DNA of 64,000 bases, taken from the NCBI GenBank assembly GCA_003963305.1, contig RXJR01000010.1:62001-126000 (forward strand), read 5' to 3'. Source of the DNA: Candidatus Melainabacteria bacterium (GTDB lineage: Bacteria > Cyanobacteriota > Vampirovibrionia > Obscuribacterales > Obscuribacteraceae). The position numbers and the translations under genes are program-made. This document shows positions 1-64,000 of the stretch, in pieces. Within the stretch, counting starts at the first letter, position 1; each line of letters starts with the position of its first letter. The notes beneath the pieces are model-generated. The model saw only the letters and a program-made list of their open reading frames with translations. It searched no databases and was not told where the DNA came from.

Positions 1-297
1 CCGATGCTCACATTTACCTTCATCTGACTGCTTAATCGCCTTTATCCCGCGGGGAATCTGGATGTTACCCGGCTTCTGGATATTCCCGGGGCTCTGGATG
101 TTGCCGCTCGCCTGCACTTTACCGGGCACGTTCTGAACGGCCCCTGGAGTTTGAATTTGATAGGTCTTGCCTTTCTGAGCATCAAACCACTTGTTGATCT
201 TGTCCACGTTCTGCGCAGAGGCAGAGACGCCTGTCAGTGCTTGTAAAACCAGCACTGCAAGAATGGTGTTTCTTAATAGCTTAGACGTCGATGGCAT
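1..297 (-). CDS. Secreted protein with PGNIQ-type repeats, N-terminal part
   Basis: The frame is open from an ATG at 297 down to the window edge, giving 99 residues. Residues about 1-28 form a signal peptide (MPSTSKLLRNT, then a hydrophobic core ending ASAQ). The mature part starts NVDKINKWFDAQKGK and moves into near-repeats of the form xxGNIQxPGNIQ (GNIQSPGNIQKPGNIQIP), then RGIKAIK. I recall this kind of leader ahead of OmpA-like domains in Obscuribacter-type genomes, but the C-terminal domain lies outside the window, so the function is open. The repeats are visible; the OmpA link is unverified recall. Confidence 0.7.
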   Translation of the reverse strand, partial: MPSTSKLLRNTILAVLVLQALTGVSASAQNVDKINKWFDAQKGKTYQIQTPGAVQNVPGKVQASGNIQSPGNIQKPGNIQIPRGIKAIKQSDEGKCEHR

Positions 298-470
298 AGC
301 AATCTCCACATTCCGAACCAATGACTGAATCTCACTTCATTCTTCCCCGGAATTTCTCAGCTCAACGGTGGAAAATCGCCATCGAACCTGGGTAACCAAG
401 TTTCTTCATTTGACAACGCCGCAGGAGCGGCGCATTATGATTTCTGACCCCTCCACTGCGGTACGAATCT

Positions 471-677
471 ATGGCAGCCGACAAAATTGAAGGCAATAAT
501 TTCGACGCGGTTATCAAAGCGCCCACTGTCTTTGCAAATTTTTTGAGAACGGCCTTTGACGGCGCCAATGGTGGCGATTCGGGTGCAGCCATCAAATCCA
601 TGTTGAATACAGCTGCATCACAGAGCACAGTCAGCGAGCTCTTTGACGCCGGCAATCCACCCTCATTCAACGCCTGA
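471..677 (+). CDS. Possible small hypothetical protein (68 aa)
   Basis: An open frame of 68 codons with balanced composition, beginning MAADKIEGNNFDAVIK. It has no signal peptide or membrane segment. There is no clear ribosome binding site before the ATG, and the frame is open only 30 bases further upstream. It sits alone in the 580-base stretch between the secreted-protein gene at 1-297 and the hairpin at 786-826. An antisense frame covers the same bases and looks less protein-like. Existence as a gene is uncertain; no function can be offered. Confidence 0.28.
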   Translation: MAADKIEGNNFDAVIKAPTVFANFLRTAFDGANGGDSGAAIKSMLNTAASQSTVSELFDAGNPPSFNA

Positions 678-785
678 CAGGAAAGATTCTGACCTTAATT
701 CCAACTGCTGCGACAGAGATTCACCACAAGCTACTACAAGACACAGTAGAAAAGTCCGAAAGAAAAAGCCCCAGAAAACCGAACC

Positions 786-826
786 CCACGAGCATCGAGA
801 GATACGAAATCCCTCGATGCTCGTGG
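786..826 (-). terminator. Strong hairpin terminator after the 877-1434 gene
   Basis: Perfect 14-base inverted repeat (786-799 paired with 813-826, arms CCACGAGCATCGAG) with a 13-base loop, followed on the minus strand by a T-rich stretch. It lies 50 bases beyond the stop of the minus-strand gene. Confidence 0.75.
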
Positions 827-876
827 TCGGTGGAAGAATCACAGCATCAGATGCGGTACCAGAAGATCACGTCTGC

Positions 877-1434
877 TTACTTGCTCGGGCGCTCCGAACG
901 CAAGATGCCGAGCTTCTCCATCGTGGCGCGAACGCCGGCAGCTGCAGCCTGGTTGTTCCAGTCGATGGCAGCGTTGTAGCTTTCGAAGTAGCGAATCTCC
1001 ACCTCGCGCCCAACCGGAGCCCAGCCGGCGATGGTGGTCGGATACTCGGAGAGCACTTCACCGCGGCGCGACACGTGAGCCACGCCGGTGATGGCGTTCA
1101 GAGTGAACTGCACATGGTCGTTTTCCAGGCGCAGCTTCTCCTTCGTGGCCTTCAGACCGATGAAAGCGAGACGCGCCTGCTTGCCGACTTCCGCCCAATC
1201 GGCGATCGAACGCTCGCTGCCTTCGACCGTGAGCCACTGCGAAAGCGGCGTCTCAGCGCCAACGACGGGGTTGCGGAGGATGCGCGCTGTGCCTCGGTCT
1301 TCCGAGATCTGATAGCGGAATTCGCCCTGGCTGACATGGTCGCCCTTGGCGATTTCGAGAGCCTTGATGTAGGGACGCAACCCGTGGATGGCGTGTCCGA
1401 CGAGTTTGCGTGCCAAGTTGCTGGTGGTGGTCAT
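877..1434 (-). CDS. Hypothetical protein (185 aa)
   Basis: Start chosen at the ATG at 1434 (MTTTSNLARK), preceded by GGAAAAGGAAAACCC; a longer frame upstream lacks such a site and reads like noise. The protein is soluble, without signal peptide or membrane segment. The N-terminal quarter is basic, followed by a beta-rich middle (EFRYQISED, HVQFTLNAITGVAHVS) and a C-terminal helix ending RSERPSK. I do not recognise the family. Codons mostly end in G or C, like the other block genes further along, and it has a very strong hairpin downstream. It stands alone between ordinary-composition regions. Confidence 0.7.
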   Translation of the reverse strand: MTTTSNLARKLVGHAIHGLRPYIKALEIAKGDHVSQGEFRYQISEDRGTARILRNPVVGAETPLSQWLTVEGSERSIADWAEVGKQARLAFIGLKATKEKLRLENDHVQFTLNAITGVAHVSRRGEVLSEYPTTIAGWAPVGREVEIRYFESYNAAIDWNNQAAAAGVRATMEKLGILRSERPSK

Positions 1435-2096
1435 GGGTTTTCCTTTTCCAGTTATCTGGTTATTAATGCCGCGGTCATTCAGCACCACGGGCAGTGCAAA
1501 ATTGAGACTTCCGGAAATTCCGGAGAGCCTGGGAAGTGCAGCCCGACATGAGCTGACTGAGTCCACCTGCAACCTGCTGACGTCCTTTCGTTCGTTCGAG
1601 CGCTGCAACACAGCCGTGCGAACAACCGCAACGACTGGTACCGAATCGCGACTGCGAACCGGTTATGGGTGGGTACCGTCCTCTTCTCCACGCCGTGGCG
1701 AAGAGTTTTGAATGCTTCTGTAGACGCTTGCTTGCTTGGTGAAGGTGCGAGAAGACAGCGTTGGGAAAAGAGGGAGGGTTAAGTTCAAACCTAAGAAAAA
1801 AATGTAACTGGATCAACGATTAGAGACTATGGAGTCTTAAAGGTCCTCTAAAGAGATTTAGTACTCATGACAGGAGAGCAACAGCCCGTCAAAAGAGAAA
1901 CTGTAAAAAATCCGACAGACTTGAAATTATTCGCTTTGAAACATGACTGGATTAATGGGTAGCGAACCGGAACAAGCACTTGGCATCATCGCTTTCCTGA
2001 GCGGCTACAGATAGCGAGGGTCCACGAGCAAACTTGTCAAGCGCGCCCAGTCAGCTGCTATCGTTAATGGCTGATAGAGCTATCCGAGGGAGCAAA
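1435..2096. other. Non-coding stretch, no gene recognised
   Basis: About 660 bases between the divergent starts at 1434 (minus) and 2097 (plus). It should hold both promoters. AT-rich runs occur around 1790-1960, but no promoter pair, RNA gene or repeat could be assigned. Short frames here overlap each other on both strands and have no ribosome binding sites. Confidence 0.4.
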
Positions 2097-2897
2097 GTGC
2101 TCGAAGAATTATTCGCAACCAAGAAACCCGTAATCGGTGTCATACATCTGCTGCCACTGCCCGGTTCAGCACGCTGGGACGGTCATATAGAGCCGGTTTT
2201 GCTGCGCGCCGAGCAGGAAGCCGCAGCGCTGGCAACAGGCGGCGTCAACGGCATCATCATCGAGAATTTCTTCGACGCACCGTTTGCTAAAAACCGCATC
2301 GATACCGCAACAGCATGCGCCATGACTCTGGCTGTCAAACGTATCAATGCCATCTGCGACCTGCCCATCGGTGTAAACTGCCTGCGCAACGACGGTTTTA
2401 GCGCCCTGGCAATAGCAGCGGCTTGTGGCGCACAGTTCATCAGAGTGAACATCCTCACAGGCGCGATGTTGACCGATCAAGGCATCATCGAAGGAGAGGC
2501 GCATGAGTTGCACCTCTACCGCAGACGGTTGTTAGCGCATAAACAAGTGAAAATTTTCGCAGATGTAATGGTCAAACACGCTTCACCCCTGTCAGTCGAT
2601 GCAGACATCAAACTAATGGCTAAAGACACTGTGGCGCGCGGACTGGCAGATGCCATCATAGTCAGTGGCACAGGCACGGGTTCCGCGCCAGACATGTCAG
2701 ACCTTGAAAAGGTTCGTCAGGCGCTTCCGGATACACCAATTTTGATAGGCAGCGGCACAGACACTGACAATGCGCCAGCCTTGCTCTCTGTTGCAGACGG
2801 TGTGATCGTGGCGAGCAGCCTCAAGCGTCAGGGCATATTGGAGAACCCGGTCGACGTAGAAAGAGTGCGCACGCTGGTGAAAGCAATTCGCGCTTGA
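2097..2897 (+). CDS. BtpA family TIM-barrel protein
   Basis: A 266-residue member of the BtpA family. It shows the diagnostic start KKPVIGVIHLLPLPGSARW, then GVNGIIIENFFDAPF, LPIGVNCLRND and the C-terminal VSGTGTGSAPD / GSGTDTDNAP phosphate-loop region typical of (beta/alpha)8 proteins. In cyanobacteria BtpA is needed for stable photosystem I, but the family is also common in organisms without photosynthesis, where its role is unknown. I chose the GTG at 2097, preceded by GAGGGAG, because family members normally begin about 10 residues before the first conserved block; TTG (2034) and ATG (2067) starts upstream are in frame but give an atypical extension. It converges on the DUF4388 gene. Confidence 0.88.
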   Translation: MLEELFATKKPVIGVIHLLPLPGSARWDGHIEPVLLRAEQEAAALATGGVNGIIIENFFDAPFAKNRIDTATACAMTLAVKRINAICDLPIGVNCLRNDGFSALAIAAACGAQFIRVNILTGAMLTDQGIIEGEAHELHLYRRRLLAHKQVKIFADVMVKHASPLSVDADIKLMAKDTVARGLADAIIVSGTGTGSAPDMSDLEKVRQALPDTPILIGSGTDTDNAPALLSVADGVIVASSLKRQGILENPVDVERVRTLVKAIRA

Positions 2898-2906
2898 GAC
2901 AGACCT

Positions 2907-3815
2907 TCAAAATTCAACAGACGGTTTTGACTGTTGAGAGATCTGCGCACCGATATCGGCCGCAGGGCTGTCGACCGCCACTCCACCGGGCATAGACTCG
3001 CCGAAAAACGGACCCTGATAATCAGCTGAATCCTGACCCAACTCTTTGAAGAAATCTTCAGCGGAATCAATCGAGCCTTCGCTCTTAGCCAACTCCGCAA
3101 TTATGCGACCAAAATCAGAATCAACCTGATACATCCAGCACTTGACGCGATCCACCCAGATCACCATATCGACAATAGCTTGCGAAATGTTGACGTTATC
3201 TTGTTTCAATCTGGCAATTACCCACGGAGGCAAAGTGATCTGCTCCTGGTTGGGTTGCACGGCTGCTTCTACGACCACAGCCAATCCTTCAGCAAGACAG
3301 GCGTAGACAGCTTGCACATACTCCCGGCGAGTCATCCTGAAATCAGCCAGAGCCTGAGCCAGGGTGCGCTGCCCGTCCACTCTTTCGAGAATGGGCAAAG
3401 CAATAGCCAAGAGAGGTTTAGGGGCGCGGCGCGCCTGATCGGTGACTTTAAGTATGGTTTGACCGCTGATGCGCAGCTGATCGAGATACTTCTTCTGCTC
3501 GAGATAAGCCATGCCCTCCCTGAGCAGCCGATCTGTAGACTCTTCAGGCAGAAAGGGATTGAGAGTACGGTCGACGTTGAGAAGCGGATCTTCCATAAAC
3601 GAAAACGACCCACTCGCCCACAAGAAAAGCTCCATGAGAGCGTCCTTGCCGAAAATACCGTCTGCTTCCGCGTGAATAATGGAACCGCGGTCGAAGTAGA
3701 GAGTGGCGGTTCGAGCACCGTTGAGAAATGCGATTTTGCCGGTCAGCTCGCCATTGCGCACAAGCTGAATCAGGTTCGGAAGGCTAACTTTTGACAGCTC
3801 ACCGGTGAGTTGCAT
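2907..3815 (-). CDS. DUF4388 (PATAN-type) domain protein
   Basis: A 302-residue cytoplasmic protein. Residues about 1-100 match DUF4388/[24 protein letters not shown], then [28 protein letters not shown] and GSFSFMED, the usual small beta-rich sensor or scaffold region seen with two-component and gliding or phototaxis systems (PatA-like). The rest is helical without a receiver or kinase domain, so it is probably a signalling adaptor. Its 3' end faces BtpA with a 9-base gap, and its start is divergent from proS. The role is inferred from the domain only. Confidence 0.8.
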
Positions 3816-3858
3816 GCATCCCCGTCACTTTCGGGCAGGCAGCCCGGTGTATCTAGTG

Positions 3859-3864
3859 TATACT
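3859..3864 (+). promoter_or_regulatory. Possible -10 element of the proS operon
   Basis: TATACT lies about 87 bases ahead of the chosen proS start in the short divergent intergenic region. No convincing -35 hexamer is visible at the right distance, so this is a weak call. Confidence 0.25.
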
Positions 3865-3950
3865 ACCCCTTCTGCGTCCGACTTAGAGCCGGACCATTTT
3901 CAGTCAGTTACACGAGGTTCGGGACGATCATGGAAGTCAAGGAAAATACC

Positions 3951-5405
3951 ATGTCGAATGAAGAGTTAGGTATGGAGGAAGGCGACGGCGAGAAGGACTC
4001 AAGCCGTGCCAAATGGTATACCGACACAATTATGCAATCCGAGCTCGCCGATTACGCCCCCGTCAAGGGCTGCATGGTGATCCGACCGTACGGTTACGCA
4101 CTCTGGGAGCACATCCAGAAAGCGCTCGACGGCATGATCAAAGAAACCGGACACCAGAACGCCTACTTCCCGCTTCTCATCCCAGAGTCTTTTATCGCCA
4201 AAGAGAAGCAGCACGTTGAAGGTTTTTCGCATGAGTTCGCCGTAGTCACACACGGCGGCGGAAAGAAGCTGGAAGAGCCTTTGATTGTGCGGCCGACATC
4301 AGAAACCATCATCAATCACATGTTCGCAAAATGGGTGCAGTCCTGGCGCGATCTGCCACTTTTGATCAATCAGTGGGCTAACGTCGTGCGCTGGGAAATG
4401 CGCACCAGACTATTTCTGCGTACACTGGAGTTTCTCTGGCAGGAAGGACACACCGCCCATGCCACCGCCGATGAAGCAGAAGAAGAAGCCAAGAAAATGC
4501 TCGAGGTATATCGCACTCTGGCTGAAGATTGGCTGGCACTGCCAGTTCTCACTGGCGAAAAAACAGCCCGGGAAAGATTCGCCGGTGCCGACCGCACTTA
4601 TTGCATCGAAGCATTGATGCGCGACGGAAAGGCTCTGCAAGCCGGTACTTCGCACTTCCTCGGTCAAAACTTCGCCAAAGCTTTCGACATCAAATTCCAG
4701 AGCCCTGAAGGCGGATTGGAATACGCATGGCAGACCTCCTGGGGAGTCTCGACCCGTCTGGTTGGCGCAATTGTGCTCGGGCACGGCGACGATAAGGGTC
4801 TTGTGCTGCCGCCGAAGATTGCTCCTATCCAGGTCGTCATCGTGCCTATCTACAAAACAGATGCTGAGAAAGAGACGGTTCTGGCAAAATGCCACCAGAT
4901 CGCTCAGGACTTGAAAGAAGTAGCGCGCGTTCACGTCGACAACCGAGACAACCTGACACCAGGGTTCAAGTTCAATCACTGGGAGCAGAAAGGCGTGCCT
5001 ATGCGCTTGAACATCGGTCCTAAAGACGTGGCCAACAACGTCGTAGAAATCGCTCGCCGCGACACAGGCGAGAAGATTCGCGGCGTCAGCCAGGCTGGTC
5101 TGACCAACGAAGTGGCCGGGTTGCTTGTAGCAATACAGAAAAACATTTTCGAGAAAGCTCTCGAATTCCGCAAACAGAATACGTCAACTGCCTCAGACTA
5201 CGATCAGTTCAAAAAACTGATCGCTGAAAAAGGCGGTTTCGTTGAAGTCTACTGGGATGGCAGCGGCGAAGACGAAGGAAAGATCAAAGACGAGACAAAA
5301 GCAACGATACGCTGCATTCCGTTTAAACAAGATCATCCGGAAGGCAAGTGCATGTTGACGGGGCGCCCAACCAGCCGCCGTGCCGTTTTCGCCAGAGCCT
5401 ATTAG
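3951..5405 (+). CDS. proS: Prolyl-tRNA synthetase, archaeal/eukaryotic type
   Basis: A 484-residue class II synthetase that charges tRNA-Pro. Visible are class II motifs: [17 protein letters not shown] early on, [11 protein letters not shown] (motif 2 region), [31 protein letters not shown], and [17 protein letters not shown] / [21 protein letters not shown] for motif 3. An anticodon-binding domain and the C-terminal domain of the short ProS3 type follow; there is no bacterial-type editing insertion. The ATG at 3951 follows AAGGAAAATACC; an ATG at 3930 is in frame and possible. tldD begins 7 bases after the stop, so proS-tldD-tldE looks like one transcription unit. Confidence 0.95.
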
Positions 5406-5412
5406 TGCCGCC

Positions 5413-6861
5413 ATGCTGGAAATAGCCAAACAAGCGGTCGACACCGCCACCGCATCTGGTGCATCTTACGCTGATGCGCGGGTAATCGAACGAGAATCGC
5501 AGAACATCCAGACCAAAGGCATGAACGTCTCAGGGCTGAACCTGGGCAACAGCTACGGGCTGGGCATCCGTGTGCTCTGCAATGGCGGCTGGGGTTTCGC
5601 GGCCACGCAAGATTTGACCCGGGAAGGCATCGACAAAGCGGCTCGCAAAGCCGTGGAAATAGCCAGAGCATCAGCTCGATGCATGGAGAAGCCGATAGAG
5701 CTGGCACCTGAGCCGGCACACAAAGCCGTCTGGAAATCGCCTTGCAAAATCGATCCCTTCACCGTAAGCATTGAAGATAAGCTGGCTGTGCTCTTCAAAA
5801 CAGCTGAGACGATGCTGGCCGTGAAAGGGGTGACTCTAGCGCAGACAGACATGACTTTCATCAAAGAGCACAAGCTCTTTGTCAGCAGTGAAGGTGCCGA
5901 AATCGATCAGACTTTCATTCGCTCTTCCTGCGGCTTGACAGCCAATGCTACCGACGATCACGACCGCCAGAAACGCTCCTATCCAAATTCTTTCGGTGGG
6001 CAGCATGAAAACGCCGGCTGGGAGATGGTCGGGCGATGGGATCTGCCGGGCAATGCCCAGAGAATAGCCGAAGAATCAGTGCAGCTGCTGAAAGCACCTC
6101 AGTGCCCGCACGGTGTCGGCACAGTGATCATCGGTGCCTCGCAGCTCGGTCTGCAAATTCACGAGTCGTGCGGTCACCCCAGCGAGCTTGACCGGGCCCT
6201 GGGGCAGGAAATCAACTTCGCCGGTGCCAGCTTCCTCACGCCTGACTTGCTCGGTCATCTCAAATACGGCTCACCAATCGTCAACCTGGTCGCCGATGCC
6301 ACCGCCACCGGTGCACTGGGAGGCTTTGCCTACGACGATGAGGGCGTCGAGGCGCAGTGCGTGCCTCTCGTCAAAGACGGCATGTTCGTCGGTTATTTAT
6401 CATCACGCGATACCGCCAATCTGATTGGCATCAAGAGATCAGGCGGCGCCATGCGAGCCGAATCCTGGCACCATCAGCCGATCATCCGCATGACCAATAT
6501 CTCGCTTCGACCAGGCACGGCAGGCAGCCTGGCCGACCTGATCGCCAACACTTCAGACGGCATCTATTTCGATACGAATAAGTCCTGGTCGATAGATGAT
6601 CGACGTTACAACTTCCAGTTCAGCACTGAAGCCGGTTACAAAATCAAAAACGGCAAAATCGTCGGGCTCTTGAAAAACGCCAGTTACGGCGGCATTACAA
6701 CTGAATTCTGGAACTCCTGCGATGCCATTTGCAGTCAAGATTACGTCGACTGGGGCGTACCAAACTGTGGCAAAGGTCAGCCCAGCCAGACAATGTGGAC
6801 CGGTCATGGAGCGGCACCGGCCCGATTCAGAAATGTTCAATATGGTATCGCCCATAGTTAG
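5413..6861 (+). CDS. tldD: TldD metalloprotease subunit
   Basis: A 482-residue U62/M103-family protein. With TldE it forms a heterodimeric zinc protease that cleaves unfolded or small modified peptides; in E. coli it matures microcin B17 and degrades CcdA. The zinc motif HESCGHPSELD (HExxxH) is present, as are SYGLGIRVLCNGGWGFAAT near the N-terminus and the conserved C-terminal NFQFSTEAGY and GYIKNGKI-like strand. Start set at the ATG at 5413; a GTG at 5380 would overlap proS by 26 bases. It is followed after 77 bases by tldE, the usual pairing. Confidence 0.93.
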   Translation: MLEIAKQAVDTATASGASYADARVIERESQNIQTKGMNVSGLNLGNSYGLGIRVLCNGGWGFAATQDLTREGIDKAARKAVEIARASARCMEKPIELAPEPAHKAVWKSPCKIDPFTVSIEDKLAVLFKTAETMLAVKGVTLAQTDMTFIKEHKLFVSSEGAEIDQTFIRSSCGLTANATDDHDRQKRSYPNSFGGQHENAGWEMVGRWDLPGNAQRIAEESVQLLKAPQCPHGVGTVIIGASQLGLQIHESCGHPSELDRALGQEINFAGASFLTPDLLGHLKYGSPIVNLVADATATGALGGFAYDDEGVEAQCVPLVKDGMFVGYLSSRDTANLIGIKRSGGAMRAESWHHQPIIRMTNISLRPGTAGSLADLIANTSDGIYFDTNKSWSIDDRRYNFQFSTEAGYKIKNGKIVGLLKNASYGGITTEFWNSCDAICSQDYVDWGVPNCGKGQPSQTMWTGHGAAPARFRNVQYGIAHS

Positions 6862-6938
6862 TCACCCGGAGCAAAGTTTGAGAGGCGACCCAGAGTGAAA
6901 AGCCAATTGCCAGTACCAGACTTGAAAGGCAGCAAATC

Positions 6939-8297
6939 GTGATCAGTGAATCAGAAAGCAAACGTCTCATAGACCTGGCTCTCGCCCATGCAGGCAAGCG
7001 AGTTGACGGCGTGGAAGTGACGGTGACAGGGTCGAACTTCGCAACCAGTCGTTTCGCCAATAACAACATGACTCAAAACCAAGCTCCCGAGAGAGTGTCG
7101 GTTTCCGTGCGAGTAATATCAGGCAAGCGTCAGATCAGACTGAGCAGCGATGACATCTCGCAGAGCGGTATCGAACACCTGGTCGACAACGCCATCAAGG
7201 CAGTGGCACTTTTGCCGGAAGATCCAACTGTTCTGCCACTGCCCGCCCTGGCATTAACAGAGCCTCTTGCACGCGACGTCGACTTCAATCGCTACGACAG
7301 AGAGACGGGCGAAATGAGCGCCGACCAGCGATCTGATTCAGTCAACTCGATGATCGAAGCGGCAAAAAAGCACAACCTGAGCTGCGCAGGCACATATGGC
7401 GCGGGCGGCGATTCTATTGCCATAGGCAATTCTAACGGCATGTTTCACTACCACAACGAGTCTGCATGCGAATGCTCGGTGACGGCGGTGGCTGCAAATT
7501 CCTCGGGTTGGGCGAAAGTGCACAATCCCAAATCGATTCATGTCGATGCTCGAGCCCTGGCTGAGTCTGCGGCAAAAAACGCCATTTTAAGCGCCGATCC
7601 AAAAGACGTACCGCCGGGCAAATACACTGTCATTTTGCCACCGTCTGCAGTGGTAGACCTGCTTGGTTTTCTCTGGGGCGATTTCAGCGCTACCAGTCAT
7701 ATCGACAAGCTCTCCAGCCTGCTTGGCAAAGTCGGGCAAAAAGTGTTCGGAGAGAACATCAACATCAAAGATGATGTCTTTCACCCCATGCAAGCCGGAG
7801 CACGCTTTGACGGCGAGGGATTGCCTCGCACAGTCGTCACTCTGGTCGACAAGGGCGTCGTCAAAAACCTCGTCTACGGGCGCAAAAGCGCAGCCAAAAT
7901 GAACGCTAAACCGACCGGTCATGGTGTGAGCGAGCCGAGCCCTGAAGGCGAATTTCCAGTCAACCTGGTTATGGAAGGCGGCACTGCTTCAATCGATGAG
8001 ATGGTCAAATCCACCGACCGAGGCATTCTACTCTCGCGTGTCTGGTATGTGCGCTTGGTCGACCCGACCACGATCTTGCTGACCGGCATGACCCGAGACG
8101 GCACTTTTCTTATCGAAAACGGCAAAATCAGCTATGGCATCAAGAACCTGCGCTTTAACGTCAGCGTCATCGACATGCTGAACAACGTTCTTACCCTGGG
8201 TCCATCAGTGCGAGCCGCTGGCGAAGACAGTTTCCCTGCTGTAGTGCCGGCTTTGAAAGTGGCCAATTTCAACTTCAGCTCGACAACAAAATTCTGA
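6939..8297 (+). CDS. tldE: TldE/PmbA metalloprotease partner
   Basis: A 452-residue partner of TldD. It lacks the HExxxH motif, as expected for the non-catalytic subunit, and carries the family pattern GVEVTVTGSNFATSRFANN at the N-terminus, a central GKYTVILPPSAVVDLLGFLW, and NLVMEGGTASIDEMV with LTGMTRDGTFLIENGKI at the C-terminus. GTG start at 6939 with AAAGGC about 10 bases upstream. The complex would act in the cytoplasm on peptides. It ends the proS-tldD-tldE run. Confidence 0.92.
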   Translation: MISESESKRLIDLALAHAGKRVDGVEVTVTGSNFATSRFANNNMTQNQAPERVSVSVRVISGKRQIRLSSDDISQSGIEHLVDNAIKAVALLPEDPTVLPLPALALTEPLARDVDFNRYDRETGEMSADQRSDSVNSMIEAAKKHNLSCAGTYGAGGDSIAIGNSNGMFHYHNESACECSVTAVAANSSGWAKVHNPKSIHVDARALAESAAKNAILSADPKDVPPGKYTVILPPSAVVDLLGFLWGDFSATSHIDKLSSLLGKVGQKVFGENINIKDDVFHPMQAGARFDGEGLPRTVVTLVDKGVVKNLVYGRKSAAKMNAKPTGHGVSEPSPEGEFPVNLVMEGGTASIDEMVKSTDRGILLSRVWYVRLVDPTTILLTGMTRDGTFLIENGKISYGIKNLRFNVSVIDMLNNVLTLGPSVRAAGEDSFPAVVPALKVANFNFSSTTKF

Positions 8298-8909
8298 GAC
8301 AGCACTCAGAAAAGTCGCAGTCACCACCACATCTAGTGGCGCCCGAAGGGTGTCAAACCGCAGTCAACCGCGCTAATTACTGCGGAGATTTTTGTTGCGG
8401 ATAATTGCAAAACAATGGTCGTTCGCAAAGCTTCGCGAGCGCGCACTACCAAAACCATCTAGATCTTGAATCATAAAGACTAAGGTTATAGCCAAATAAT
8501 TACTTCAGAAATCAGGAGCTTGTTCTGTCGTTGACTTTATTTCTATAGAAAACATAAAGTCCAGTCACCCGTTCTCTTTCTTCTCGACTCGACAAACCAG
8601 CCAGGTCACAAAGCGTACCCACCTTTCTCGGCACAAACATCGCAATCACAGCGGTGTCATCAAAGCCGACCTGCAGTAGTCGACTGGAATGCGAACTCAG
8701 TTTTTCCGACTTGCTTTTAGATTCACCAACTCCAACGACCTCAAACACGCGAGGTTACTTGTCGCACCTTACTCTCAGCAGCAGCCCGGTTCTGCCGTGT
8801 TGCTCAAGTTCTGTACGCGTGACGCGATCGCTATCGCCTCACTATTGCCCCTGCGACTTGTGCCAGCGTGCCAGCCACAGGGGAGTCCTCTAACGCAATG
8901 GAGTTCACC
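8298..8909. other. Non-coding stretch upstream of the patatin cluster
   Basis: About 610 bases with no supported gene. Short open frames occur on both strands but overlap and lack ribosome binding sites. It marks the change from ordinary codon use (tldE) to the G/C-ending block starting with the patatin gene, and should contain that cluster's promoter. No RNA family or repeat was recognised. Confidence 0.4.
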
Positions 8910-9788
8910 ATGACTCAGTCCCATTCCCCGACTGTCTCGACTTTGCCCGCAACCGACATCGAGCTCGTTCTCGCTGCCGGCGGCATCAAGGGTTTCGAAC
9001 ATATCGGCGTCCTCAAGGCGCTGCGTGAAGCCAACATCCCCACCGGCAAGGTGACCGGTGTGTCCGTCGGCTCGATCATCGCCACCTTCTACACCAACGG
9101 CTACACGCCCGAGCAGATCCGCGAGATCTTCTTCGAGGGTCTCAACGGTCGCAACTCGCTGACCACGCTGCTCAGCTGCATGCGCACCATCCCTGACCCG
9201 ATCACCTTCGCCATCGGCGGCTTGCTCGACTTGAGCGGTGCCGTGCGCGACATGGTCGAGCGCTACAACCTGAAGCCCAACCACAACCTGCGCATCGTCG
9301 CCTGTGACCTGATGCGTCACCAGCCCGTGGTCTTCGAAGGGGTCGACTACGACCTGGCCCACGCCATCGCCTCTTCGTGCTCGCTGCCGGGCGTCTTCCG
9401 CCCGCAGTGGCATCACGACGCCAACGGCGTTCAGTTGCTCGGCGACGGCGCGCTGTATCACTACAGCCCGCCCGAGTTCTGCAGCGGTCCGGCGATCTTC
9501 AGCATCTTCCGCCAGGCCACCGACCTGCCTTCGCAGTTCGCCAACTGGATGGACTTCTACTTCTCGGTGCGCGAGATCTACTTCCCGCTCGCCGGCAACC
9601 ACCGCTACGTCGACCCGAACCGCCACCTCGTCATCGAGAGCGGTCTGGCCGATGTCGCCGGTCTCAACTTCGGCATCTCCGCCGCCAAGTGCGACGAGAT
9701 GATCGAAGACGGTCTCACCGCCGGTCGCACGGCGCTGGCCAGGGCTCGCGCCGAAGGTCGCTTCACTCATCCGGGTGCGGCGGCTTGA
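8910..9788 (+). CDS. Patatin-like phospholipase
   Basis: A 292-residue alpha/beta hydrolase of the patatin type, a lipid acyl hydrolase with a Ser-Asp dyad. The oxyanion motif AAGGIKGFEHIGVL, the nucleophile elbow GVSVGS (Ser at about residue 52) and the Asp in GDGALYH are all present. There is no signal peptide, so it acts on the cytosolic face of membranes or is an effector. The ATG at 8910 follows GGAGTTCACC; an in-frame ATG at 8898 is an alternative. The gene is followed by a strong hairpin, then an S41 protease and a second patatin that shares blocks such as YTNGYxPEQI. Substrate unknown. Confidence 0.88.
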   Translation: MTQSHSPTVSTLPATDIELVLAAGGIKGFEHIGVLKALREANIPTGKVTGVSVGSIIATFYTNGYTPEQIREIFFEGLNGRNSLTTLLSCMRTIPDPITFAIGGLLDLSGAVRDMVERYNLKPNHNLRIVACDLMRHQPVVFEGVDYDLAHAIASSCSLPGVFRPQWHHDANGVQLLGDGALYHYSPPEFCSGPAIFSIFRQATDLPSQFANWMDFYFSVREIYFPLAGNHRYVDPNRHLVIESGLADVAGLNFGISAAKCDEMIEDGLTAGRTALARARAEGRFTHPGAAA

Positions 9789-9802
9789 CGGCGGCAACGT
9801 AG

Positions 9803-9827
9803 CGGGAGCAGCGAATCGCTGCTCCCG
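9803..9827 (+). terminator. Hairpin after the first patatin gene
   Basis: Perfect 11-base arms (CGGGAGCAGCG / CGCTGCTCCCG) around a 3-base loop, 14 bases after the stop. There is no long T-run, so it may act as an RNA stabiliser or partial terminator before the S41 gene. Confidence 0.6.
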
Positions 9828-9901
9828 TTGCACTTCTGTCATCTATCCACTGAACCGCGCACCGCCCCGCATCAGATGCGGTGGCTCACAGGGAGGTTTG
9901 T

Positions 9902-10924
9902 ATGAGCATCAACACAAGCGCCTCCGACCTGGGGCGTGAGCTGTACCGAGCCGTCTGGCAGTTGGTCAACCAGACATTTTTCGACACAGCTCGACTGGCG
10001 CACTGGGGCTCGCTCGAGCACCAGTACGACAACGAGATCGTCGACGAAGAGAGCGCTCTGCGCTGCATCGACGCGATGCTGCTGACACTGAACGACGACT
10101 TCACCTGGGCAGAGCGCGTCAACAAGCCCGCTCCCGCCTGCGCAGAGGCGTCTGCCACGCAAGCCGCCACAGACGCGCCCGACTCCACCGGAAGCGCCGT
10201 TCCTGCGGCAGAGCCCGAGCCCGTCATGGCGGTTCTGCGCCCCGATGGCATCGGCTACATCCGCATCCTCACCCTGGATCACCCCGGCATCCTCGACTTG
10301 ATCGAAGCTGGAGCGCAGAAAATCGCCGCCTGCAAGGGTGTCGTTCTCGACCTGCGCAACAACGTCGGCGGAGACGTGCAGACGACCGCAGCCGCTTGCG
10401 GCTCTTTCCTCAAGGACGGGCTTGTGACGACGATGGAGATGCGCCACGCCGACGGTGGCATCGAGCGCACTGAGTACGCCCTCTCTGATGACGAATTCTT
10501 CGCCAACGAGTATGTGCCGGGCCTTCCGCCCACAAGCAAACGCTACTTGCGTTCGGCTCCGGTGCTGGCAGACAAGCCCATCGTCGTCTTGATCAACAAG
10601 CGCACGATGAGCGCCGCTGAGCTGATGACTGCCGCCATCGTGCAGAACGGCACAGCAGGCAAGGTGCTCATGGTCGGCAATGGCGCCACTCCCGGCAAGG
10701 GCATCGGACAGACGAACTACCTGTTCATGGAGGGCAAGTACCGCGTGCGTGTCACTCGCGTGCGCTGGTTCGCTCCAGGCGGTGACTGGCTCGGCGACTG
10801 CGGTCAAACCGTCCGCAACCCGATCGAGCCGGATGTGCTGGTGCCCGAAGACCGCGGCATCGAAGGCGTGCAAGTGGCGTTCAAGGAGCTTCGCAAGATG
10901 CTCGACGCGGCTGAAGCAGCCTGA
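9902..10924 (+). CDS. Cytosolic S41-family serine peptidase without PDZ domain
   Basis: A 340-residue C-terminal-processing-type peptidase. The core KGVVLDLRNNVGG, catalytic Ser in RTMSAAELM (about residue 237) and Lys in NGATPGKGIGQ (about 266) are present. Unlike classical CtpA it has no signal peptide and no PDZ domain; the N-terminal helical region (YRAVWQLVNQTFF) is followed by an Ala/Pro-rich linker at about 76-107. Start at ATG 9902 after GGGAGG. The N-terminal region resembles the secreted S41 protein at 21783-22853, so the two are paralogues. Placed between two patatin genes, it may act on or with them; that link is inference. Confidence 0.82.
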   Translation: MSINTSASDLGRELYRAVWQLVNQTFFDTARLAHWGSLEHQYDNEIVDEESALRCIDAMLLTLNDDFTWAERVNKPAPACAEASATQAATDAPDSTGSAVPAAEPEPVMAVLRPDGIGYIRILTLDHPGILDLIEAGAQKIAACKGVVLDLRNNVGGDVQTTAAACGSFLKDGLVTTMEMRHADGGIERTEYALSDDEFFANEYVPGLPPTSKRYLRSAPVLADKPIVVLINKRTMSAAELMTAAIVQNGTAGKVLMVGNGATPGKGIGQTNYLFMEGKYRVRVTRVRWFAPGGDWLGDCGQTVRNPIEPDVLVPEDRGIEGVQVAFKELRKMLDAAEAA

Positions 10925-11000
10925 GTTTCGAAGTTTCGAACGCTGACTGGCGTTCGCTTAACCCGTTCACGCCTGCGTGAGCGCGACCCAAAGGACGATT

Positions 11001-11951
11001 ATGACGTCATCGAAAGCGGGAGATTCCGTTGCTGCATCTCGGCGCAAGCGCCGGGTCAAGGCGACGGAGTCGACCGAAGTTGTTCTGGGCGGCGGCGCCT
11101 ACCGTGGTTTCAGCCACTGTGGGCTGCTTAAGGCAATCGAAGAGCTCAAGATCAACACCGGCATGATTACCGGTGTTTCGATTGGCTCACTGATTGCCAC
11201 GCTCTACACCAACGGCTATTCGCCCGAGCAGATCGAGGAGATCTTCGCCTCCGAGCTGACCGAGGTTCCGACCCCGAGCCTGGTTCGCTCGCTTCTGATT
11301 CCAGCGCCTGTCGGTCGTCTCTTCGGCGGCACCACAGGCGGTGGACTGATCGATTTGCCGGCCCTGTTCTCCCACCTGATCGAGAAGTACGACCTCAAGC
11401 CGCAGCCCAACCTGCGCATCGTGGCGTACAACCTGTTCAAGCGCGAGCCCGTCGTTTTCGAAGGAACCGACTATGACCTGCTCACTGCGGTCAGTGCTTC
11501 TTGCGCTGTGCCGCTGTTGATGCGCCCGGTCTGGTTCGGTCAGCCCAACATCATCAACAAGCTCACCACCGTCGCCGCTAGCTGGCTTGGGCTCTCCGAA
11601 GAGGGGGTTCTGGTCGACGGCGGCGTGCACCACCCCTGCCCTGGCGACTTCTGCAAGGGCACGGCGATCATCGGCAAGCTCGGCTTCGCGACGGCTTTGC
11701 CGCGGCGCTGGCTCTCGTCGACCGACCTCATCTTCCATGCCCTGGAGATGGTGGCGGCTCCTGTCCTGGGTTGGTACTTCAACGACCCGAAGGACCACAT
11801 CGTCATCGACATCGGTCTGCCCGACGTCGCCTGCATGAGCTTCGGACTGCCGCGCAGCAAGTGCCGGCAGATGGTCACACATGCCTACGAAGTTTCCCTG
11901 GAGGCGTTGCACAGTGCCATCGAATCTGGTGCAGTCAAGACGAAGCGCTGA
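11001..11951 (+). CDS. Patatin-like phospholipase, second copy
   Basis: A 316-residue patatin. After a basic 25-residue N-terminus come GGGAYRGFSHCGLLKA (oxyanion loop), GVSIGS (Ser about residue 60) and VDGGVHHPCP with the catalytic Asp. It is clearly homologous to the protein at 8910-9788 through GMITGVSIGSLIATLYTNGY and the NLRIVA and PVVFEG blocks, but has a longer middle. ATG 11001 follows AAGGACGATT. No signal peptide. It closes the patatin-S41-patatin cluster and is followed 7 bases later by a strong hairpin. Confidence 0.87.
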   Translation: MTSSKAGDSVAASRRKRRVKATESTEVVLGGGAYRGFSHCGLLKAIEELKINTGMITGVSIGSLIATLYTNGYSPEQIEEIFASELTEVPTPSLVRSLLIPAPVGRLFGGTTGGGLIDLPALFSHLIEKYDLKPQPNLRIVAYNLFKREPVVFEGTDYDLLTAVSASCAVPLLMRPVWFGQPNIINKLTTVAASWLGLSEEGVLVDGGVHHPCPGDFCKGTAIIGKLGFATALPRRWLSSTDLIFHALEMVAAPVLGWYFNDPKDHIVIDIGLPDVACMSFGLPRSKCRQMVTHAYEVSLEALHSAIESGAVKTKR

Positions 11952-11958
11952 CCCGGTA

Positions 11959-11996
11959 GATGGTGAACCTGCGCTCGCTCAGGCGGGTTCACCATC
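11959..11996 (+). terminator. Hairpin terminator of the patatin cluster
   Basis: Eleven-base perfect arms (GATGGTGAACC / GGTTCACCATC) beginning 7 bases after the stop codon, with a 16-base loop that can itself pair. Confidence 0.7.
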
Positions 11997-12095
11997 TTCC
12001 GAGCTGAGATTGGATGGGGCGCTTTGCTCCATCCAACTCTCCGCTTTTTCTTTTTCCCCGCACCTGCTACAAGGCGTAGTAAACAGCCTTTACGA

Positions 12096-14258
12096 CTACG
12101 ACTTAGTCTCTTTGCCCTTCGCCATCTGCCCAAAAGCAAAGGAACAGAGATAGAAGAGCGCAGAAATAATGAGCAGGCTGCGAATGCCTGTATAACTGGC
12201 CGTGTACTCGGTCAATCCACCAACAACTGAACCGAGCATGTTGAAAGCCAGCCCGATGCTGGGCGCTTCCTCGTCTTTGAAAGCGCTTGAGAAAATCATG
12301 CCAGCGAAAAATACTGGTATCGCAGACAGTAGCGCCGCAATCGAACCACCTACCCACATGCCCATCGAATTGAAAGTCTGGATAGGCACCACATAAAGCA
12401 CCGTCAGGGTGCCCAGTAGCCCAGCGTACATAGCCGCATTCGACAACAGCTTCGGCCTTTGCATAATGAGAATGTTAGAAAAGATAATCGCGGTGAGAAC
12501 CGCAAAGATACAAATCGAGTTAACGATCCAGGTGGTACCAAAAACCAGGGAGAGCCTGTCAATGATGCCCAGTTCGAGCAGCATGAATGCAGCCCCCAGG
12601 AAAAAGAGCTTCCAGCGACTGGCCGTTGAATTGGTTCGAATGCTCTGACCACAGGCAAACCAGGCAAGCAGCAAAATCAGCGCCATAATCGTCAAATAGA
12701 ACGGGTCAAAGCTGATCGGGCTTAAATACAAAAACGGCCAGTCATCAGTGGAGGTGCGAATACCTTCCGTCGAGATATCCGAATAATCTTTGAAGCCCTG
12801 TGTACCTAGGGCAGCCAGCACCGCTCTTGTCGCTGCCGTGGGTGGAGTGTAAAGGTGCCAGATGGCACCATCGGCTTTCTTGAAAGGTAACGGCTTCTCG
12901 GGCGACGCCTCTCTCAGATTGGCAATCAAACGCTTGGAGAGAAAGTCGACCGGAGCACAGTAAGTAATGCAGTACAGCCCGCCCGGAGCCACATGAGCGA
13001 TTGCATCCCTCATGCCGTCGACCGTGTAGACATAATCATCCAGCCGCACAGAAAGAGAGTTACCGGCCACCGCATGCGAGTCGAGAAACCCCGTTATGAC
13101 GAGATCGTATTTGTCGTGATTCTGTCTCAAGAAGGCACGGGCATCGTTTATGTAAACGGTAACCTTCGGCGAATCGTAAGGATGCTCGGGATGAAGACGC
13201 TTACCCAACTCGACCATCATTGGGTCGATTTCGACCGCGTCAACGTGCTCGGCGCCGAGCTTCAAGGCAGACGCCACGTCGTTGCCGGTGCCACTACCCA
13301 TGATGAGCACACGCTTGGCTTTGACGAAACTGTAAGGGATTTCGTACTGGTCGAAGCGAAAATCTTCCAGCTTTTTCCGTTCAGCCGGGGTCTGAGATTG
13401 AAGAAACTGATCGGACAAATTCAAGGGCTGTTGAAAGAAAGCCTTGTTAACAGCGATCTGATATCCAATCGATTGTCCGGTATCGCCAAGCTTGAGAGGA
13501 GCCACCTCGACCCGATGGTACGGCGACCAGAGAATTTCACACTTGGATGTGGCGTCATTCATGTCACCCAGAGACTTCTTCACGGGCACCACTACTGCCA
13601 CCACAATCGCCGCCGCCAGCAAAGCGATACCAATTTTGTTCTTGCGCATGGGGTAAAACGCCGCCACACAGCCAACCGCAAGCCACACAGGAGGCGGAGT
13701 GCACAAAAATGAGAGCACCGAAAAGGCGGCAATGCCAAGCACCGAGCCAAACAAGTTGTACAAATAAGACTTGAGCGGTGCAGTCTTATCAAAGAGACTG
13801 CCGAGTTTCTGCCCCAGCCCTGCCATCGTGGTCGCCACCAGAATGATGATGGAAAACAAGGCCACGAGTGACAGAGCAGTGTAGAGCATCGGCTGCTCCA
13901 CCATCTCCTTGGGCGGGTGGGTCCAGTCCCACCAGTTGGCGAACAGACCGCCGCCGACTCGCATCGAAGGCATCATAATGTCAGTCAAGCCCGTCCAGTT
14001 GCTGGTTGTAAGCAAAACCACAAGTACAAGCAAGCAAAGTGGAAAAGCTTTGAAGAGCTTACCGGAGCTCGACTCTTTCATGTAACCGAAGCCGAGCCCG
14101 ATGTAACTGGCAATCAACGGAAAGTTCTTAAAAATCGAGAAAGCACGAACTTCAGACGATAACCACCGAATGATCACCAGTTCAAGAAACAGCGAGACGG
14201 CGCTGAACCAGAACAGATCGATGATCACATTTTTGTCGTTCTGCTTTTCTGAATTCAT
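12096..14258 (-). CDS. Membrane-embedded spermidine-synthase-like methyltransferase-fold protein
   Basis: A 720-residue protein with three parts. Residues about 10-225 hold roughly seven hydrophobic segments; about 310-460 is a Rossmann domain with RVLIMGSGTGNDVASALKLG and VDAVEIDP, the SAM or decarboxylated-SAM pocket of spermidine synthases; the remainder returns to membrane segments. ATG at 14258 follows GAAAGAAAA; an upstream in-frame start adds 22 unlikely residues. Membrane-fused aminopropyltransferase-like proteins are common in bacteria but mostly of unknown substrate, and the polyamine-site DxxD pattern is not clear here, so I would not call it a true spermidine synthase. Confidence 0.82.
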   Translation of the reverse strand: MNSEKQNDKNVIIDLFWFSAVSLFLELVIIRWLSSEVRAFSIFKNFPLIASYIGLGFGYMKESSSGKLFKAFPLCLLVLVVLLTTSNWTGLTDIMMPSMRVGGGLFANWWDWTHPPKEMVEQPMLYTALSLVALFSIIILVATTMAGLGQKLGSLFDKTAPLKSYLYNLFGSVLGIAAFSVLSFLCTPPPVWLAVGCVAAFYPMRKNKIGIALLAAAIVVAVVVPVKKSLGDMNDATSKCEILWSPYHRVEVAPLKLGDTGQSIGYQIAVNKAFFQQPLNLSDQFLQSQTPAERKKLEDFRFDQYEIPYSFVKAKRVLIMGSGTGNDVASALKLGAEHVDAVEIDPMMVELGKRLHPEHPYDSPKVTVYINDARAFLRQNHDKYDLVITGFLDSHAVAGNSLSVRLDDYVYTVDGMRDAIAHVAPGGLYCITYCAPVDFLSKRLIANLREASPEKPLPFKKADGAIWHLYTPPTAATRAVLAALGTQGFKDYSDISTEGIRTSTDDWPFLYLSPISFDPFYLTIMALILLLAWFACGQSIRTNSTASRWKLFFLGAAFMLLELGIIDRLSLVFGTTWIVNSICIFAVLTAIIFSNILIMQRPKLLSNAAMYAGLLGTLTVLYVVPIQTFNSMGMWVGGSIAALLSAIPVFFAGMIFSSAFKDEEAPSIGLAFNMLGSVVGGLTEYTASYTGIRSLLIISALFYLCSFAFGQMAKGKETKS

Positions 14259-14466
14259 GTATTTTCTTTCTCTTCCGTAGCCAAGGTGCGACACCATAAA
14301 GCGCGTTGGCACACGCCTTTCCAATTCTACACGTCGAGCCAGTCAAGCTGTTAGCCCGGCTGTCTCGAGTCGCTCTTGACCAGGTCGACCGATCGAGCCG
14401 CGTCGCCTACAGCCCTGAACAGGGTAAGATCTGACGAGAGAAGAGACAGTTTGGAGAGGACAAAGT

Positions 14467-14874
14467 TTGAAAGCACTTTTTGCTCTTATTTTTGCAGTGC
14501 TCATCACCATGACTACGCAAATACCCGTGATCGCAGACAGTCAGATTTTTGACAAGCCTCTCTTCCTCATGGTTTTCGACGAAACATGCCATGCCTGGTG
14601 CAATAAAGTCAGACCGATCGTCAAAGAACTGAACGATCAGTACGGTACTCAGATTGATTTTGCAGAACTGGACATCACCACCTCAGTGCTTAACGAGAGC
14701 AAAAAACAAGCCAAACAGCTGGGAGTACTTCCTCTCTTGCCTGATTTTGGTGACCAGATTCCGTGTTGCGCTGTCTGCGCAAAAAAAAGGACCAATATTC
14801 TCAAAGAACTGGCCGGACCGAAAACGAAACAAGAGTACGAAGCACTTGTGAAACTTGCCCTGGGCAATAAATAG
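14467..14874 (+). CDS. Secreted thioredoxin-fold protein with CxxxC motif
   Basis: A 135-residue exported protein. Residues 1-24 are a signal peptide (MKALFALIFAVLITM). The thioredoxin-like pattern FLMVFDETCHAWCNKVRPIVKEL follows, with the cysteines spaced CxxxC rather than CxxC, and a second pair occurs at IPCCAVCAKK. TTG start supported by GGAGAGGACAAAG just upstream. It lies one base ahead of the kinase gene and is divergent from the membrane methyltransferase-fold gene. It probably handles thiols or metal outside the cytoplasm; the altered spacing makes ordinary disulfide reductase activity uncertain. Confidence 0.78.
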   Translation: MKALFALIFAVLITMTTQIPVIADSQIFDKPLFLMVFDETCHAWCNKVRPIVKELNDQYGTQIDFAELDITTSVLNESKKQAKQLGVLPLLPDFGDQIPCCAVCAKKRTNILKELAGPKTKQEYEALVKLALGNK

Positions 14875-14875
14875 C

Positions 14876-16852
14876 ATGAGCGAAGAGAACACTTTCACGC
14901 CAACAGTCAAGGTAACCGCTCCCGAATCGGACATCAACTTACAGCATGTGCAAAGGTGTCAAAGAGCCTCACTGATTCTGCTTGCAATGGTCTGTCTGAT
15001 TGGGTTGACGGAAGCGCTTGGCTGGGCGCTGGGCATTGATTGGATCAAGAGACCTATCGCCAATGAAAGCGCCACTCCCTCTGGTGCGGCCATTCTTTTC
15101 GCGCTCAGCGCCTCAACTATGATTCTGCTCAGCACAGGCAAACCAGGGGCTCTGAGGAAATGGCTTTCAACAGCCCTGGGCATATTCATAGGCATTGCCA
15201 GTGGTGCCACATGGCTGGAGCATTTACTCGAGCAAGACTGGAGCCTGATTCATCCGCTCTATACGACCGAAGGCTGCACGCCGCTGACCTTTCCCGGTCC
15301 AATGATGCCTGACGTATCGGCCTATTTCGTCCTCGCCGCTATCGCGCTTATCCTCTTCAGCTGGCGTGACAAACTCGGGATCAAGCTAATGCAAGTGGTT
15401 TCATCCGTTATTCTCCTGCCGAACTTGCTCATCTTCCTCTGCTATTTCTGCGGCATGAAGCACCTCTGTGCCTATTTCGGATGCATAAAGTTCTCGCCTG
15501 TAACATCACTGACCTTCGCGATATTGAGCGTCGGCATGCTCCTTGCCAACCCCGAACAGGGATTGACAAACATCTTCGTGAGAGCGACAAGCGCCGGAAA
15601 AATCGCACGTCGACTCTGCCTTGTAGGGGTAATGCTCTCTGTGCTGATTCCGGTGCGAATGGTGATGATCACAGTCTGCGCCAGGTACAATCTGGCAGAC
15701 GAGCCCATCATCAACCTTGTCACCGCCATAATCGGAGTGGTGGCGACAGCGGCTTTTATCGCCTGGTCGCTGCGCAAGTTCGATACGGTGGAAGCGCAAA
15801 AAAGACAGGCAGAAGCCGAGAAAAGCGAAGTGGTCAGCCAATTGGATTCGATCATCAATAAATCTTCTTCATCAAGGCGATTTAAACAAGTCTGCTTGCA
15901 GTGCGGCAGCGAATACGAAGACGACGTGACAGTCTGCATAAAAGACGGCGCGAAGCTATCCAAAGTTCTAGACAAACTGAAAGCAGGCGACATGTTCGCC
16001 GAACGTTACGAGATCAAGAAGACTCTGGGTGCTGGCGGAATGAGCACTGTTTATCTGGCCAACCACGTGCTCATGAACAAATTGATGGCAGTCAAATTGC
16101 TGCATGACCATCTGGCAACCGATATGAGCGCCGTGCAACGCTTTCAACGCGAAGCGCAGACGGTCACTCTACTCTCACATCCCAACATCCTCGCCGTGCA
16201 CGACTTTGGCTTGTCACCAGATGGTCTGGCGTACCTGGTTATGGATTACCTGGATGGCGCCAGTCTGCAGGAGTACATCGCACTGAAGACGAGAGTGCAA
16301 TGGCAAAAAGCATGCCAGTTCTTCCTGCAAGTCTGTTCGGGATTGCAACACGCGCACATCAAGGGCGTTGTGCACAGAGATTTAAAACCGGGCAACATCA
16401 TGCTGACCCGAGACGAAAACAAAGCCTACGTACTCAAAATCGTTGATTTCGGTCTGGCAAAAATTTGTGGTGACGACTCCGCTCAACGCCTCACTCAAAC
16501 CGGCGAAATCTTCGGCAGCCCGCTTTACATGAGCCCCGAGCAATGCCAGGGCGCCACACTTGATCACCGCAGCGACATTTATGCGCTCGGCATCATCATG
16601 TATGAAACGCTGACAGGTGAGCCACCATTTCGCGGCAAGAACATAGTCGAAACCTTCCACAAACAGATCATAGAACCGCCAGCACCGCTGTCAGCCGAGC
16701 TTGGCGTGCCTGAAAAACTGGCAAGTATCATTTATAAATGCCTGGCTAAAGACGCAGACGATCGTCCGCAATCCGCATCAGAAATTACCGAAGCTATCAA
16801 TGAAGCGCTTAATCAAAACACAACTGCCAACTGGCGAGGACCGCTACAGTAG
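14876..16852 (+). CDS. Membrane-anchored Ser/Thr protein kinase with zinc ribbon
   Basis: A 658-residue kinase. Residues about 30-300 contain around eight membrane segments in an integral sensor-like region. A short coiled linker (about 303-325) and a zinc-ribbon-like CLQCGSEYEDDVTVC (about 341-355) follow. The PknB-type kinase domain runs about 378-645: glycine loop GAGGMSTV (385-392), Lys407, HRD at 500-502, DFG at 524-526 and the SPEQ activation-segment end. All catalytic residues are present. Start chosen at ATG 14876, directly after the upstream stop; a TTG at 14855 would overlap. It is cotranscribed with the secreted thioredoxin-fold gene, which might provide the sensed signal (inference). 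Confidence 0.9.
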   Translation: MSEENTFTPTVKVTAPESDINLQHVQRCQRASLILLAMVCLIGLTEALGWALGIDWIKRPIANESATPSGAAILFALSASTMILLSTGKPGALRKWLSTALGIFIGIASGATWLEHLLEQDWSLIHPLYTTEGCTPLTFPGPMMPDVSAYFVLAAIALILFSWRDKLGIKLMQVVSSVILLPNLLIFLCYFCGMKHLCAYFGCIKFSPVTSLTFAILSVGMLLANPEQGLTNIFVRATSAGKIARRLCLVGVMLSVLIPVRMVMITVCARYNLADEPIINLVTAIIGVVATAAFIAWSLRKFDTVEAQKRQAEAEKSEVVSQLDSIINKSSSSRRFKQVCLQCGSEYEDDVTVCIKDGAKLSKVLDKLKAGDMFAERYEIKKTLGAGGMSTVYLANHVLMNKLMAVKLLHDHLATDMSAVQRFQREAQTVTLLSHPNILAVHDFGLSPDGLAYLVMDYLDGASLQEYIALKTRVQWQKACQFFLQVCSGLQHAHIKGVVHRDLKPGNIMLTRDENKAYVLKIVDFGLAKICGDDSAQRLTQTGEIFGSPLYMSPEQCQGATLDHRSDIYALGIIMYETLTGEPPFRGKNIVETFHKQIIEPPAPLSAELGVPEKLASIIYKCLAKDADDRPQSASEITEAINEALNQNTTANWRGPLQ

Positions 16853-16900
16853 CCAGATGTGACGGACCACTTTGCCGGCGAGATTTGACCATAACAAAAA

Positions 16901-17971
16901 TCAAAAGGTGCGCACATATCTAAGGCTGATGCCAACCGGCGCGATCAAACCGAGGTTGCGCTTGGGCGTAAAAGGAGCAGCAACAAGGCCCTTAGCCGTA
17001 ATGTCAGGGGTATCAGGAACGGCGCTGACGCCGGGATTGATATATTTAGCAAACGCTATCGGCACATCGGCAATGAGCAGATTATTCTTGTAGGCATAAG
17101 TAAATCCAGGCGCGAAAGTCATAACATAACCAGGTTGACGATAACCGGAACTACCGCCTATCAAGTCGTGAGTTGGAATTCCCTGAAAGCCGTAAACCAA
17201 CCGACTGCGCAAACCTTTCAACCTGGGCTTGTCCCAGGTACCGGGAACTTTCAGTGAAGCTCCCACCTGCACGTTGTACGAATCAGTGACAGAGTTAGTC
17301 AATCGGCTCAGATACTGCGGCGCCAGAGGCACCCCAAGTGAACTGACGATCGACGCCGTGCCGTTGGTATCACGGGGATTGCACAGATAGCTGGCTGAAG
17401 CGAAGACAGTTTGTCCCCGCAAAGGCAAGGGCTTTCGAAAAGTTCTGAAGGCCGTGCCACCAAAAATGATACCAGTACCACCGTCACCAGGCATGACCGA
17501 CGGTGGATAAACCGCCCGATTCATAAACCCCTGACCATCAAGATTGGGAAGCACTCGCTGCACGTTCCAGTCACCACTGGGAATCTTGATACCGACACCG
17601 AGCGCTACATTGCTGAACGGATGGTCAATCGGTTTGAGCAACCATGACTGGGTGTAAACGGAGATATCGCCGATGCCTGTAGGACTCCAACCAAAGCGGC
17701 GATCGGGATCTGCCAGCGGGCCTGTGCCATTGGGAGGGAAGAGCTGCGAATATTTATTCATCACGATGGGCAAAGTGGTAAGCACGCTGACCCGGTTGTT
17801 CACTTTGTAGGCAGCGGTCGCATCGAGAATGCTCAGGCGCATCTCGGGTCCCCAGTTATGAGTAAAGTTATGATTGACGTGCGACTTGAAGTAAGAGCGG
17901 TCGGCATTCGACTGCCGCCACCCAACTGACAATTGCCACTTCCCACCACCAGTCGAGCCTAACCCGGGCAC
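16901..17971 (-). CDS. Outer-membrane beta-barrel protein, mature region
   Basis: A 356-codon frame rich in alternating strands and ending in an aromatic residue (SLRYVRTF), typical of an outer-membrane barrel. Features include KWQLSVGWRQSNADRSYFK, FSNVALGVGIKIPSGDW and FAPGFTYAYKNNLLIAD, reminiscent of the transporter-type barrels seen in phenol-degradation loci, but no exact family can be fixed. The only in-frame start codon is a GTG at 17971, without a ribosome binding site, and it would leave the protein with no export signal. In-frame upstream of it is a complete signal peptide interrupted by TGA (see 17972-18082), so the gene is probably broken or affected by a sequence error. Confidence 0.7.
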   Translation of the reverse strand: MPGLGSTGGGKWQLSVGWRQSNADRSYFKSHVNHNFTHNWGPEMRLSILDATAAYKVNNRVSVLTTLPIVMNKYSQLFPPNGTGPLADPDRRFGWSPTGIGDISVYTQSWLLKPIDHPFSNVALGVGIKIPSGDWNVQRVLPNLDGQGFMNRAVYPPSVMPGDGGTGIIFGGTAFRTFRKPLPLRGQTVFASASYLCNPRDTNGTASIVSSLGVPLAPQYLSRLTNSVTDSYNVQVGASLKVPGTWDKPRLKGLRSRLVYGFQGIPTHDLIGGSSGYRQPGYVMTFAPGFTYAYKNNLLIADVPIAFAKYINPGVSAVPDTPDITAKGLVAAPFTPKRNLGLIAPVGISLRYVRTF

Positions 17972-18082
17972 GATTCCACGTGCGGCCGGTCAGCCCTGCC
18001 CCCAGGCAGTTTTGATCGAAAGCAGTGCCGCAATCGATACGGAGATGGACAATTTGAAAATCTTAAGCGCTGATGGCGCCAA
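17972..18082 (-). pseudogene. Signal-peptide segment of the barrel gene with in-frame TGA
   Basis: Reading leftward from a TTG at 18082, preceded by GGGAG at 8 bases, gives MAPSALKIFKLSISVSIAAL then LSIKTAWGQG, a good signal peptide with a hydrophobic core and an AWG-like cleavage region. The next codon (17992-17990) is TGA, after which the same frame continues PAARGIVPGLGS into the barrel protein. One base change would restore a normal exported protein, so this is either a nonsense mutation, a consensus error or, much less likely, readthrough. Confidence 0.6.
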
Positions 18083-18277
18083 TCTCAAACACTCCCAACA
18101 TGGTACAGACGCCACAGTGATACCGCGTCTAGGATGACATGCAGTTTTGAAAAGGACAAATGCTTGACATGAACCGGCTCAAGCTTGGTCAAATAGCTAC
18201 ATCCGAGCTGATAAACTAGCCTGGACGGCAATGCAGCCTTCAACACGGATCCCGCCACAGCGACAGGTTGACCACTC

Positions 18278-19870
18278 TTGAAAAGCAGGATGAGGTTACA
18301 ACCACAAGGTCGGGATAAATCCAAACTGGCTGTCTCGAACAGCATGTTCGCTCGTCTCATGGCGCCACTACTGGGAGTGGCAATCACACTGTCTGCCTGC
18401 CCCACCAATTCATCGGCCCAGGCTCAGCAAAACTCGCCCCAGACTTCATCCACCGACCAGGTGAAGACCGCTTCCGAAACCGACTCCCCCGCTTCTGACT
18501 CCAACGCTACCGGCTCAAAATCTGCCGACGCCAGGTCTCTTTCCTGGAACGCTCCGGCAGACCAGGACTCGCCGCCTGCCTCTACGGCACGCAAAGCCGT
18601 TTTCGAGCTCGATCGAAGCATCATCCTCGAATGCGCCGACCTGGCAAGATTCAGGCTACGCTTTCACATGCAGGCCAATCGCACCGGCTTCTGGCGTTCA
18701 TGGATCTATCCAATCGAGCAGCAAACCGGTACCAGCCTCAGTTTTGCCAACACCTTGACCGATTTAAGTCAACGCGCCCGGGGCTTGCACGACCCTGACA
18801 AAATTTCCAGTACATCAGTCAAAGGCGGTCTGGCATGCGCAATCACAGGGCAGACGATCACAGCCACCAGCTCCTCAATCGAATTGCTCCACAACGGCTA
18901 TGTCGCATGGCGTGCTGCGCAGAATGGCTTCTCTCCAGGTAAATCGGAGACTTTCGTACGGCATTCAATAGAAAAAATAGACAGACTCCTCGCTGAAAGA
19001 GAAGCCGTACTGTCCGCCAATCCTGAGCTACCGAATCTGAAATCGCTGCAATTACAAGGACGACTGCTCAAACATATCCGCAATCAACTGCTTTACTCAT
19101 TTAAAAACTTCAGCGCTCGCTCGAGAGAACAAGCCTGGAGTGAAAACACCTTCTATGCCATCGACACAGCCCAGGCACTGCTGCAGTTCAGCGCCTCATG
19201 CATGTCGCTCAAGGGCTATACGGACCGCAAATATGTCGGTCTGGCAGCGGTCACCAATATAGTCGCCAACAGCATGGTGACAAGCAACCCGATCATACGC
19301 ACGGCGGTGGGTCGATACATCGCACACCGTCAACTCAAGCATCTTGAGCGCGTATTCCCTCAGACAAAGCCACGCACGATGAAACAGCTGAAGGAAAAGT
19401 GGCAAGACTTCGCAGATGTCTTCCCCGAAGATCCAAGAATGGCATTCGATACAAGCGACGCCACAATACGCGAGTTGGCCTTCCTGTGCATGCAGTCACA
19501 GGTCGTCGATCAATCGTTGAAACGAGAAACTAACGAAATCAACCGGCTCCACCGCGTCGCTGACCAGCAAGCCATCGCCGGTCCAATCATCGGTCTTTTC
19601 TCCCTGGCGCGTTCTACCTGCTCTACTGTCTCTTATTTCCAGTATCCAGACGACCGCGTTCGAGCCAACCAGATCAGTTTTGCCGGGCGAATTTCACAGG
19701 CCTGCGGTCAGACTTATTCGCTCATTGCCACTCCCAGAGCCAAGATCAAATCGGTACTCTACCAGCGCAAACTGGCCAGAGAAGGAAAGTTGCCGTCACA
19801 AATAAACGCACAGAGTATGAAGCGCTGGGATGAAATAGAAACGGCCGTGAAAGCAGCCAAGCTGAATTAA
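18278..19870 (+). CDS. Predicted lipoprotein of an unnamed paralogous family
   Basis: Up to 530 residues. The hydrophobic N-terminal segment MFARLMAPLLGVAITLSAC ends in a lipobox-like LSAC, followed by a Ser/Thr/Pro-rich linker (about 48-105) and a long helical domain with several hydrophobic stretches. It matches the protein at 36662-38056 in blocks: KIDRLLAER against EVDKLLAER, QGRLLKHIR against EGKVLEGLR, and QAIAGPIIG against NSIAGPAIG near the C-terminus. No known domain is recognised. The start is uncertain: TTG 18278, ATG 18290 and ATG 18344 are in frame and none has a strong ribosome binding site. It ends overlapping the GNAT stop on the other strand. Confidence 0.78.
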   Translation: MKSRMRLQPQGRDKSKLAVSNSMFARLMAPLLGVAITLSACPTNSSAQAQQNSPQTSSTDQVKTASETDSPASDSNATGSKSADARSLSWNAPADQDSPPASTARKAVFELDRSIILECADLARFRLRFHMQANRTGFWRSWIYPIEQQTGTSLSFANTLTDLSQRARGLHDPDKISSTSVKGGLACAITGQTITATSSSIELLHNGYVAWRAAQNGFSPGKSETFVRHSIEKIDRLLAEREAVLSANPELPNLKSLQLQGRLLKHIRNQLLYSFKNFSARSREQAWSENTFYAIDTAQALLQFSASCMSLKGYTDRKYVGLAAVTNIVANSMVTSNPIIRTAVGRYIAHRQLKHLERVFPQTKPRTMKQLKEKWQDFADVFPEDPRMAFDTSDATIRELAFLCMQSQVVDQSLKRETNEINRLHRVADQQAIAGPIIGLFSLARSTCSTVSYFQYPDDRVRANQISFAGRISQACGQTYSLIATPRAKIKSVLYQRKLAREGKLPSQINAQSMKRWDEIETAVKAAKLN

Positions 19871-20406
19871 GACGGCAACCTGATGCCCGATTGATTTTCG
19901 AACTGCGACCAGGCCACTTCATCTTCGTCAGACTGGATCAAAGGGCGGAAACCAAACTGCAAATACAAACAGATTGCCGCCAGGCGGGCTGTCGAAGTCG
20001 ACAAACACCCTTTGCGATGTCCTACCAGGACAAGCTTCCGGCATACAGCTGAAAGAAGCGCCTTAGACAAGCCCCGCCCCTGGTGCTCCGGTACAATGGC
20101 CAGCCAATGCACCCTGCCGCTATGCAAGCCGCGGCGCTCGTCCCAGGCCGTAGCCGTGCCGACCGGCTCAGCATCACCGTCAAGCAGATAGTATTGGCGT
20201 TCGGAAAGCAAATTGAAATCACGCCCAAACTGATCGACAAAGACAAATGGCGTGAAAACATTATGCTGGTCAGATCGCTCATGAATACGCAGCCAGACCT
20301 GCTCGTAACCAGGCTCGAACAGCCGCATCGAATATGGTTGCGGCAGATCGAAAACGGGCGCCTGAAGCAAATCTTCGTGAACCATCCGCACCTGCAAATT
20401 TTCCAT
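19867..20406 (-). CDS. GNAT-family N-acetyltransferase
   Basis: A 179-residue protein. The acetyl-CoA pyrophosphate loop is visible as VHWLAIVPEHQGRGLSKALL (about residues 97-116), with the preceding beta strand GTATAWDE and the following LYLQFGFRPL, a typical GNAT C-terminal motif. The acceptor substrate cannot be deduced; the N-terminal 60 residues are not like a known subfamily. It is convergent with the lipoprotein gene, their stops touching. Confidence 0.85.
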   Translation of the reverse strand: MENLQVRMVHEDLLQAPVFDLPQPYSMRLFEPGYEQVWLRIHERSDQHNVFTPFVFVDQFGRDFNLLSERQYYLLDGDAEPVGTATAWDERRGLHSGRVHWLAIVPEHQGRGLSKALLSAVCRKLVLVGHRKGCLSTSTARLAAICLYLQFGFRPLIQSDEDEVAWSQFENQSGIRLPS

Positions 20407-20452
20407 TCATTCCCCTCACGTTCGAAGAGCGCGTCTCCTCAAACACTCAGCT

Positions 20453-21043
20453 CTAGCCTGAATGAGCGCGCAAATAAGCCGCCAGAGACTCAGATCTGGA
20501 GAACAGTTCTTCTATAAAATCAGGAGTTCGTTCAGAGGGATAAGCAATCAAGTATTCGACGAATTCAATCATCGCTTCTATTTGCGCTCCAGTAAACTCA
20601 TCCAGGCGCTCAGACTCATGCTCTTCCAGGAGCTGGGTAACTTTGAGAAACTCGCTTGAGAGCCCCGGTAGCATCGCATCTGGTGGCAGAAGGGAAAGAC
20701 CGGGGGAGCCACCCGGCAAACCTGAGATAACTGCTTCCCAGACGTCGCCATCAGGCTTTTCCAGAGCTCGCATCATATAGGCTGGCAAGAAATATTGATA
20801 GCCCTGGTCTGTAAATATGGGCAATGACTGGGCAAATTTGTCGACGACTCGGCCGGGCACATCTTGCCAGGAAAACGGCTTGAATTCGACTTCCATAGCC
20901 AAACCTTCGCAGCTTTTGCTCTGACAGTCGCAAGCGATCTCACCAGCGGCCGGATGCGCAACATCTGCAAATGCCGCCTTGATCTTTTCTCTAACTCGAT
21001 TCAGGGCGGGCGTGCTCAAATTCTCAGACACCGCCTGGAACAA
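20453..21043 (-). CDS. DUF6714-like hypothetical protein (196 aa)
   Basis: A soluble 196-residue protein. It contains a cysteine cluster (IACDCQSKSCEG), then FKPFSWQDVPGRVVDKF, and FTDQGYQYFLPAYMMRAL followed by an acidic helical C-terminus with IEFVEYLIAYPSE. The order W..V..........L.F.....YFLPAYM resembles proteins annotated DUF6714, but that match is from memory. No catalytic residues can be named. Stop codon 3 bases before the hydroxylase-family gene region, so the two may share a transcript. Confidence 0.72.
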   Translation of the reverse strand: MFQAVSENLSTPALNRVREKIKAAFADVAHPAAGEIACDCQSKSCEGLAMEVEFKPFSWQDVPGRVVDKFAQSLPIFTDQGYQYFLPAYMMRALEKPDGDVWEAVISGLPGGSPGLSLLPPDAMLPGLSSEFLKVTQLLEEHESERLDEFTGAQIEAMIEFVEYLIAYPSERTPDFIEELFSRSESLAAYLRAHSG

Positions 21044-21046
21044 GTC

Positions 21047-21598
21047 TTAGACCAGATTCAACTCTTTCATCATCGCCACATCTTCCGGTTTAGCCTTTGC
21101 CACCTGACCAGTCAAATGATCAGCGAGAGGGCAGACAATGTTGAAATTGCGACCGGGATACTTGTGGTGAAGGTAGTGATAACGAGCCAGGGTTTTATAG
21201 AGCGGATTGTTCGAGAGCCACGGCTTGGTCGGAACATGCATCTCTTCGTGAATAAGATTCCAACAGAGGTGATGCAAGATGATCATGCCCAGAAGGATGG
21301 AGCCGCCAAGCCGGTTGAACAACATCAATGTCAACCAGACAGGAGCGAAGACAACCAGGTTGAGCATTATCTCCAGGTGAAGATTGTGAAAACGCCCATG
21401 CTCATCGGGCTCGTGATTGAATTTCTTGTAGTAGACGCCGTGGTGAAGAACAGCGTGCGACTCATAGATCCACATCTGCTTCGGCATGAATCGCTGCGGC
21501 AATTCTTTTCGATGCATGAACCATCTGTGAATGGAATGCTCACCAAAAGAGATGATCACGTAGCTTATACAAATCCAGGCTAGAATCTCAAACCACAT
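21047..21598 (-). CDS. Fatty acid hydroxylase / sterol desaturase superfamily protein
   Basis: A 183-residue integral membrane protein with the histidine clusters of the di-iron hydroxylase superfamily: EHSIHRWFMHRK, HAVLHHGVYY, and HEEMH followed by YHYLHHKYPGRNFNIV. Around four membrane segments flank them. Members oxidise lipid chains, sterols or carotenoids using O2 and two irons; the substrate is not predictable here. I chose ATG 21598 (MWFEILAW), after GGAAG, over a longer frame. It lies immediately upstream of the DUF6714-like gene on the same strand. Confidence 0.85.
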   Translation of the reverse strand: MWFEILAWICISYVIISFGEHSIHRWFMHRKELPQRFMPKQMWIYESHAVLHHGVYYKKFNHEPDEHGRFHNLHLEIMLNLVVFAPVWLTLMLFNRLGGSILLGMIILHHLCWNLIHEEMHVPTKPWLSNNPLYKTLARYHYLHHKYPGRNFNIVCPLADHLTGQVAKAKPEDVAMMKELNLV

Positions 21599-21782
21599 AG
21601 GGCTTCCATGCAATGTCGCGCGCAGAGGCCGCAACGTCTTGGTAACTGGGCGATCATATCTTGCACTTGTGCAATCTGTCTACATACTGATCGGGGCAAG
21701 TCCAACCAGATCACGGCTGGAAGCAGCACAGCACAGCGATTCAAAGTTTGCTCATCTTCCGTTGCAAAGCTGACTGTTCTCT

Positions 21783-22853
21783 TTACTTGATAGGAACAGG
21801 CACTTTCCTGCCATTGTGAGTACCCCTGAGTAACCGGGTTGCCAGTTGCAACTGCTTGTCAGAATTGCTGGCAGCGACTTTGATGGCAGGCTTGATTCCG
21901 ACACCATGGATAGTGGCACCAGAAGGCAGCTTATAAGCCGCGGAAGTGATCTTGACACTGGTTTGATCGTCAAACTCCCAGACCCGCTGAATCACGCCTT
22001 TACCATAAGTTTTTGTGCCGATTATTTTCGCCCCGGCGCTATCACGCAAAGCTCCAGCCAACATCTCGGCTGCAGATTTTGTCTTTCCGTCCACTAAAAC
22101 GAGCAGCGGTCTTGCTCTGGAGAGGTTCTGCTCACGACTGCGAATTTTTGTGGAACGCCCTTTCTTATCAAATAATTTTGTCTTGCCGACGCTGAGCCGC
22201 TCCTTAATAACGTTCTTGCCGTCGATGCCAGTCATAGAGGCGAACTTTCCCGTTCTCACAAACATGGAAAAGATACTGAATGCATCCTCGACAGAGCCGC
22301 CCTTGTTATCGCGCAAATCCATGACAATGGCACGGGCGCCATGCAATTGCTGCATGCCGTTGCGCATCTCTCCGACGCAGTTCTTAGAACAAAATGTCTT
22401 GAGACGAATGTAGCCCACATTCTTGCTCACGAATTTGTAATTGACGACGTTGGTTTCCAGGTCTTCCTGCTGGCGTTCGCTTGTGGCGGAAACGTCACGA
22501 TAGTAGGTGTAAGGGTCGTTGAGCGATGCAAGCATGGCATCACAGGCTGCTCGCATCGCCTCAGACGAAGTTAATTGCTCGTCGAATCTATGCCGCCAGC
22601 GGCCCCAGTTGTGCAGACGATTACGATAGAGGAAGTGTCGTTGCACAAGCTGCCAGATCTGGTCGTAATGACGAATATACTTCGACTGCTGAACGTAATC
22701 GACGGCACCTGAATCGATCACAAAGGCGCCCGAGCGAGGTATCAAAACAACCGGCATGAAACCACCGAGACCGGCAGCAGCAGCGGAGATGGAGGGGGAG
22801 GCAAGCAGGAGCGATGAGAGCAGGAGAGAGAAAAACTTGTTTCTTTTTTTCAT
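21783..22853 (-). CDS. Secreted S41 carboxy-terminal-processing-type protease
   Basis: A 356-residue exported peptidase. Residues 1-26 form a signal peptide (MKKRNKFFSLLLSSLLLASP). The S41 core shows ARAIVMDLRDNKGG, the catalytic Ser in KTKSAAEMLAGAL (about 260) and the Lys in TKTYGKGVIQ (about 285), all intact. There is no PDZ domain between the N-terminal helical part (YDQIWQLVQRHFLYR) and the catalytic core, unlike classical CtpA/Prc. The N-terminal region is similar to the cytosolic S41 protein at 9902-10924. ATG 22853 preferred over an in-frame TTG five codons upstream. Confidence 0.88.
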   Translation of the reverse strand: MKKRNKFFSLLLSSLLLASPSISAAAAGLGGFMPVVLIPRSGAFVIDSGAVDYVQQSKYIRHYDQIWQLVQRHFLYRNRLHNWGRWRHRFDEQLTSSEAMRAACDAMLASLNDPYTYYRDVSATSERQQEDLETNVVNYKFVSKNVGYIRLKTFCSKNCVGEMRNGMQQLHGARAIVMDLRDNKGGSVEDAFSIFSMFVRTGKFASMTGIDGKNVIKERLSVGKTKLFDKKGRSTKIRSREQNLSRARPLLVLVDGKTKSAAEMLAGALRDSAGAKIIGTKTYGKGVIQRVWEFDDQTSVKITSAAYKLPSGATIHGVGIKPAIKVAASNSDKQLQLATRLLRGTHNGRKVPVPIK

Positions 22854-22977
22854 GCCTGGCCTGCGCAAAAGAACAGCGGTCTTGTTTCATATATGCCCAG
22901 CGCCTGATAATTTCAGACATAAAATCTGAACAAAAACTGCATGGACACTTGTTCTCGTAAAGGAAAAGCCCTTTTAC

Positions 22978-22992
22978 ACTATAATTTATAGT
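22978..22992. promoter_or_regulatory. Perfect 7-1-7 AT-rich palindrome upstream of the S41 gene
   Basis: ACTATAA T TTATAGT lies 125 bases ahead of the secreted S41 start, in an AT-rich stretch that could contain its minus-strand promoter. A protein-binding operator or promoter element is possible; related AT-rich inverted repeats occur elsewhere in the window. Confidence 0.35.
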
Positions 22993-23022
22993 AATAAACG
23001 ACAAAAAGCAAAGCGCCGAAGC

Positions 23023-23040
23023 GCCACCATTTCTGGTGGC
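23023..23040 (-). terminator. Hairpin terminator after the 23077-23502 gene
   Basis: On the minus strand GCCACCA GAAA TGGTGGC (7-base stem, GNRA loop), followed by a second small GCGC-TTCG-GCGC stem and CTTTTTG. It starts 37 bases past the stop. Confidence 0.75.
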
Positions 23041-23076
23041 ACCCCGGCGTCATGCTTTGTTGTAGTAGTTCCCCGA

Positions 23077-23502
23077 CTACGAAGCGATCAGCGCCATTCC
23101 AGCCTGGAGGACAGGCAAGAAGGAACGGAACAGATGCGTCTCGCAGCTGGGCACGACGTGGACGACACCGTCGACAGCTGGCGTGAACCAGGTGCGCCTG
23201 AGATGCACGAGCCAGACCTGGTCTTTCTTGTGACCGGCCGGGTTCTCGGCGCTCTCGAGCGAGAAGTCGACGGGAATGCGACGCCCATTGCTCTCCAGAT
23301 GACCGTCGATACCACGGCGGTCTTCGTCGGAGCCGGGAGTGGTGGGCGTGAATGTCCAACCACAGCCACGGGATTCGAGATGAGTGACGACGCAAGCGGC
23401 AGCAGCGAGCTGACACTTGATGCCGTCGAGGTCTTTGAGATGAGCCGGCACTTCCTGCATCCACGCCAGGTAAAGTGCCGACCTCTTAGCAGTCATGTTC
23501 AC
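23077..23502 (-). CDS. Hypothetical protein (141 aa)
   Basis: Starts with GTG at 23502, six bases after AAGGGAGA. The product is soluble, with ALYLAWMQEVPAHLKDLDGIK near the front and a C-terminal half rich in beta strands (DQVWLVHLRRTWF, VDGVVHVV). Cysteines occur at CQLAAAAC, GCGW and SCETH. I do not recognise the family. It is the last gene of a leftward run of six G/C-ending genes (27520 to 23077), each with its own ribosome binding site and mostly separated by hairpins. Confidence 0.65.
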   Translation of the reverse strand: MNMTAKRSALYLAWMQEVPAHLKDLDGIKCQLAAAACVVTHLESRGCGWTFTPTTPGSDEDRRGIDGHLESNGRRIPVDFSLESAENPAGHKKDQVWLVHLRRTWFTPAVDGVVHVVPSCETHLFRSFLPVLQAGMALIAS

Positions 23503-23575
23503 GGTAATTCTCCCTTGTTCGCCCCTTTCGGCGAATGTCTAGTTAGAGATGAGAAAAACGAGAGAGTGCGACAAG

Positions 23576-23605
23576 AAAGCGGAGCCCCCGAAGGAGCCCC
23601 GCTTT
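23576..23605 (-). terminator. TTCG-loop hairpin after the 23681-23893 gene
   Basis: AAAGCGG ... TTCG ... CCGCTTT with a mostly paired inner stem. It lies 76 bases beyond the stop of the 70-residue gene, and a CGTTTTTC run follows further on. Confidence 0.6.
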
Positions 23606-23680
23606 CCGTCTGCACTGCAGGCTGAGAACAAGCGCCGTCAGAACACCTCAGTGTTCATGACCACGCTTGCCTGCCGCCCG

Positions 23681-23893
23681 TCAGGACGTGGCGTAGGCGT
23701 ACGCCAGGTTCTCGTGCGTCACCGACGGGTCGGGCATGACGTCCCTGCGCTGCGAGCCGTCGTCGAAACGGTTCGTGTCCCAGCAGCCGAGCTGGCGGCC
23801 GGTACGGGCGAGGGCACTGGAGATGACGCCGAAGACGTTGCTCGATGCGGGCTGGGTCGCGCGACCCGTGCCCTGTTCCAGTTGCGTTTTCAT
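23681..23893 (-). CDS. Small hypothetical protein (70 aa)
   Basis: A 70-residue product beginning MKTQLEQGTGRATQPASS. The ATG at 23893 is preceded by AAAGGTGAATTCAA, a good ribosome binding site, and the gene is flanked by hairpins on both sides, which supports it as real. The C-terminal half, NRFDDGSQRRDVMPDPSVTH, shares the short string RFDDxS with the neighbouring 100-residue protein. No cysteine pair, membrane segment or known motif; function unknown. Confidence 0.6.
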   Translation of the reverse strand: MKTQLEQGTGRATQPASSNVFGVISSALARTGRQLGCWDTNRFDDGSQRRDVMPDPSVTHENLAYAYATS

Positions 23894-23940
23894 TTGAATT
23901 CACCTTTCCGCTTTTCGCGAATTGAGAGTTGAAGACAGAA

Positions 23941-23973
23941 CCGGTGCGCGCTTCGAGATGAGGCGCGCACCGG
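23941..23973 (-). terminator. Perfect 11-base hairpin between two small genes
   Basis: Arms CCGGTGCGCGC / GCGCGCACCGG with an 11-base loop, 15 bases beyond the stop of the 100-residue gene. No long T-run follows, so partial termination or processing is as likely. Confidence 0.6.
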
Positions 23974-23988
23974 ACGTGGTGCGGGTGA

Positions 23989-24291
23989 CTAGCCGCAGTG
24001 GGCCGCGAGCAGCTTGCCGCCCGCGTACACCAGCGTGATGCCGTCCTCGCGGACGACGCCGTCGCGCACCGGCTTGACGCCCGTGCACGCGCAGATGTTG
24101 GTCGAGCCGCGCTCCTCCTCGAGGTCGCCCTCGACGTCGAGCAGCGCGAACGCGAACGCCTGGTCCGCCGAGCGGCGACGGGCGTTGACGCCGGTCGACT
24201 TGTCGTCGAAGCGGTGCTGACGCCAGGCCGTCTCGCCGCCGAAGCGAGCGCTGTTGCGGTTGGTCCGGTCACCCTTCACGAATTCCGCCAT
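23989..24291 (-). CDS. Small hypothetical protein (100 aa)
   Basis: Begins MAEFVKGDRTNRNSARFGG at the ATG at 24291, with AGGAGAATCAAGT upstream, a strong ribosome binding site. The middle is basic (RRRSADQ), followed by FALLDVEGDLEEE, a CAC cluster (NICACTG) and an ending AHCG. Three cysteines near the C-terminus could bind a metal, but no known domain is evident. It lies 150 bases downstream of truD, separated by a hairpin, and shares RFDDxS with the 70-residue protein beside it. Confidence 0.65.
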   Translation of the reverse strand: MAEFVKGDRTNRNSARFGGETAWRQHRFDDKSTGVNARRRSADQAFAFALLDVEGDLEEERGSTNICACTGVKPVRDGVVREDGITLVYAGGKLLAAHCG

Positions 24292-24347
24292 ACTTGATTC
24301 TCCTGATTGGTTACGATGGGCGTTTTTCGACGCCCGGTCCGATGAAG

Positions 24348-24398
24348 CCTCAAGCTCGAACGCCGGCGAGTTGACCCCGCCTTGGTTCGAGCCTGAGG
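24348..24398 (-). terminator. Long hairpin after truD
   Basis: Thirteen-base arms (24348-24360 and 24386-24398) with one mismatch, 44 bases past the truD stop; a second short palindrome GGTCCG-CGGACC lies between. Likely terminator or mRNA boundary. Confidence 0.5.
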
Positions 24399-24441
24399 TA
24401 GTAACGGTCCGTTTCCGGACCTGTGCACGAAGCCCTTGCCG

Positions 24442-25806
24442 TCAGGCGCAGGCGCGCTCGTCAGCCGCCACCCGGGAGTTGCCCTCGAGGTCGAGGATGG
24501 TTCCCAGGAACGTGGTGGCATACGAGCCCGAACGCAGGCTGAAGGTCACGAACCACTGCTCATCCTCGTAGCGACCCTTGAGATCCTTGACGGGAATGAA
24601 CAGCTGACGCCACGGTCCGCCGCCGTCACCGCGAGCGCTGAGGAAGAGCTCCCTGACGTCGCGGTCGATGCGGCTGGGGATCGCCTCCGGCAGGAACCTG
24701 CGGTAGAAGCGATTGGCCACCGGGTCGTCGATGTAGAGCGGGATGGACCGCCCCTTCGGCGTGAACTGCCCCGAGATGACCCGGGACAGCATCTGGTTGA
24801 AGTAGAAGGACTGGTACGCGCCCACCCAGAGGGAGAACTCGTCCTTCATCTGCGCCATGACCGCGCGGAAGCCGTCACGGTAGCCGACCGTGAGGATCTT
24901 CTCGACGATGTCGCACTCGATGGTCATGTTGCACTTCTTGCGCAGCGGCTCGAGACGGGAGCGCATCGAGTCGAACTCCATGTACTGCTGCTCGATGCTC
25001 TCTCCCTTCTCAGCGGCCTGCCGCTCCGCCTCGTTCCACAGCTCCAGCAGTTCGCCGCGCACCTGGGTGGCGAGCGGACCCTCGTTGGGAGACGTGTCGG
25101 TGAGGAAGAGCTTGATGGCGGGACCCGGACCTTGCTCGATCAACGTCTTGCCAACCGACAGGGTGTTCTGCCGGAGACCAAGCCGCTGATGCCCGTACGC
25201 GTTCGGGAAGCCGTAGTCATTCGCGTGGAGGTGCGCCAGCATGGGAGCCAGGTAGCCCTCGATCTGAGCCGCCGACATCCCCGGCAGAAGCACACGCAGG
25301 GTGAACTTGTTGCCGGAGAGGTCGCCCTTGCGCATCTTCTTGCCGCCGGGGAGCGGGTCCTTGATGAAGTAGTCGGCGCGTCCGTCGACGAGCTCGTGCG
25401 GCCGGCAGTTGGCCATGAGCTCGCTGTAGGAGACGCCCTCGATGTGGAACCGCTGAGCGGTCTTACCCCAGCGATCCTTCAGACCTCCGTAGGTGATCTG
25501 CTTGGGGTCGATGCCGAGCCGATTGGCGAGGTCGGCGCGGACGTGGAACGTGGTCATCTGCAGCTTCACGACCGTGACCGACCACGACCTGCCCGTCTTG
25601 GGGAAGTCGGTGTGCGGGGGCAGGTCGCTTGCCGTCGAGACCGTGCAGAGAAGGTTGAGCTTGGCCTGCTCCTCCTCCACCTGAAAGTCGGTCGGCTTGG
25701 CCTTGATCTGCGCACGGGGCGCAGTCGCGGCACAGACGTGTCCGAAGAAATCCGAGATGTTCTGCGGCAGGAAGTTCGCCGCAGTGAACGGGATTGACTT
25801 AGACAT
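24442..25806 (-). CDS. truD: tRNA pseudouridine(13) synthase TruD
   Basis: A 454-residue TruD-family enzyme, which isomerises U13 of tRNA-Glu in E. coli. The substrate-cleft FQVEEE (about 41-46), the catalytic YGGLKDRWGKTAQ with Asp111, the NAYGHQRLG region at about 200 and FYFNQMLSRVI correspond to the conserved TruD motifs. It is longer than E. coli TruD (349 aa) because of inserts, especially around residues 220-290. ATG 25806 follows GGGTGGACAACACC. The protein ends ERACA. It is unusual to find truD in a run of small unknown genes with G/C-ending codons rather than with surE/ispF-type neighbours. Confidence 0.85.
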   Translation of the reverse strand: MSKSIPFTAANFLPQNISDFFGHVCAATAPRAQIKAKPTDFQVEEEQAKLNLLCTVSTASDLPPHTDFPKTGRSWSVTVVKLQMTTFHVRADLANRLGIDPKQITYGGLKDRWGKTAQRFHIEGVSYSELMANCRPHELVDGRADYFIKDPLPGGKKMRKGDLSGNKFTLRVLLPGMSAAQIEGYLAPMLAHLHANDYGFPNAYGHQRLGLRQNTLSVGKTLIEQGPGPAIKLFLTDTSPNEGPLATQVRGELLELWNEAERQAAEKGESIEQQYMEFDSMRSRLEPLRKKCNMTIECDIVEKILTVGYRDGFRAVMAQMKDEFSLWVGAYQSFYFNQMLSRVISGQFTPKGRSIPLYIDDPVANRFYRRFLPEAIPSRIDRDVRELFLSARGDGGGPWRQLFIPVKDLKGRYEDEQWFVTFSLRSGSYATTFLGTILDLEGNSRVAADERACA

Positions 25807-25948
25807 GGTGTTGTCCACCCTTCTGTAGAAGGCGCGGTCGCAACCGAGGCGGATTCCCCGGCTGCGCACGGCCTGTTAAGTGCGGTGCTTTCTGCAGCCC
25901 GGTCGTACGACCTGGCCGCTTGAGAAACCGAGACCTGGTCAGTTGCCG

Positions 25949-26686
25949 TTAGGCTGCGACCAACTGACGCAAATCGTGCAGGTAGACAGCTCCCGGGATG
26001 TCCCGGATGTCCGCCGGAGAGAATTCCCCCGGACGGTCAATGAGAGCCGGACGCATGCCGACGCGGGCAGCGCCACGAACGTCTGCCTCGACGTTGTCGC
26101 CAACGAAGAAGCAGTTCTCAGGGTCGACTCCGAAGCGGCGAGCCGCCTCGAGGAAGATCTGAGGTTCCGGCTTGCGGAAGCCAACTTCGTAGCTGCCGAT
26201 GATGTGCTCGAAGAAACTACCGAGCGTCACACCGTTGAAGTTGATCCTCTCGAAGATGTGCTCGAACGGGAACGCCCAAGCATTGGAGACCACGCCGAGT
26301 CGATACCCCTTGGCGCGCAGCGCTGTCAGGGTTTCGAACACGTCGCCGAAAACGGCGGTGCACATCGACTCGCCCCGGAGTACCTTGTGGAACTCGGTGA
26401 GGCTGTCGGGGCGCACGATGCCGTTGAACTTGTAAGCCGCGTGCTCGAGAAACGCGCTCGGATCGGTGATGTTCGTCGTCAGGCAGTGCTCGAGGAACTG
26501 GTCATCGGTGACCACCTCGACACGACCACCATCACGGCGCGACACCTGATGCTCGATGATGCCCTGCAGGTTCCAGACCGGCTCCTTGCAGTGGCTGGTG
26601 ACGAGCGTCTTCCAGAGGTCGAACAGAACGACCTTGGTCGACGGATCCAGAACAGGCTCCTGTGCGTTGTGAATGGACAGTGACAT
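25949..26686 (-). CDS. HAD-superfamily hydrolase
   Basis: A 245-residue HAD protein. Motif I is VVLFDLWKTLV, with the nucleophile Asp but Trp at the i+2 position where phosphatases usually have Asp. Motif II is LGVVSNA, motif III the Lys of GFRKPEPQIF, and motif IV FFVGDNVEADVRGA. The DLWxTL form is seen in dehalogenase-like and other subfamily IA members, so phosphatase activity should not be assumed. A cap domain lies at about 25-115. ATG 26686 follows AAAAGGAGC. Confidence 0.85.
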   Translation of the reverse strand: MSLSIHNAQEPVLDPSTKVVLFDLWKTLVTSHCKEPVWNLQGIIEHQVSRRDGGRVEVVTDDQFLEHCLTTNITDPSAFLEHAAYKFNGIVRPDSLTEFHKVLRGESMCTAVFGDVFETLTALRAKGYRLGVVSNAWAFPFEHIFERINFNGVTLGSFFEHIIGSYEVGFRKPEPQIFLEAARRFGVDPENCFFVGDNVEADVRGAARVGMRPALIDRPGEFSPADIRDIPGAVYLHDLRQLVAA

Positions 26687-26860
26687 AGGATGCTCCTTTT
26701 AGAGCGCCCTCTCCACCGGCGAGCTGCTATGGAGAACTGGTCTCCAGGCGGCACGCCGGCAGGTTAGGTGCGATTAATTGCCTGCACCAGGGGCGGTGTC
26801 AGGCACGTAGAAACGAATCGCTACTGGGGAAACCCGAGAGAGCGACTAATCCCTACTCCG

Positions 26861-27520
26861 TTAAACGATCCACGTCAGCTCGGCGCGGATGGAACGCGAA
26901 CCACCGCCCTTGACGAAGCTGATGGTGCGAAGCGAAGCGCCGTCGAAGTGGCCCGCGACGGTGCTGAAGCCGGCGGCAACGAGCTTCTGAGCCGCGAGTG
27001 CGATGCAGGCCGGAGCCCGCTTGGCCTCGACGGAGTTGAGCACGTTGCCGTCGTCGGAACCCTGACCCTTGACCGCGAGCACATCGTCGACGTTGCCGCC
27101 GTAGGTGATGCGCAGGCTCTCGAGACAGGTGGCGCCGGTGAGGGCGACGCTGTTGATGTCGAGCACCGACGCGTCGACGTCGTTGAGAGCCAGCTGCGAG
27201 CCGACCTCGGCGACATCGCGACCGTCGAGCTGGTTGCCGACCGCGGTCAGACGCATGGTGACGTCGCTGAGGCGCTCGGACGAAATCAGGCTGGCGACCA
27301 GGTCACGGATGCCCTGCGGCTGCTTGAGGATGCGCTCCTTGCAGTTGTCGGGCAGCGGCTGGCTGAAGCCGTTGAAGATGTTCTCGACGCGACCGTCGCT
27401 GAGGAGGCCGGAACGAAGGCTGTCGCCGTCACAGATGTCGCCGCCGACCTTGCCAGTCAGAAGACCGACCGGGCAGATGGCGAACGAGCCCGGGACGCGG
27501 GTGATAGTCGTTGTTGTCAT
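26861..27520 (-). CDS. Hypothetical protein (219 aa)
   Basis: A soluble protein with strong composition bias toward Gly, Leu, Val and Asp. It starts MTTTTITRVPGSFAICPVG and ends in a beta-rich region (GASLRTISFVKGGG, RAELTWIV). A stretch at about 75-150 alternates short strands and turns. It might be a beta-structured or assembly protein, but no family match is offered. The ATG at 27520 has GAG spacing of 7; a GTG two codons upstream is in frame. It is the promoter-proximal gene of the leftward arm, facing the 1.2 kb non-coding centre. Confidence 0.68.
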   Translation of the reverse strand: MTTTTITRVPGSFAICPVGLLTGKVGGDICDGDSLRSGLLSDGRVENIFNGFSQPLPDNCKERILKQPQGIRDLVASLISSERLSDVTMRLTAVGNQLDGRDVAEVGSQLALNDVDASVLDINSVALTGATCLESLRITYGGNVDDVLAVKGQGSDDGNVLNSVEAKRAPACIALAAQKLVAAGFSTVAGHFDGASLRTISFVKGGGSRSIRAELTWIV

Positions 27521-28712
27521 ATTCACTCTTTTCTGGGACTTCCGTCCCCAGGGTTGAGAGAGTCGGTGTCAGCCGAATCTCCGAATTGGCACTGCCTGAG
27601 TCATTGCGCGAGCTCGAGCAGCACCGGGTCCAATAAGACGACAAGTTCCGGCAACTACAACCATCCCGATTGCAGATGCACGAATTCCAACACACAGCTC
27701 AGAGCAAGCAGGTAAAGAGCCTATGCGGTACAGAGAGATCGAACTGGGTGCTTGTTTGTGCTGCTCTGGGTGTGTGGGGGAATTGAAACTTGATATCACC
27801 CTAGGTATTTTTCAGCTTGACAAGCAACTTAAAGTTAAGCATTTATGTCTTTGAGTAATGAACTCAGATCAAGAGCCTCTCATGAGCTCTGAATCAGCCT
27901 ATTTATCAATATTAGCGCCAAATTGCCGGTGCGCCTCGCGCAGCTCTTGATAACCAGTTTTTTTGCGAATGCTGGTAGGTTCCCGAGATTTTTAATGCCA
28001 AACTCAGGTGGCGCGGCTTGCGTCAACAGATGTTCCCCGTTTAATCTTTCACCAGAAACAGATGAGAGAGCTCTCACTAGAGGACGGCAAATATGGTTAG
28101 CCGGCTCTCACAATCATGAAGCAAACGACATTTGTGACGGTTCGCGCTAACTCACGCGAGGACTGTTACTGCCAGTAGCTTTTTTCTGCTTGCCTGACAA
28201 CTTATCTCGCGCAGCTATTACGTCTTTATCTCGAAATCTGGCTCGCGCGACCAACTGTCATAGCCATAGATCTAAACCAGCAAAGAGTTTTAGAAGATCA
28301 CCTATTGCTTTGATCATGAATATTTATCTACGGTGGATATATCAACTTCTCTCCAAACCCAAAAAGGAAACACTCACCCACTCTAGTCCGCAGCACTTCA
28401 TAGTCTCGAACGAGTTTGGGTTCCTTTAGGGCGCCGAGTAGTTGACTGTTTAGCTTCCCGTAGCGCCAGTTCTTGCCTCTCCATAATCGCCATCCTGAGA
28501 CTGCACCATGTTTCAGCGGCGACCACGTGGAGAAGCTCTGGTGATGCGGGATTTCGTTACTTTCACAGGTCAAGTGTTCAGACACCCCGGTTCTGAATAT
28601 CCCCTGTGAAACACCGTTTGTTATCCAGAACAGCCACACGCATTCAGCGGGTGGATTTCTCAACCCGATGCGCCTTCGACCGGGGTCGATTGCGCACGAA
28701 AGGAAGTTTGCC
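27521..28712. other. 1.2 kb non-coding centre of a divergent island
   Basis: AT-richer than the genes on either side and without a supported gene: candidate frames are short, lie on both strands and lack ribosome binding sites. It must contain the promoters for the leftward arm (27520 downward) and rightward arm (28713 upward). T- and A-rich tracts occur around 27780-28340. I saw no tRNA, tmRNA, 6S or RNase P signature. An unrecognised regulatory RNA or a decayed gene is possible. Confidence 0.45.
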
Positions 28713-30548
28713 ATGAAGAAGCACAATCCCACCGAGGCTCTCGTCAGCCGCCTGATCGGCGACACGCACCAGGCCGACGACAAGCCCATCATCGCGACGC
28801 CCCGCCCCGCCTACCTGGCCGGTGTGCGCGACATCGCAACCGACAGCGACACCCACGTCGAGGTCGACTTCAACGAGGCCGGCGAGGTGCGCAGCATCGT
28901 CGGCGCCGGTCTCTTCGCGGACACCTTCAGCGGCGACGCTGTCGACTACGCGACCAAGTTCATCAACTCGCCGGCGGTCAAGAAGACCTTCGGTCTGCGC
29001 TACGCCACGCTCGTCGCCGGCGACACGCAGGAGTACGAGGCGTTCACGCGCGTCGAGTTCAAGCAGGTGGCCAACGTCAGGGGCTTCGCTTCGGCGATTC
29101 CCGTGCGCGGCGGCTTCGTGCACGTGTTCATCGACAAGCAGGGCGACATCATCCAGGTCAACTCCACCGTTCGTCACGGCCGCAAGCCGGCGTCGATCGG
29201 CAAGGTGATCACCCAGGAGAAGGCGATCGAGCTGGCCATCGCCAAGCTCGGCATCCCGTCTGCGACCGCGGTCAAGTGCACGTTCGTGCTCTCGAGCCAC
29301 GAGAACAAGATGGACCCCATCTACGAGGTGACGCTCGCGGCCGACGAGCCGAAGCGCCTGATGATGTTCCTCGTCAAGGCCAAGGACGGCGAGGTCGTCT
29401 ACGCCGAGAACAAGCTGCACTTCAGCCAGCGCCGTCAGGCTGGCGTCGGCGACCCGACGCTCTTGGCCGGCATCGCCGCCAACACGTTTCTTCGCATCCC
29501 GACCTACGACCCCAAGCAGCCGATCACGCAGCAGGTCAGCAAGGCGGTCATCGAGGGCACGGAGCTGAAGAACCCCAAGCTGCTCGCCAACGACCGGTAC
29601 ACCATGCTGGTCAAGGAGAACGGCAAGTGGCAGACGGTCAAGGCCAACGCCAAGGGCACCTTCGAGTTCGACCCGCTGTCGAAGGACAAGGTCGAGGTGT
29701 CCAAGTTCTCGGCGGTGGTGGCGTTCCTGTGGCTCAACACCCAGGACGCGACGCTCGAGTCGTGGGGCGCCGTCAAGGTGCCGCGCGCCATCCCGGTCTA
29801 CATCGACGACGAGTCGGTGACCGACAATGCCTACTTCGACCCCAACGCGTGGGAGATCCACGACGGCGTCGGCTCGGGCATCGAGAACGGCGGTCTGGTC
29901 AAGCACATCTCGTGGGACCCGGGTGTCAACCTGCACGAGAACACGCACAAGCGCAACGCCGCCGAGGCTCCCGGCAAGGACCTCCCCGGCGAGCAGGGCA
30001 TGGCGGCAGGCGAGGCCACGTCTGACGTCTACGGCGACCTGCTCTTCGACCTCTGGATGCGCTTCAAGGGTGGTGCCATCCTCGGCCACACCCTGACGCT
30101 GCAGGACATCATCGACAGCACCGGCGTGATCGGCCAGTACTGCATGGCGCCGAGCGGCATCCGCAACCAGGACAACAAGGCGCAGTACCCGCGCGACATC
30201 GAGCACGAGGAGCACACCGACGGTCTGATCATCGGCGGTGCCTACTTCGACCTGATGCGCGCCATGGCGACCCTGCCCGGCACGACCGTCGAGGACGTGC
30301 TGCGCAACAACGGCAAGATCTACCTGAACGGCACCCGGCTCCTGCCGGCGCACAAGGTCCTCTTCACGGACTACCTGCGCGCCTTCCTCACGGTGGACAA
30401 GACGATGTTCGGCGGCGTCTACAAGGACATGATCGTCAAGGCCTTCGGCGACCATGGCATCAAGCTCGGCACGGTGGTCCCGGCCAAGCGCAAGACGGGC
30501 GGCAAGAAGACGGGCGGCAAGAAGCCGAACCGTCGCAAGGTCGCCTGA
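28713..30548 (+). CDS. Thermolysin/fungalysin-like zinc metalloprotease without signal peptide
   Basis: A 611-residue gluzincin. Residues about 45-240 resemble the FTP/PepSY propeptide of M4 and M36 proteases (AFTRVEFKQVANVRGFASAI, GGFVHVFIDKQGDIIQVNS). The catalytic part has HENTH at 408-412 as the HExxH zinc helix and GEATSDVYGD with the third ligand Glu434. HTDGLIIGGAYFDLM resembles the downstream His motif. No signal peptide is visible, which is odd for a family normally secreted as a proenzyme; the C-terminus is Lys/Gly-rich (KRKTGGKKTGGKK). ATG 28713 follows AAAGGAAGTTTGCC. Of the first 20 codons, 18 end in G or C. First gene of the rightward arm. Confidence 0.82.
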   Translation: MKKHNPTEALVSRLIGDTHQADDKPIIATPRPAYLAGVRDIATDSDTHVEVDFNEAGEVRSIVGAGLFADTFSGDAVDYATKFINSPAVKKTFGLRYATLVAGDTQEYEAFTRVEFKQVANVRGFASAIPVRGGFVHVFIDKQGDIIQVNSTVRHGRKPASIGKVITQEKAIELAIAKLGIPSATAVKCTFVLSSHENKMDPIYEVTLAADEPKRLMMFLVKAKDGEVVYAENKLHFSQRRQAGVGDPTLLAGIAANTFLRIPTYDPKQPITQQVSKAVIEGTELKNPKLLANDRYTMLVKENGKWQTVKANAKGTFEFDPLSKDKVEVSKFSAVVAFLWLNTQDATLESWGAVKVPRAIPVYIDDESVTDNAYFDPNAWEIHDGVGSGIENGGLVKHISWDPGVNLHENTHKRNAAEAPGKDLPGEQGMAAGEATSDVYGDLLFDLWMRFKGGAILGHTLTLQDIIDSTGVIGQYCMAPSGIRNQDNKAQYPRDIEHEEHTDGLIIGGAYFDLMRAMATLPGTTVEDVLRNNGKIYLNGTRLLPAHKVLFTDYLRAFLTVDKTMFGGVYKDMIVKAFGDHGIKLGTVVPAKRKTGGKKTGGKKPNRRKVA

Positions 30549-30557
30549 CGAGCACGG

Positions 30558-30585
30558 GAGCTTGACCGGCTAGCCGGTCGGGCTC
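30558..30585 (+). terminator. Hairpin after the metalloprotease gene
   Basis: GACCGGC TA GCCGGTC inner stem with an outer GAGC/GCTC pair, 10 bases past the stop and followed by a T-poor region. Confidence 0.5.
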
Positions 30586-30735
30586 TTGCGCTCAACCACC
30601 CGGGCAAGGGTCGGCACTGCCATCAAAAGCGGTGCCGACCCGCGCCTATCACGTAACACCCTTACCTGCGGAGGATCTGCAGCCAACCAGCGCGAGCACT
30701 GCTCAGCGCGCAATGAGGAGAGTAGGAATTGAGCC

Positions 30736-31239
30736 ATGAAAACGCTAAAAGAGACCCGCCGCTTCGCCATCAAGGCACACGGCGCGCAACCGTATGGCCC
30801 GTTCCCCTACTCGTATCACTTGCGAGCAGCAGAGAACGTGGCCCTGCGCTTCGGCTTCAGAAGCCATATCGTCCGCAAAGCCATCTGGCTGCATGACGTC
30901 ATCGAAGACTGCAAGCTCTCGGTATCACACCTGGTGCTGGCAGGACTCGACCCGCGCTCTGTGCAGATGGCCTGGGCGGTCTCGGACGGCGAGGGTAAGA
31001 CGCGCAAGGAGAGAAAGGCTTCGACGTACGAGAAGATTCGCAGCACACCGGGCGCCAAGCTCGTCAAGCTGTGCGATCGCATCGCCAACGTCGAGTTCTC
31101 ATCCTCCGGGCTCGGCGACCCGCGCAAGTTCGAGATGTACAAGAACGAATATGCCGAATTCCAACGGCAGCTGAGGGACAAGACTGAACTGGAACTGGAG
31201 CCACTCTGGCTTCACCTGGACAGTCTACTTTGCCAGTGA
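30736..31239 (+). CDS. Small HD-domain protein, alarmone-hydrolase-like
   Basis: A 167-residue stand-alone HD domain resembling the hydrolase half of RelA/SpoT and the small alarmone hydrolases (MESH1 type): AHGAQPYGPFPYSYHL with His28, WLHDVIEDCKLS with His53-Asp54 and Glu57-Asp58, and LVKLCDRIANVEFS with Asp114 and Asn118. This is the expected metal-binding and ppGpp-3'-pyrophosphatase signature. No synthetase, TGS or ACT domain is attached. The likely role is (p)ppGpp or related nucleotide breakdown, inferred. ATG 30736 with AGGAATTGAGCC upstream. Confidence 0.82.
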   Translation: MKTLKETRRFAIKAHGAQPYGPFPYSYHLRAAENVALRFGFRSHIVRKAIWLHDVIEDCKLSVSHLVLAGLDPRSVQMAWAVSDGEGKTRKERKASTYEKIRSTPGAKLVKLCDRIANVEFSSSGLGDPRKFEMYKNEYAEFQRQLRDKTELELEPLWLHLDSLLCQ

Positions 31240-31284
31240 GTTGGTCGTAAGAAAGCCAACCGCTGGAGACGGAGGACAAACGGT

Positions 31285-31983
31285 TTGAAAATCGTGATCT
31301 TTCGGCTACCATTCCGCGGACCAACAGATGAGTTTTTGCCGTTACGCGGAAATCCTGCCTACGAGGTCGAATGGGTTCGGCCTCAGGATTACGACGGCAA
31401 AGCACGCGTCATCATCCTGCCCGGTTCCGGCAGGACGATAGACGACCTGGCTGCCCTGCGCGAGTCTGGTGGCGCCGAAGCGATTCGGCGTCATCTGGCT
31501 CAGGGTGGTATCGTCGTCGGTGTTTGCGGCGGCTACCAGATACTCGGACAATGGCTCTACGACCCCAGGCTCAGCCAGGGTTCCGAAAAGCTGGTTGCCG
31601 GTCTGGGTTACCTGCCGCACAGCACCATCTTCGGTCCGACCAGGGTCGAAGACGACGCGAAGACGCCATGGCTTTCCAGCAAGACCACCGGTCAACTGCT
31701 GGTCGGGCGTGGCAAAGGCGGAACAGTTGTGGGCGAGGAACGACGCAGCGGTTACTCATTCGTGAGGCAATCCGATGCTTCGTACTTGCCACTAGTGGCG
31801 GTGCAGGAACGCCAACTCCACGAGGCGCTGCCTGACGAAGAAACCATCAGCGAAGTGCTCTGGCAACCAGGTCACGAGCAGATGGACGGACTCGTCTCGG
31901 CAGACCGCAAAGTGTGGGGCAGCTACTTGCACTTGATCTTCCACAACGCGGCCTTTCAGAGTTCCTTCTTCGAAGTGCTCTAG
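31285..31983 (+). CDS. CobQ/GatD-type class I glutamine amidotransferase, stand-alone
   Basis: A 232-residue protein equivalent to the C-terminal amidotransferase domain of cobyric acid synthase: ILPGSGRTIDDLAALR, nucleophile Cys81 in VVGVCGGYQILG, GLGYLPHSTIF, and the catalytic His216 in GSYLHLIF. The N-terminal ATP-dependent ligase domain of CobQ is missing. Stand-alone members such as GatD work with a separate ligase (MurT) to amidate lipid II, but no MurT-like gene is adjacent. TTG start at 31285 after GGAGGACAAACGG. Partner and substrate unknown. Confidence 0.83.
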   Translation: MKIVIFRLPFRGPTDEFLPLRGNPAYEVEWVRPQDYDGKARVIILPGSGRTIDDLAALRESGGAEAIRRHLAQGGIVVGVCGGYQILGQWLYDPRLSQGSEKLVAGLGYLPHSTIFGPTRVEDDAKTPWLSSKTTGQLLVGRGKGGTVVGEERRSGYSFVRQSDASYLPLVAVQERQLHEALPDEETISEVLWQPGHEQMDGLVSADRKVWGSYLHLIFHNAAFQSSFFEVL

Positions 31984-32094
31984 ATAGACGTTTAACAGAG
32001 CGGTAAGCGAATCATCGCCTGCCGCATGCGAGCGCCACCTGACACAGTGGGCTCGCTTTTTTTACAACGGTTGTCAACCAGAAAGAGGCGAGCT

Positions 32095-32832
32095 ATGAGT
32101 AAAGAAACCCCGAGTACCAGCGCGTCATCGCAAAGCGGTGGCGCGACAATCATCGACCCGTTCGACCCGGACAGCTTCAAGGAGCCTGCTATCATGGCAA
32201 GCGGTACCACCGCCCCAGCGCAGGAAAAACCGGAAGTGGAGCTGCTCGTTTTCGACATGGGTCACGTCTTTGTCGACTTTGACTGGAGTCAAGTCTGCCA
32301 GGGCTTCTGTGACCGCGCCGGCATGACACGCGAGCAATTCAAAGAAGTGCTCGCCTTCGTCGGCGCCCTCGGTTACGAAGACGGCAGGGTGATGACGGAA
32401 GGATTCGTCAAAGCGCTCAACGAGAAGCTGTCGCTGACGCTGAGCATCGCCGAGTTCGACGAGCTGTGGAACTTCGGTTTCCACGAGAACGTGGAGATGG
32501 CTGGCCTGCTCACCGAGCTGGGCAAGCGCTACCCGCTCTACCTGCTCTCCAACACCAACGAGTCGCACTACGGCTTCCTGTCGTCGAAGTTCAAGGTGGA
32601 CCGCCACTTCAAAGAGCTCATCTTGTCGCACAAGGTGGGCTTCACGAAGCCGGACCCGCGCATCTACCAGGAAGTGCTGAAGCGCAGCGGCATCGCCGCG
32701 CACAAGTGCCTCTTCGTCGATGACCTGGAGCGCAATGTGGCAGCCGCAGCCGAGCTCGGCATGCACACGATTCGGTTCGTGGGCATCGACGACCTCAAGC
32801 AACGGCTGAGCGCGCTGGGCATCATCGCCTAG
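32095..32832 (+). CDS. HAD-superfamily phosphatase (YihX-like)
   Basis: A 245-residue HAD protein with an N-terminal Ser/Thr/Pro-rich extension of about 50 residues. Motif I is LLVFDMGHVFVDFDW, motif II YLLSNTNESH, motif III the Lys in VGFTKPDPRIY, motif IV LFVDDLERNVAAA. The FDxGxV start is the YihX/alpha-glucose-1-phosphatase type within subfamily IA. It is not closely similar to the HAD protein at 25949-26686. ATG 32095 follows AGAGGCGAGCT. Confidence 0.85.
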   Translation: MSKETPSTSASSQSGGATIIDPFDPDSFKEPAIMASGTTAPAQEKPEVELLVFDMGHVFVDFDWSQVCQGFCDRAGMTREQFKEVLAFVGALGYEDGRVMTEGFVKALNEKLSLTLSIAEFDELWNFGFHENVEMAGLLTELGKRYPLYLLSNTNESHYGFLSSKFKVDRHFKELILSHKVGFTKPDPRIYQEVLKRSGIAAHKCLFVDDLERNVAAAAELGMHTIRFVGIDDLKQRLSALGIIA

Positions 32833-33002
32833 CACTGTTCGGCGCAAGCAGCAGTTCTGCATCAGGTCTCAAGACCAATCACGACACGACAGGCACCCTC
32901 GAAAGAAGGTGCTCTGTCATTACCCCCAAACCGGGACGCAAAGGACTTGCGCCCCGGCACTGCATTGGCTGTGAAGCCCGTGCATCGGAGCAACAATCAA
33001 GT

Positions 33003-33350
33003 ATGAAGAAATACCTAGTAGCTACAGGCATCGTCCTCTTCCGCATCGAGGCCGAAACTCCGCAGCAAGCCATCGCCACGCTCAAGGCACGCATCGACGC
33101 GCGCCGACACGAGGTGTTCCAGAATGCCGAGATCGGCATGTCGCTGGTAACAGCGCTGGACGAACACCGTCTCAGCTTCATCGTCATGGATGAGGGTCGC
33201 ACCTCGCTCCTGGGCGGTGAGCTCAACTGGTTCGAAGATGGCGTGCCCAGGAGCCGCTACGAAGAGGTCGTGACGCGCCGGCTGGTCAACACCATGCCTG
33301 CGCTGGTAAGCGAGCACCTGTACTACCAGACCGACCACACGACTGCCTGA
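33003..33350 (+). CDS. Hypothetical protein (115 aa)
   Basis: A small soluble alpha/beta protein starting MKKYLVATGIVLFRIEAETPQQAIATLKARI, a strand followed by a helix reminiscent of small ferredoxin-like folds, then MSLVTALDEHRLSFIVMDEG. No catalytic motif is evident. The upstream GGAG is 13 bases from the ATG, longer than usual. It lies 170 bases after the HAD gene on the same strand. Confidence 0.6.
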   Translation: MKKYLVATGIVLFRIEAETPQQAIATLKARIDARRHEVFQNAEIGMSLVTALDEHRLSFIVMDEGRTSLLGGELNWFEDGVPRSRYEEVVTRRLVNTMPALVSEHLYYQTDHTTA

Positions 33351-33452
33351 TAGTCGTGCAGACGCCGACGACCGCGCCACAACCGTGACGCGGTCACCAC
33401 CGACAACGCGTAAAGGCAGGTTTGCCCAAGCAAGAAACGAAGGATTCGTACT

Positions 33453-33854
33453 ATGACGATCATGCCCCTCAACACCCAGATTCTCGTCCTCGACACCGTC
33501 GCGGCACACAACGGACTGCTCGCGATTGTCGAGTCGAGCTTCAACTGGTTCGAAGGCGCAGTCGCCGGCTCGGAAGCCACCCAGAACATCGAGGACAAGC
33601 TGGCCGAGATGGACTCCGAGCTGAGCAAGCTCAGGGGTCTCAACGAGACCATGCGCAATGAATGGGGCACTTTCAAGCGCACCATCACCACCGCCTACGG
33701 CAACTTCGGTCGTGACGTGGTGACTCGCATCGGCTACGACGAACAATCGCACGTACGCGACCTGGCCCGCAGCACCGCCGCTGGTGCGCTGACGCGCATC
33801 CGCGACAACGCTCGCCTGCACCTGACGCGAACGCTGGAAGGCATTCGCGACTGA
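33453..33854 (+). CDS. Hypothetical helical protein (133 aa)
   Basis: Predicted mostly helical, with a probable coiled coil at about 45-75 (DKLAEMDSELSKLRGLNETM) and a second amphipathic helix at the C-terminus. No membrane segment. ATG 33453 with AAGGA upstream. No family recognised; it may be a structural or adaptor protein in the rightward arm. Confidence 0.62.
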   Translation: MTIMPLNTQILVLDTVAAHNGLLAIVESSFNWFEGAVAGSEATQNIEDKLAEMDSELSKLRGLNETMRNEWGTFKRTITTAYGNFGRDVVTRIGYDEQSHVRDLARSTAAGALTRIRDNARLHLTRTLEGIRD

Positions 33855-33953
33855 ACAACAGCCTGCTGCGTTCTGCAAGGGCTGACCGACACGAGGGGCA
33901 CGACTGCGGTTGTGCCTCTCAGTTGTTTCTCAACATCTAACCGGGAGACTTCT

Positions 33954-34607
33954 ATGATCATCCAACCAGCAACTCGCAGCTTCGATGAAATCATCGACCA
34001 GCTGCAGACTGCATGCTCGCGCACCGCCGAGTCGGTGGGCATGATGCATGCGCGCGTGCAGAGAGCAGACCGCACCGAGTCGTCGGTCGGCACTGCCTAC
34101 TGCGTCGACAAGCGCGGCTTCTTCGTCACCGCACTGCATGTGGTGGCGGGGCAGCTCGACTCGTTCATCTCGATGGACAGGCTCTACGAGACGCGCATCG
34201 TCGCCGTCGACCTGACCAACGACCTGGCTCTCATGCAGGTCGTCAGCGGACACGGGCTCTTCCAGCCGGTTGTCTTCGCAACCAGTGTCGGCGATGACGA
34301 AATCGTCGGCGGGCTCGGCTACCCGGAGCGCGGCATGTCGATCGAGCTGTGCTCGTATCTGGCACGCTATGCGGGTCCGATCGTGAACGGGGTTGGTCCC
34401 AACGGGCTCATCCTCGAGGGCGACATCCTCAAGCAAGCACTTTCCTTCGTCGGCGGCGAGGAGCACACGCAGGGTTACTCCGGCGGGCCTATCGTCAACG
34501 AACGCGGGGAAGTGGTGGCAAGCACGATGAAGGGCGATGACGACCTCGGTTTCATCATCGGTCCGTCGTTCACCACGGTTCGCGCGCTCATATCTGCACA
34601 CGTGTAA
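33954..34607 (+). CDS. Cytosolic trypsin-fold serine protease (HtrA-like core)
   Basis: A 217-residue chymotrypsin-fold protease with the complete triad: His62 in TALHVVAG, Asp90 in TNDLALMQV and Ser176 in GYSGGPIV. It has neither signal peptide nor PDZ domain, so it is smaller than DegP/HtrA and probably cytoplasmic. ATG 33954 follows GGGAGACTTCT. It is the last gene of the rightward arm and is followed by a textbook terminator. Its substrate is unknown; a link to the metalloprotease at the other end of the arm is speculation. Confidence 0.85.
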   Translation: MIIQPATRSFDEIIDQLQTACSRTAESVGMMHARVQRADRTESSVGTAYCVDKRGFFVTALHVVAGQLDSFISMDRLYETRIVAVDLTNDLALMQVVSGHGLFQPVVFATSVGDDEIVGGLGYPERGMSIELCSYLARYAGPIVNGVGPNGLILEGDILKQALSFVGGEEHTQGYSGGPIVNERGEVVASTMKGDDDLGFIIGPSFTTVRALISAHV

Positions 34608-34683
34608 TCGACGGGAAAAGCCTTGACTTGACCACGGTCAATCAAAGCTCTTCCCACCATCGAGAACCCGAAAACCGCGCCCT

Positions 34684-34711
34684 GAGCCTTCGGGCTCTCG
34701 GTGCGTTTTTT
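34684..34711 (+). terminator. Rho-independent terminator of the rightward arm
   Basis: GAGCC TTCG GGCTC with flanking ACCG/CGGT pairing and a GCGTTTTTT run. It begins 76 bases after the protease stop. Confidence 0.85.
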
Positions 34712-34770
34712 GGCGCTCAGCATACTGTATAGTATAGTATTACTCAAGACGAGCACGCGAGACGCGTGCG

Positions 34771-34937
34771 TTCCATACTGAGCAGTACCGTACACCACGA
34801 CACAGCATTCCATACTGAGCACAGCTACACCACGACACAGCATTCCATACTGAGCACAGCTACAGCATTCCATACTGAGCACAGCTACACCACGACACAG
34901 CATTCCATACTGAGCACAGCTACACCACGACACAGCA
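34771..34937. repeat. Tandem repeat, 35-base unit, about five copies
   Basis: Units start with TTCCATACTGAGCA at 34771 (37-base variant), 34808, 34843 (25-base truncated unit), 34868 and 34903. The 35-base units at 34808, 34868 and 34903 are identical. The unit length is not a multiple of three and the array lies between a terminator and a second hairpin, so it is not coding. Confidence 0.9.
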
Positions 34938-34952
34938 ATGCACACAATCGGA

Positions 34953-34983
34953 GAGCCTGGAAACCGAGACGATTTCCAGGCTC
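34953..34983. terminator. Bidirectional hairpin beside the tandem repeat
   Basis: Perfect 11-base arms GAGCCTGGAAA / TTTCCAGGCTC with a 9-base loop. It lies 39 bases beyond the stop of the minus-strand DUF1254 gene, so it can end that transcript too. Confidence 0.65.
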
Positions 34984-35021
34984 ATTACGGGCATTTTCAA
35001 ATAGGCGCTGAGCCTTCTAAA

Positions 35022-36434
35022 TTAATCCACGCGAACTATAGGCGGTGGCAACCAATCACCGTTGAGAACAGCAGTTTTCGGTGCATACAAGCGCATGGTC
35101 AAACTGATCTCACCAGATGCAGGTGATGGTAGCCAGTTTGATTCTTTATCCGGACCGGGCGATTCGTGTTGAACATACAAATCAATCGAGCCGTCAGCGT
35201 TTTTCTTAAGAGGCATCCAGGAACTTACCGCAAATCGATTCAGTACGTTTGCGACCTGGAAACCTTCTTTGTCGTACATTGTCACCGACCAGAATGCATC
35301 CACTGGTGGCACATGCTCTTTATCAAAGTGCAAGGTGTATTTCTTGTCACCGGTGATTACCTGGCCTTTGCTGTCGAGCACGCTAATCGGATAGATAGCG
35401 TCTTCCGGCTGATTCGCACCCAATCCAGCTAAGGCTACGATAGCGCGCTTGAAGTAGGAATCACCGTAGACACCCATCGTGTCTACACCGATTGACCAGC
35501 AGCCCTTAACCTGACCTATGGATGCAGTTTTTGCCTGCATCTGTTTAAGAGCCTCTTCAGTTCCACGTTTGAATTCAGCCGCAGTAGCAGCATCGAACTG
35601 TTTCAGATCAAATGGCTTACCAGGTGCAAAGCCGATCCGTTTCAGTCTGGTCAGCATGGACCAGTCAGTGCTGTGCGGCGGATTCAGTTTCATCAATTCG
35701 GCACCATATGCAAAAAACTTTTCAGGCGGCATTTGCGCAACATAACGAAGCGGCTCGGTCTTAGGGTCGATCTCCGGATCGGCTTTAGCCTCTAGCGGCT
35801 GGGCAGTTTTACCGACCTGCGAAAGCGGTGTGACTGTGAAACCGTCTTGCACCTTGTGCACTGCCTCGTAATCAGCCGGTCCGTTGGTTTGCGTACGGCC
35901 GATGATCCAGAAGTGCGGAGTTGGACTCTCAATTTTCTCGGCATCGGCAGGAAGATTTCCTGACCAGCCGGCGCTCACCACAGCGAATTTTTTCGCACCA
36001 GTGCCGCTGGTTCTCCAGCCTGGAACAGCAAAAACATCTGACCACATATCAAGCATAGGCAACAGATAATAGCGACCACCAGTGTCGGGAACGCTTACAA
36101 TCACTGGTTCTTTGGTTACATCTACCCAGGCGATACTGTACAGCGTATCGAAGTTGGGTCTGACGACTGTCCTCATCTCGGCAGGCGGATATGCACGAAT
36201 GTGTTGAAATGAGTTGGTTGGTCCGAAACCAGGCACTTTTCCGGCTGGAATGCTGGTCATCTGGCGACGAGTAACGTCCATCAACACGAGTGGATACAGA
36301 TAACAATAGCCTTGCAATGCGATGTCATGTACTTCCGCCTGCGTAACAGGCTTCGTTTCTGCAGCTGTAACCATAGGTGTTTCTCCAAAGAAGTAATAAA
36401 GCGCACAGAGGATAACAATAAATAATTTGGCCAT
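35022..36434 (-). CDS. Secreted DUF1254/DUF1214 protein
   Basis: A 470-residue protein with a signal peptide (residues 1-25, LFIVILCALYYFF). The N-terminal DUF1254 region shows YCYLYPLVLMDVTRRQM, RTVVRPNFDTLYSIAWVDV and GRYYLLPMLDMWSDVFAVPG; the C-terminal DUF1214 region shows VPPVDAFWSVTMYD and the terminal WLPSP / MRLYAPK block. The pair occurs widely as a periplasmic protein of unknown biochemical function. ATG 36434 after TTGGAGACCAA. Ordinary codon use. Confidence 0.9.
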   Translation of the reverse strand: MAKLFIVILCALYYFFGETPMVTAAETKPVTQAEVHDIALQGYCYLYPLVLMDVTRRQMTSIPAGKVPGFGPTNSFQHIRAYPPAEMRTVVRPNFDTLYSIAWVDVTKEPVIVSVPDTGGRYYLLPMLDMWSDVFAVPGWRTSGTGAKKFAVVSAGWSGNLPADAEKIESPTPHFWIIGRTQTNGPADYEAVHKVQDGFTVTPLSQVGKTAQPLEAKADPEIDPKTEPLRYVAQMPPEKFFAYGAELMKLNPPHSTDWSMLTRLKRIGFAPGKPFDLKQFDAATAAEFKRGTEEALKQMQAKTASIGQVKGCWSIGVDTMGVYGDSYFKRAIVALAGLGANQPEDAIYPISVLDSKGQVITGDKKYTLHFDKEHVPPVDAFWSVTMYDKEGFQVANVLNRFAVSSWMPLKKNADGSIDLYVQHESPGPDKESNWLPSPASGEISLTMRLYAPKTAVLNGDWLPPPIVRVD

Positions 36435-36661
36435 TTGGTCTCCAAGAAGCGAATCTGTGCCTGATGCTCATCAGTTCTGAGTATTATAGACAGCTATTGT
36501 CGCCCGCTAGTTATCTTTCATTTGCGCAAACACCTCGACAACTGACAGTCGGGCATTGCATCTGGATCATTACAAGACACCGACAGACTGCCGCTTTCAG
36601 TACTGAAAAGCTTCATAAGTCCCCGCTTCGAGATCTCTTTTCACGGAATCTTTATTGTTGA

Positions 36662-38056
36662 ATGAAAAAGTTTATCGCTCATAACCGTTCAAAAAACCTG
36701 ATTCTTTCACTTTTCTTTCTGCAACTTGTTTGTCCGCCGGCCTTAGCCGAAGCCGTGACAAGCAGCCCGGCGGCGCCTGTTCAAGCAGATTTTAGAAGCC
36801 AGTATTCAGCGATCACCAAACGTATCTTGATGGAGTCAATCGCGCTGGAGCGCCTCAGTCTGGAATATCGAAGAAAGAGTGTGCATCGTTCGCAGTTTAA
36901 CAAGTTTGTCTTCTTCGGAACACAAGAAGCTGGCGCAGCTACCGGTTTAGCCTTTGAAGCAACCGCTGTGCAACAGTTTGGCAGAGCACGAAGACGAGTG
37001 CGTGACTTTGAACCGGACACTCTGGGCAACGGACTTAGAGCGGTTGAAATCGGCTCGATCGTTGCAGGATCAGGCTCTGGATACATGCTCTCAGCCAATC
37101 TCGCTAAATACATCCAGGCGCGCAAACAAGGAAAAGACACCGCGTCGACCAACAGAGCCGTCACTGCACATCTAAAAGAAGTCGACAAGCTACTGGCAGA
37201 AAGAAAACAACTGGTCGAAGCAAATAGCGGCGATCCCATTTACAACCGAGCCGTGATTGAAGGAAAAGTGCTTGAGGGTCTGCGTGGATGCTTTGTCGAT
37301 GAGTACAGCCAGTTCAGCGCTAACACTACAAGTTCTGCGGCGACGGAAAACCTCTTTTTCCTGCTTAACGCATCCTACAATATCCTCGGCGCTGTAGCAG
37401 CCGAAGTCGGCTATAAGTCACTGACCCAGCCACGCTTGAACGGTACCTCCAACATCCTGTTCACCATCAGCGGTGCCATGGCTGCAGCGACTCCGCTCTT
37501 GTGTGCAGCCGAGTTGAAACTCTATCGCAAGCATTTGCTGGCGGCACAGCAACGCAAATTCGGGGTTTCGCAAAAGCAAATCGAAGAATTACCGGCGCTG
37601 CGCAAACAACTGGAAGACCTGTCTGCTGCCACGCAAGAGACGCCTTCGACGAATTCCACGCAACGACTGGCTATCTACAGTCAAGCGGGTGATCTGTTCG
37701 AGAAGCAATTAAACAGTGAAGTAAAAACGATGCAGCAACTAAATAAGGTGGCACTGCAAAACTCGATCGCCGGTCCTGCGATTGGTTCGCTGCTGATGAC
37801 GCAAGGCATTTTAGGCACCAGAGGCTATTATCACTACTTTCCCTGGCGTGTGCGTAAGCAATTCGACCTGAACTACAAGGGAGCAATTTGCGGTACAGTC
37901 GGAACCAGTATGGCTGTACTCGGCAACGCATCCTGGCTGGTGGCCAGCATGGTGTACGAGCACCATCTGAAGAAGCATAAACGTATGCCAGAACAGTTAA
38001 TCGATCAGCGACTGGAACACCTGAAAGAAGTCGAGAATTATGTTTCAACTCTATAA
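36662..38056 (+). CDS. Exported protein paralogous to the 18278 lipoprotein
   Basis: A 464-residue protein with a signal peptide (KNLILSLFFLQLVCPPALAEA). The rest is helical with hydrophobic, glycine-rich stretches (GSIVAGSGSGYMLSANLAKYI; TISGAMAAATPLLCAAELKLY) and a C-terminal segment GTVGTSMAVLGNASWLVASM. It aligns in blocks with 18278-19870 (EVDKLLAER, EGKVLEGLR, NSIAGPAIG). No known domain. It is followed after 12 bases by the TIG-domain gene, suggesting an operon. Of its first 20 codons only 8 end in G or C. Confidence 0.8.
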   Translation: MKKFIAHNRSKNLILSLFFLQLVCPPALAEAVTSSPAAPVQADFRSQYSAITKRILMESIALERLSLEYRRKSVHRSQFNKFVFFGTQEAGAATGLAFEATAVQQFGRARRRVRDFEPDTLGNGLRAVEIGSIVAGSGSGYMLSANLAKYIQARKQGKDTASTNRAVTAHLKEVDKLLAERKQLVEANSGDPIYNRAVIEGKVLEGLRGCFVDEYSQFSANTTSSAATENLFFLLNASYNILGAVAAEVGYKSLTQPRLNGTSNILFTISGAMAAATPLLCAAELKLYRKHLLAAQQRKFGVSQKQIEELPALRKQLEDLSAATQETPSTNSTQRLAIYSQAGDLFEKQLNSEVKTMQQLNKVALQNSIAGPAIGSLLMTQGILGTRGYYHYFPWRVRKQFDLNYKGAICGTVGTSMAVLGNASWLVASMVYEHHLKKHKRMPEQLIDQRLEHLKEVENYVSTL

Positions 38057-38068
38057 CGGAGGCATCAG

Positions 38069-39100
38069 ATGCGAGTAAATGCTCGAATTGTCAGATCTTT
38101 GAACCATGCAGCGTTATCTCGCGGTAGCGCTTCATCTTTTGCCACACCGTCATATTTTGTTGGCTCGATATTTTCTGCTCTTGTTGGCGCCGCATTTTTC
38201 GCCGCAACGCCGTGTTTTGCCGTCAACACCGATATGGCCCTTCTGCAAGAATCGAAGCCACTTGTAACAAGGGCGGGCGCCTGGCACAGCTGGGGCGATA
38301 ATCTTCATTTGAAGACTGGTCAGGACAGACTACCACTTGTTTTTGAAGTTGAGAATGGAGCGGAAGGAAGACCGAAAGCATCCGACCTGCAGATCACGCT
38401 CAACCGCAGTCCTCTGGCTGACTTCAGCCACTTCAAAGGCAATGCGAATTTCACAATCGATATGTCCGGCAAATTACATACGGGAAACAACTCACTGCAG
38501 GTGAGAGGATTTGGTCCATCAGGTGCGTGGCTCAAATGGCGGCTTTTCATCAAAAGACCAATCATCACCTCGGTAACACCACAGACTCTCAGTGCCGTGG
38601 ACCGGCTCACCATACGAGGGCAAAATTTCTGCGAGCACAAGGACCGCATCAAAGTAACGATTGGAGGCAAGCCCGTCAGGCTCATTAGCAGCAACGCCAA
38701 CGAAATCGTTTGCAAACCACCTGAGCGCGTTGACCCAGGCAATCAGAAGCTCACTGTTTCCGTACATTCTGTGGAAAGTACTCCATTTGACGTTTCGGTT
38801 AAAGCCGCTCCTCGAATTACATTCATCGACACACTCTCAACACCGCCCCTGCACGATGTTACGGTGCGCGGCGATGGCTTTTCCCCTGTCATCTCAGAGA
38901 ACACTGTCATGGTAGGAAGCCGCTCGGCGCGGATCGTATCAGCCACCAGATCTAGTATTACATTCACGATTCCGGACATGCACTTTCCGGACTGGCATGT
39001 GCCAATTAGAGTAATAACAAATGGAATGACATCGAAAGAAAGAATATTCATCCATCTCGACATGCGACTGATACCAAACGAAGGACATCCGATTCCCTAA
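38069..39100 (+). CDS. Exported IPT/TIG-domain protein
   Basis: A 343-residue secreted protein with a long N-terminal region containing a hydrophobic export segment (SIFSALVGAAFFAATPCFA, about 33-51). Two IPT/TIG immunoglobulin-like domains follow: PIITSVTPQTLSAVDRLTIRGQNF (about 169-255) and PRITFIDTLSTPPLHDVTVRGDGFSP (about 256-335). Such domains bind proteins or surface structures. ATG 38069 follows GGAGGCATCAG. It is cotranscribed with the preceding paralogous-family gene. Confidence 0.82.
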   Translation: MRVNARIVRSLNHAALSRGSASSFATPSYFVGSIFSALVGAAFFAATPCFAVNTDMALLQESKPLVTRAGAWHSWGDNLHLKTGQDRLPLVFEVENGAEGRPKASDLQITLNRSPLADFSHFKGNANFTIDMSGKLHTGNNSLQVRGFGPSGAWLKWRLFIKRPIITSVTPQTLSAVDRLTIRGQNFCEHKDRIKVTIGGKPVRLISSNANEIVCKPPERVDPGNQKLTVSVHSVESTPFDVSVKAAPRITFIDTLSTPPLHDVTVRGDGFSPVISENTVMVGSRSARIVSATRSSITFTIPDMHFPDWHVPIRVITNGMTSKERIFIHLDMRLIPNEGHPIP

Positions 39101-39218
39101 AACGCTCATGCAGTGAGGCAGAGCGGCGGGCTCAAAGCAACACTCTAATGCTCAGAATTCATCTATACTATATTGATTAATAGTAGCAGTCCTCAAAAAA
39201 GACACTCAGAGAAGAGCC

Positions 39219-39248
39219 GGGGTGGGCACCTGATACGGTGCCCACCCC
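39219..39248 (-). terminator. Perfect 12-base hairpin after the tandem-AAA FtsH gene
   Basis: GGGGTGGGCACC / GGTGCCCACCCC around a 6-base loop, 6 bases past the stop, with TTTTTT further along the minus strand. Confidence 0.8.
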
Positions 39249-39254
39249 TCAGCT

Positions 39255-42368
<3,114 letters not shown>

Positions 42369-43016
42369 CTTTCTGCTCCCTTCTTGTCATAGCCGTCTAA
42401 TGCGGCCTGATTGATAACAGTCAAGCGTTCAGGAACAATTCCTGAACTCACTGAACTATGTCAGCGAAGAGCGAGCGTTGTCCATCGCCATTGTTGGCGC
42501 TCGCCTGGCGAAGAGCTCTCACATTGCTCGAAACCTCAAACTCGGGTCTTAAAACACTGAACGGAGCCGATTCCACGCCGGTTATGGCGCAAGCAGATAG
42601 GCTTTCTTCAGGGCAAGTTACAAGTGGGCCGAGAGTTTCGTTTGGTTAGGGGCAAGAGAGATACTCTTACCGTATTGAACTGCTCGGCTCGATGTCAAGA
42701 TTAATCATACAGAGAACATTAAGCCCCTGTGTGAGCCCGGCAGTGGCGCTGCGCAAGCAAGTAAGAGATTCGACGGCTGGAACCCTCCACCCCACGCGCC
42801 CTGGACTCATGTAGCGCCGCTGCGCCACCTGGCCGGTCAGACAGTCCATCCGACAGGGCTAGCGCACTCGCCGCAGCAGTGTTGGAGAAATTAGCTGCGG
42901 CAAGACTTTATTGATTTATTGCAGCACCTTGTTGCCTTTCAATGCCCACTTCTGAATCAGCAAATCGATGTCCGAATCTTCCCAGTTGTGGTGCCACAAC
43001 TGCCAATAATAGGTCA
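42369..43016. other. Non-coding stretch, no gene recognised
   Basis: About 650 bases between the start of the tandem-AAA FtsH gene and the YceI stop. It should contain the FtsH promoter (minus strand, near 42370-42480). Short frames here lack ribosome binding sites. No RNA family or repeat was identified. Confidence 0.4.
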
Positions 43017-43688
43017 CTATTTCTTGACCGCATCTATCTTGATCACGATCGTAATGGCTTTGTTGATCCAGACGAAGCCATCAGGATGCAGCTTCTTCAA
43101 GGTGAGGTTGTAATCACCTTGATCCACGACGGTTGAACCGATGGCAGAGAGGCGACTCTGACCAGCTTTACCAGTGGTTAGTTTTGGCAAATCCATGAGG
43201 ACATCAACAACTCTGGTCACACCGTGAAGGGTAAATTTGCCAGTCAATACATACTTATTCGTTGAACTCTTCGAGCCTGAGTTTTTTCCATTCAAAGCTC
43301 TCTTAGCGCCGCTGCCGCTGCCCGCCTGCTTAGCAAATTTAGTCGAAACGAATGAGGCATCGGCATATTTCGCCACATCGAAATAACCAACACTTTTCAG
43401 GTCTTCATCCCTTTTGACGATGCTTGTTGAAATCGTACTCAAGGGAATCTTCGCCAAGACCCTGGAACCATCAGGCATGGCAGGGTCGTACTGCACTTCC
43501 CCTGATACATTGCTGAAGGTGCCCTGAACACTCATTGATGCACCATTTTTTGTATAGAAGTGCACATTCGAAGTTTTGCTGTCTATAGTCCAGCTACTCG
43601 AACCAGCCATTGCATGCAAAGGGAAGCCAGACTGAACTGCAATCAGGCAAAGCAAGAGACTACCGTATTGGATCTTCAACTTCTGCAC
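43017..43688 (-). CDS. YceI-family periplasmic lipid-binding protein
   Basis: A 223-residue exported lipocalin-like protein. Signal peptide at about 1-28, then SSSWTIDSKTSNVHFYTKN, matching the YceI opening W.ID..hS.v.F, and LTGKFTLHGVTRVVDVLMDL, the diagnostic second block. A low-complexity insert (GSGSGAKRALNGKNSGSKSS) sits at about 123-142. Members bind polyprenoid or amide-type lipids. GTG start at 43688. The AT-rich upstream region has another TAGTATAGTA-like element. Confidence 0.88.
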   Translation of the reverse strand: MQKLKIQYGSLLLCLIAVQSGFPLHAMAGSSSWTIDSKTSNVHFYTKNGASMSVQGTFSNVSGEVQYDPAMPDGSRVLAKIPLSTISTSIVKRDEDLKSVGYFDVAKYADASFVSTKFAKQAGSGSGAKRALNGKNSGSKSSTNKYVLTGKFTLHGVTRVVDVLMDLPKLTTGKAGQSRLSAIGSTVVDQGDYNLTLKKLHPDGFVWINKAITIVIKIDAVKK

Positions 43689-43926
43689 TTCGCGGGGACA
43701 CCTTCTGGTTCCATATTGCCAAACCTGGCGAAAATTGCAAGCCCACCCCTTGGTGAGGTTTACACAACCTCAACTGATGCTCTACAAGTTCACAGATCTC
43801 ACTGCGTTTCGGCGGTTCGGCGACGCACTATCTACTTAGTATAGTAGAAAACTGGGAAAGAAATAGCACTATCAGCAGTGGCACATTCAGAACCATACAA
43901 CAGGGATTCGAATCAAGCATCCAGGC

Positions 43927-43955
43927 GCTCAAGGCAGCGTGCAACCGCCTTGAGC
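43927..43955 (-). terminator. Terminator hairpin of the copper/sulfur operon
   Basis: GCTCAAGGC / GCCTTGAGC, nine perfect pairs with an 11-base loop, 20 bases past the last stop of the operon. Confidence 0.75.
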
Positions 43956-43974
43956 AACCCGATGCTAAAAGAAA

Positions 43975-44145
43975 CTAGAAGATCGAGACGCCGAAAATCA
44001 TCGTCGCCACAAACGCGCCCAGCGTGCCGGCGACTAGAACAGCGAGAAACGTGAGCGTGTAATACTGCGGCGGAACCGGGTCAGGCACCGTGTGGTAGCC
44101 TTCCAGCTGACGCAGGAAGTGACGGTCTGGCAAGTTAGTAGGCAT
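43975..44145 (-). CDS. Small single-pass membrane protein (56 aa)
   Basis: A 56-residue protein starting MPTNLPDRHFLRQLEGYH at the ATG at 44145, after TGGAGCAAAACGG. It has a proline-rich, tyrosine-containing segment (HTVPDPVPPQYYTL) and one C-terminal membrane helix (FLAVLVAGTLGAFVATMIF). Size and topology suggest an accessory subunit. It is the last gene of the operon, 58 bases after the cysteine-desulfurase-like gene, with a GCGGGTGG/CCACCCGC hairpin in that gap. Confidence 0.68.
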   Translation of the reverse strand: MPTNLPDRHFLRQLEGYHTVPDPVPPQYYTLTFLAVLVAGTLGAFVATMIFGVSIF

Positions 44146-44203
44146 CCGTTTTGCTCCAGATTGGCGGGTGGCAGCCGGAGCAGAGACCACCCGCGCTGAT
44201 TGA

Positions 44204-45487
44204 CTAGATGTTGCTGCGAAGCACTTCAATCAAGCGATCGATTTCTGCCTCGCTGGTGTACACATGCATGCTGACTCGCACGTAGTCGTCGCCATCCTGA
44301 ACAGTGGTCAGGCAGTGGTCGCCGGTGCGCACGAGTATATCCTCGCTTTCGAGCAGAAACGCCAGGTCACTGGTCGAGACATGCTCGAATCTGAACGAAA
44401 CGATGCCGAATCCGCGATGGCAACCACAGCGGTCGACTCCCGGCGAAAAGTCAATTCCAGGCAGGGTTTTCAGCTTGCTGTACAAGCTACGAGTCAAAGC
44501 CGACAGCCTGCGATCCACGACGCCCAAACCGCCAATGGACTCGATGAAATCCAGAGCAGCGCCCAGCGAAAGAATAGCGGGAATGTTCTGTGTGCCCGCC
44601 TCGAGCAGAGTCGCTGCCGATTGCGGCGAAACGCTGAATTCACTTCCGGGCGCCCTCGTCATGCCACCACCGACGATGACAGGCTTAAGCTGCCCCAGCA
44701 ACGACTTGCGCACATAGAGCACGCCAACGCCGTTGCTGCTGAACATCTTGTGCCCTGAGAAGGAAAGAAAATCGACGTTGAGTCGCCTGACATTGACCGG
44801 GCGATGCCCGATGCTCTGACTGGCGTCAAGCGAAATCAAGACTTTCCGTCCGACAATCTTGCGAATCTCACCGATCTCCATGTCCAGTCCGAAAAGATGA
44901 TGAACATGGCTGACCGCAATCAAACGAGTGCGATCGCTAAGAGCTTCGCGAATGCTCTTGAGCTCATAGTCGCCCTCATGGTGAAGCCGAATCGGAACGA
45001 TGTTGATCTCGATTCCGAACTGCTTGAGAGTCGACTGCAAGTTCAACCACGGCAGCACCGTCGACTTGTGGTCTTGCAAACAGAGCATGATCTCATCGCC
45101 GGATTTGAGATTAGCCAGCCCCCACGACAGAGCCACGAGATTCAGACTCTCAGTAGCTCCGCTCGTGAAGCAGACTGTTTCGGGAGTAGCGCCGATAAAA
45201 CGAGCGACGCGAGCGCGCGTTTCTTCCAGGCGAGCACTGAGTTTAGTGCTGCGTGCGTAGGCAGCGCGCGCAGAGTTAGAGCACTCATAGGCGAGGAATT
45301 CACTCACCACGTCGATAACAGTCTGCGGCTTCTGAGTCGTAGCAGCGTTATCGAAGAAGATGGTGTTCGGTTCGCGTTGAAACACAGGAAACAGCTGCCG
45401 AACCGCATCTACAGAGAAAGCCTGCGGTTCGACAGCGCAACTGTCAGGCGGTGGCGTTGCACCACTGACCTTTCTTTTCTTGGTCAT
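44204..45487 (-). CDS. SufS-like cysteine desulfurase (class V aminotransferase fold)
   Basis: A 427-residue PLP enzyme. It starts at ATG 45487 (MTKKRKVSG) after AGGAAGTGAGG; a longer frame overlaps the upstream gene. IFFDNAATTQKP opens the fold; Asp221 (LDASQS) and Lys247 in LSFSGHKMFS bind PLP, and Cys392 in VRTGDHCLTTV matches the mobile-loop Cys of SufS (RxGHHC). It should therefore release persulfide sulfur from cysteine, or selenium from selenocysteine. The N-terminal 28 residues are unusual. No sufE, sufU or sufBCD is adjacent; instead the gene follows, by 7 bases, a cysteine synthase-rhodanese fusion that could take or give the sulfur. Confidence 0.88.
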   Translation of the reverse strand: MTKKRKVSGATPPPDSCAVEPQAFSVDAVRQLFPVFQREPNTIFFDNAATTQKPQTVIDVVSEFLAYECSNSARAAYARSTKLSARLEETRARVARFIGATPETVCFTSGATESLNLVALSWGLANLKSGDEIMLCLQDHKSTVLPWLNLQSTLKQFGIEINIVPIRLHHEGDYELKSIREALSDRTRLIAVSHVHHLFGLDMEIGEIRKIVGRKVLISLDASQSIGHRPVNVRRLNVDFLSFSGHKMFSSNGVGVLYVRKSLLGQLKPVIVGGGMTRAPGSEFSVSPQSAATLLEAGTQNIPAILSLGAALDFIESIGGLGVVDRRLSALTRSLYSKLKTLPGIDFSPGVDRCGCHRGFGIVSFRFEHVSTSDLAFLLESEDILVRTGDHCLTTVQDGDDYVRVSMHVYTSEAEIDRLIEVLRSNI

Positions 45488-45494
45488 AAGAACC

Positions 45495-46826
45495 TCACTT
45501 CCTGGCAGAGACAGACTTCTGCAAGGGCTTGCCCGCATCGCGCCAGGCGATGAAGCCGCCTTTGAGCGATGCACAGTCGATGCCCTTGCTGGCGAAGTAA
45601 GCGACGAAACGCTTCGACTGGTCACCGACCGGACAAACGAAGAGAACACGCTGGTCTTGAGAGAAGGGCACGCCCCATTCAGCCAGATCGTCCAGCTGTT
45701 CTGTCGGCAGGTTGATGGAACCAGCGATGCGACCTGCTTTGAAAGCGAGCGCCCCACGCAGGTCGACAACCAGAGCTGACTTGCCGCCAGCGAGCCATTT
45801 TTCAGCAGCTGCCGGAGCCAGCTCCTTTGCTTTGCTCACCTGGCCGGCGTTGACGTTGCGCGGTGAGTCTTTGCGGGCTTCGACGCCAAACAGTTGCGGG
45901 CGGTACTTCTGCAGGTAACTGAGATACCACTCGACACGGTCGTTGACGATGAAGACAGCCTTTTTAGGCTCCGTCAAGGTCGCGTCGATTTCGCGCAACC
46001 GCTTCACGGCAGCGGTGAAGGCAGCGCCCGAGGTCGGTCCCGCCAGCACACCCATGCGCGTCAGCGTGACGATGCCATCGATAGCGTCATCGATTGAAAC
46101 CTCTACGATCTGCTGGTAGAGCTCTTTGCGGAACAGCCCCACCTCGAACATTTCGTCGGCATTGCGAATGCCGGGAACACCGTCGCCCTTCTTCGCCACC
46201 ACGCCAATCAGCTGCAACTTTTCGTTGTGCAAGCGCAGAAACTCGCTAGTGCCGCGAGACGAGCCTGTCGTACCCATACCGGCGATGAAGTAGTCGACAG
46301 GCGCGCCGCCGAGATCAGCGAGAATTTCAGGACCCGTGCCGTCAAAGTGAGCCGCTGTGTTCATCTCGTTGGTGAACTGCGTGGTATGCACGTACTTCCC
46401 CGGCTCAGCCGCTACCAGCCTTTCGATCCAGGCGATCGGATTGTTCGGGTCGCTGGGGTCGGGGCAGGAAGACATGCCCGGAAACTCGGTCACTTCAGCG
46501 CCGAGCAACTGCAGCATCTGCTTCACCTCACGCACCTGAATGCGGCTGGTGACGACGCGGAAGGGTACGCCGTGCATGTTGCAGATAATGGACATGGCTT
46601 TGGCCATGTTGCCGCTGGAAGACTCGATCACGGTCTGGTCGAGGGCAGCAGCACCGGCAATCTGACCTTGCAGGATCTTCCAGGCCGGGCGGTCCTTGAG
46701 CGATCCGAACGGATTCAGATGCTCGAGCTTGGCGTACAGCGTGATGTTTTTCAACCCGTGCACGGACGGGTCGATTTCCAGAAGCGGAGTGCGACCGATC
46801 AAATCGGTCATTTTCTTAACAAGCAT
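45495..46826 (-). CDS. Cysteine synthase-like PLP enzyme fused to rhodanese
   Basis: A 443-residue fusion. Residues about 1-310 are a fold-type II PLP enzyme of the CysK/CysM/SbnA family: IGRTPLLEI, PLP Lys44 in NPFGSLKDRPAW, the substrate loop ESSSGNMAKA (68-77), GMGTTGSSRG and GPTSGAAF. Residues about 335-440 are a rhodanese domain with VVDLRGALAFKAGRIAGSINLP and active-site Cys398 in FVCPVGDQS. It could make cysteine or a beta-substituted alanine and pass sulfur through the rhodanese Cys; which nucleophile it uses is unknown. ATG 46826 after AAGGAGACTGATT. Confidence 0.9.
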   Translation of the reverse strand: MLVKKMTDLIGRTPLLEIDPSVHGLKNITLYAKLEHLNPFGSLKDRPAWKILQGQIAGAAALDQTVIESSSGNMAKAMSIICNMHGVPFRVVTSRIQVREVKQMLQLLGAEVTEFPGMSSCPDPSDPNNPIAWIERLVAAEPGKYVHTTQFTNEMNTAAHFDGTGPEILADLGGAPVDYFIAGMGTTGSSRGTSEFLRLHNEKLQLIGVVAKKGDGVPGIRNADEMFEVGLFRKELYQQIVEVSIDDAIDGIVTLTRMGVLAGPTSGAAFTAAVKRLREIDATLTEPKKAVFIVNDRVEWYLSYLQKYRPQLFGVEARKDSPRNVNAGQVSKAKELAPAAAEKWLAGGKSALVVDLRGALAFKAGRIAGSINLPTEQLDDLAEWGVPFSQDQRVLFVCPVGDQSKRFVAYFASKGIDCASLKGGFIAWRDAGKPLQKSVSARK

Positions 46827-46837
46827 AATCAGTCTCC

Positions 46838-48370
46838 TTAGCGAGTCAGACGCCAGATGGGCGTGTACTGCTCATCCAGCATCCAGTGAAAGCGCCTGCG
46901 CTCACGCACAACCGCAACGCGTCGCGCTGGCGGCTGCATGATGGAATTGGTGGCACTGAAGTCCATCATGTAAGCAGCAGTGTTGATGAAAGCGACGAGG
47001 TCGCCTGGCTCAGGCAGGAAGGGCAGAGAGACCCTGTGCCGGAAGATCAAGTCGCCCTCCAGGCAGAGATTGCCTGTAAAGAAAACAGATGCACCAGAGG
47101 CAGCAACTGTGTCCGCACCAGAAGCAGCTGTGTCCGCACCATGGACAGTGCCGGCATCGACATTCTTCCCAGCGGCCGATTTGCGGCTAATCACCACCGG
47201 GTCTACGAACACCTCCTGGTCAAGGAAGCTCAGGTCCTGGCGCTTCATGTTCAAGCCGACCAGAGTATCGCCGCTGGCTGAGACTTTCACACTGTTGACC
47301 CGAGCAACGGTGACACCGCACTGATCGAGCAGAGCGCGGCCCGGTTCGATCCACAACTCGATCATGTTGTCGCGCAGGACCTCACCAACAGGGCGTCCGC
47401 CCAATGAAGGCAACTGCGCATTGAGGATGTCATCCAGGAAAAGCGCACCGGGACGAGACTCGAAGTACGAGTATGTGTTGAGCTTGCCGCGCAAAACACC
47501 CTGATCAGCGGCCAGTCCGAAGAAGTTATTCTGCCAGGTGAGTTGCTGACCGGCACCCAGAGCAGCTTGCTTCAGCGCAGAAACATAGGCCAGCCACTCT
47601 TCCTCGTTCTCGAGATAGCTAATTTTGAAACCGCCGCCGATGTCGAGTACACGCGGCTCAAGCCCCATCGTCAGCGCTTCCTCAAAGGCAGAGAGGCAGT
47701 TCTCCACCGCCACGACGCGTTCATCAACAGTGACGGTGTCGAGGTGGAAAGAATAGCCAAGCAGCGTCAGATACTTGCTCTTCGCCACGAACTCCAGAGC
47801 TTCTCGCCTGGCATCGAATGCGATACCAAACCGACTTTGCTTCTGCAGCACAGGCGTATGAGCAGCAAAGAAACCGGAGAACCGCAAAAGCAGCCGCGCT
47901 CGCTCTTTCAGCCTGAGAGTACGGGCGACCTTTTCGATATCCCGCAACTCAGCCAGACTGTCGACGTTCAAGACGACGGCATGCTGCAGGCACAAGGCAA
48001 TGAACTCGGGCGACTTGGGACCTGTCGCTTCCAGTCTGTCACCGGTGAAACCTGCTCCCAGTGCATGACGCAGCTCCTCCGGAGAAGCCACATCTGCACC
48101 AACCACCTCGGTCGCCAACTGACGAATCAGGCTATGCGACTGATTCGACTTGTGAGCAAAAAAGATCCGACCGGAAAGCCCGTGGTCGCTCAAGACACGC
48201 CGGAAAGAAGCGACGTTCTCAGCCAACTGTTCGGGAAACAAAACATTCAAAGGCGAGCCGCAGGCAAGCGTCATATCTTGCAAGAAAGGACGCTTATCCA
48301 GAAAGGCCGCCACCAGAGCCGAAAGGCGAGGACGCAGCCTCAGTGGTGCGCCCGCATTAGCGTTATTCAT
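46838..48370 (-). CDS. PLP-dependent decarboxylase (ornithine/DAP type, alanine-racemase fold)
   Basis: A 510-residue group IV decarboxylase related to LysA, NspC and SbnH. PLP Lys74 is in IFFAHKSNQSHSL; the barrel has VLDIGGGFKISY and WIEPGRALLDQ, and the active-site Cys-Glu pair appears as NLCLEGDLI. An Ala/Gly/Thr-rich insert (about 400-432) interrupts the C-terminal domain just before it. The substrate cannot be fixed: diaminopimelate, ornithine, carboxynorspermidine or a siderophore precursor are all seen in this family. ATG 48370 after AAGGAGAATGAC, 31 bases after the membrane gene. Confidence 0.87.
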   Translation of the reverse strand: MNNANAGAPLRLRPRLSALVAAFLDKRPFLQDMTLACGSPLNVLFPEQLAENVASFRRVLSDHGLSGRIFFAHKSNQSHSLIRQLATEVVGADVASPEELRHALGAGFTGDRLEATGPKSPEFIALCLQHAVVLNVDSLAELRDIEKVARTLRLKERARLLLRFSGFFAAHTPVLQKQSRFGIAFDARREALEFVAKSKYLTLLGYSFHLDTVTVDERVVAVENCLSAFEEALTMGLEPRVLDIGGGFKISYLENEEEWLAYVSALKQAALGAGQQLTWQNNFFGLAADQGVLRGKLNTYSYFESRPGALFLDDILNAQLPSLGGRPVGEVLRDNMIELWIEPGRALLDQCGVTVARVNSVKVSASGDTLVGLNMKRQDLSFLDQEVFVDPVVISRKSAAGKNVDAGTVHGADTAASGADTVAASGASVFFTGNLCLEGDLIFRHRVSLPFLPEPGDLVAFINTAAYMMDFSATNSIMQPPARRVAVVRERRRFHWMLDEQYTPIWRLTR

Positions 48371-48401
48371 GTCATTCTCCTTGGAAAACTCCAGGCTCAG
48401 G

Positions 48402-48974
48402 TCACATGGACATATGCGCCATGAAGAGCGAAGGGGCGATCGACATGACCAACATCACACCACCCATGGTGGCGTGAGCGAGGTCGGAACCGATGTAAAA
48501 GAGGCTGCGCGATTTGAAATCGTGGCAGAACTCGTAGATGTAATAACCTGTCAGCCACAGCCAGAAAAGGCTGAGCCCAACACTCAAAGGCATGAAGTGC
48601 ACGCCTGCATACATGACGGCCATACCGCCCAGCATGCCGACGTGAGCCCAGTCCCACCACCACCTGGTGGCGTAAGGCACTCGCTTGCCCCAGGTCAGGG
48701 CGCGGGCGGTGAAGTAGAGTGCCGTCACAGACAGAGCGACGGTGAAGACGAAGTTGGGAATGGGCAAAAGCATAGGCGCCAGCATGGGCACCATAGCCAG
48801 AGCGCACAGTCCGTGCCCGAACTCATTCTCCAGGTCGGAGTATCCGTAGACGGCTTTAACCGACTCCGGAAAGAGCCCACGGTAAAGATAGAAACAGGCG
48901 ACGCCGAAGAACCAGACGGCGAAAGGAAGCAGCACGGACTCCGGAAGAGCCGCTGTGACGTTGATAAGGTCCAT
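48402..48974 (-). CDS. Multi-pass membrane protein, DUF5134-like, short form
   Basis: A 190-residue protein with about five membrane helices. It shares long conserved blocks with 51511-52203: GYSDLENEFGHGLC, ARALTWGKRVPYATRWWWDWAHV and IGSDLAHATMGGVM, where conserved His, Glu and Asp lie in or near membrane segments. It resembles actinobacterial DUF5134 proteins in size and pattern, but that is recall. It lacks the Met/His-rich tail and ends MAHMSM. ATG 48974 after AAGGAGTTCCCT. Position beside the P-type ATPase suggests a role in metal transport. Confidence 0.8.
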   Translation of the reverse strand: MDLINVTAALPESVLLPFAVWFFGVACFYLYRGLFPESVKAVYGYSDLENEFGHGLCALAMVPMLAPMLLPIPNFVFTVALSVTALYFTARALTWGKRVPYATRWWWDWAHVGMLGGMAVMYAGVHFMPLSVGLSLFWLWLTGYYIYEFCHDFKSRSLFYIGSDLAHATMGGVMLVMSIAPSLFMAHMSM

Positions 48975-49000
48975 AGGGAACTCCTTGATGCAAGTGAAAA

Positions 49001-49026
49001 CCCCGGTCAGAACTCTCTGACCGGGG
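49001..49026 (-). terminator. Intra-operon hairpin between the ATPase and membrane genes
   Basis: CCCCGGTCAGA / TCTGACCGGGG, 11 perfect pairs with a 4-base loop, in the 72-base gap after the ATPase stop. It may lower expression of the downstream PLP genes relative to the transporter genes. Confidence 0.6.
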
Positions 49027-49046
49027 AGTTATGGGTGCCAGGGCAA

Positions 49047-51422
<2,376 letters not shown>

Positions 51423-51467
51423 AAGTCCTCCTGGATAATGGTTGCACAGAAGAAAGCGCGCCGAACA

Positions 51468-51489
51468 TTCGAAACGTTTTTGTTTCGAA
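51468..51489. promoter_or_regulatory. Palindromic stem in the gap ahead of the ATPase gene
   Basis: TTCGAAAC / GTTTCGAA with a T-rich 6-base loop, flanked by further imperfect GCGCG/CGCGC pairing. It lies in the 88 bases between the Met/His-tail gene stop and the ATPase start; it could be an attenuator or an operator. Confidence 0.5.
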
Positions 51490-51510
51490 ATTCGACGCGC
51501 CGCCTTGAAC

Positions 51511-52203
51511 TTACTTCTTGGAGCCGTGGTCCATGCCGGGCATGTTGTGATCCATGCCGGACATGCCGTGACCCATGCCGGACATGTTGTGATCCATGTC
51601 GGACATGTTGTGCGGCATGCCGCTCATGTTGTGCTGCATGCCGGGCATGTCGCCATGACAGCAGCAATCACCCATAGCAGGCATCATCGCCATGGGAAAG
51701 AGAAGCATGAGCAGCATGACGAAGCCCATAGCAGAGTGAGCGATGTCTGAACCCATGTACAGCACTTTGCCCGTGCGCGAGTCATGGACGAGCTGATACA
51801 GGTAGTACGCACCCAGCCACGCCCAGAAGAGACCGAAGGGGATGGTGAGCCAGAGCGGCGAGAAGCCGGCGAACATGATGGACATGCCACCCAGCATGAG
51901 CACATGCGCCCAATCCCACCACCACCTGGTGGCATAGTTGACACGCTTGCCCCAGGTGAGGGCACGAGCAGTAAAAACGGCGGCGCCAACGCCCAGCACC
52001 CACGTCCAGACTGCAGCCGGGATGGGCAAGAACGCCGGAGAGAGCATGGTGACCATGGCAAACATGCACAGACCGTGACCGATCTCGTTCTCCCAGTCGG
52101 AGTAGCCGTAAGTCGCCTGCACATGCGAGGGGCGCAGCAAGCGATAGAGGTAGAAAAGTCCACCAGCCGCAAACAATGCGGCGAGCATATCTAGATAGTT
52201 CAT
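51511..52203 (-). CDS. Membrane protein (DUF5134-like) with Met/His-rich C-terminal tail
   Basis: A 230-residue protein with about five membrane helices (residues 1-175) and the same core blocks as 48402-48974 (GYSDWENEIGHGLC, TRWWWDWAHVLMLGG, MGSDIAHSAMGF). Residues about 171-230 are an extreme Met/His/Gly tail: GDCCCHGDMPGMQHNMSGM, then repeats of the MDHNMSGM type. Such Met/His runs bind Cu(I)/Cu(II) in proteins such as CopA/PcoA and PcoE. A copper chaperone or sink role beside the P-ATPase is a reasonable inference. ATG 52203 after AAGGAACCAAGTT; first gene of the operon. Confidence 0.85.
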   Translation of the reverse strand: MNYLDMLAALFAAGGLFYLYRLLRPSHVQATYGYSDWENEIGHGLCMFAMVTMLSPAFLPIPAAVWTWVLGVGAAVFTARALTWGKRVNYATRWWWDWAHVLMLGGMSIMFAGFSPLWLTIPFGLFWAWLGAYYLYQLVHDSRTGKVLYMGSDIAHSAMGFVMLLMLLFPMAMMPAMGDCCCHGDMPGMQHNMSGMPHNMSDMDHNMSGMGHGMSGMDHNMPGMDHGSKK

Positions 52204-53088
52204 AACTTGGTTCCTTTTTCTGTCTTAGTGACAACGGAGGAGCGGCGAATCTGACAGAAACGCCGCAGACAAACGCCTCAAGCGCCGCCACCGCTCACAA
52301 TCAGGCAAGCATCCCAGCGCACGGAAGTGCGCTTAACGGCGGATTGCTTGAATCTGAAGATGGAGAAGTCGGAGGCAAAAACTCGAGAACGATGAAGTTA
52401 AACAGGACATCTGACTATGCAACTGGTTCGAGCACTCACGTAAGCTCCCCCACGGGATGCCTGAAAACGAGAGAACATGGCAAATACGGCTTTTCATCAG
52501 CTTCTTAATCAAGTCATAAGGTCAAAACAAGCTCGCAGAGCCGGATGTGCCAATCCCGGGGTAGGGGTTCAGGTAACAATCCGATATATTCAGCCAGTCA
52601 ATATGCGCACAATCCTGGCGCTCACGCGAGCTATTGGCGCGCTCTGCATTGGCATGGTCACAAAGGTACTGCGCTAGCTCTGCAAATGTCCCAGCTAGTT
52701 TAAGGATTGGACATCTTGGCATCACGAGATCTTAACCAACCCTGATGGGCTGCGCCTTTGAACAGTGAAATGGCAGCGGTCAGGCACCATAAGCCGTGTT
52801 GTCAAGCGATTGTCGTCAGAGGGAGGAAGCCAATAGGTTGAATATGTCCAGTTTCCTCTTGCCCCACGAGAACATAACCAAAAAAGCCTGAAGCGCTGCC
52901 CAAAGCTTTAGAGTCCTTTTTTACATACCTTCACGCCAGGTCTCGTGGTGCGGCTCGTGCTCGATTTTTCAGCGATTCATTTTCACATCGTCTGGCGCAG
53001 CAAATCGCGTGGTTTTCAGACGCGTGTTCGCAATGTCCTACTGCCGGCAACTCCGCCGCGCAGTTCCATCCACGTCTAAAGGACAATC
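52204..53088. other. Non-coding stretch with divergent promoters
   Basis: About 885 bases between the start of the copper/sulfur operon (minus) and the 53089 gene (plus). No supported gene: short frames lack ribosome binding sites. I looked for a CueR- or CsoR-like palindrome and did not see an obvious one. Both operon promoters should lie here. Confidence 0.4.
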
Positions 53089-53847
53089 ATGAAGTCTCAC
53101 ATCAGGGCTTTCTTCGGCCACCGGGCTGTGCAGGTTGTGACGTTCGTCGTCGCGACCGCGGCTGTGCTCGGTGCGTTCGGAGTCTACGCCAAGGACAACG
53201 GTCTTCTGACCGGCGACAAGACCCCCAGCATCACCTGGCTGACCCGGTCCAATGTCGCAGACGAGCTCAACATCCAGCAGTCCTCCACGGGTGCAGTCAC
53301 GGCCAAGCCTGGGCAGCCCGTGCTCCTGATCGAGTGCCCGACCGAGGCATGCGACTCGTCGACACTCAACATCCCGGCTGTGGTGAAGCAGTTCGGTGAC
53401 CAGGTGAAGATCCTGGCCATCAACCCCTACACCGAGAAGGACCTCGCTGCCGCACTCGAGCAGTCGTTCATCATCCCCGCCGTGCAGAACGCCGTCGTCA
53501 GCACGCTCGCCCAGAGCGTCGCTCAGCAGCAGGCCGGCGCCGATGCCACCATCACCGCGGCCCAGGTGCAGGCGGTGCTCAAGGACTCGTCCTTCCAGAG
53601 CCAGGTGCAGCAGGTGCTCGCCTCGCCCCAGGCATTCGAGCAGGTGGCGCCTTCGCTCTACGCGCTCCTGCAGCCGGTCTACCCGAAGTTCTTCCTCTTC
53701 GATGCCAACTTCCAGCTGCTCAGCGCCGCCACCGGCATCGACGTCACGTCGCAGAGCGACCTGACAAGCTTCGTCCAGAGCGCGCTCACGCCCGCTACCG
53801 CCCCGTCCTCGAGCGACTCCTCCGCTGCCGCCGGCAGCGGGAAGTAA
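53089..53847 (+). CDS. Membrane-anchored thioredoxin-like protein
   Basis: A 252-residue protein with one N-terminal membrane or signal segment (VQVVTFVVATAAVLGAFGVYA, about 14-34) and the rest exposed outside. PGQPVLLIECPTEACDSSTL has a thioredoxin-like start with a CxxxxC pair (CPTEAC), and the C-terminal LQPVYPKFFLFDANFQLL looks like the closing strands. A Gln/Ala-rich helical insert (about 130-200) separates them. ATG 53089 after AAAGGACAATC. It lies 25 bases ahead of the FtsH-like gene, so it may be the exported partner of that protease. Confidence 0.72.
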   Translation: MKSHIRAFFGHRAVQVVTFVVATAAVLGAFGVYAKDNGLLTGDKTPSITWLTRSNVADELNIQQSSTGAVTAKPGQPVLLIECPTEACDSSTLNIPAVVKQFGDQVKILAINPYTEKDLAAALEQSFIIPAVQNAVVSTLAQSVAQQQAGADATITAAQVQAVLKDSSFQSQVQQVLASPQAFEQVAPSLYALLQPVYPKFFLFDANFQLLSAATGIDVTSQSDLTSFVQSALTPATAPSSSDSSAAAGSGK

Positions 53848-53872
53848 CTCCGACACGAATTGAGTTGACACT

Positions 53873-55735
53873 GTGACTATCACAACTCTCGTCATCGCAG
53901 CCATCGCCTTCGTTGCTTTCAACGGGCTGAGCTGCTTCAACACCAAGTTCCGTGACCGGTTCTTCGGCACGCTCTGGCGCACGCGCTACATCTTCGCGTT
54001 CGTGGCCGCCGTCTACTTCCTGCTGCCCGCGATCATCGGTCCGAGTGCCTCGCACTCCATCCTGTCGATGCTGCCTTCGATCATCCTGCAGTTCGTCATG
54101 GCCATCGTCTTCGTCGGCTTCCAGTTCGGCATGATGTTCTGGATGATGGGCAACGCCAACAAGCCCGAGGTCTACCTGCCCGGTGACGCACCGACCAAGG
54201 AGTGGTCCGACTGGATCGGCTCGGAGGGCGTCAAGAAGGAGCTCCAGAAGGCGGTCGAGTCGCTGCGCCGCTGGGAGCTCTACGAGAAGAACGGCACCAA
54301 GCCGCTGAACGGCATGCTCCTCTACGGCCCTCCCGGCACCGGCAAGTCGCTCGCTGCCAAGGTCGTCGCCAGCCAGGCTGGTCTGCCTGTCGTGATCGCG
54401 TCGGCTGCCTCGCTCAACGGTCCGTTCATGGGCATGGGCATGCTGCTCGTGCGCGGGCTGTCGCGCCGCGTCAAGAAGCTGGCTCGCAAGTACGGCGGCT
54501 GCGTCGTCTTCCTCGACGAGATCGACGCCATCGGCGCCACGCGTAGTGGCCTCGGTGGTGGCATGGGTATGCCCATGGGCGGCATGGGTGGTTTCATGGG
54601 CGGTGGCATGGGCGGCAACGGCACGCTCCAGTCGCTGCTCACCGTCATGTCTGGCGCTGAGGGCGGCGAGACCTTCCTGCTCAAGCTGCGCAAGCGCTGG
54701 GGTCTGGCCAAGCGTGACAAGAAGCACACCTGGCGCATCCTCTGGATGGCTGCCACCAACGTCGCGCTCGAGACCCTCGACCCGGCTTTGATCCGCTCCG
54801 GTCGTTTCGGCTCCAAGAAGCTCGCAGTCAACGCCCCCAACGACGACAACCGCCGTGCCCTGTTCAACCTCTACCTGCGCAAGAAGAACGTCGCCGACGA
54901 CCTCGATTTCGACCAGCTCGTGCAGCTCTCGCGCGGCATGACCGGTGCTGACATCGAGGAGGTCTGCGAGGCGGCCATGCGCACGATCATCTTCGAGGGC
55001 AGCGATCGACCGCTGGCCTTCGCCGACATGTTCGCCGAGATCCGCCTGCACAAGAACGGCGTGCCGCGCTCGGTGCCCCTGCACGAGAAGGAGCGCTACC
55101 CGATCGCCGTGCACGAGGCCGGTCACGGTACCGCTGTCGTGCTCTACCCGCCCGCCGGCATGCTCTGCTCCGGCGCGACCCTGACGCCGACCGAGGACTT
55201 CCTCGGTGCAGTCATGTTCGAGCGCGTCGAGGAGCTCTCCCTGATGATGAAGGAGGACTGCTACCGGCGTGTCCTCATCGCCGTCGCCTCGCGTGCGGCC
55301 GAGAAGGTTGTGCTCAACGACGCTTCGGCTGGTGTGTCGAGCGACCTCAACCAGGCCATGAGCATGGCTCTGGCCATGGTCGAGCACTACGGCATGGGTG
55401 ACCGGCTCACCTCGGCTGCCGCCATCGGTGGTGGCCACTCGCCGCGTGCCGTCGAGCAAGCCGAGGACATCGTCAACGCCACCTACGAGGTGGCCGAGCG
55501 CCTTATCGACTCCAACCAGAATGCCGTCAAGGCGCTCGCCGACTCGCTCGTGGCCGAGGTCAACCTGACCGGCCCGCAGGTCATCGACCTGGTCATGCAG
55601 CACGCCCAGATCCCCTTCGAGTCGGTGGCTGCCGAGGTCGAGGGTGTGGTGGCGCGCCTCAAGCAGGAGCGCAAGACCAGGCACCAGTCCACCGACGTCG
55701 CGCCGAAGGCTGGCGACACGTCCGAGGTTTCGTAA
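53873..55735 (+). CDS. Divergent FtsH-like AAA+ M41 protease with Gly/Met-rich insert
   Basis: A 620-residue protein. Three or four membrane segments lie within residues 1-95, more than the two of classical FtsH. The AAA module has GPPGTGKS (152-159), VVFLDEIDAIG (211-221) and ATNVALETLDPALIRSGRF. Directly after Walker B is a 24-residue insert made almost only of Gly and Met (GMGMPMGGMGGFMGG, about 226-249). The M41 domain has HEAGH (414-418) and Asp491 in GVSSDLNQA. The pore loop reads FMG. Catalytic residues are present. GTG start at 53873. It is 8 bases ahead of the MoxR gene, an unusual pairing. Confidence 0.87.
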   Translation: MTITTLVIAAIAFVAFNGLSCFNTKFRDRFFGTLWRTRYIFAFVAAVYFLLPAIIGPSASHSILSMLPSIILQFVMAIVFVGFQFGMMFWMMGNANKPEVYLPGDAPTKEWSDWIGSEGVKKELQKAVESLRRWELYEKNGTKPLNGMLLYGPPGTGKSLAAKVVASQAGLPVVIASAASLNGPFMGMGMLLVRGLSRRVKKLARKYGGCVVFLDEIDAIGATRSGLGGGMGMPMGGMGGFMGGGMGGNGTLQSLLTVMSGAEGGETFLLKLRKRWGLAKRDKKHTWRILWMAATNVALETLDPALIRSGRFGSKKLAVNAPNDDNRRALFNLYLRKKNVADDLDFDQLVQLSRGMTGADIEEVCEAAMRTIIFEGSDRPLAFADMFAEIRLHKNGVPRSVPLHEKERYPIAVHEAGHGTAVVLYPPAGMLCSGATLTPTEDFLGAVMFERVEELSLMMKEDCYRRVLIAVASRAAEKVVLNDASAGVSSDLNQAMSMALAMVEHYGMGDRLTSAAAIGGGHSPRAVEQAEDIVNATYEVAERLIDSNQNAVKALADSLVAEVNLTGPQVIDLVMQHAQIPFESVAAEVEGVVARLKQERKTRHQSTDVAPKAGDTSEVS

Positions 55736-55743
55736 GGAGCAAC

Positions 55744-56751
55744 GTGAATACTCACAAGATTCGCGCGCTCCGCAACGAGCTCGACAAGGTCGTCGCGGGT
55801 TATCCCGACGTGAAGGAGATGATTCTCGTCTGCCTTCTCGCTGACGGTCACGTTCTGCTCGAGGCGGTGCCCGGAACGGCCAAGACCACGCTTGCCAACA
55901 CGCTGCAGGCGGCGATCGAGAACGCTGTTTCGGCGCGCATCCAGATGACCCCTGATCTGAAGCCGACCGACATCGTCGGCGTCGAGATCTTCGACCAGAA
56001 GTCGGGCGAGTTCGTGAAGCGCCCCGGTCCCATGGTGGGCACGCACATCCTGCTCGCCGACGAGATCAACCGCACCACCCCCAAGACGCTCTCTGCCACG
56101 CTGCAGGCGATGCAGGAGCGCAAGGTGACTGTCGGTGATCGCACCTACTCGCTCGAGGACCTCTTCATCATGATCGCCACGATGAACCCGGTCGAGCAGG
56201 AAGGCACCTACCCGGTGCCCGAGGCGACCCTGGACCGCTTCGCCATGAAGCTGAACATGCAGTACGTCTCGCGCGAGGACGAGCTCAAGATGCTGGCCAA
56301 CACGGCTGTGCATGGGCGTTCCGCTCAGTCTGGCGTGGCTCAGGTGATCTCGGTGGAGGAGCTGCTTGCCATGCGCGGCGCCGTCAAGCAGCTCGCTGCT
56401 GCGGCTTCCGTGCCCGTGCTCGGCTACATCGTCGACCTGGCTCGAGCCACCCGCCCGACCGACCAGTGGTTCGACCGTGTGCACGGAGATGACGCTGACG
56501 AGCTGCGCGAGCAGATCGCCTTTGGCGCATCGCCCCGTTGCGAGATCTGGACGCTGCATGCAGCTGCCGCTCTCGCCTTCATCGAGGGCGCCCGCTTCAT
56601 CGAGCCCCGCCACGTGCAGGCGGTTTTCCCGCACGTGGCCAGGCACCGCGTCCTGCTCACCGACGCAGCGGTCTACAACGGTGTCACCACCGATGGTGTG
56701 ATCGCCCGCGTCCTCGAGCGCGTCAAGGTGATCGCCCGCGCCACCAGCTGA
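55744..56751 (+). CDS. MoxR-family AAA+ ATPase
   Basis: A 335-residue MoxR/RavA-type ATPase, a chaperone for metal-cofactor or complex assembly and typical first gene of DUF58/VWA operons. Walker A is AVPGTAKTTLANTL, Walker B HILLADEINRTTPKT, sensor I ATMNPVEQEGTYPVPEATLDRFAMKL. The C-terminal lid is present. GTG start at 55744 after AAGGAGCAAC. It begins 8 bases after the FtsH-like gene and leads the Bat-type genes. Confidence 0.92.
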   Translation: MNTHKIRALRNELDKVVAGYPDVKEMILVCLLADGHVLLEAVPGTAKTTLANTLQAAIENAVSARIQMTPDLKPTDIVGVEIFDQKSGEFVKRPGPMVGTHILLADEINRTTPKTLSATLQAMQERKVTVGDRTYSLEDLFIMIATMNPVEQEGTYPVPEATLDRFAMKLNMQYVSREDELKMLANTAVHGRSAQSGVAQVISVEELLAMRGAVKQLAAAASVPVLGYIVDLARATRPTDQWFDRVHGDDADELREQIAFGASPRCEIWTLHAAAALAFIEGARFIEPRHVQAVFPHVARHRVLLTDAAVYNGVTTDGVIARVLERVKVIARATS

Positions 56752-56789
56752 TCAGGCGACCTCCTACTAAGAAAGCGAGGAGTACTCCT

Positions 56790-57704
56790 ATGAAGCAGGA
56801 GACTCGTGAGGTGATCCAGGCGATCATGAAGCGAGTCGTCACCACTCCGATTCCCGTCCGCTGGCGATCTGCAGAGATCATGCCCACGGGCGGGGATCGG
56901 AGGAGCTTTGCGCGCGGCTCGAACGGACACGACATTCAAGCTCGTGTCGAATACGAGCCCGGAGACGACCCGCGCGATATCGACTGGGCTGCCACTGCGC
57001 AGACCGGAGGTCAGACCATGTACATCACACAGTACATGGAACCGCGCGACCTCAAGGTTTTCATCCTGGCGGATGTGAGTCCGACCATGGATTTCGGCAC
57101 ACACCGCACCACCAAGCGCATCCTCACAGGTGAACTGGTTGGTTCGGTGATCAAGTCTGCCGCCAAGACGCACGACCGCGTCAGATTCCTGGCCTACAAC
57201 GAGCACGACCTCGTCGTCAGCCAGCGCCTGATGCCGGCTCAGACAGCTCTTTTCCCTGCCGTCGCCAGCTTGATCGAAGCAGACGGCAGCCGGGGCGAAG
57301 AGGGCAGCGGCTTGCTGAAAGCGCTGTCGGCACTGCCAAGACAGCGTTCGCTCGTCTTCATCTTCTCCGACTTCCTCAACCTCAACGAGCCCGAGAAGCG
57401 CGCTCTCAAGCGTGCCGCCCTCGCTCACGACATCGTCTGCGTGCTCGTCAACGACCTGCGCGAGCTCGTACTGCCTGACGGCTGGGGACTCTATTCGTTC
57501 AGTGACCTGCGCTCAGGCAGACGCCGTTCAATCTGGCTGACTGAAAAGAGACGCAAGCAATTCGCCGCAAGCAGCCAGAGCCGGAAGGACGAACTCTTCG
57601 CCTTCTTCAAGGAAGCGCATTGCGAAAGCGCCGCCTTCCACACGGCAGAAGGAAGAGAAGCGCTGACTCGCGTCATGCGCCTCTTCGGCGGACACCGCAA
57701 GTAA
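56790..57704 (+). CDS. DUF58 domain protein
   Basis: A 304-residue cytoplasmic protein of the DUF58 family, always found with MoxR. The hallmark YEPGDDPRDIDWAATAQTGGQ is clear, followed by LKVFILADVSPTMDFG, a degenerate VWA-like core. ATG 56790 after GAGGAGTACTCCT; a longer frame upstream overlaps moxR and is not used. It would couple the ATPase to the membrane VWA proteins downstream. Confidence 0.9.
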   Translation: MKQETREVIQAIMKRVVTTPIPVRWRSAEIMPTGGDRRSFARGSNGHDIQARVEYEPGDDPRDIDWAATAQTGGQTMYITQYMEPRDLKVFILADVSPTMDFGTHRTTKRILTGELVGSVIKSAAKTHDRVRFLAYNEHDLVVSQRLMPAQTALFPAVASLIEADGSRGEEGSGLLKALSALPRQRSLVFIFSDFLNLNEPEKRALKRAALAHDIVCVLVNDLRELVLPDGWGLYSFSDLRSGRRRSIWLTEKRRKQFAASSQSRKDELFAFFKEAHCESAAFHTAEGREALTRVMRLFGGHRK

Positions 57705-57805
57705 AGCCAGTTCTGGTGTGAAACTAGTCGTACCGCCTGGTGGGTTGCGCCTGCCGCAGCTCACCAGGTATGGTGCGCGCATCTACAAAACAGAAAGGGG
57801 TTGCA

Positions 57806-58855
57806 ATGTATTTTGCACACCCGGCCTGGCTGCTCTTGCTCCTCAGCATGCCGCTGCCATGGCTCCTCTGGCGTCGCAAGGGGTTCCTCGGTTACTCCGA
57901 CTTGCGACTGCTGGAACACGCGAACAGACCAAGCTTCCTGCACAAGATTCCAGCCGCTCTTCTGGCGCTTTCATTCGTCGCTCTCACGGCTGCACTGGCG
58001 ACGCCCCGGCAGTCGTACATGAAACCGACGGGAAACCAGCTCTCACGCGATGTCATCTTCGGCATCGACATCTCCGGTTCGATGACGGCTGCTTTCGAGG
58101 GCACCATGCCGGCGCCCGACAGTCGCTGTGCAGCCGCCCTCGGACAGGCGCCCTCTAGCGTGCTCAAGGCCTACGCCGAAGACACGCATGCCGACTATCA
58201 GTCGACCACAGGCACCCGCCAGGCTGCGGCTGCTGGTTCGGTTGAGAACTTCATCTGCCAGAGCTATCTGCGCGACTCAGGCGACCGCATCGGGCTTCTG
58301 GAATTCTCCGACTCACCCACCTGGCTGTGGCCGCTCTCAGGCGACCTGAGCATGGTCTTCAGACAGTCGCAGTTCATTCCCTTCGCCTCGGGCAGTGGCA
58401 CCAACTTCGGTGGCTCACCGCCCGGTCCGCTCGATTTCGCCGCCGAGATGTTCAAGCAGATCGGGCAGGCCAAGTCACGCGTCTTCATTCTCGTCACAGA
58501 CGGTGAAGACTACCTCAGCGATGAGGTAAAGGCCCGGCTCGAGAAGTTGATGCGTGATAACGACATTCACTTCTATGTCATCTCGGTGGGCGAAGACCTG
58601 GCACCCAAGGGGCAGCCGGTCAGCGAAGACGCCGACATCGCCCAGATCGCTATCACCACAGGCGGTGCGGTCTTCCAGGCCCAAAACGAGCAGGATCTGA
58701 ATAAGGCTGTACAGACGGTCGATCAGCTGACGCGCTCGCCGGTGCAGGTGGAGACAACCGCTGCGCACAACGAGCTCTTCATGTATTTCGTTTACGCCTT
58801 CCTCGTCCTCTTCGTCCTGGCCCTTTCCGCCCAGGCTATCGTCTTGCGGCGGTGA
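57806..58855 (+). CDS. BatA-like membrane VWA protein
   Basis: A 349-residue protein with the N-terminal aerotolerance-type opening (MYFAHPAWLLLLLSMPLPWL), a second membrane segment at about 50-66, a VWA domain with the MIDAS motif DISGS (88-92) and TDGEDY, and a C-terminal membrane helix. The metal-ion adhesion site is complete. An insert rich in Ala/Ser occurs at about 100-150. ATG 57806 after AAAGGGGTTGCA. It is equivalent to BatA of Bat operons, which support envelope stress tolerance. Confidence 0.88.
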   Translation: MYFAHPAWLLLLLSMPLPWLLWRRKGFLGYSDLRLLEHANRPSFLHKIPAALLALSFVALTAALATPRQSYMKPTGNQLSRDVIFGIDISGSMTAAFEGTMPAPDSRCAAALGQAPSSVLKAYAEDTHADYQSTTGTRQAAAAGSVENFICQSYLRDSGDRIGLLEFSDSPTWLWPLSGDLSMVFRQSQFIPFASGSGTNFGGSPPGPLDFAAEMFKQIGQAKSRVFILVTDGEDYLSDEVKARLEKLMRDNDIHFYVISVGEDLAPKGQPVSEDADIAQIAITTGGAVFQAQNEQDLNKAVQTVDQLTRSPVQVETTAAHNELFMYFVYAFLVLFVLALSAQAIVLRR

Positions 58856-58874
58856 CGCCATGAAAGGATTTGAC

Positions 58875-59498
58875 ATGACCAAACTGATTGCGCTTGCCTA
58901 TCGCTTGCGCATCTGCCTGGCCGCAGTCGCTTTCCTTCTGGCGCTGGGGTTGATCGGGCTGGGTGGCTACCGCTACTTGAGCTGGACCAGCCCGCTGGCA
59001 AACGGCAACTACGGACATGCCGCTGAGAGTCAGGTTGGCGACCAGGCTGTGGCTCTCTACGACCGCGGCTTGAGCGAGTATCGGCAGGCTCTGGCCACAG
59101 ACGACGCCGATGCCGCTCAGACTCTCTGGCAGAACGCCCAGGCAGATCTTTCCGCTGCCTACAATCAGCTCATCGCCGAGGGGAATGGCTCGGTGCCTGA
59201 ATCTTCGCGAAAACTCGCGGCAGACCTGCAGTTCCAGCTCGGCAACATGCTGGTCATAACCGGGCTCGCTCAGCAGAGCGTGGAGCTGATTCAGGCCGGC
59301 GTGCAGAGCTACGAAGAGTGCCTGCGACTCGACCCGGGCAACCTGGCGGCCAGGTACAACATCGAGTTGCTCGAGCAGAGCAACGAAGTGAACAAGCAGA
59401 ACAACCCCGGCGGTCCCGGCAAGCCAGGCGACCAGCCCGGGCAGCCAGGCAAGCAGCCGGGCACAGGCGCCGGTCACAACCACGGCGACGGAACGTAA
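58875..59498 (+). CDS. BatC-like TPR membrane protein
   Basis: A 207-residue protein with an N-terminal membrane segment (CLAAVAFLLALGLIGLGGY), helical repeats with TPR character (VALYDRGLSEYRQALA; QSYEECLRLDPGNLAARYNIELLE) and a Gly/Pro/Gln-rich tail with HNHGDG. ATG 58875 after AAAGGATTTGAC; ATG 58860 five codons earlier is possible. It lies between the two VWA genes, whereas canonical Bat operons place BatC after BatB. Confidence 0.8.
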   Translation: MTKLIALAYRLRICLAAVAFLLALGLIGLGGYRYLSWTSPLANGNYGHAAESQVGDQAVALYDRGLSEYRQALATDDADAAQTLWQNAQADLSAAYNQLIAEGNGSVPESSRKLAADLQFQLGNMLVITGLAQQSVELIQAGVQSYEECLRLDPGNLAARYNIELLEQSNEVNKQNNPGGPGKPGDQPGQPGKQPGTGAGHNHGDGT

Positions 59499-59507
59499 GG
59501 AGGAGAG

Positions 59508-60710
59508 ATGCAGTTCATCAACGCTTCGGCGCTCTGGCTCCTCCTCCTTCTGCTACCGCTTGCGGTGGCGGCGGTGTGGTTGGGAGCGCGGCGTCAGGCA
59601 AGCTTCAACGCCCGCTTCGGCGAGACCAGGCTGGTCTCGCGCTTCTCGCAGCTGCACAGCTCCAGGCAGAGTCTTCTCAAGGGCGCTTGCGTGGCACTGG
59701 CTGTCTCAGCGGCTATCGTCGCCCTGGCGCGACCGACCTTGAACGACTCGGATGTGACAGTGCCCGCCGGCACCGTCGATGTCGTCAGCGTCATCGACGT
59801 CAGTCGCAGCATGGCGATTGAGAGCTATGCGGGCAAGACCGGCAGTACTGCCGGCACGCGCCTGGACATGGCTCGCACTATCGTGAAAGAAAAGCTCATG
59901 CCAGCGCTGGGCGCCAACAAGCTGAGCCTGGTCTCCTACTCAGGCACCGCAGTTACGCAGGGCTTCCTCACAAGCGACATGAATGCGCTCACCTGGGTGC
60001 TGAACAACGCCGTCACCATAGGCGGTGCGCCAGGCGACGGCACCAACATGACGACCGGTCTCGTCAACGCCATCGAAGAGCTGGCTGTCGACTCGCCTGC
60101 CGACCACGCCCGCGTAATAGTGCTTTTCACCGACGGCGACTTTTATGACAGCGCCGCCGACATCGAACGGGTCACAGCAGCGCTCAAGCAGCATCACATT
60201 CAGCTCGTCATCGTCGGGCTGGGCAGTGCTGAGGCGCAGCCCATTCCCGTCGATCAACTGGCGCCGCAAGACAGATCACAGTTCTACGGTCAGAAGTACT
60301 TCAAGAACGCAGCTGGTGAAGTGGAGCGCATCCCCTTCAACTTCCAGAACGTGATCAACCTCAAGAACCAGGCCGGCGCTCGCTTCATTCGCATCGAAAA
60401 CGCCTCTGACTTCGACATCGCAAGCCTCTTCACGGGCAGCGCTGTCACTCACAAGAAGGGCACACACGAGCTCTTCTTCGTGCCACTGCTTCTGGCGCTG
60501 CTTTGCTTCGGACTGCATCTGCTGTCGGAGCACGAGCGACCGTCCAACTGGCGCGAAAGCATCGTAAGCCGATGGAACGAGTCGCGCAATACGATGCGTC
60601 GGCGGAGTCGTCGAGGTGACAAGAAGCACTCGGGACGAGTGCGCTCCATGAGAGTGCTTTCGGTACTCCGCTTCATTCCGCGCAGGCGCTCCAAAGGAGG
60701 TGAGCGATGA
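59508..60710 (+). CDS. BatB-like membrane VWA protein
   Basis: A 400-residue protein with two N-terminal hydrophobic segments (LLLLLLPLAVAAVWLG; VALAVSAAIVALA), a VWA domain with MIDAS DVSRS (97-101) and FTDGDFYDS, a C-terminal membrane helix at about 322-340 and a basic cytosolic tail (RRRSRRGDKKHSGR). ATG 59508 follows AAGGAGGAGAG. Its stop overlaps the next gene start by four bases. It is the second VWA subunit of the membrane complex. Confidence 0.87.
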   Translation: MQFINASALWLLLLLLPLAVAAVWLGARRQASFNARFGETRLVSRFSQLHSSRQSLLKGACVALAVSAAIVALARPTLNDSDVTVPAGTVDVVSVIDVSRSMAIESYAGKTGSTAGTRLDMARTIVKEKLMPALGANKLSLVSYSGTAVTQGFLTSDMNALTWVLNNAVTIGGAPGDGTNMTTGLVNAIEELAVDSPADHARVIVLFTDGDFYDSAADIERVTAALKQHHIQLVIVGLGSAEAQPIPVDQLAPQDRSQFYGQKYFKNAAGEVERIPFNFQNVINLKNQAGARFIRIENASDFDIASLFTGSAVTHKKGTHELFFVPLLLALLCFGLHLLSEHERPSNWRESIVSRWNESRNTMRRRSRRGDKKHSGRVRSMRVLSVLRFIPRRRSKGGER

Positions 60711-61792
60711 GGAAGTACATTCCGCACCTGACCGCTCTGCTCGCCTTCCTGGTGGGTACGGCGGTCGTGCTTGCCATCGTCAGCGGTGGCAAGAGCTTCG
60801 ACTCCCCGCACTTCAGGGACAGTACCTCACCCCAGGCAGTGGTCCAACTGGAGCGCGATTACGCCTACCGCACGGGCGACCAGATCACCTTCACAGTCTT
60901 CGTCGACCAGCCCAGCGGCACCGAAGTGGATGGTTCGAGCTTTGCCGTCACCGACACCAATGAAGGTGACATGGAGTTCAGCTCGCAACTGCTGGGCAGC
61001 AAAACTGGTGCAGGCGACAGCATGGTGCTGGCGGTGCAAGTGACGCTGCGCAAGTGGAGTTACGAGCAGACCTTCACGGTCAAAGCGACGATGAGCTACA
61101 TCGTCTCATCGACCGGTGACACAGAGGCGCTTCAGGTGCCCGACATCACCCTGCACATGTCGCCCACCTGGGATGGTCGCAAGACACTCAATCAGGGTGA
61201 CAATCGGTTGCGGCAAGACGAGAAGGCGTATCTCAACATCATCCTCATCGCGGTAGGTCTCTTCACCAGCATCTGCATGGTGCTTTTCATGCGGGCGGCA
61301 CGACGCAAGAACAGTCGTATACGGGCCAGCCGGCCTCGTGTGCCGACAGCGCTCGAGTCTGCGCGTAATGGCTTCGAGCTGAGGCGCGATCTGATTCTTG
61401 GTCGTGACTATCGGCTCGAGCATTATGAGGAACTCGAGCGCATCGTGCGAGGACTCTTCCAGATCGAGACCGTGACCACCGACCGGGTGGCAGCGGAGCT
61501 CCCCGCTCCTCACCGATGGGCGCAAGACCATGTGCTCACCGTTCTCACCCACTGCGACAAGCGCCTCTATCAGGATCTCAGTCTGACAGAACTCGAACAC
61601 GCCGGTCTGTTCAGCGCCTTCGAGCAGCTGCTTACCGAGATGCCTCTTCACGAGATGGCACCGCCGCCTCGCATCACCCGGTGGACGCCAATCACCACAC
61701 GCCTGAAGCGACTGCCGCACAGGAAGCTGACCTTCCTCGCAGTGGGCGCAAAGTGGCTGTGGCGACACCGTCCTTTCCGCTACTACGTGTAG
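60707..61792 (+). CDS. BatD-like membrane protein
   Basis: A 361-residue protein: N-terminal membrane anchor (TALLAFLVGTAVVLAIVSG), an exposed beta-rich domain with immunoglobulin-like strands (QITFTVFVDQPSG, FTVKATMSYIV), a second membrane helix (about 177-196) and a cytosolic helical C-terminus (ALESARNGFELRRDLI). The topology fits the BatD position in the operon, although sequence identity to BatD cannot be claimed. The start has a consensus AAAGGAGGTGAGCG site and an ATGA overlap with the preceding stop. Confidence 0.78.
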   Translation: MRKYIPHLTALLAFLVGTAVVLAIVSGGKSFDSPHFRDSTSPQAVVQLERDYAYRTGDQITFTVFVDQPSGTEVDGSSFAVTDTNEGDMEFSSQLLGSKTGAGDSMVLAVQVTLRKWSYEQTFTVKATMSYIVSSTGDTEALQVPDITLHMSPTWDGRKTLNQGDNRLRQDEKAYLNIILIAVGLFTSICMVLFMRAARRKNSRIRASRPRVPTALESARNGFELRRDLILGRDYRLEHYEELERIVRGLFQIETVTTDRVAAELPAPHRWAQDHVLTVLTHCDKRLYQDLSLTELEHAGLFSAFEQLLTEMPLHEMAPPPRITRWTPITTRLKRLPHRKLTFLAVGAKWLWRHRPFRYYV

Positions 61793-61911
61793 CGAGCATC
61801 CGAACAGCAAGATCGTTTACCAGCCTGCCTGAGCGCACCACAACCGGTGCGAACCGGCAGGCGAATAACTGCATGGCGACAGCATGGTTGCCATCTACAA
61901 AAGGAGTCACA

Positions 61912-62622
61912 TTGCGCGACGACATGACCAAGATCTTCCACGAGCCCGGTCGCAACGGGGGCGGGGGCAACCGCAACGGCAAGCGCCACCAGCGCGCCAT
62001 CGCCGACGGTGTCACCTTCGAGCCCATGCGCCGCGACCGCGACCGCGCCCGCCACTCGGCGTACGCGCCGCTGCGCCAGTACCTGATCAAGCAGGTGGGG
62101 CGCCCGTGGAACGAGGTCTTCTCGGACATCTCGCACAACACCCGCAGCAAGAGCCTCACCGCCCAGGAGGTGCGCGAGGCCATGGTCGGCATGGTCGAGA
62201 CGACCGTGCAGCTCATCGACGGACAGCCGCACGACGAGCGCGGCCGCCCGATCACGAGCAACTTCTGGTCGCCCGTCTGGGTGCACCCGGAGACCGGCAT
62301 CCTGCTGCGCGCCCCGCAGCAGCCCAGGCGGCGCTACAGCCGCAAGCCCAGCTTCGAGCAGATCGACATCGACGCGAACAGCAAGCTCGTCAAGTTGAAC
62401 GACCTCTGGTTCGTGGTCAACTTCGCGCCCCTCCCCGCGGTGCTCAACCCCGACGAGCCCGAGCGCGACATCGTGCTCAACGTGCCGGCCTGCCAGGGCT
62501 ACATGGGCTACCGCAACACGGGCGGCAACTTCCGCCGCGAGTGGGGCGGCAACGTCTACGCCGTCTCCAAGCGGGCCGCGAGCAAGAAGGAGATCAAGAA
62601 GCTGGTCAAGACGGGCAGCTAG
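61912..62622 (+). CDS. Hypothetical protein (236 aa)
   Basis: A basic soluble protein beginning MRDDMTKIFHEPGRNGGGG at the TTG at 61912, preceded by AAAGGAGTCACA. It contains PLRQYLIKQVGRPWNEVFSDI, a block I associate with short hypothetical proteins of several environmental phyla (recall only), then SNFWSPVWVHPETGILLRAP and a Lys-rich end. No catalytic motif. It lies 119 bases after the Bat genes and has its own terminator. Confidence 0.68.
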   Translation: MRDDMTKIFHEPGRNGGGGNRNGKRHQRAIADGVTFEPMRRDRDRARHSAYAPLRQYLIKQVGRPWNEVFSDISHNTRSKSLTAQEVREAMVGMVETTVQLIDGQPHDERGRPITSNFWSPVWVHPETGILLRAPQQPRRRYSRKPSFEQIDIDANSKLVKLNDLWFVVNFAPLPAVLNPDEPERDIVLNVPACQGYMGYRNTGGNFRREWGGNVYAVSKRAASKKEIKKLVKTGS

Positions 62623-62637
62623 CCCGCAATTGAGCGC

Positions 62638-62673
62638 AGGTCAGGAAGGGCGTTTGCACGCTCTTCCTGACCT
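62638..62673 (+). terminator. Hairpin terminator after the 61912-62622 gene
   Basis: AGGTCAGGAAG / CTTCCTGACCT, 11 perfect pairs continuing inward with GCGT/ACGC, beginning 15 bases past the stop. Confidence 0.75.
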
Positions 62674-62841
62674 CGCCCTATTAGCTCTGTAAACGTGACA
62701 CGCCTTCCTTTTGGATCGAATCGTCTCGCGATTTTGCGTTCGGCAGTGACGCCGCAATCGATCCGATTTTCAAAAGCATTTTTCATCACCTCATTACCGA
62801 TGGCAGGCGATAAGCAAGTCATCCTGACGAAAAGAGTAATT

Positions 62842-64000
62842 GTGAACACCACACACGGTATCAACCCCGAGTTCATGGATCTGCAAGCAGATCCCGGCAA
62901 GGACTTCTTCCGCTACGCCAACGGCGCCTACGTCGACCAGGCTGTGCTGCCGGCCGGCTACTCGCGCTGGGGCACATTCCTCGAGCTGCGTGAGCTGTCG
63001 CTCGACCGTCTGCACACGATGATGGTCGAGGCCAGCCAGGGCACGCAGCAGCCCGGCTCGATCGAGCAGAAGATGGGCGACTTCTTCGCGGCCGGCATGG
63101 ATGTCGACGCGATCGAGGCGCAGGGCGCTTCGCCTCTCGCTGGCGAGTTCGCCGCCATCGCCCGCGTGCGCACCCGGCGCGGACTGGCCAGGTGCGTGGC
63201 TCGCCTGCACGGGCTCGGCGTCGGACCCCTCTTCGGCTTCGGTGCCATGCAGTCATTCAGCGACAGCTCGCAGATGGTCGCCTCGATCGGTCAGGGCGGC
63301 ACCAGCATGGGCGGTCGCGACTACTACGTCGACACCGACGATGCCAGCATCGAGAAGCGCCGGCTCTACGTGCAGCACATCAGCAAGATGCTGCAGCTCC
63401 TCGGTCAGAGCACCCGCACCGCAGATCGCGATGCGCGCAGCATCATGGCCGTCGAGACCGCGCTCGCCTTCGCACAGATGGAAGAGGAGGAGATGCGTGA
63501 CCCCAAGAACATCGACCACGTCATGTCGGTCGCTGAGTTGCGGGCACTGACGCCTTCCTTCGATTTCCGCGCCTACTTCCGCGCCATCGGTGCGCCCGAC
63601 TTCAAGACGCTCAACGTCCTGCAGCCGGACTTCTTCAAGGCACTCGAGAAGGTGCTGAGCAAGACATCGCTGCGCACCATGCGCGCCTACCTGCGCTGGA
63701 AGCTGATCAACAGCACCGCCGGCTACCTGTCGGCTGACTTCGTCAACGAGCGCTTCGCCTTCTTCGGCGTCGTCATGAGCGGACTGACGGAGCAGCAGCC
63801 GCGTTACAAGCGGGTCGTCAACCTCGTCGACAGCTGCCTGGGCGAGGCCATCGGTCAGCTCTACGTGGAGCGCTTCTTCCCGCCCGAGGCCAAGACGCGC
63901 GTGCTCGAGATGATCGAGGACGGCAAGCTGGAGATGCGCGCCGCCCTCGAGAAGGCTGACTGGCTGTCGGACGAGACGCGCAGCAACCTGCTCGCCAAGA
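62842..64000 (+). CDS. M13 (neprilysin/PepO) family metallopeptidase, N-terminal part
   Basis: Open to the window end, 386 codons. GTG start at 62842 (MNTTHGINPEFMDLQADPGK). The opening DPGKDFFRYANGAY, YSRWGTFLELRELS and GVGPLFGFGAMQ match the helical N-terminal lobe of M13 peptidases (D..DF..YvNG.W..). The HExxH zinc motif lies beyond the window. There is no signal peptide or membrane anchor, as in the cytosolic PepO type. The gene begins 219 bases after the 61912 gene and keeps the same G/C-ending codon style. Confidence 0.87.
   Translation, partial: MNTTHGINPEFMDLQADPGKDFFRYANGAYVDQAVLPAGYSRWGTFLELRELSLDRLHTMMVEASQGTQQPGSIEQKMGDFFAAGMDVDAIEAQGASPLAGEFAAIARVRTRRGLARCVARLHGLGVGPLFGFGAMQSFSDSSQMVASIGQGGTSMGGRDYYVDTDDASIEKRRLYVQHISKMLQLLGQSTRTADRDARSIMAVETALAFAQMEEEEMRDPKNIDHVMSVAELRALTPSFDFRAYFRAIGAPDFKTLNVLQPDFFKALEKVLSKTSLRTMRAYLRWKLINSTAGYLSADFVNERFAFFGVVMSGLTEQQPRYKRVVNLVDSCLGEAIGQLYVERFFPPEAKTRVLEMIEDGKLEMRAALEKADWLSDETRSNLLAK

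What the first reader, a model, noticed from the sequence alone, without database searches (positions are those of the whole stretch)
43975..52203. Seven-gene operon joining copper transport with three PLP sulfur/amino-acid enzymes
Gene order on the minus strand is Met/His-tail membrane protein, Cu-type P-ATPase, second membrane protein, PLP decarboxylase, cysteine synthase-rhodanese fusion, SufS-like desulfurase, 56-aa membrane protein. Gaps run from 7 to 88 bases and almost every start has an AAGGAG-type site. A copper pump with sulfur mobilisation suggests a thiol or sulfide route to copper detoxification, or production of a sulfur-containing metallophore. The CysM-like plus decarboxylase pair also recalls staphyloferrin B (SbnA/SbnH), but no NIS synthetase is present. 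I know of no described system with this set.
Basis: partly seen in the sequence, partly recalled or inferred. Interest (0 to 1): 0.8.

Follow-up and report, generated by a model that had tools for sequence, protein, structure and literature searches.

The report
Copper-linked copy of metal-sulfur operon
Next to a copper pump sit three enzymes that belong to an apparently undescribed gene cassette, found in many bacteria and some archaea and switched on (by sequence evidence) when metal, probably zinc, runs short; here a copy seems to have been re-used for copper, most likely to make a small sulfur-containing metal-binding molecule.

Summary
The seven genes are real, at the stated coordinates and gaps. 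An 11-bp-stem terminator (49001-49026) after the Cu-ATPase suggests two transcription units.

The core is the trio D-E-F: fold-III PLP decarboxylase, CysM-rhodanese fusion, SufS-like desulfurase. It recurs in 32 of 99 related genomes (Obscuribacteraceae) and, usually behind a CooC-like ATPase, in Bacillota, Micavibrio-type, Patescibacteria and DPANN genomes. Elsewhere the operon is linked to Fur-family regulators; textbook Zur boxes and zinc-transport genes lie beside it in several lineages. Catalytic residues are conserved. E keeps the PGIR arginine that aligns with mycobacterial CysM's O-phosphoserine arginine, and three lineages carry a serine-kinase-like gene alongside, so O-phosphoserine is the likely substrate.

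The window's trio belongs to one clade (100/100). All four of its loci with upstream sequence have a Cu-ATPase plus DUF5134-like protein; none has a CooC or Zur-like box. The same genome keeps a Zur-type copy.

Best reading: a metal-starvation pathway for a sulfur-containing metal ligand, re-used beside copper export. Regulation and evolution are well supported; the product is inferred. No NIS synthetase or SbnB homologue was found in the genome assembly.

The parts
51511..52203 (-). A: DUF5134-like multi-helix membrane protein with C-terminal Met/His tail (GMxHNMS repeats; 12 M and 6 H in the last 45 residues)
   Evidence: (PF17197 27.2 bits, cut-off 29)
49047..51422 (-). B: Cu(I)-type P1B ATPase (YHS and HMBD N-terminal domains, CPC, YNxxxxP, MxxSSxxVxxN)
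   Evidence: (TIGR01511 511 bits, cut-off 397)
49001..49026 (-). intrinsic terminator (11-bp stem, 8 GC pairs, then TTTT) between B and C
48402..48974 (-). C: second DUF5134-like membrane protein, 56% identical to A over the aligned part, no Met/His tail; not seen as a second copy in sister loci
46838..48370 (-). D: fold-type III PLP decarboxylase (FAHK, DIGGG, EPGR, NLCLEGD); Leu where DAP decarboxylase has the substrate-binding Glu next to the active Cys
   Evidence: (lysA 132 bits against cut-off 298)
45495..46826 (-). E: CysM-like beta-replacement enzyme fused to an active-site-intact rhodanese domain; conserved PGIR arginine
44204..45487 (-). F: SufS-like cysteine desulfurase with catalytic Cys (RTGDHC) and PLP Lys (GHK)
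43975..44145 (-). G: 56-aa single-helix membrane protein, no family, not conserved in sister loci

Best explanation
D-E-F is a copper-associated paralogue of a widespread metal-limitation cassette whose usual form is CooC-like ATPase + decarboxylase + CysM-rhodanese + cysteine desulfurase under a Fur-family regulator (Zur where the operator and regulator are diagnostic). Proposed mechanism: F takes sulfur from cysteine as a persulfide and passes it to the rhodanese domain of E; E's PLP domain makes an aminoacrylate from O-phosphoserine and adds a nucleophile (sulfur, or an amine as in SbnA); D decarboxylates the product; the result is a small sulfur-containing metal ligand. In the window's clade the cassette has no CooC gene or Zur-like box nearby and sits beside a Cu(I) ATPase and DUF5134-like His/Met membrane proteins, so the ligand would bind or deliver Cu(I) for export or buffering. 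SHOWN by sequence: the gene set, intact catalytic residues, cassette conservation, operators, single origin of the copper clade, co-location with Cu-ATPase. INFERRED: reaction order, substrates, product, and its use for copper.
For: Cassette conserved in 32 of 99 relatives and across phyla and DPANN archaea. All catalytic residues kept in the family members aligned; PGIR Arg kept in all 34. In three Obscuribacteraceae genera an IscS-type desulfurase replaces the SufS-like one in the same operon, and one Patescibacteria version has a SaoD/DsrE-type sulfur protein: sulfur delivery is what is kept. O-phosphoserine supply: free-serine-kinase homologue beside the operon in Pacebacteria L111 (E=8e-9 to 5x0b) and a homologue directly after E in Nanoarchaeota L129; the type-2 c5 protein's C-terminal domain matches serine kinase/SbnI in fold (nine top rows, Z 5.6-7.2). 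Metal link: exact or near-exact Zur boxes upstream (PMC3516566, PMC545781, PMC2823685), Zur-like regulators in Micavibrio (108-112 bits against about 45 for Fur), ZrgC/B/E-like zinc uptake genes downstream (PMC9817125), ZIP-family transporter in L105. Copper clade: tree 100/100; 4 of 4 loci with upstream sequence have DUF5134-like + Cu-ATPase, and none of the type-2/3 loci has the ATPase; no Zur-like box in the 64-kb window. Separate full-score LysA, CysK/M and SufS exist in the genome, so the trio is not housekeeping.
Against: No product, substrate or expression data. The window copy has no adjacent serine kinase, CooC, dedicated exporter or metal regulator. The terminator after B may uncouple the trio from the copper genes. 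The Obscuribacteraceae operator (AATGRAAACGRTTTYCATT) does not by itself separate Zur from some Fur boxes (PMC545781). If E simply makes cysteine that F then consumes, the pathway would be futile, so the nucleophile must be something not yet identified.
Confidence: 0.5

Rival explanations
1. Sulfur-supply reading: the trio raises local thiol, persulfide or sulfide to bind Cu(I) directly or to rebuild Fe-S clusters damaged by copper; no special ligand is made.
For: Desulfurase plus rhodanese plus cysteine-synthase-like enzyme are a sulfur-relay set with intact catalytic residues; Fe-S damage by Cu(I) is established general knowledge; SaoD/DsrE sulfur protein in a minimal version.
Against: A decarboxylase adjoins E in nearly every locus with upstream sequence and has no role here; the non-copper majority is Zur/Fur-linked; no SufBCD or scaffold gene in the operon; full-score SufS is elsewhere.
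Confidence: 0.2
2. Metal-centre or metallochaperone reading: the ancestral cassette matures or loads a metal site (CooC-like ATPase as metal inserter, PLP enzymes supplying a sulfur ligand), and the window copy does the same for a copper protein.
For: c3 matches CooC (3kje, E=4.5e-25) and keeps an invariant Cys in a CYH motif; a CooC-like gene is present in 21 of the 23 non-Obscuribacteraceae loci with upstream sequence.
Against: No client metalloprotein recurs beside the cassette; type-2 clusters carry tailoring enzymes (hydroxylase, two methyltransferases, FAD oxidase, GNAT-like) and a BT1-type transporter, which look like small-molecule biosynthesis; the copper copies have no CooC next to them.
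Confidence: 0.17
3. Neighbours only: the trio is an amino-acid/sulfur operon that lies next to the copper genes without functional link; the terminator marks the border.
For: Terminator 49001-49026; no shared copper operator found.
Against: The adjacency is kept in all 4 copper-clade loci with upstream sequence, in two gene orders (A-B-D-E-F and B-A-D-E-F), over deep divergence (61-63% identity of E to the window's); in the window a DUF5134-like gene (C) is on the trio's side of the terminator.
Confidence: 0.13

Closest known systems
Staphyloferrin B precursor genes SbnA/SbnH/SbnI
   Same: O-phosphoserine-type beta-replacement enzyme, fold-III decarboxylase, and (in type-2 relatives) a protein with an SbnI/serine-kinase-like domain; metal-starvation control
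   Different: E is closer to CysM and below the SbnA cut-off; extra rhodanese domain and cysteine desulfurase; no SbnB homologue and no NIS synthetase in the genome; copper or zinc rather than iron context
Mycobacterium tuberculosis CysM (O-phosphoserine sulfhydrylase, sulfur from a carrier protein)
   Same: best PDB match of E; conserved RN/PGIR arginine region; sulfur delivered on a protein rather than as free sulfide (rhodanese here, inferred)
   Different: rhodanese fusion instead of CysO thiocarboxylate; operon with decarboxylase and desulfurase; metal-linked
Zur-regulated zinc acquisition genes (ZrgABCDE, ZnuABC) and Zur-regulated zincophores
   Same: Zur boxes and Zrg-type transporter genes beside the cassette in Micavibrio-type genomes
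   Different: the PLP/CooC cassette is not part of the Zur regulons described in the papers read here; the window copy has no Zur box
CooC (nickel insertion ATPase of CO dehydrogenase)
   Same: c3 of the ancestral cassette is a clear homologue
   Different: no CO dehydrogenase beside it; single conserved Cys in a CYH motif; not present beside the window copy
CopA-type copper export operons
   Same: Cu(I) ATPase plus Met/His-rich protein
   Different: no CopZ, CueR, CsoR or multicopper oxidase in the operon; DUF5134-like proteins and PLP trio instead

Membership tests
Staphyloferrin B / SbnA-type pathway | SbnA-type 2,3-diaminopropionate enzyme | tested here: not met
   E scores 141.8 against TIGR03945 cut-off 349.95; PDB CysM 120 bits, SbnA 93 bits
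Staphyloferrin B / SbnA-type pathway | SbnB (ornithine cyclodeaminase family) in the genome | tested here: not met
   PF02423: no match in G000
Staphyloferrin B / NIS siderophores | NIS synthetase (IucA/IucC) | tested here: not met
   PF04183: no match in G000; assembly 95% complete
O-phosphoserine sulfhydrylase (CysM, mycobacterial type) | PLP Lys, SSGN loop and phosphate-binding Arg | tested here: met
   conserved in all 34 Obscuribacteraceae sequences; Arg aligned with 3dwg RN region. The role of that Arg is from established knowledge, not tested
O-phosphoserine sulfhydrylase (CysM, mycobacterial type) | activity with O-phosphoserine and a sulfur donor | not testable with these tools
   needs enzyme assay; supported by adjacent serine-kinase homologues in relatives
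Diaminopimelate decarboxylase | family score and CESGD substrate motif | tested here: not met
   132 bits against cut-off 297.9; CLEGD/CLESD, hydrophobic residue after Cys; real LysA elsewhere
SufS cysteine desulfurase | catalytic Cys and PLP Lys | tested here: met
   RTGDHC and GHK
SufS cysteine desulfurase | family score of a housekeeping SufS | tested here: not met
   321.5 bits against cut-off 475.1; full-score SufS elsewhere
Cu(I) P1B-1 ATPase | CPC plus TM7/TM8 Cu motifs | tested here: met
   CPC at 437, YNALSVP, MSFSSVAVIAN (read from the sequence); TIGR01511 511 bits over cut-off
Zur-regulated operon (ancestral cassette, not the window copy) | Zur box upstream and Zur regulator nearby | tested here: met
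   met in Micavibrio L093, L097, L109, L116, L118 (box) and L097, L116 (Zur-like regulator, below the curated cut-off); other lineages carry Fur-family regulators of unassigned metal
Zur-regulated operon (window copy) | Zur-like box upstream | tested here: not met
   no site in 64 kb with the same scan that finds 18/18 matches upstream of the G000 and G022 type-2 copies
DUF5134 (PF17197) | score over the gathering cut-off | tested here: not met
   27.2 and 24.6 bits against 29: DUF5134-like, not members by Pfam's rule

The most novel reading that the evidence does not exclude
A previously undescribed, cross-domain metal-starvation pathway (CooC-like ATPase, O-phosphoserine-using CysM-rhodanese, desulfurase, decarboxylase) makes a new class of small sulfur-containing zinc ligand, present even in tiny Patescibacteria and DPANN genomes, and one lineage has redeployed it from zinc acquisition to copper handling.
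Probability: 0.35. Interest if true: 0.87.

Novelty: new variant of a known kind. Interest (0 to 1): 0.66.

Why it matters
If right, it adds a small-molecule or sulfur-transfer arm to the bacterial and archaeal zinc-starvation response, built from enzymes that genome annotation files as lysine, cysteine and Fe-S housekeeping. Its presence in organisms with minimal genomes would be notable, because metallophore production is not expected there. The window offers a natural before-and-after: one genome holds both the Zur-type copy and the copper-linked copy, so a change of metal partner can be tested directly.

Tried and rejected
Staphyloferrin B-like NIS pathway: rejected, no NIS synthetase or SbnB homologue in the genome. 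D as a lysine-biosynthesis enzyme and F as a housekeeping SufS: rejected on scores and because full-score copies exist elsewhere. Riboswitch control: no Rfam match in 42300-53200. Zur or shared copper operator upstream of A in the window and sister loci: none found. Sigma-70 promoter scan: no site, uninformative for this organism. Fold of the DUF5134-like protein C: confident multi-helix model (pLDDT 84.9) but no PDB match with E under 1; a missing match does not show a new fold. Single-sequence genome-contig scan failed and was replaced by an alignment scan. Sequence profile of c5 against PDB gave nothing; the serine-kinase link for c5 came only from the fold comparison, whose Z (5.6-7.2) is modest and rests on the agreement of all top rows and the DGNHR motif. 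Literature searches for the gene set returned nothing relevant; the library lacks most subscription journals, so absence is not proof.

Full report
What is there. The seven minus-strand genes are confirmed with gaps of 88, 72, 31, 11, 7 and 58 bases. A perfect 11-bp hairpin followed by TTTT, CCCCGGTCAGA-GAGT-TCTGACCGGGG (49001-49026), lies between the ATPase gene B and the second membrane-protein gene C, so A-B and C-D-E-F-G may be separate units, or the terminator may attenuate read-through.

The proteins. B has the Cu(I) P1B signature motifs. A and C are related multi-helix membrane proteins just below the DUF5134 cut-off, with conserved His, Met, Cys and acidic residues in the helices (NExxHxxC, DWxH, HxxMG); A has a Met/His tail, and two relatives have a thioredoxin-like C-terminal domain instead. 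D is a fold-III decarboxylase with its lysine, DIGGG, EPGR and active-site Cys, but with Leu in the position of the DAP-decarboxylase substrate Glu. E is CysM-like with a rhodanese domain whose loop is VCPxGxxS. F is SufS-like with its catalytic Cys. Catalytic residues are kept in the family members aligned. The same genome has full-score LysA, CysK/M and SufS elsewhere.

Relatives. Searching 99 related genomes for E found it in 32, almost always with D before and F after. Neighbourhoods fall into three kinds. Type 1 (window, G022, G015, G038; G018 and G023 by tree) has the Cu-ATPase and DUF5134-like gene upstream; in G038 three small ORFs lie between, and in G023 the DUF5134-ATPase pair lies at the end of another contig, consistent with one broken locus. 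Type 2, the majority, has in its fullest form a serine-kinase-like protein (c5), a CooC-like ATPase (c3), D, E, F, a CrtO-like FAD enzyme, a GNAT-like protein, a Fur-family regulator, methyltransferases, a beta-hydroxylase-like protein and a BT1-type transporter. Type 3 has an IscS-type desulfurase, c3, D and E. G000 and G022 hold both type 1 and type 2. In a maximum-likelihood tree of E, type 1 is one clade with 100/100 support inside the Obscuribacteraceae radiation, next to type 2.

Beyond the family. An alignment scan of 84,980 species genomes found full-length E in Bacillota, Ktedonobacteria, Micavibrio and other Alphaproteobacteria, Deltaproteobacteria, Patescibacteria and DPANN archaea (MAG taxonomy as written in the records). 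Among 23 such loci with sequence upstream of E, all have a D-type gene and 21 also a CooC-like gene; about 15 have an F-type desulfurase (counted by hand).

Regulation. Gamma/alpha-type Zur boxes (ATGTTATAWTATAACAT; PMC3516566) lie 40-60 bases before the operon in L093 (exact), L097, L109, L116 and L118; the Desulfovibrio Zur palindrome ATGCAACNNNGTTGCAT (PMC545781) is exact in Pacebacteria L111; TGAAAATGATTTTCA (PMC2823685) occurs in L090 and, with one mismatch, in L088. In Obscuribacteraceae types 2 and 3 a palindrome AATGRAAACGRTTTYCATT stands before the operon in about a dozen loci, against 0.1 expected per sequence; it resembles mycobacterial Zur boxes (PMC4298942) but also some delta-proteobacterial Fur boxes (PMC545781). 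It is absent from the whole window and from the type-1 loci. Micavibrio regulators score highest to Zur, though below the curated cut-off, and ZrgC/B/E-like genes follow the cassette in L097 (gene names from PMC9817125). Some of these sites overlap the predicted start codon (L088, L090, L111), so start calls there may be wrong.

Substrate clue. A 128-aa protein next to the Pacebacteria operon matches archaeal free serine kinase, a homologue follows E in Nanoarchaeota L129, and c5's C-terminal domain matches serine kinase and SbnI in fold. With the conserved PGIR arginine this makes O-phosphoserine the likely substrate of E.

Interpretation. The safest statements are the existence of a conserved metal-linked sulfur cassette and the single origin of its copper-linked form. 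The product is unknown. I favour a small sulfur-containing metal ligand because the type-2 clusters carry tailoring and transport genes, the chemistry parallels SbnA/SbnH/SbnI, and metal control recurs; sulfur supply and metal-centre maturation remain possible. Whether the window's trio answers to copper is inferred from conserved adjacency only.

Noticed in passing
L049 (G000:C33:44000-63900), 5755-13892: The window's genome holds a second, Zur-type copy: c5, CooC-like, D, E, F, GNAT-like, Fur-family regulator, with an 18/18 operator match at 5730.
   Followed up: partly
L182 (G000:C2:106000-122000), 4036-15900: A third, more distant cluster in the same genome: Fur-family regulator, 944-aa protein ending in a PALP domain, D-like decarboxylase, SDR, Cys/Met-metabolism PLP enzyme, two DAO-type oxidases, MOSC protein and a BT1-type transporter; looks like another metal-linked small-molecule cluster.
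   Followed up: partly
L031 3376-4386 and L048 12583-13500: DUF5134-like membrane proteins with a C-terminal thioredoxin-like CxxC domain in place of the Met/His tail.
   Followed up: no
L180 (G008:C13), 6925-10098: DUF5134-like gene close to a NicO/HoxN-type metal permease and another CooC-like ATPase.
   Followed up: no
L124 6124-9413 and L128 6551-9400: Patescibacteria minimal version: Fur-family regulator, CooC-like ATPase and a distant E-rhodanese protein, without D and F; L124 also has a SaoD/DsrE family sulfur protein.
   Followed up: partly
L091 5533-12450: Ktedonobacteria complete genome has E twice in tandem, once without and once with the rhodanese domain.
   Followed up: no
window 39255-42368: 1037-aa FtsH-like protein with two AAA domains before a single HExxH peptidase motif; a second FtsH-like gene lies at 53873-55735 on the other side of the operon.
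   Followed up: no
window 43017-43688: YceI-family secreted protein gene directly downstream of the operon on the same strand (PF04264, 100.7 bits).
   Followed up: no

Follow-up and report, generated by a model that had tools for sequence, protein, structure and literature searches.

Why is a membrane-bound AAA+ protease, accompanied by a thioredoxin-like protein, encoded at the head of a MoxR/Bat operon, and does it work together with the products of that operon? The locus that raises this question comes from a relative of the cyanobacteria and lies within a stretch of 64,000 nucleotides (hereafter the window), which corresponds to C10:62001-126000 of a 7.48 Mb assembly in 44 contigs. At positions 53089-61792, eight genes on the forward strand (g1 to g8) follow one another with gaps of 25, 8, 38, 101, 19, 9 and -4 nt. 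All the open reading frames announced by an earlier sequence-only reading are present, and their spacing is as tight as it had described, with intergenic distances of 8-38 nt from g1 to g4. Promoter and terminator scans gave signals at chance level, and Rfam and tRNA searches of the window returned no match. The reading that we favour, with a probability of about 45%, is that g1 and g2 form a two-gene module coupled to the MoxR-DUF58-VWA (Bat) remodelling complex, to which they would add a degrading arm.

The Bat-type part of the locus comprises MoxR, DUF58, VWA, TPR, VWA and BatD-like genes in one row. The product of g3 (55744..56751, +) is a MoxR AAA+ ATPase (AAA_3, E 3e-50) that scores 48.7 bits against the Pfam bpMoxR model, whose cut-off is 27, and g4 (56790..57704, +) encodes a DUF58 protein (E 3e-31) without a TM segment. 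Two membrane VWA proteins are encoded by g5 (57806..58855, +; BatA/B-like) and g7 (59508..60710, +); both match Pfam VWA, both retain an intact MIDAS start (DISGS and DVSRS, respectively) and both carry TM segments. The g7 protein, with a BatA-type N terminus, falls just below the BatA cut-off, and its three TM segments give it the same layout as the Borrelia BatA-type VWA protein, for which three TM helices and a VWA domain in the periplasm have been shown (PMC5700661). Between them lies g6 (58875..59498, +), which encodes a membrane-anchored, BatC-like TPR protein; the NCBIfam Leptospira models for BatA, BatB and BatC match g5, g7 and g6, all below cut-off. The last gene, g8 (60707..61792, +; two TM segments), has no family match of its own in Pfam or NCBIfam; its name, BatD-like, reflects a match to the gene in fourth place in the vwa-tpr-vwa-X operons of relatives. 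About 120 nt 3' of g8, a 236-aa protein (61912-62622, +) has no Pfam, NCBIfam or PADLOC match and is absent beside the other Bat operons examined. It is followed by a gene for an M13-family metallopeptidase (62800-64000, +), which runs off the window and whose closest same-genus matches are only 40-43% identical.

The protease is encoded by g2 (53873..55735, +). It matches the Pfam families AAA (PF00004, E 6e-21) and M41 (PF01434, E 3e-20), and carries a Walker A motif (GPPGTGKS), a Walker B motif (DEID), an SRH of the form ATN...R.GRF with both arginines, an F-x-G pore loop, and the zinc-protease motif HEAGH at residue 414 with an aligned third zinc ligand, D491. Judged by sequence, the catalytic motifs are intact in the protease and in both ATPases (g2 and g3), and all AAA and M41 motifs of g2 are also kept in its ortholog described below. 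The protein scores 213 bits against the NCBIfam FtsH equivalog, below the cut-off of 600, and is about 30% identical to the canonical FtsHs of its own genome (the C38 and C23 copies). With these it shares the AAA+ and M41 domains, all the motifs and an N-terminal membrane anchor; the differences lie in its membrane region and in two inserts. Three strong hydrophobic segments with short links are packed into residues 1-95, where the same calculation gives one or two in the paralogs, in line with the earlier remark that the protein has more membrane segments than FtsH. Since this arrangement differs from the canonical two TM segments around a periplasmic domain, and lacks the room for such a domain, we describe g2 as FtsH-type and not as canonical FtsH. 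The Gly/Met-only insert reported next to Walker B (54544..54625, +) is indeed longer than in other FtsHs (27-28 residues versus 15-16), but it is an enlarged form of a normal FtsH loop, Gly/Met-rich and not purely Gly/Met. Ahead of the SRH strand, a further insert adds about 20 residues. All FtsH matches on plasmids are below 60% identity, the best ten lying at 26-31% and being mostly annotated as FtsH. AlphaFold2 models of g1 and g2, built from two-row alignments, reached a mean pLDDT of 40.5 and 37.8, respectively, values too low for fold searches or for judging how the proteins fit together.

The protease had been counted as a second FtsH, a label that is valid for the window only, because the genome contains ten M41 loci in 7.5 Mb. 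The genome that carries the g2 ortholog has the same number, against one or two in smaller relatives within the class. The other FtsH of the window (39255-42368, -) is a distinct 1,037-aa protein in which an M41 domain (HEGGH) accompanies two AAA domains, each carrying Walker A/B and SRH motifs. Elsewhere in the same genome (C2, L046:3453-6866) and in a relative (G023, L043:5770-9117), FtsH-type proteins of about 1,120-1,140 aa combine three AAA domains with one M41 domain. This triple-AAA form looks like a family trait, since most of the family's genomes examined have M41 loci whose open frames run to about 1,100-1,180 aa.

The partner gene, g1 (53089..53847, +), encodes a protein with a single N-terminal TM segment followed by an extracytoplasmic domain. 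On its own this protein has no direct Pfam match, a profile search of solved structures found no match for it, and a profile-profile comparison with local thioredoxins gave a probability of 8.9%. A profile built from g1 and its counterpart beside the g2 ortholog, used in a family-wide search, nevertheless reached a protein in another genome of the family (E 2e-5) that is a clear thioredoxin (PF00085, E 9.5e-13). Because the profile reaches a genuine thioredoxin, the earlier description of g1 as membrane-anchored and thioredoxin-like holds as regards the likely fold, without the CXXC motif. In its place g1 has C-x4-C (C83, C88) and the counterpart C-x6-C; both cysteines of g1 are conserved in the counterpart, and only the second aligns with the second CXXC cysteine. 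These sequence features caution against assuming a classical dithiol oxidoreductase activity. The equivalence of g1 and its counterpart rests on position, size, the TM segment and an alignment with 27% identity, as neither protein finds the other by BLAST.

One line of evidence for a functional connection comes from the distribution of the protease. Among the 49 other genomes of the family, a single one (Centralia_MAG_505, G009), which belongs to another genus, encodes an ortholog of g2, at 53-54% identity. A phylum sample of 386 genomes contained no further ortholog, and a pattern scan covering 84,980 species genomes returned the same contig, JAJPJO010000476.1, plus one distant match at 29%. 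In both same-genus genomes the protease is absent, and so is the operon. On the G009 contig (whose record is titled Proteobacteria MAG, and which groups with the family of the window), the gene order on the minus strand is VWA, a 365-aa protein, VWA, a 339-aa protein, a 274-aa protein, MoxR, DUF58, thioredoxin-like protein and protease. As in the window, the orthologous g1-g2 pair lies beside MoxR, DUF58 and two VWA genes, the g1 counterpart ending 30 nt before the protease. The surroundings differ in other respects: the pair stands at the 3' end of the operon and not at its head, both VWAs have a degenerate MIDAS, and the MoxR, DUF58 and VWA proteins are in a different order and only 24-30% identical to those of the window, compared with 54% for the proteases. 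A single transcript is less certain in G009, given the 203 nt that separate DUF58 from the g1 counterpart. In the same genome, two very different Bat operons adjoin on one 32-kb contig (C396, L070/L071); the second, FtsH-linked one is followed by a gene for a leucine-rich-repeat protein.

We combined M41 positions with MoxR positions across 21 genomes and found a MoxR gene within 10 kb for 2 of the 71 M41 loci, namely that of the window and its G009 ortholog, compared with none of the 69 others (P = 1/2485, about 4e-4, with no correction for the orthology of the two or for short contigs). These two examples both come from metagenome-type assemblies, and the proteases are related by descent, so they are not fully independent. 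Separation of the protease from the Bat genes in most relatives, which the sequence-only reading had named as evidence against itself, is not what we found: the subfamily is very rare and is linked in both of its two cases. Since the only close relative of the protease lies beside another, separate copy of this type of complex, the pairing of the protease and its partner with the MoxR/Bat genes is probably functional and not accidental.

Codon usage provides a second line of evidence, independent of the neighbourhood though indirect. In none of the five Bat-operon contigs examined does any other gene of the operon have a lower rare-codon fraction than MoxR (0.009-0.025), whatever the place of MoxR in it. 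The values for g1, g2 and both counterparts are MoxR-like (0.016-0.040), compared with about 0.03-0.11 for most other Bat genes and 0.11-0.175 for the canonical FtsHs of the genome. This low fraction, common to the pair and MoxR, suggests that the protease pair may be made in amounts comparable to MoxR.

According to our favoured reading, the VWA, TPR and BatD-like proteins would hold clients at the outer face of the inner membrane, and MoxR with DUF58, working from the cytosolic face, would remodel the complex or its clients; both ideas are in keeping with what has been published on MoxR/VWA systems. As is established for their families, the AAA/protease part of g2, like MoxR and DUF58, is presumably on the cytosolic side. 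A membrane AAA+/M41 hexamer of g2, without the usual periplasmic domain, would then extract and degrade failing clients, and g1 would serve as its extracytoplasmic partner, helping or redox-gating it. We infer one transcript, a physical complex, a hand-over of clients, a direction of substrate flow and a redox role for g1. Tight spacing, the linkage of the ortholog to a different MoxR/Bat operon and the shared codon bias lend support to the earlier proposal of a functional link among protease, partner, MoxR and Bat genes, and its combination of an unfolding MoxR with a degrading arm in envelope quality control is a plausible predicted mechanism. A more ambitious version, in which a portable g1-g2 module joins different MoxR/VWA complexes to build an inner-membrane remodel-or-destroy machine, in which one AAA+ ring would unfold or assemble the clients and a second would degrade them, seems to us somewhat unlikely.

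A somewhat unlikely alternative is that the protease acts on the machine itself. FtsH degrades several regulators to set their amount, and the substrates of FtsH-type proteases are often few and specific; g2 might likewise degrade a component such as MoxR, DUF58 or the BatD-like protein to set its level, the thioredoxin-like protein being a sensor. The placement of g2 in the same operon as MoxR, with the same codon bias, would fit this explanation, as would the report that in Riemerella the level of MoxR itself controls the bat operon (PMC11834572). What it leaves unexplained is the retention of the pair beside two very different Bat operons, unless a shared substrate has been conserved.

The history of the operon bears on another alternative. 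The g3 and g4 proteins are 68-70% and 59% identical, respectively, to those of a paralogous operon that the same genome carries on C8, and the best matches of g5 to g8 are the MoxR-less vwa-tpr-vwa-batD operons of relatives, with which g5 and g7 group in trees at 100/100 and 100/99. From these matches, together with the protease pair, the operon of the window appears to have been put together from three sources. In MoxR and VWA trees the FtsH-linked operon of G009 has very long branches, and no deep placement is supported. The MoxR-less operon of relatives adjoins acetyltransferase-like and histone-deacetylase-like genes, whose homologs here are on the same contig as g5, about 62-66 kb upstream of it; the genome of the window thus keeps the flanking genes of this neighbourhood, with the operon located elsewhere on the contig. 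Some of these relatives also encode, a few kb further along, an M50 protease and an FtsH that is of canonical type and different from g2, and a canonical-type FtsH, M50 (RseP-like), histone-deacetylase-like and acetyltransferase-like genes and MoxR-less vwa-tpr-vwa-batD recur together (L116, L117, L119, L118+L081).

This clear composite origin, with g3/g4 of the C8 type and g5-g8 of the MoxR-less type, would agree with a recent assembly by rearrangement in which g1 and g2 came along without shared function, as would the absence of the operon from same-genus genomes and the number of such loci in the genome (ten M41 loci and several MoxR loci). We consider such a chance merger unlikely, because the ortholog in another genus also stands beside a MoxR/VWA operon, none of the other 69 M41 loci does so within 10 kb, and g1 and g2 share the codon bias of MoxR. 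Very improbable is the view that the locus is a defence system of the published MoxR-vWA ternary conflict class (PMC7159879), with FtsH as a third component releasing an effector: although g3 exceeds the bpMoxR cut-off and the VWAs of the G009 copy show the loss of MIDAS residues that has been reported for the class, membership is rejected on the absence of the defining tandem-AAA protein, the VWAs of the window are membrane Bat types with intact MIDAS, PADLOC matches g2 only as a generic AAA protein, none of the eight genes was seen to be an effector, ubiquitin-like, JAB or caspase-like gene, and Pfam, PADLOC and NCBIfam give no match to linked effector or ubiquitin-like conjugation genes in g1-g8 or g9.

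We return to the proposed functional module, and regard the locus as a new and rare form of MoxR/Bat operon. The added membrane AAA+ protease and thioredoxin-like partner point to inner-membrane protein quality control or assembly, and the variant offers a practical route to the clients of MoxR/Bat complexes; a role of MoxR/Bat in oxidative stress has been proposed, which Leptospira biflexa did not confirm (PMC3557215). The literature covered, with most subscription papers outside its scope and priority therefore not proven, contained only protease-less Bat operons and one FtsH-MoxR-vWA system of another architecture. Hence the earlier impression that a protease-led Bat operon is unfamiliar stands as far as Bat operons are concerned, but the three-part combination does have some precedent. 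In the ternary conflict systems (Kaur et al. 2020, PMC7159879), MoxR, VWA and an FtsH-type AAA protein are likewise encoded together; their FtsH has two AAA domains, the first of them dead, and is associated with conflict effectors or ubiquitin-like conjugation, whereas g2 has one active AAA domain with M41 and belongs to a membrane Bat operon. The Bat (Bacteroides aerotolerance) MoxR operons of Bacteroidetes, spirochaetes and Francisella carry MoxR, DUF58, two membrane VWA, TPR and BatD-like genes in one row, as here (PMC11834572, PMC3557215, PMC5700661). No FtsH-type protease or thioredoxin-like leader is described for them, whereas the order in the window is protease pair, MoxR, DUF58, VWA, TPR, VWA and BatD-like.
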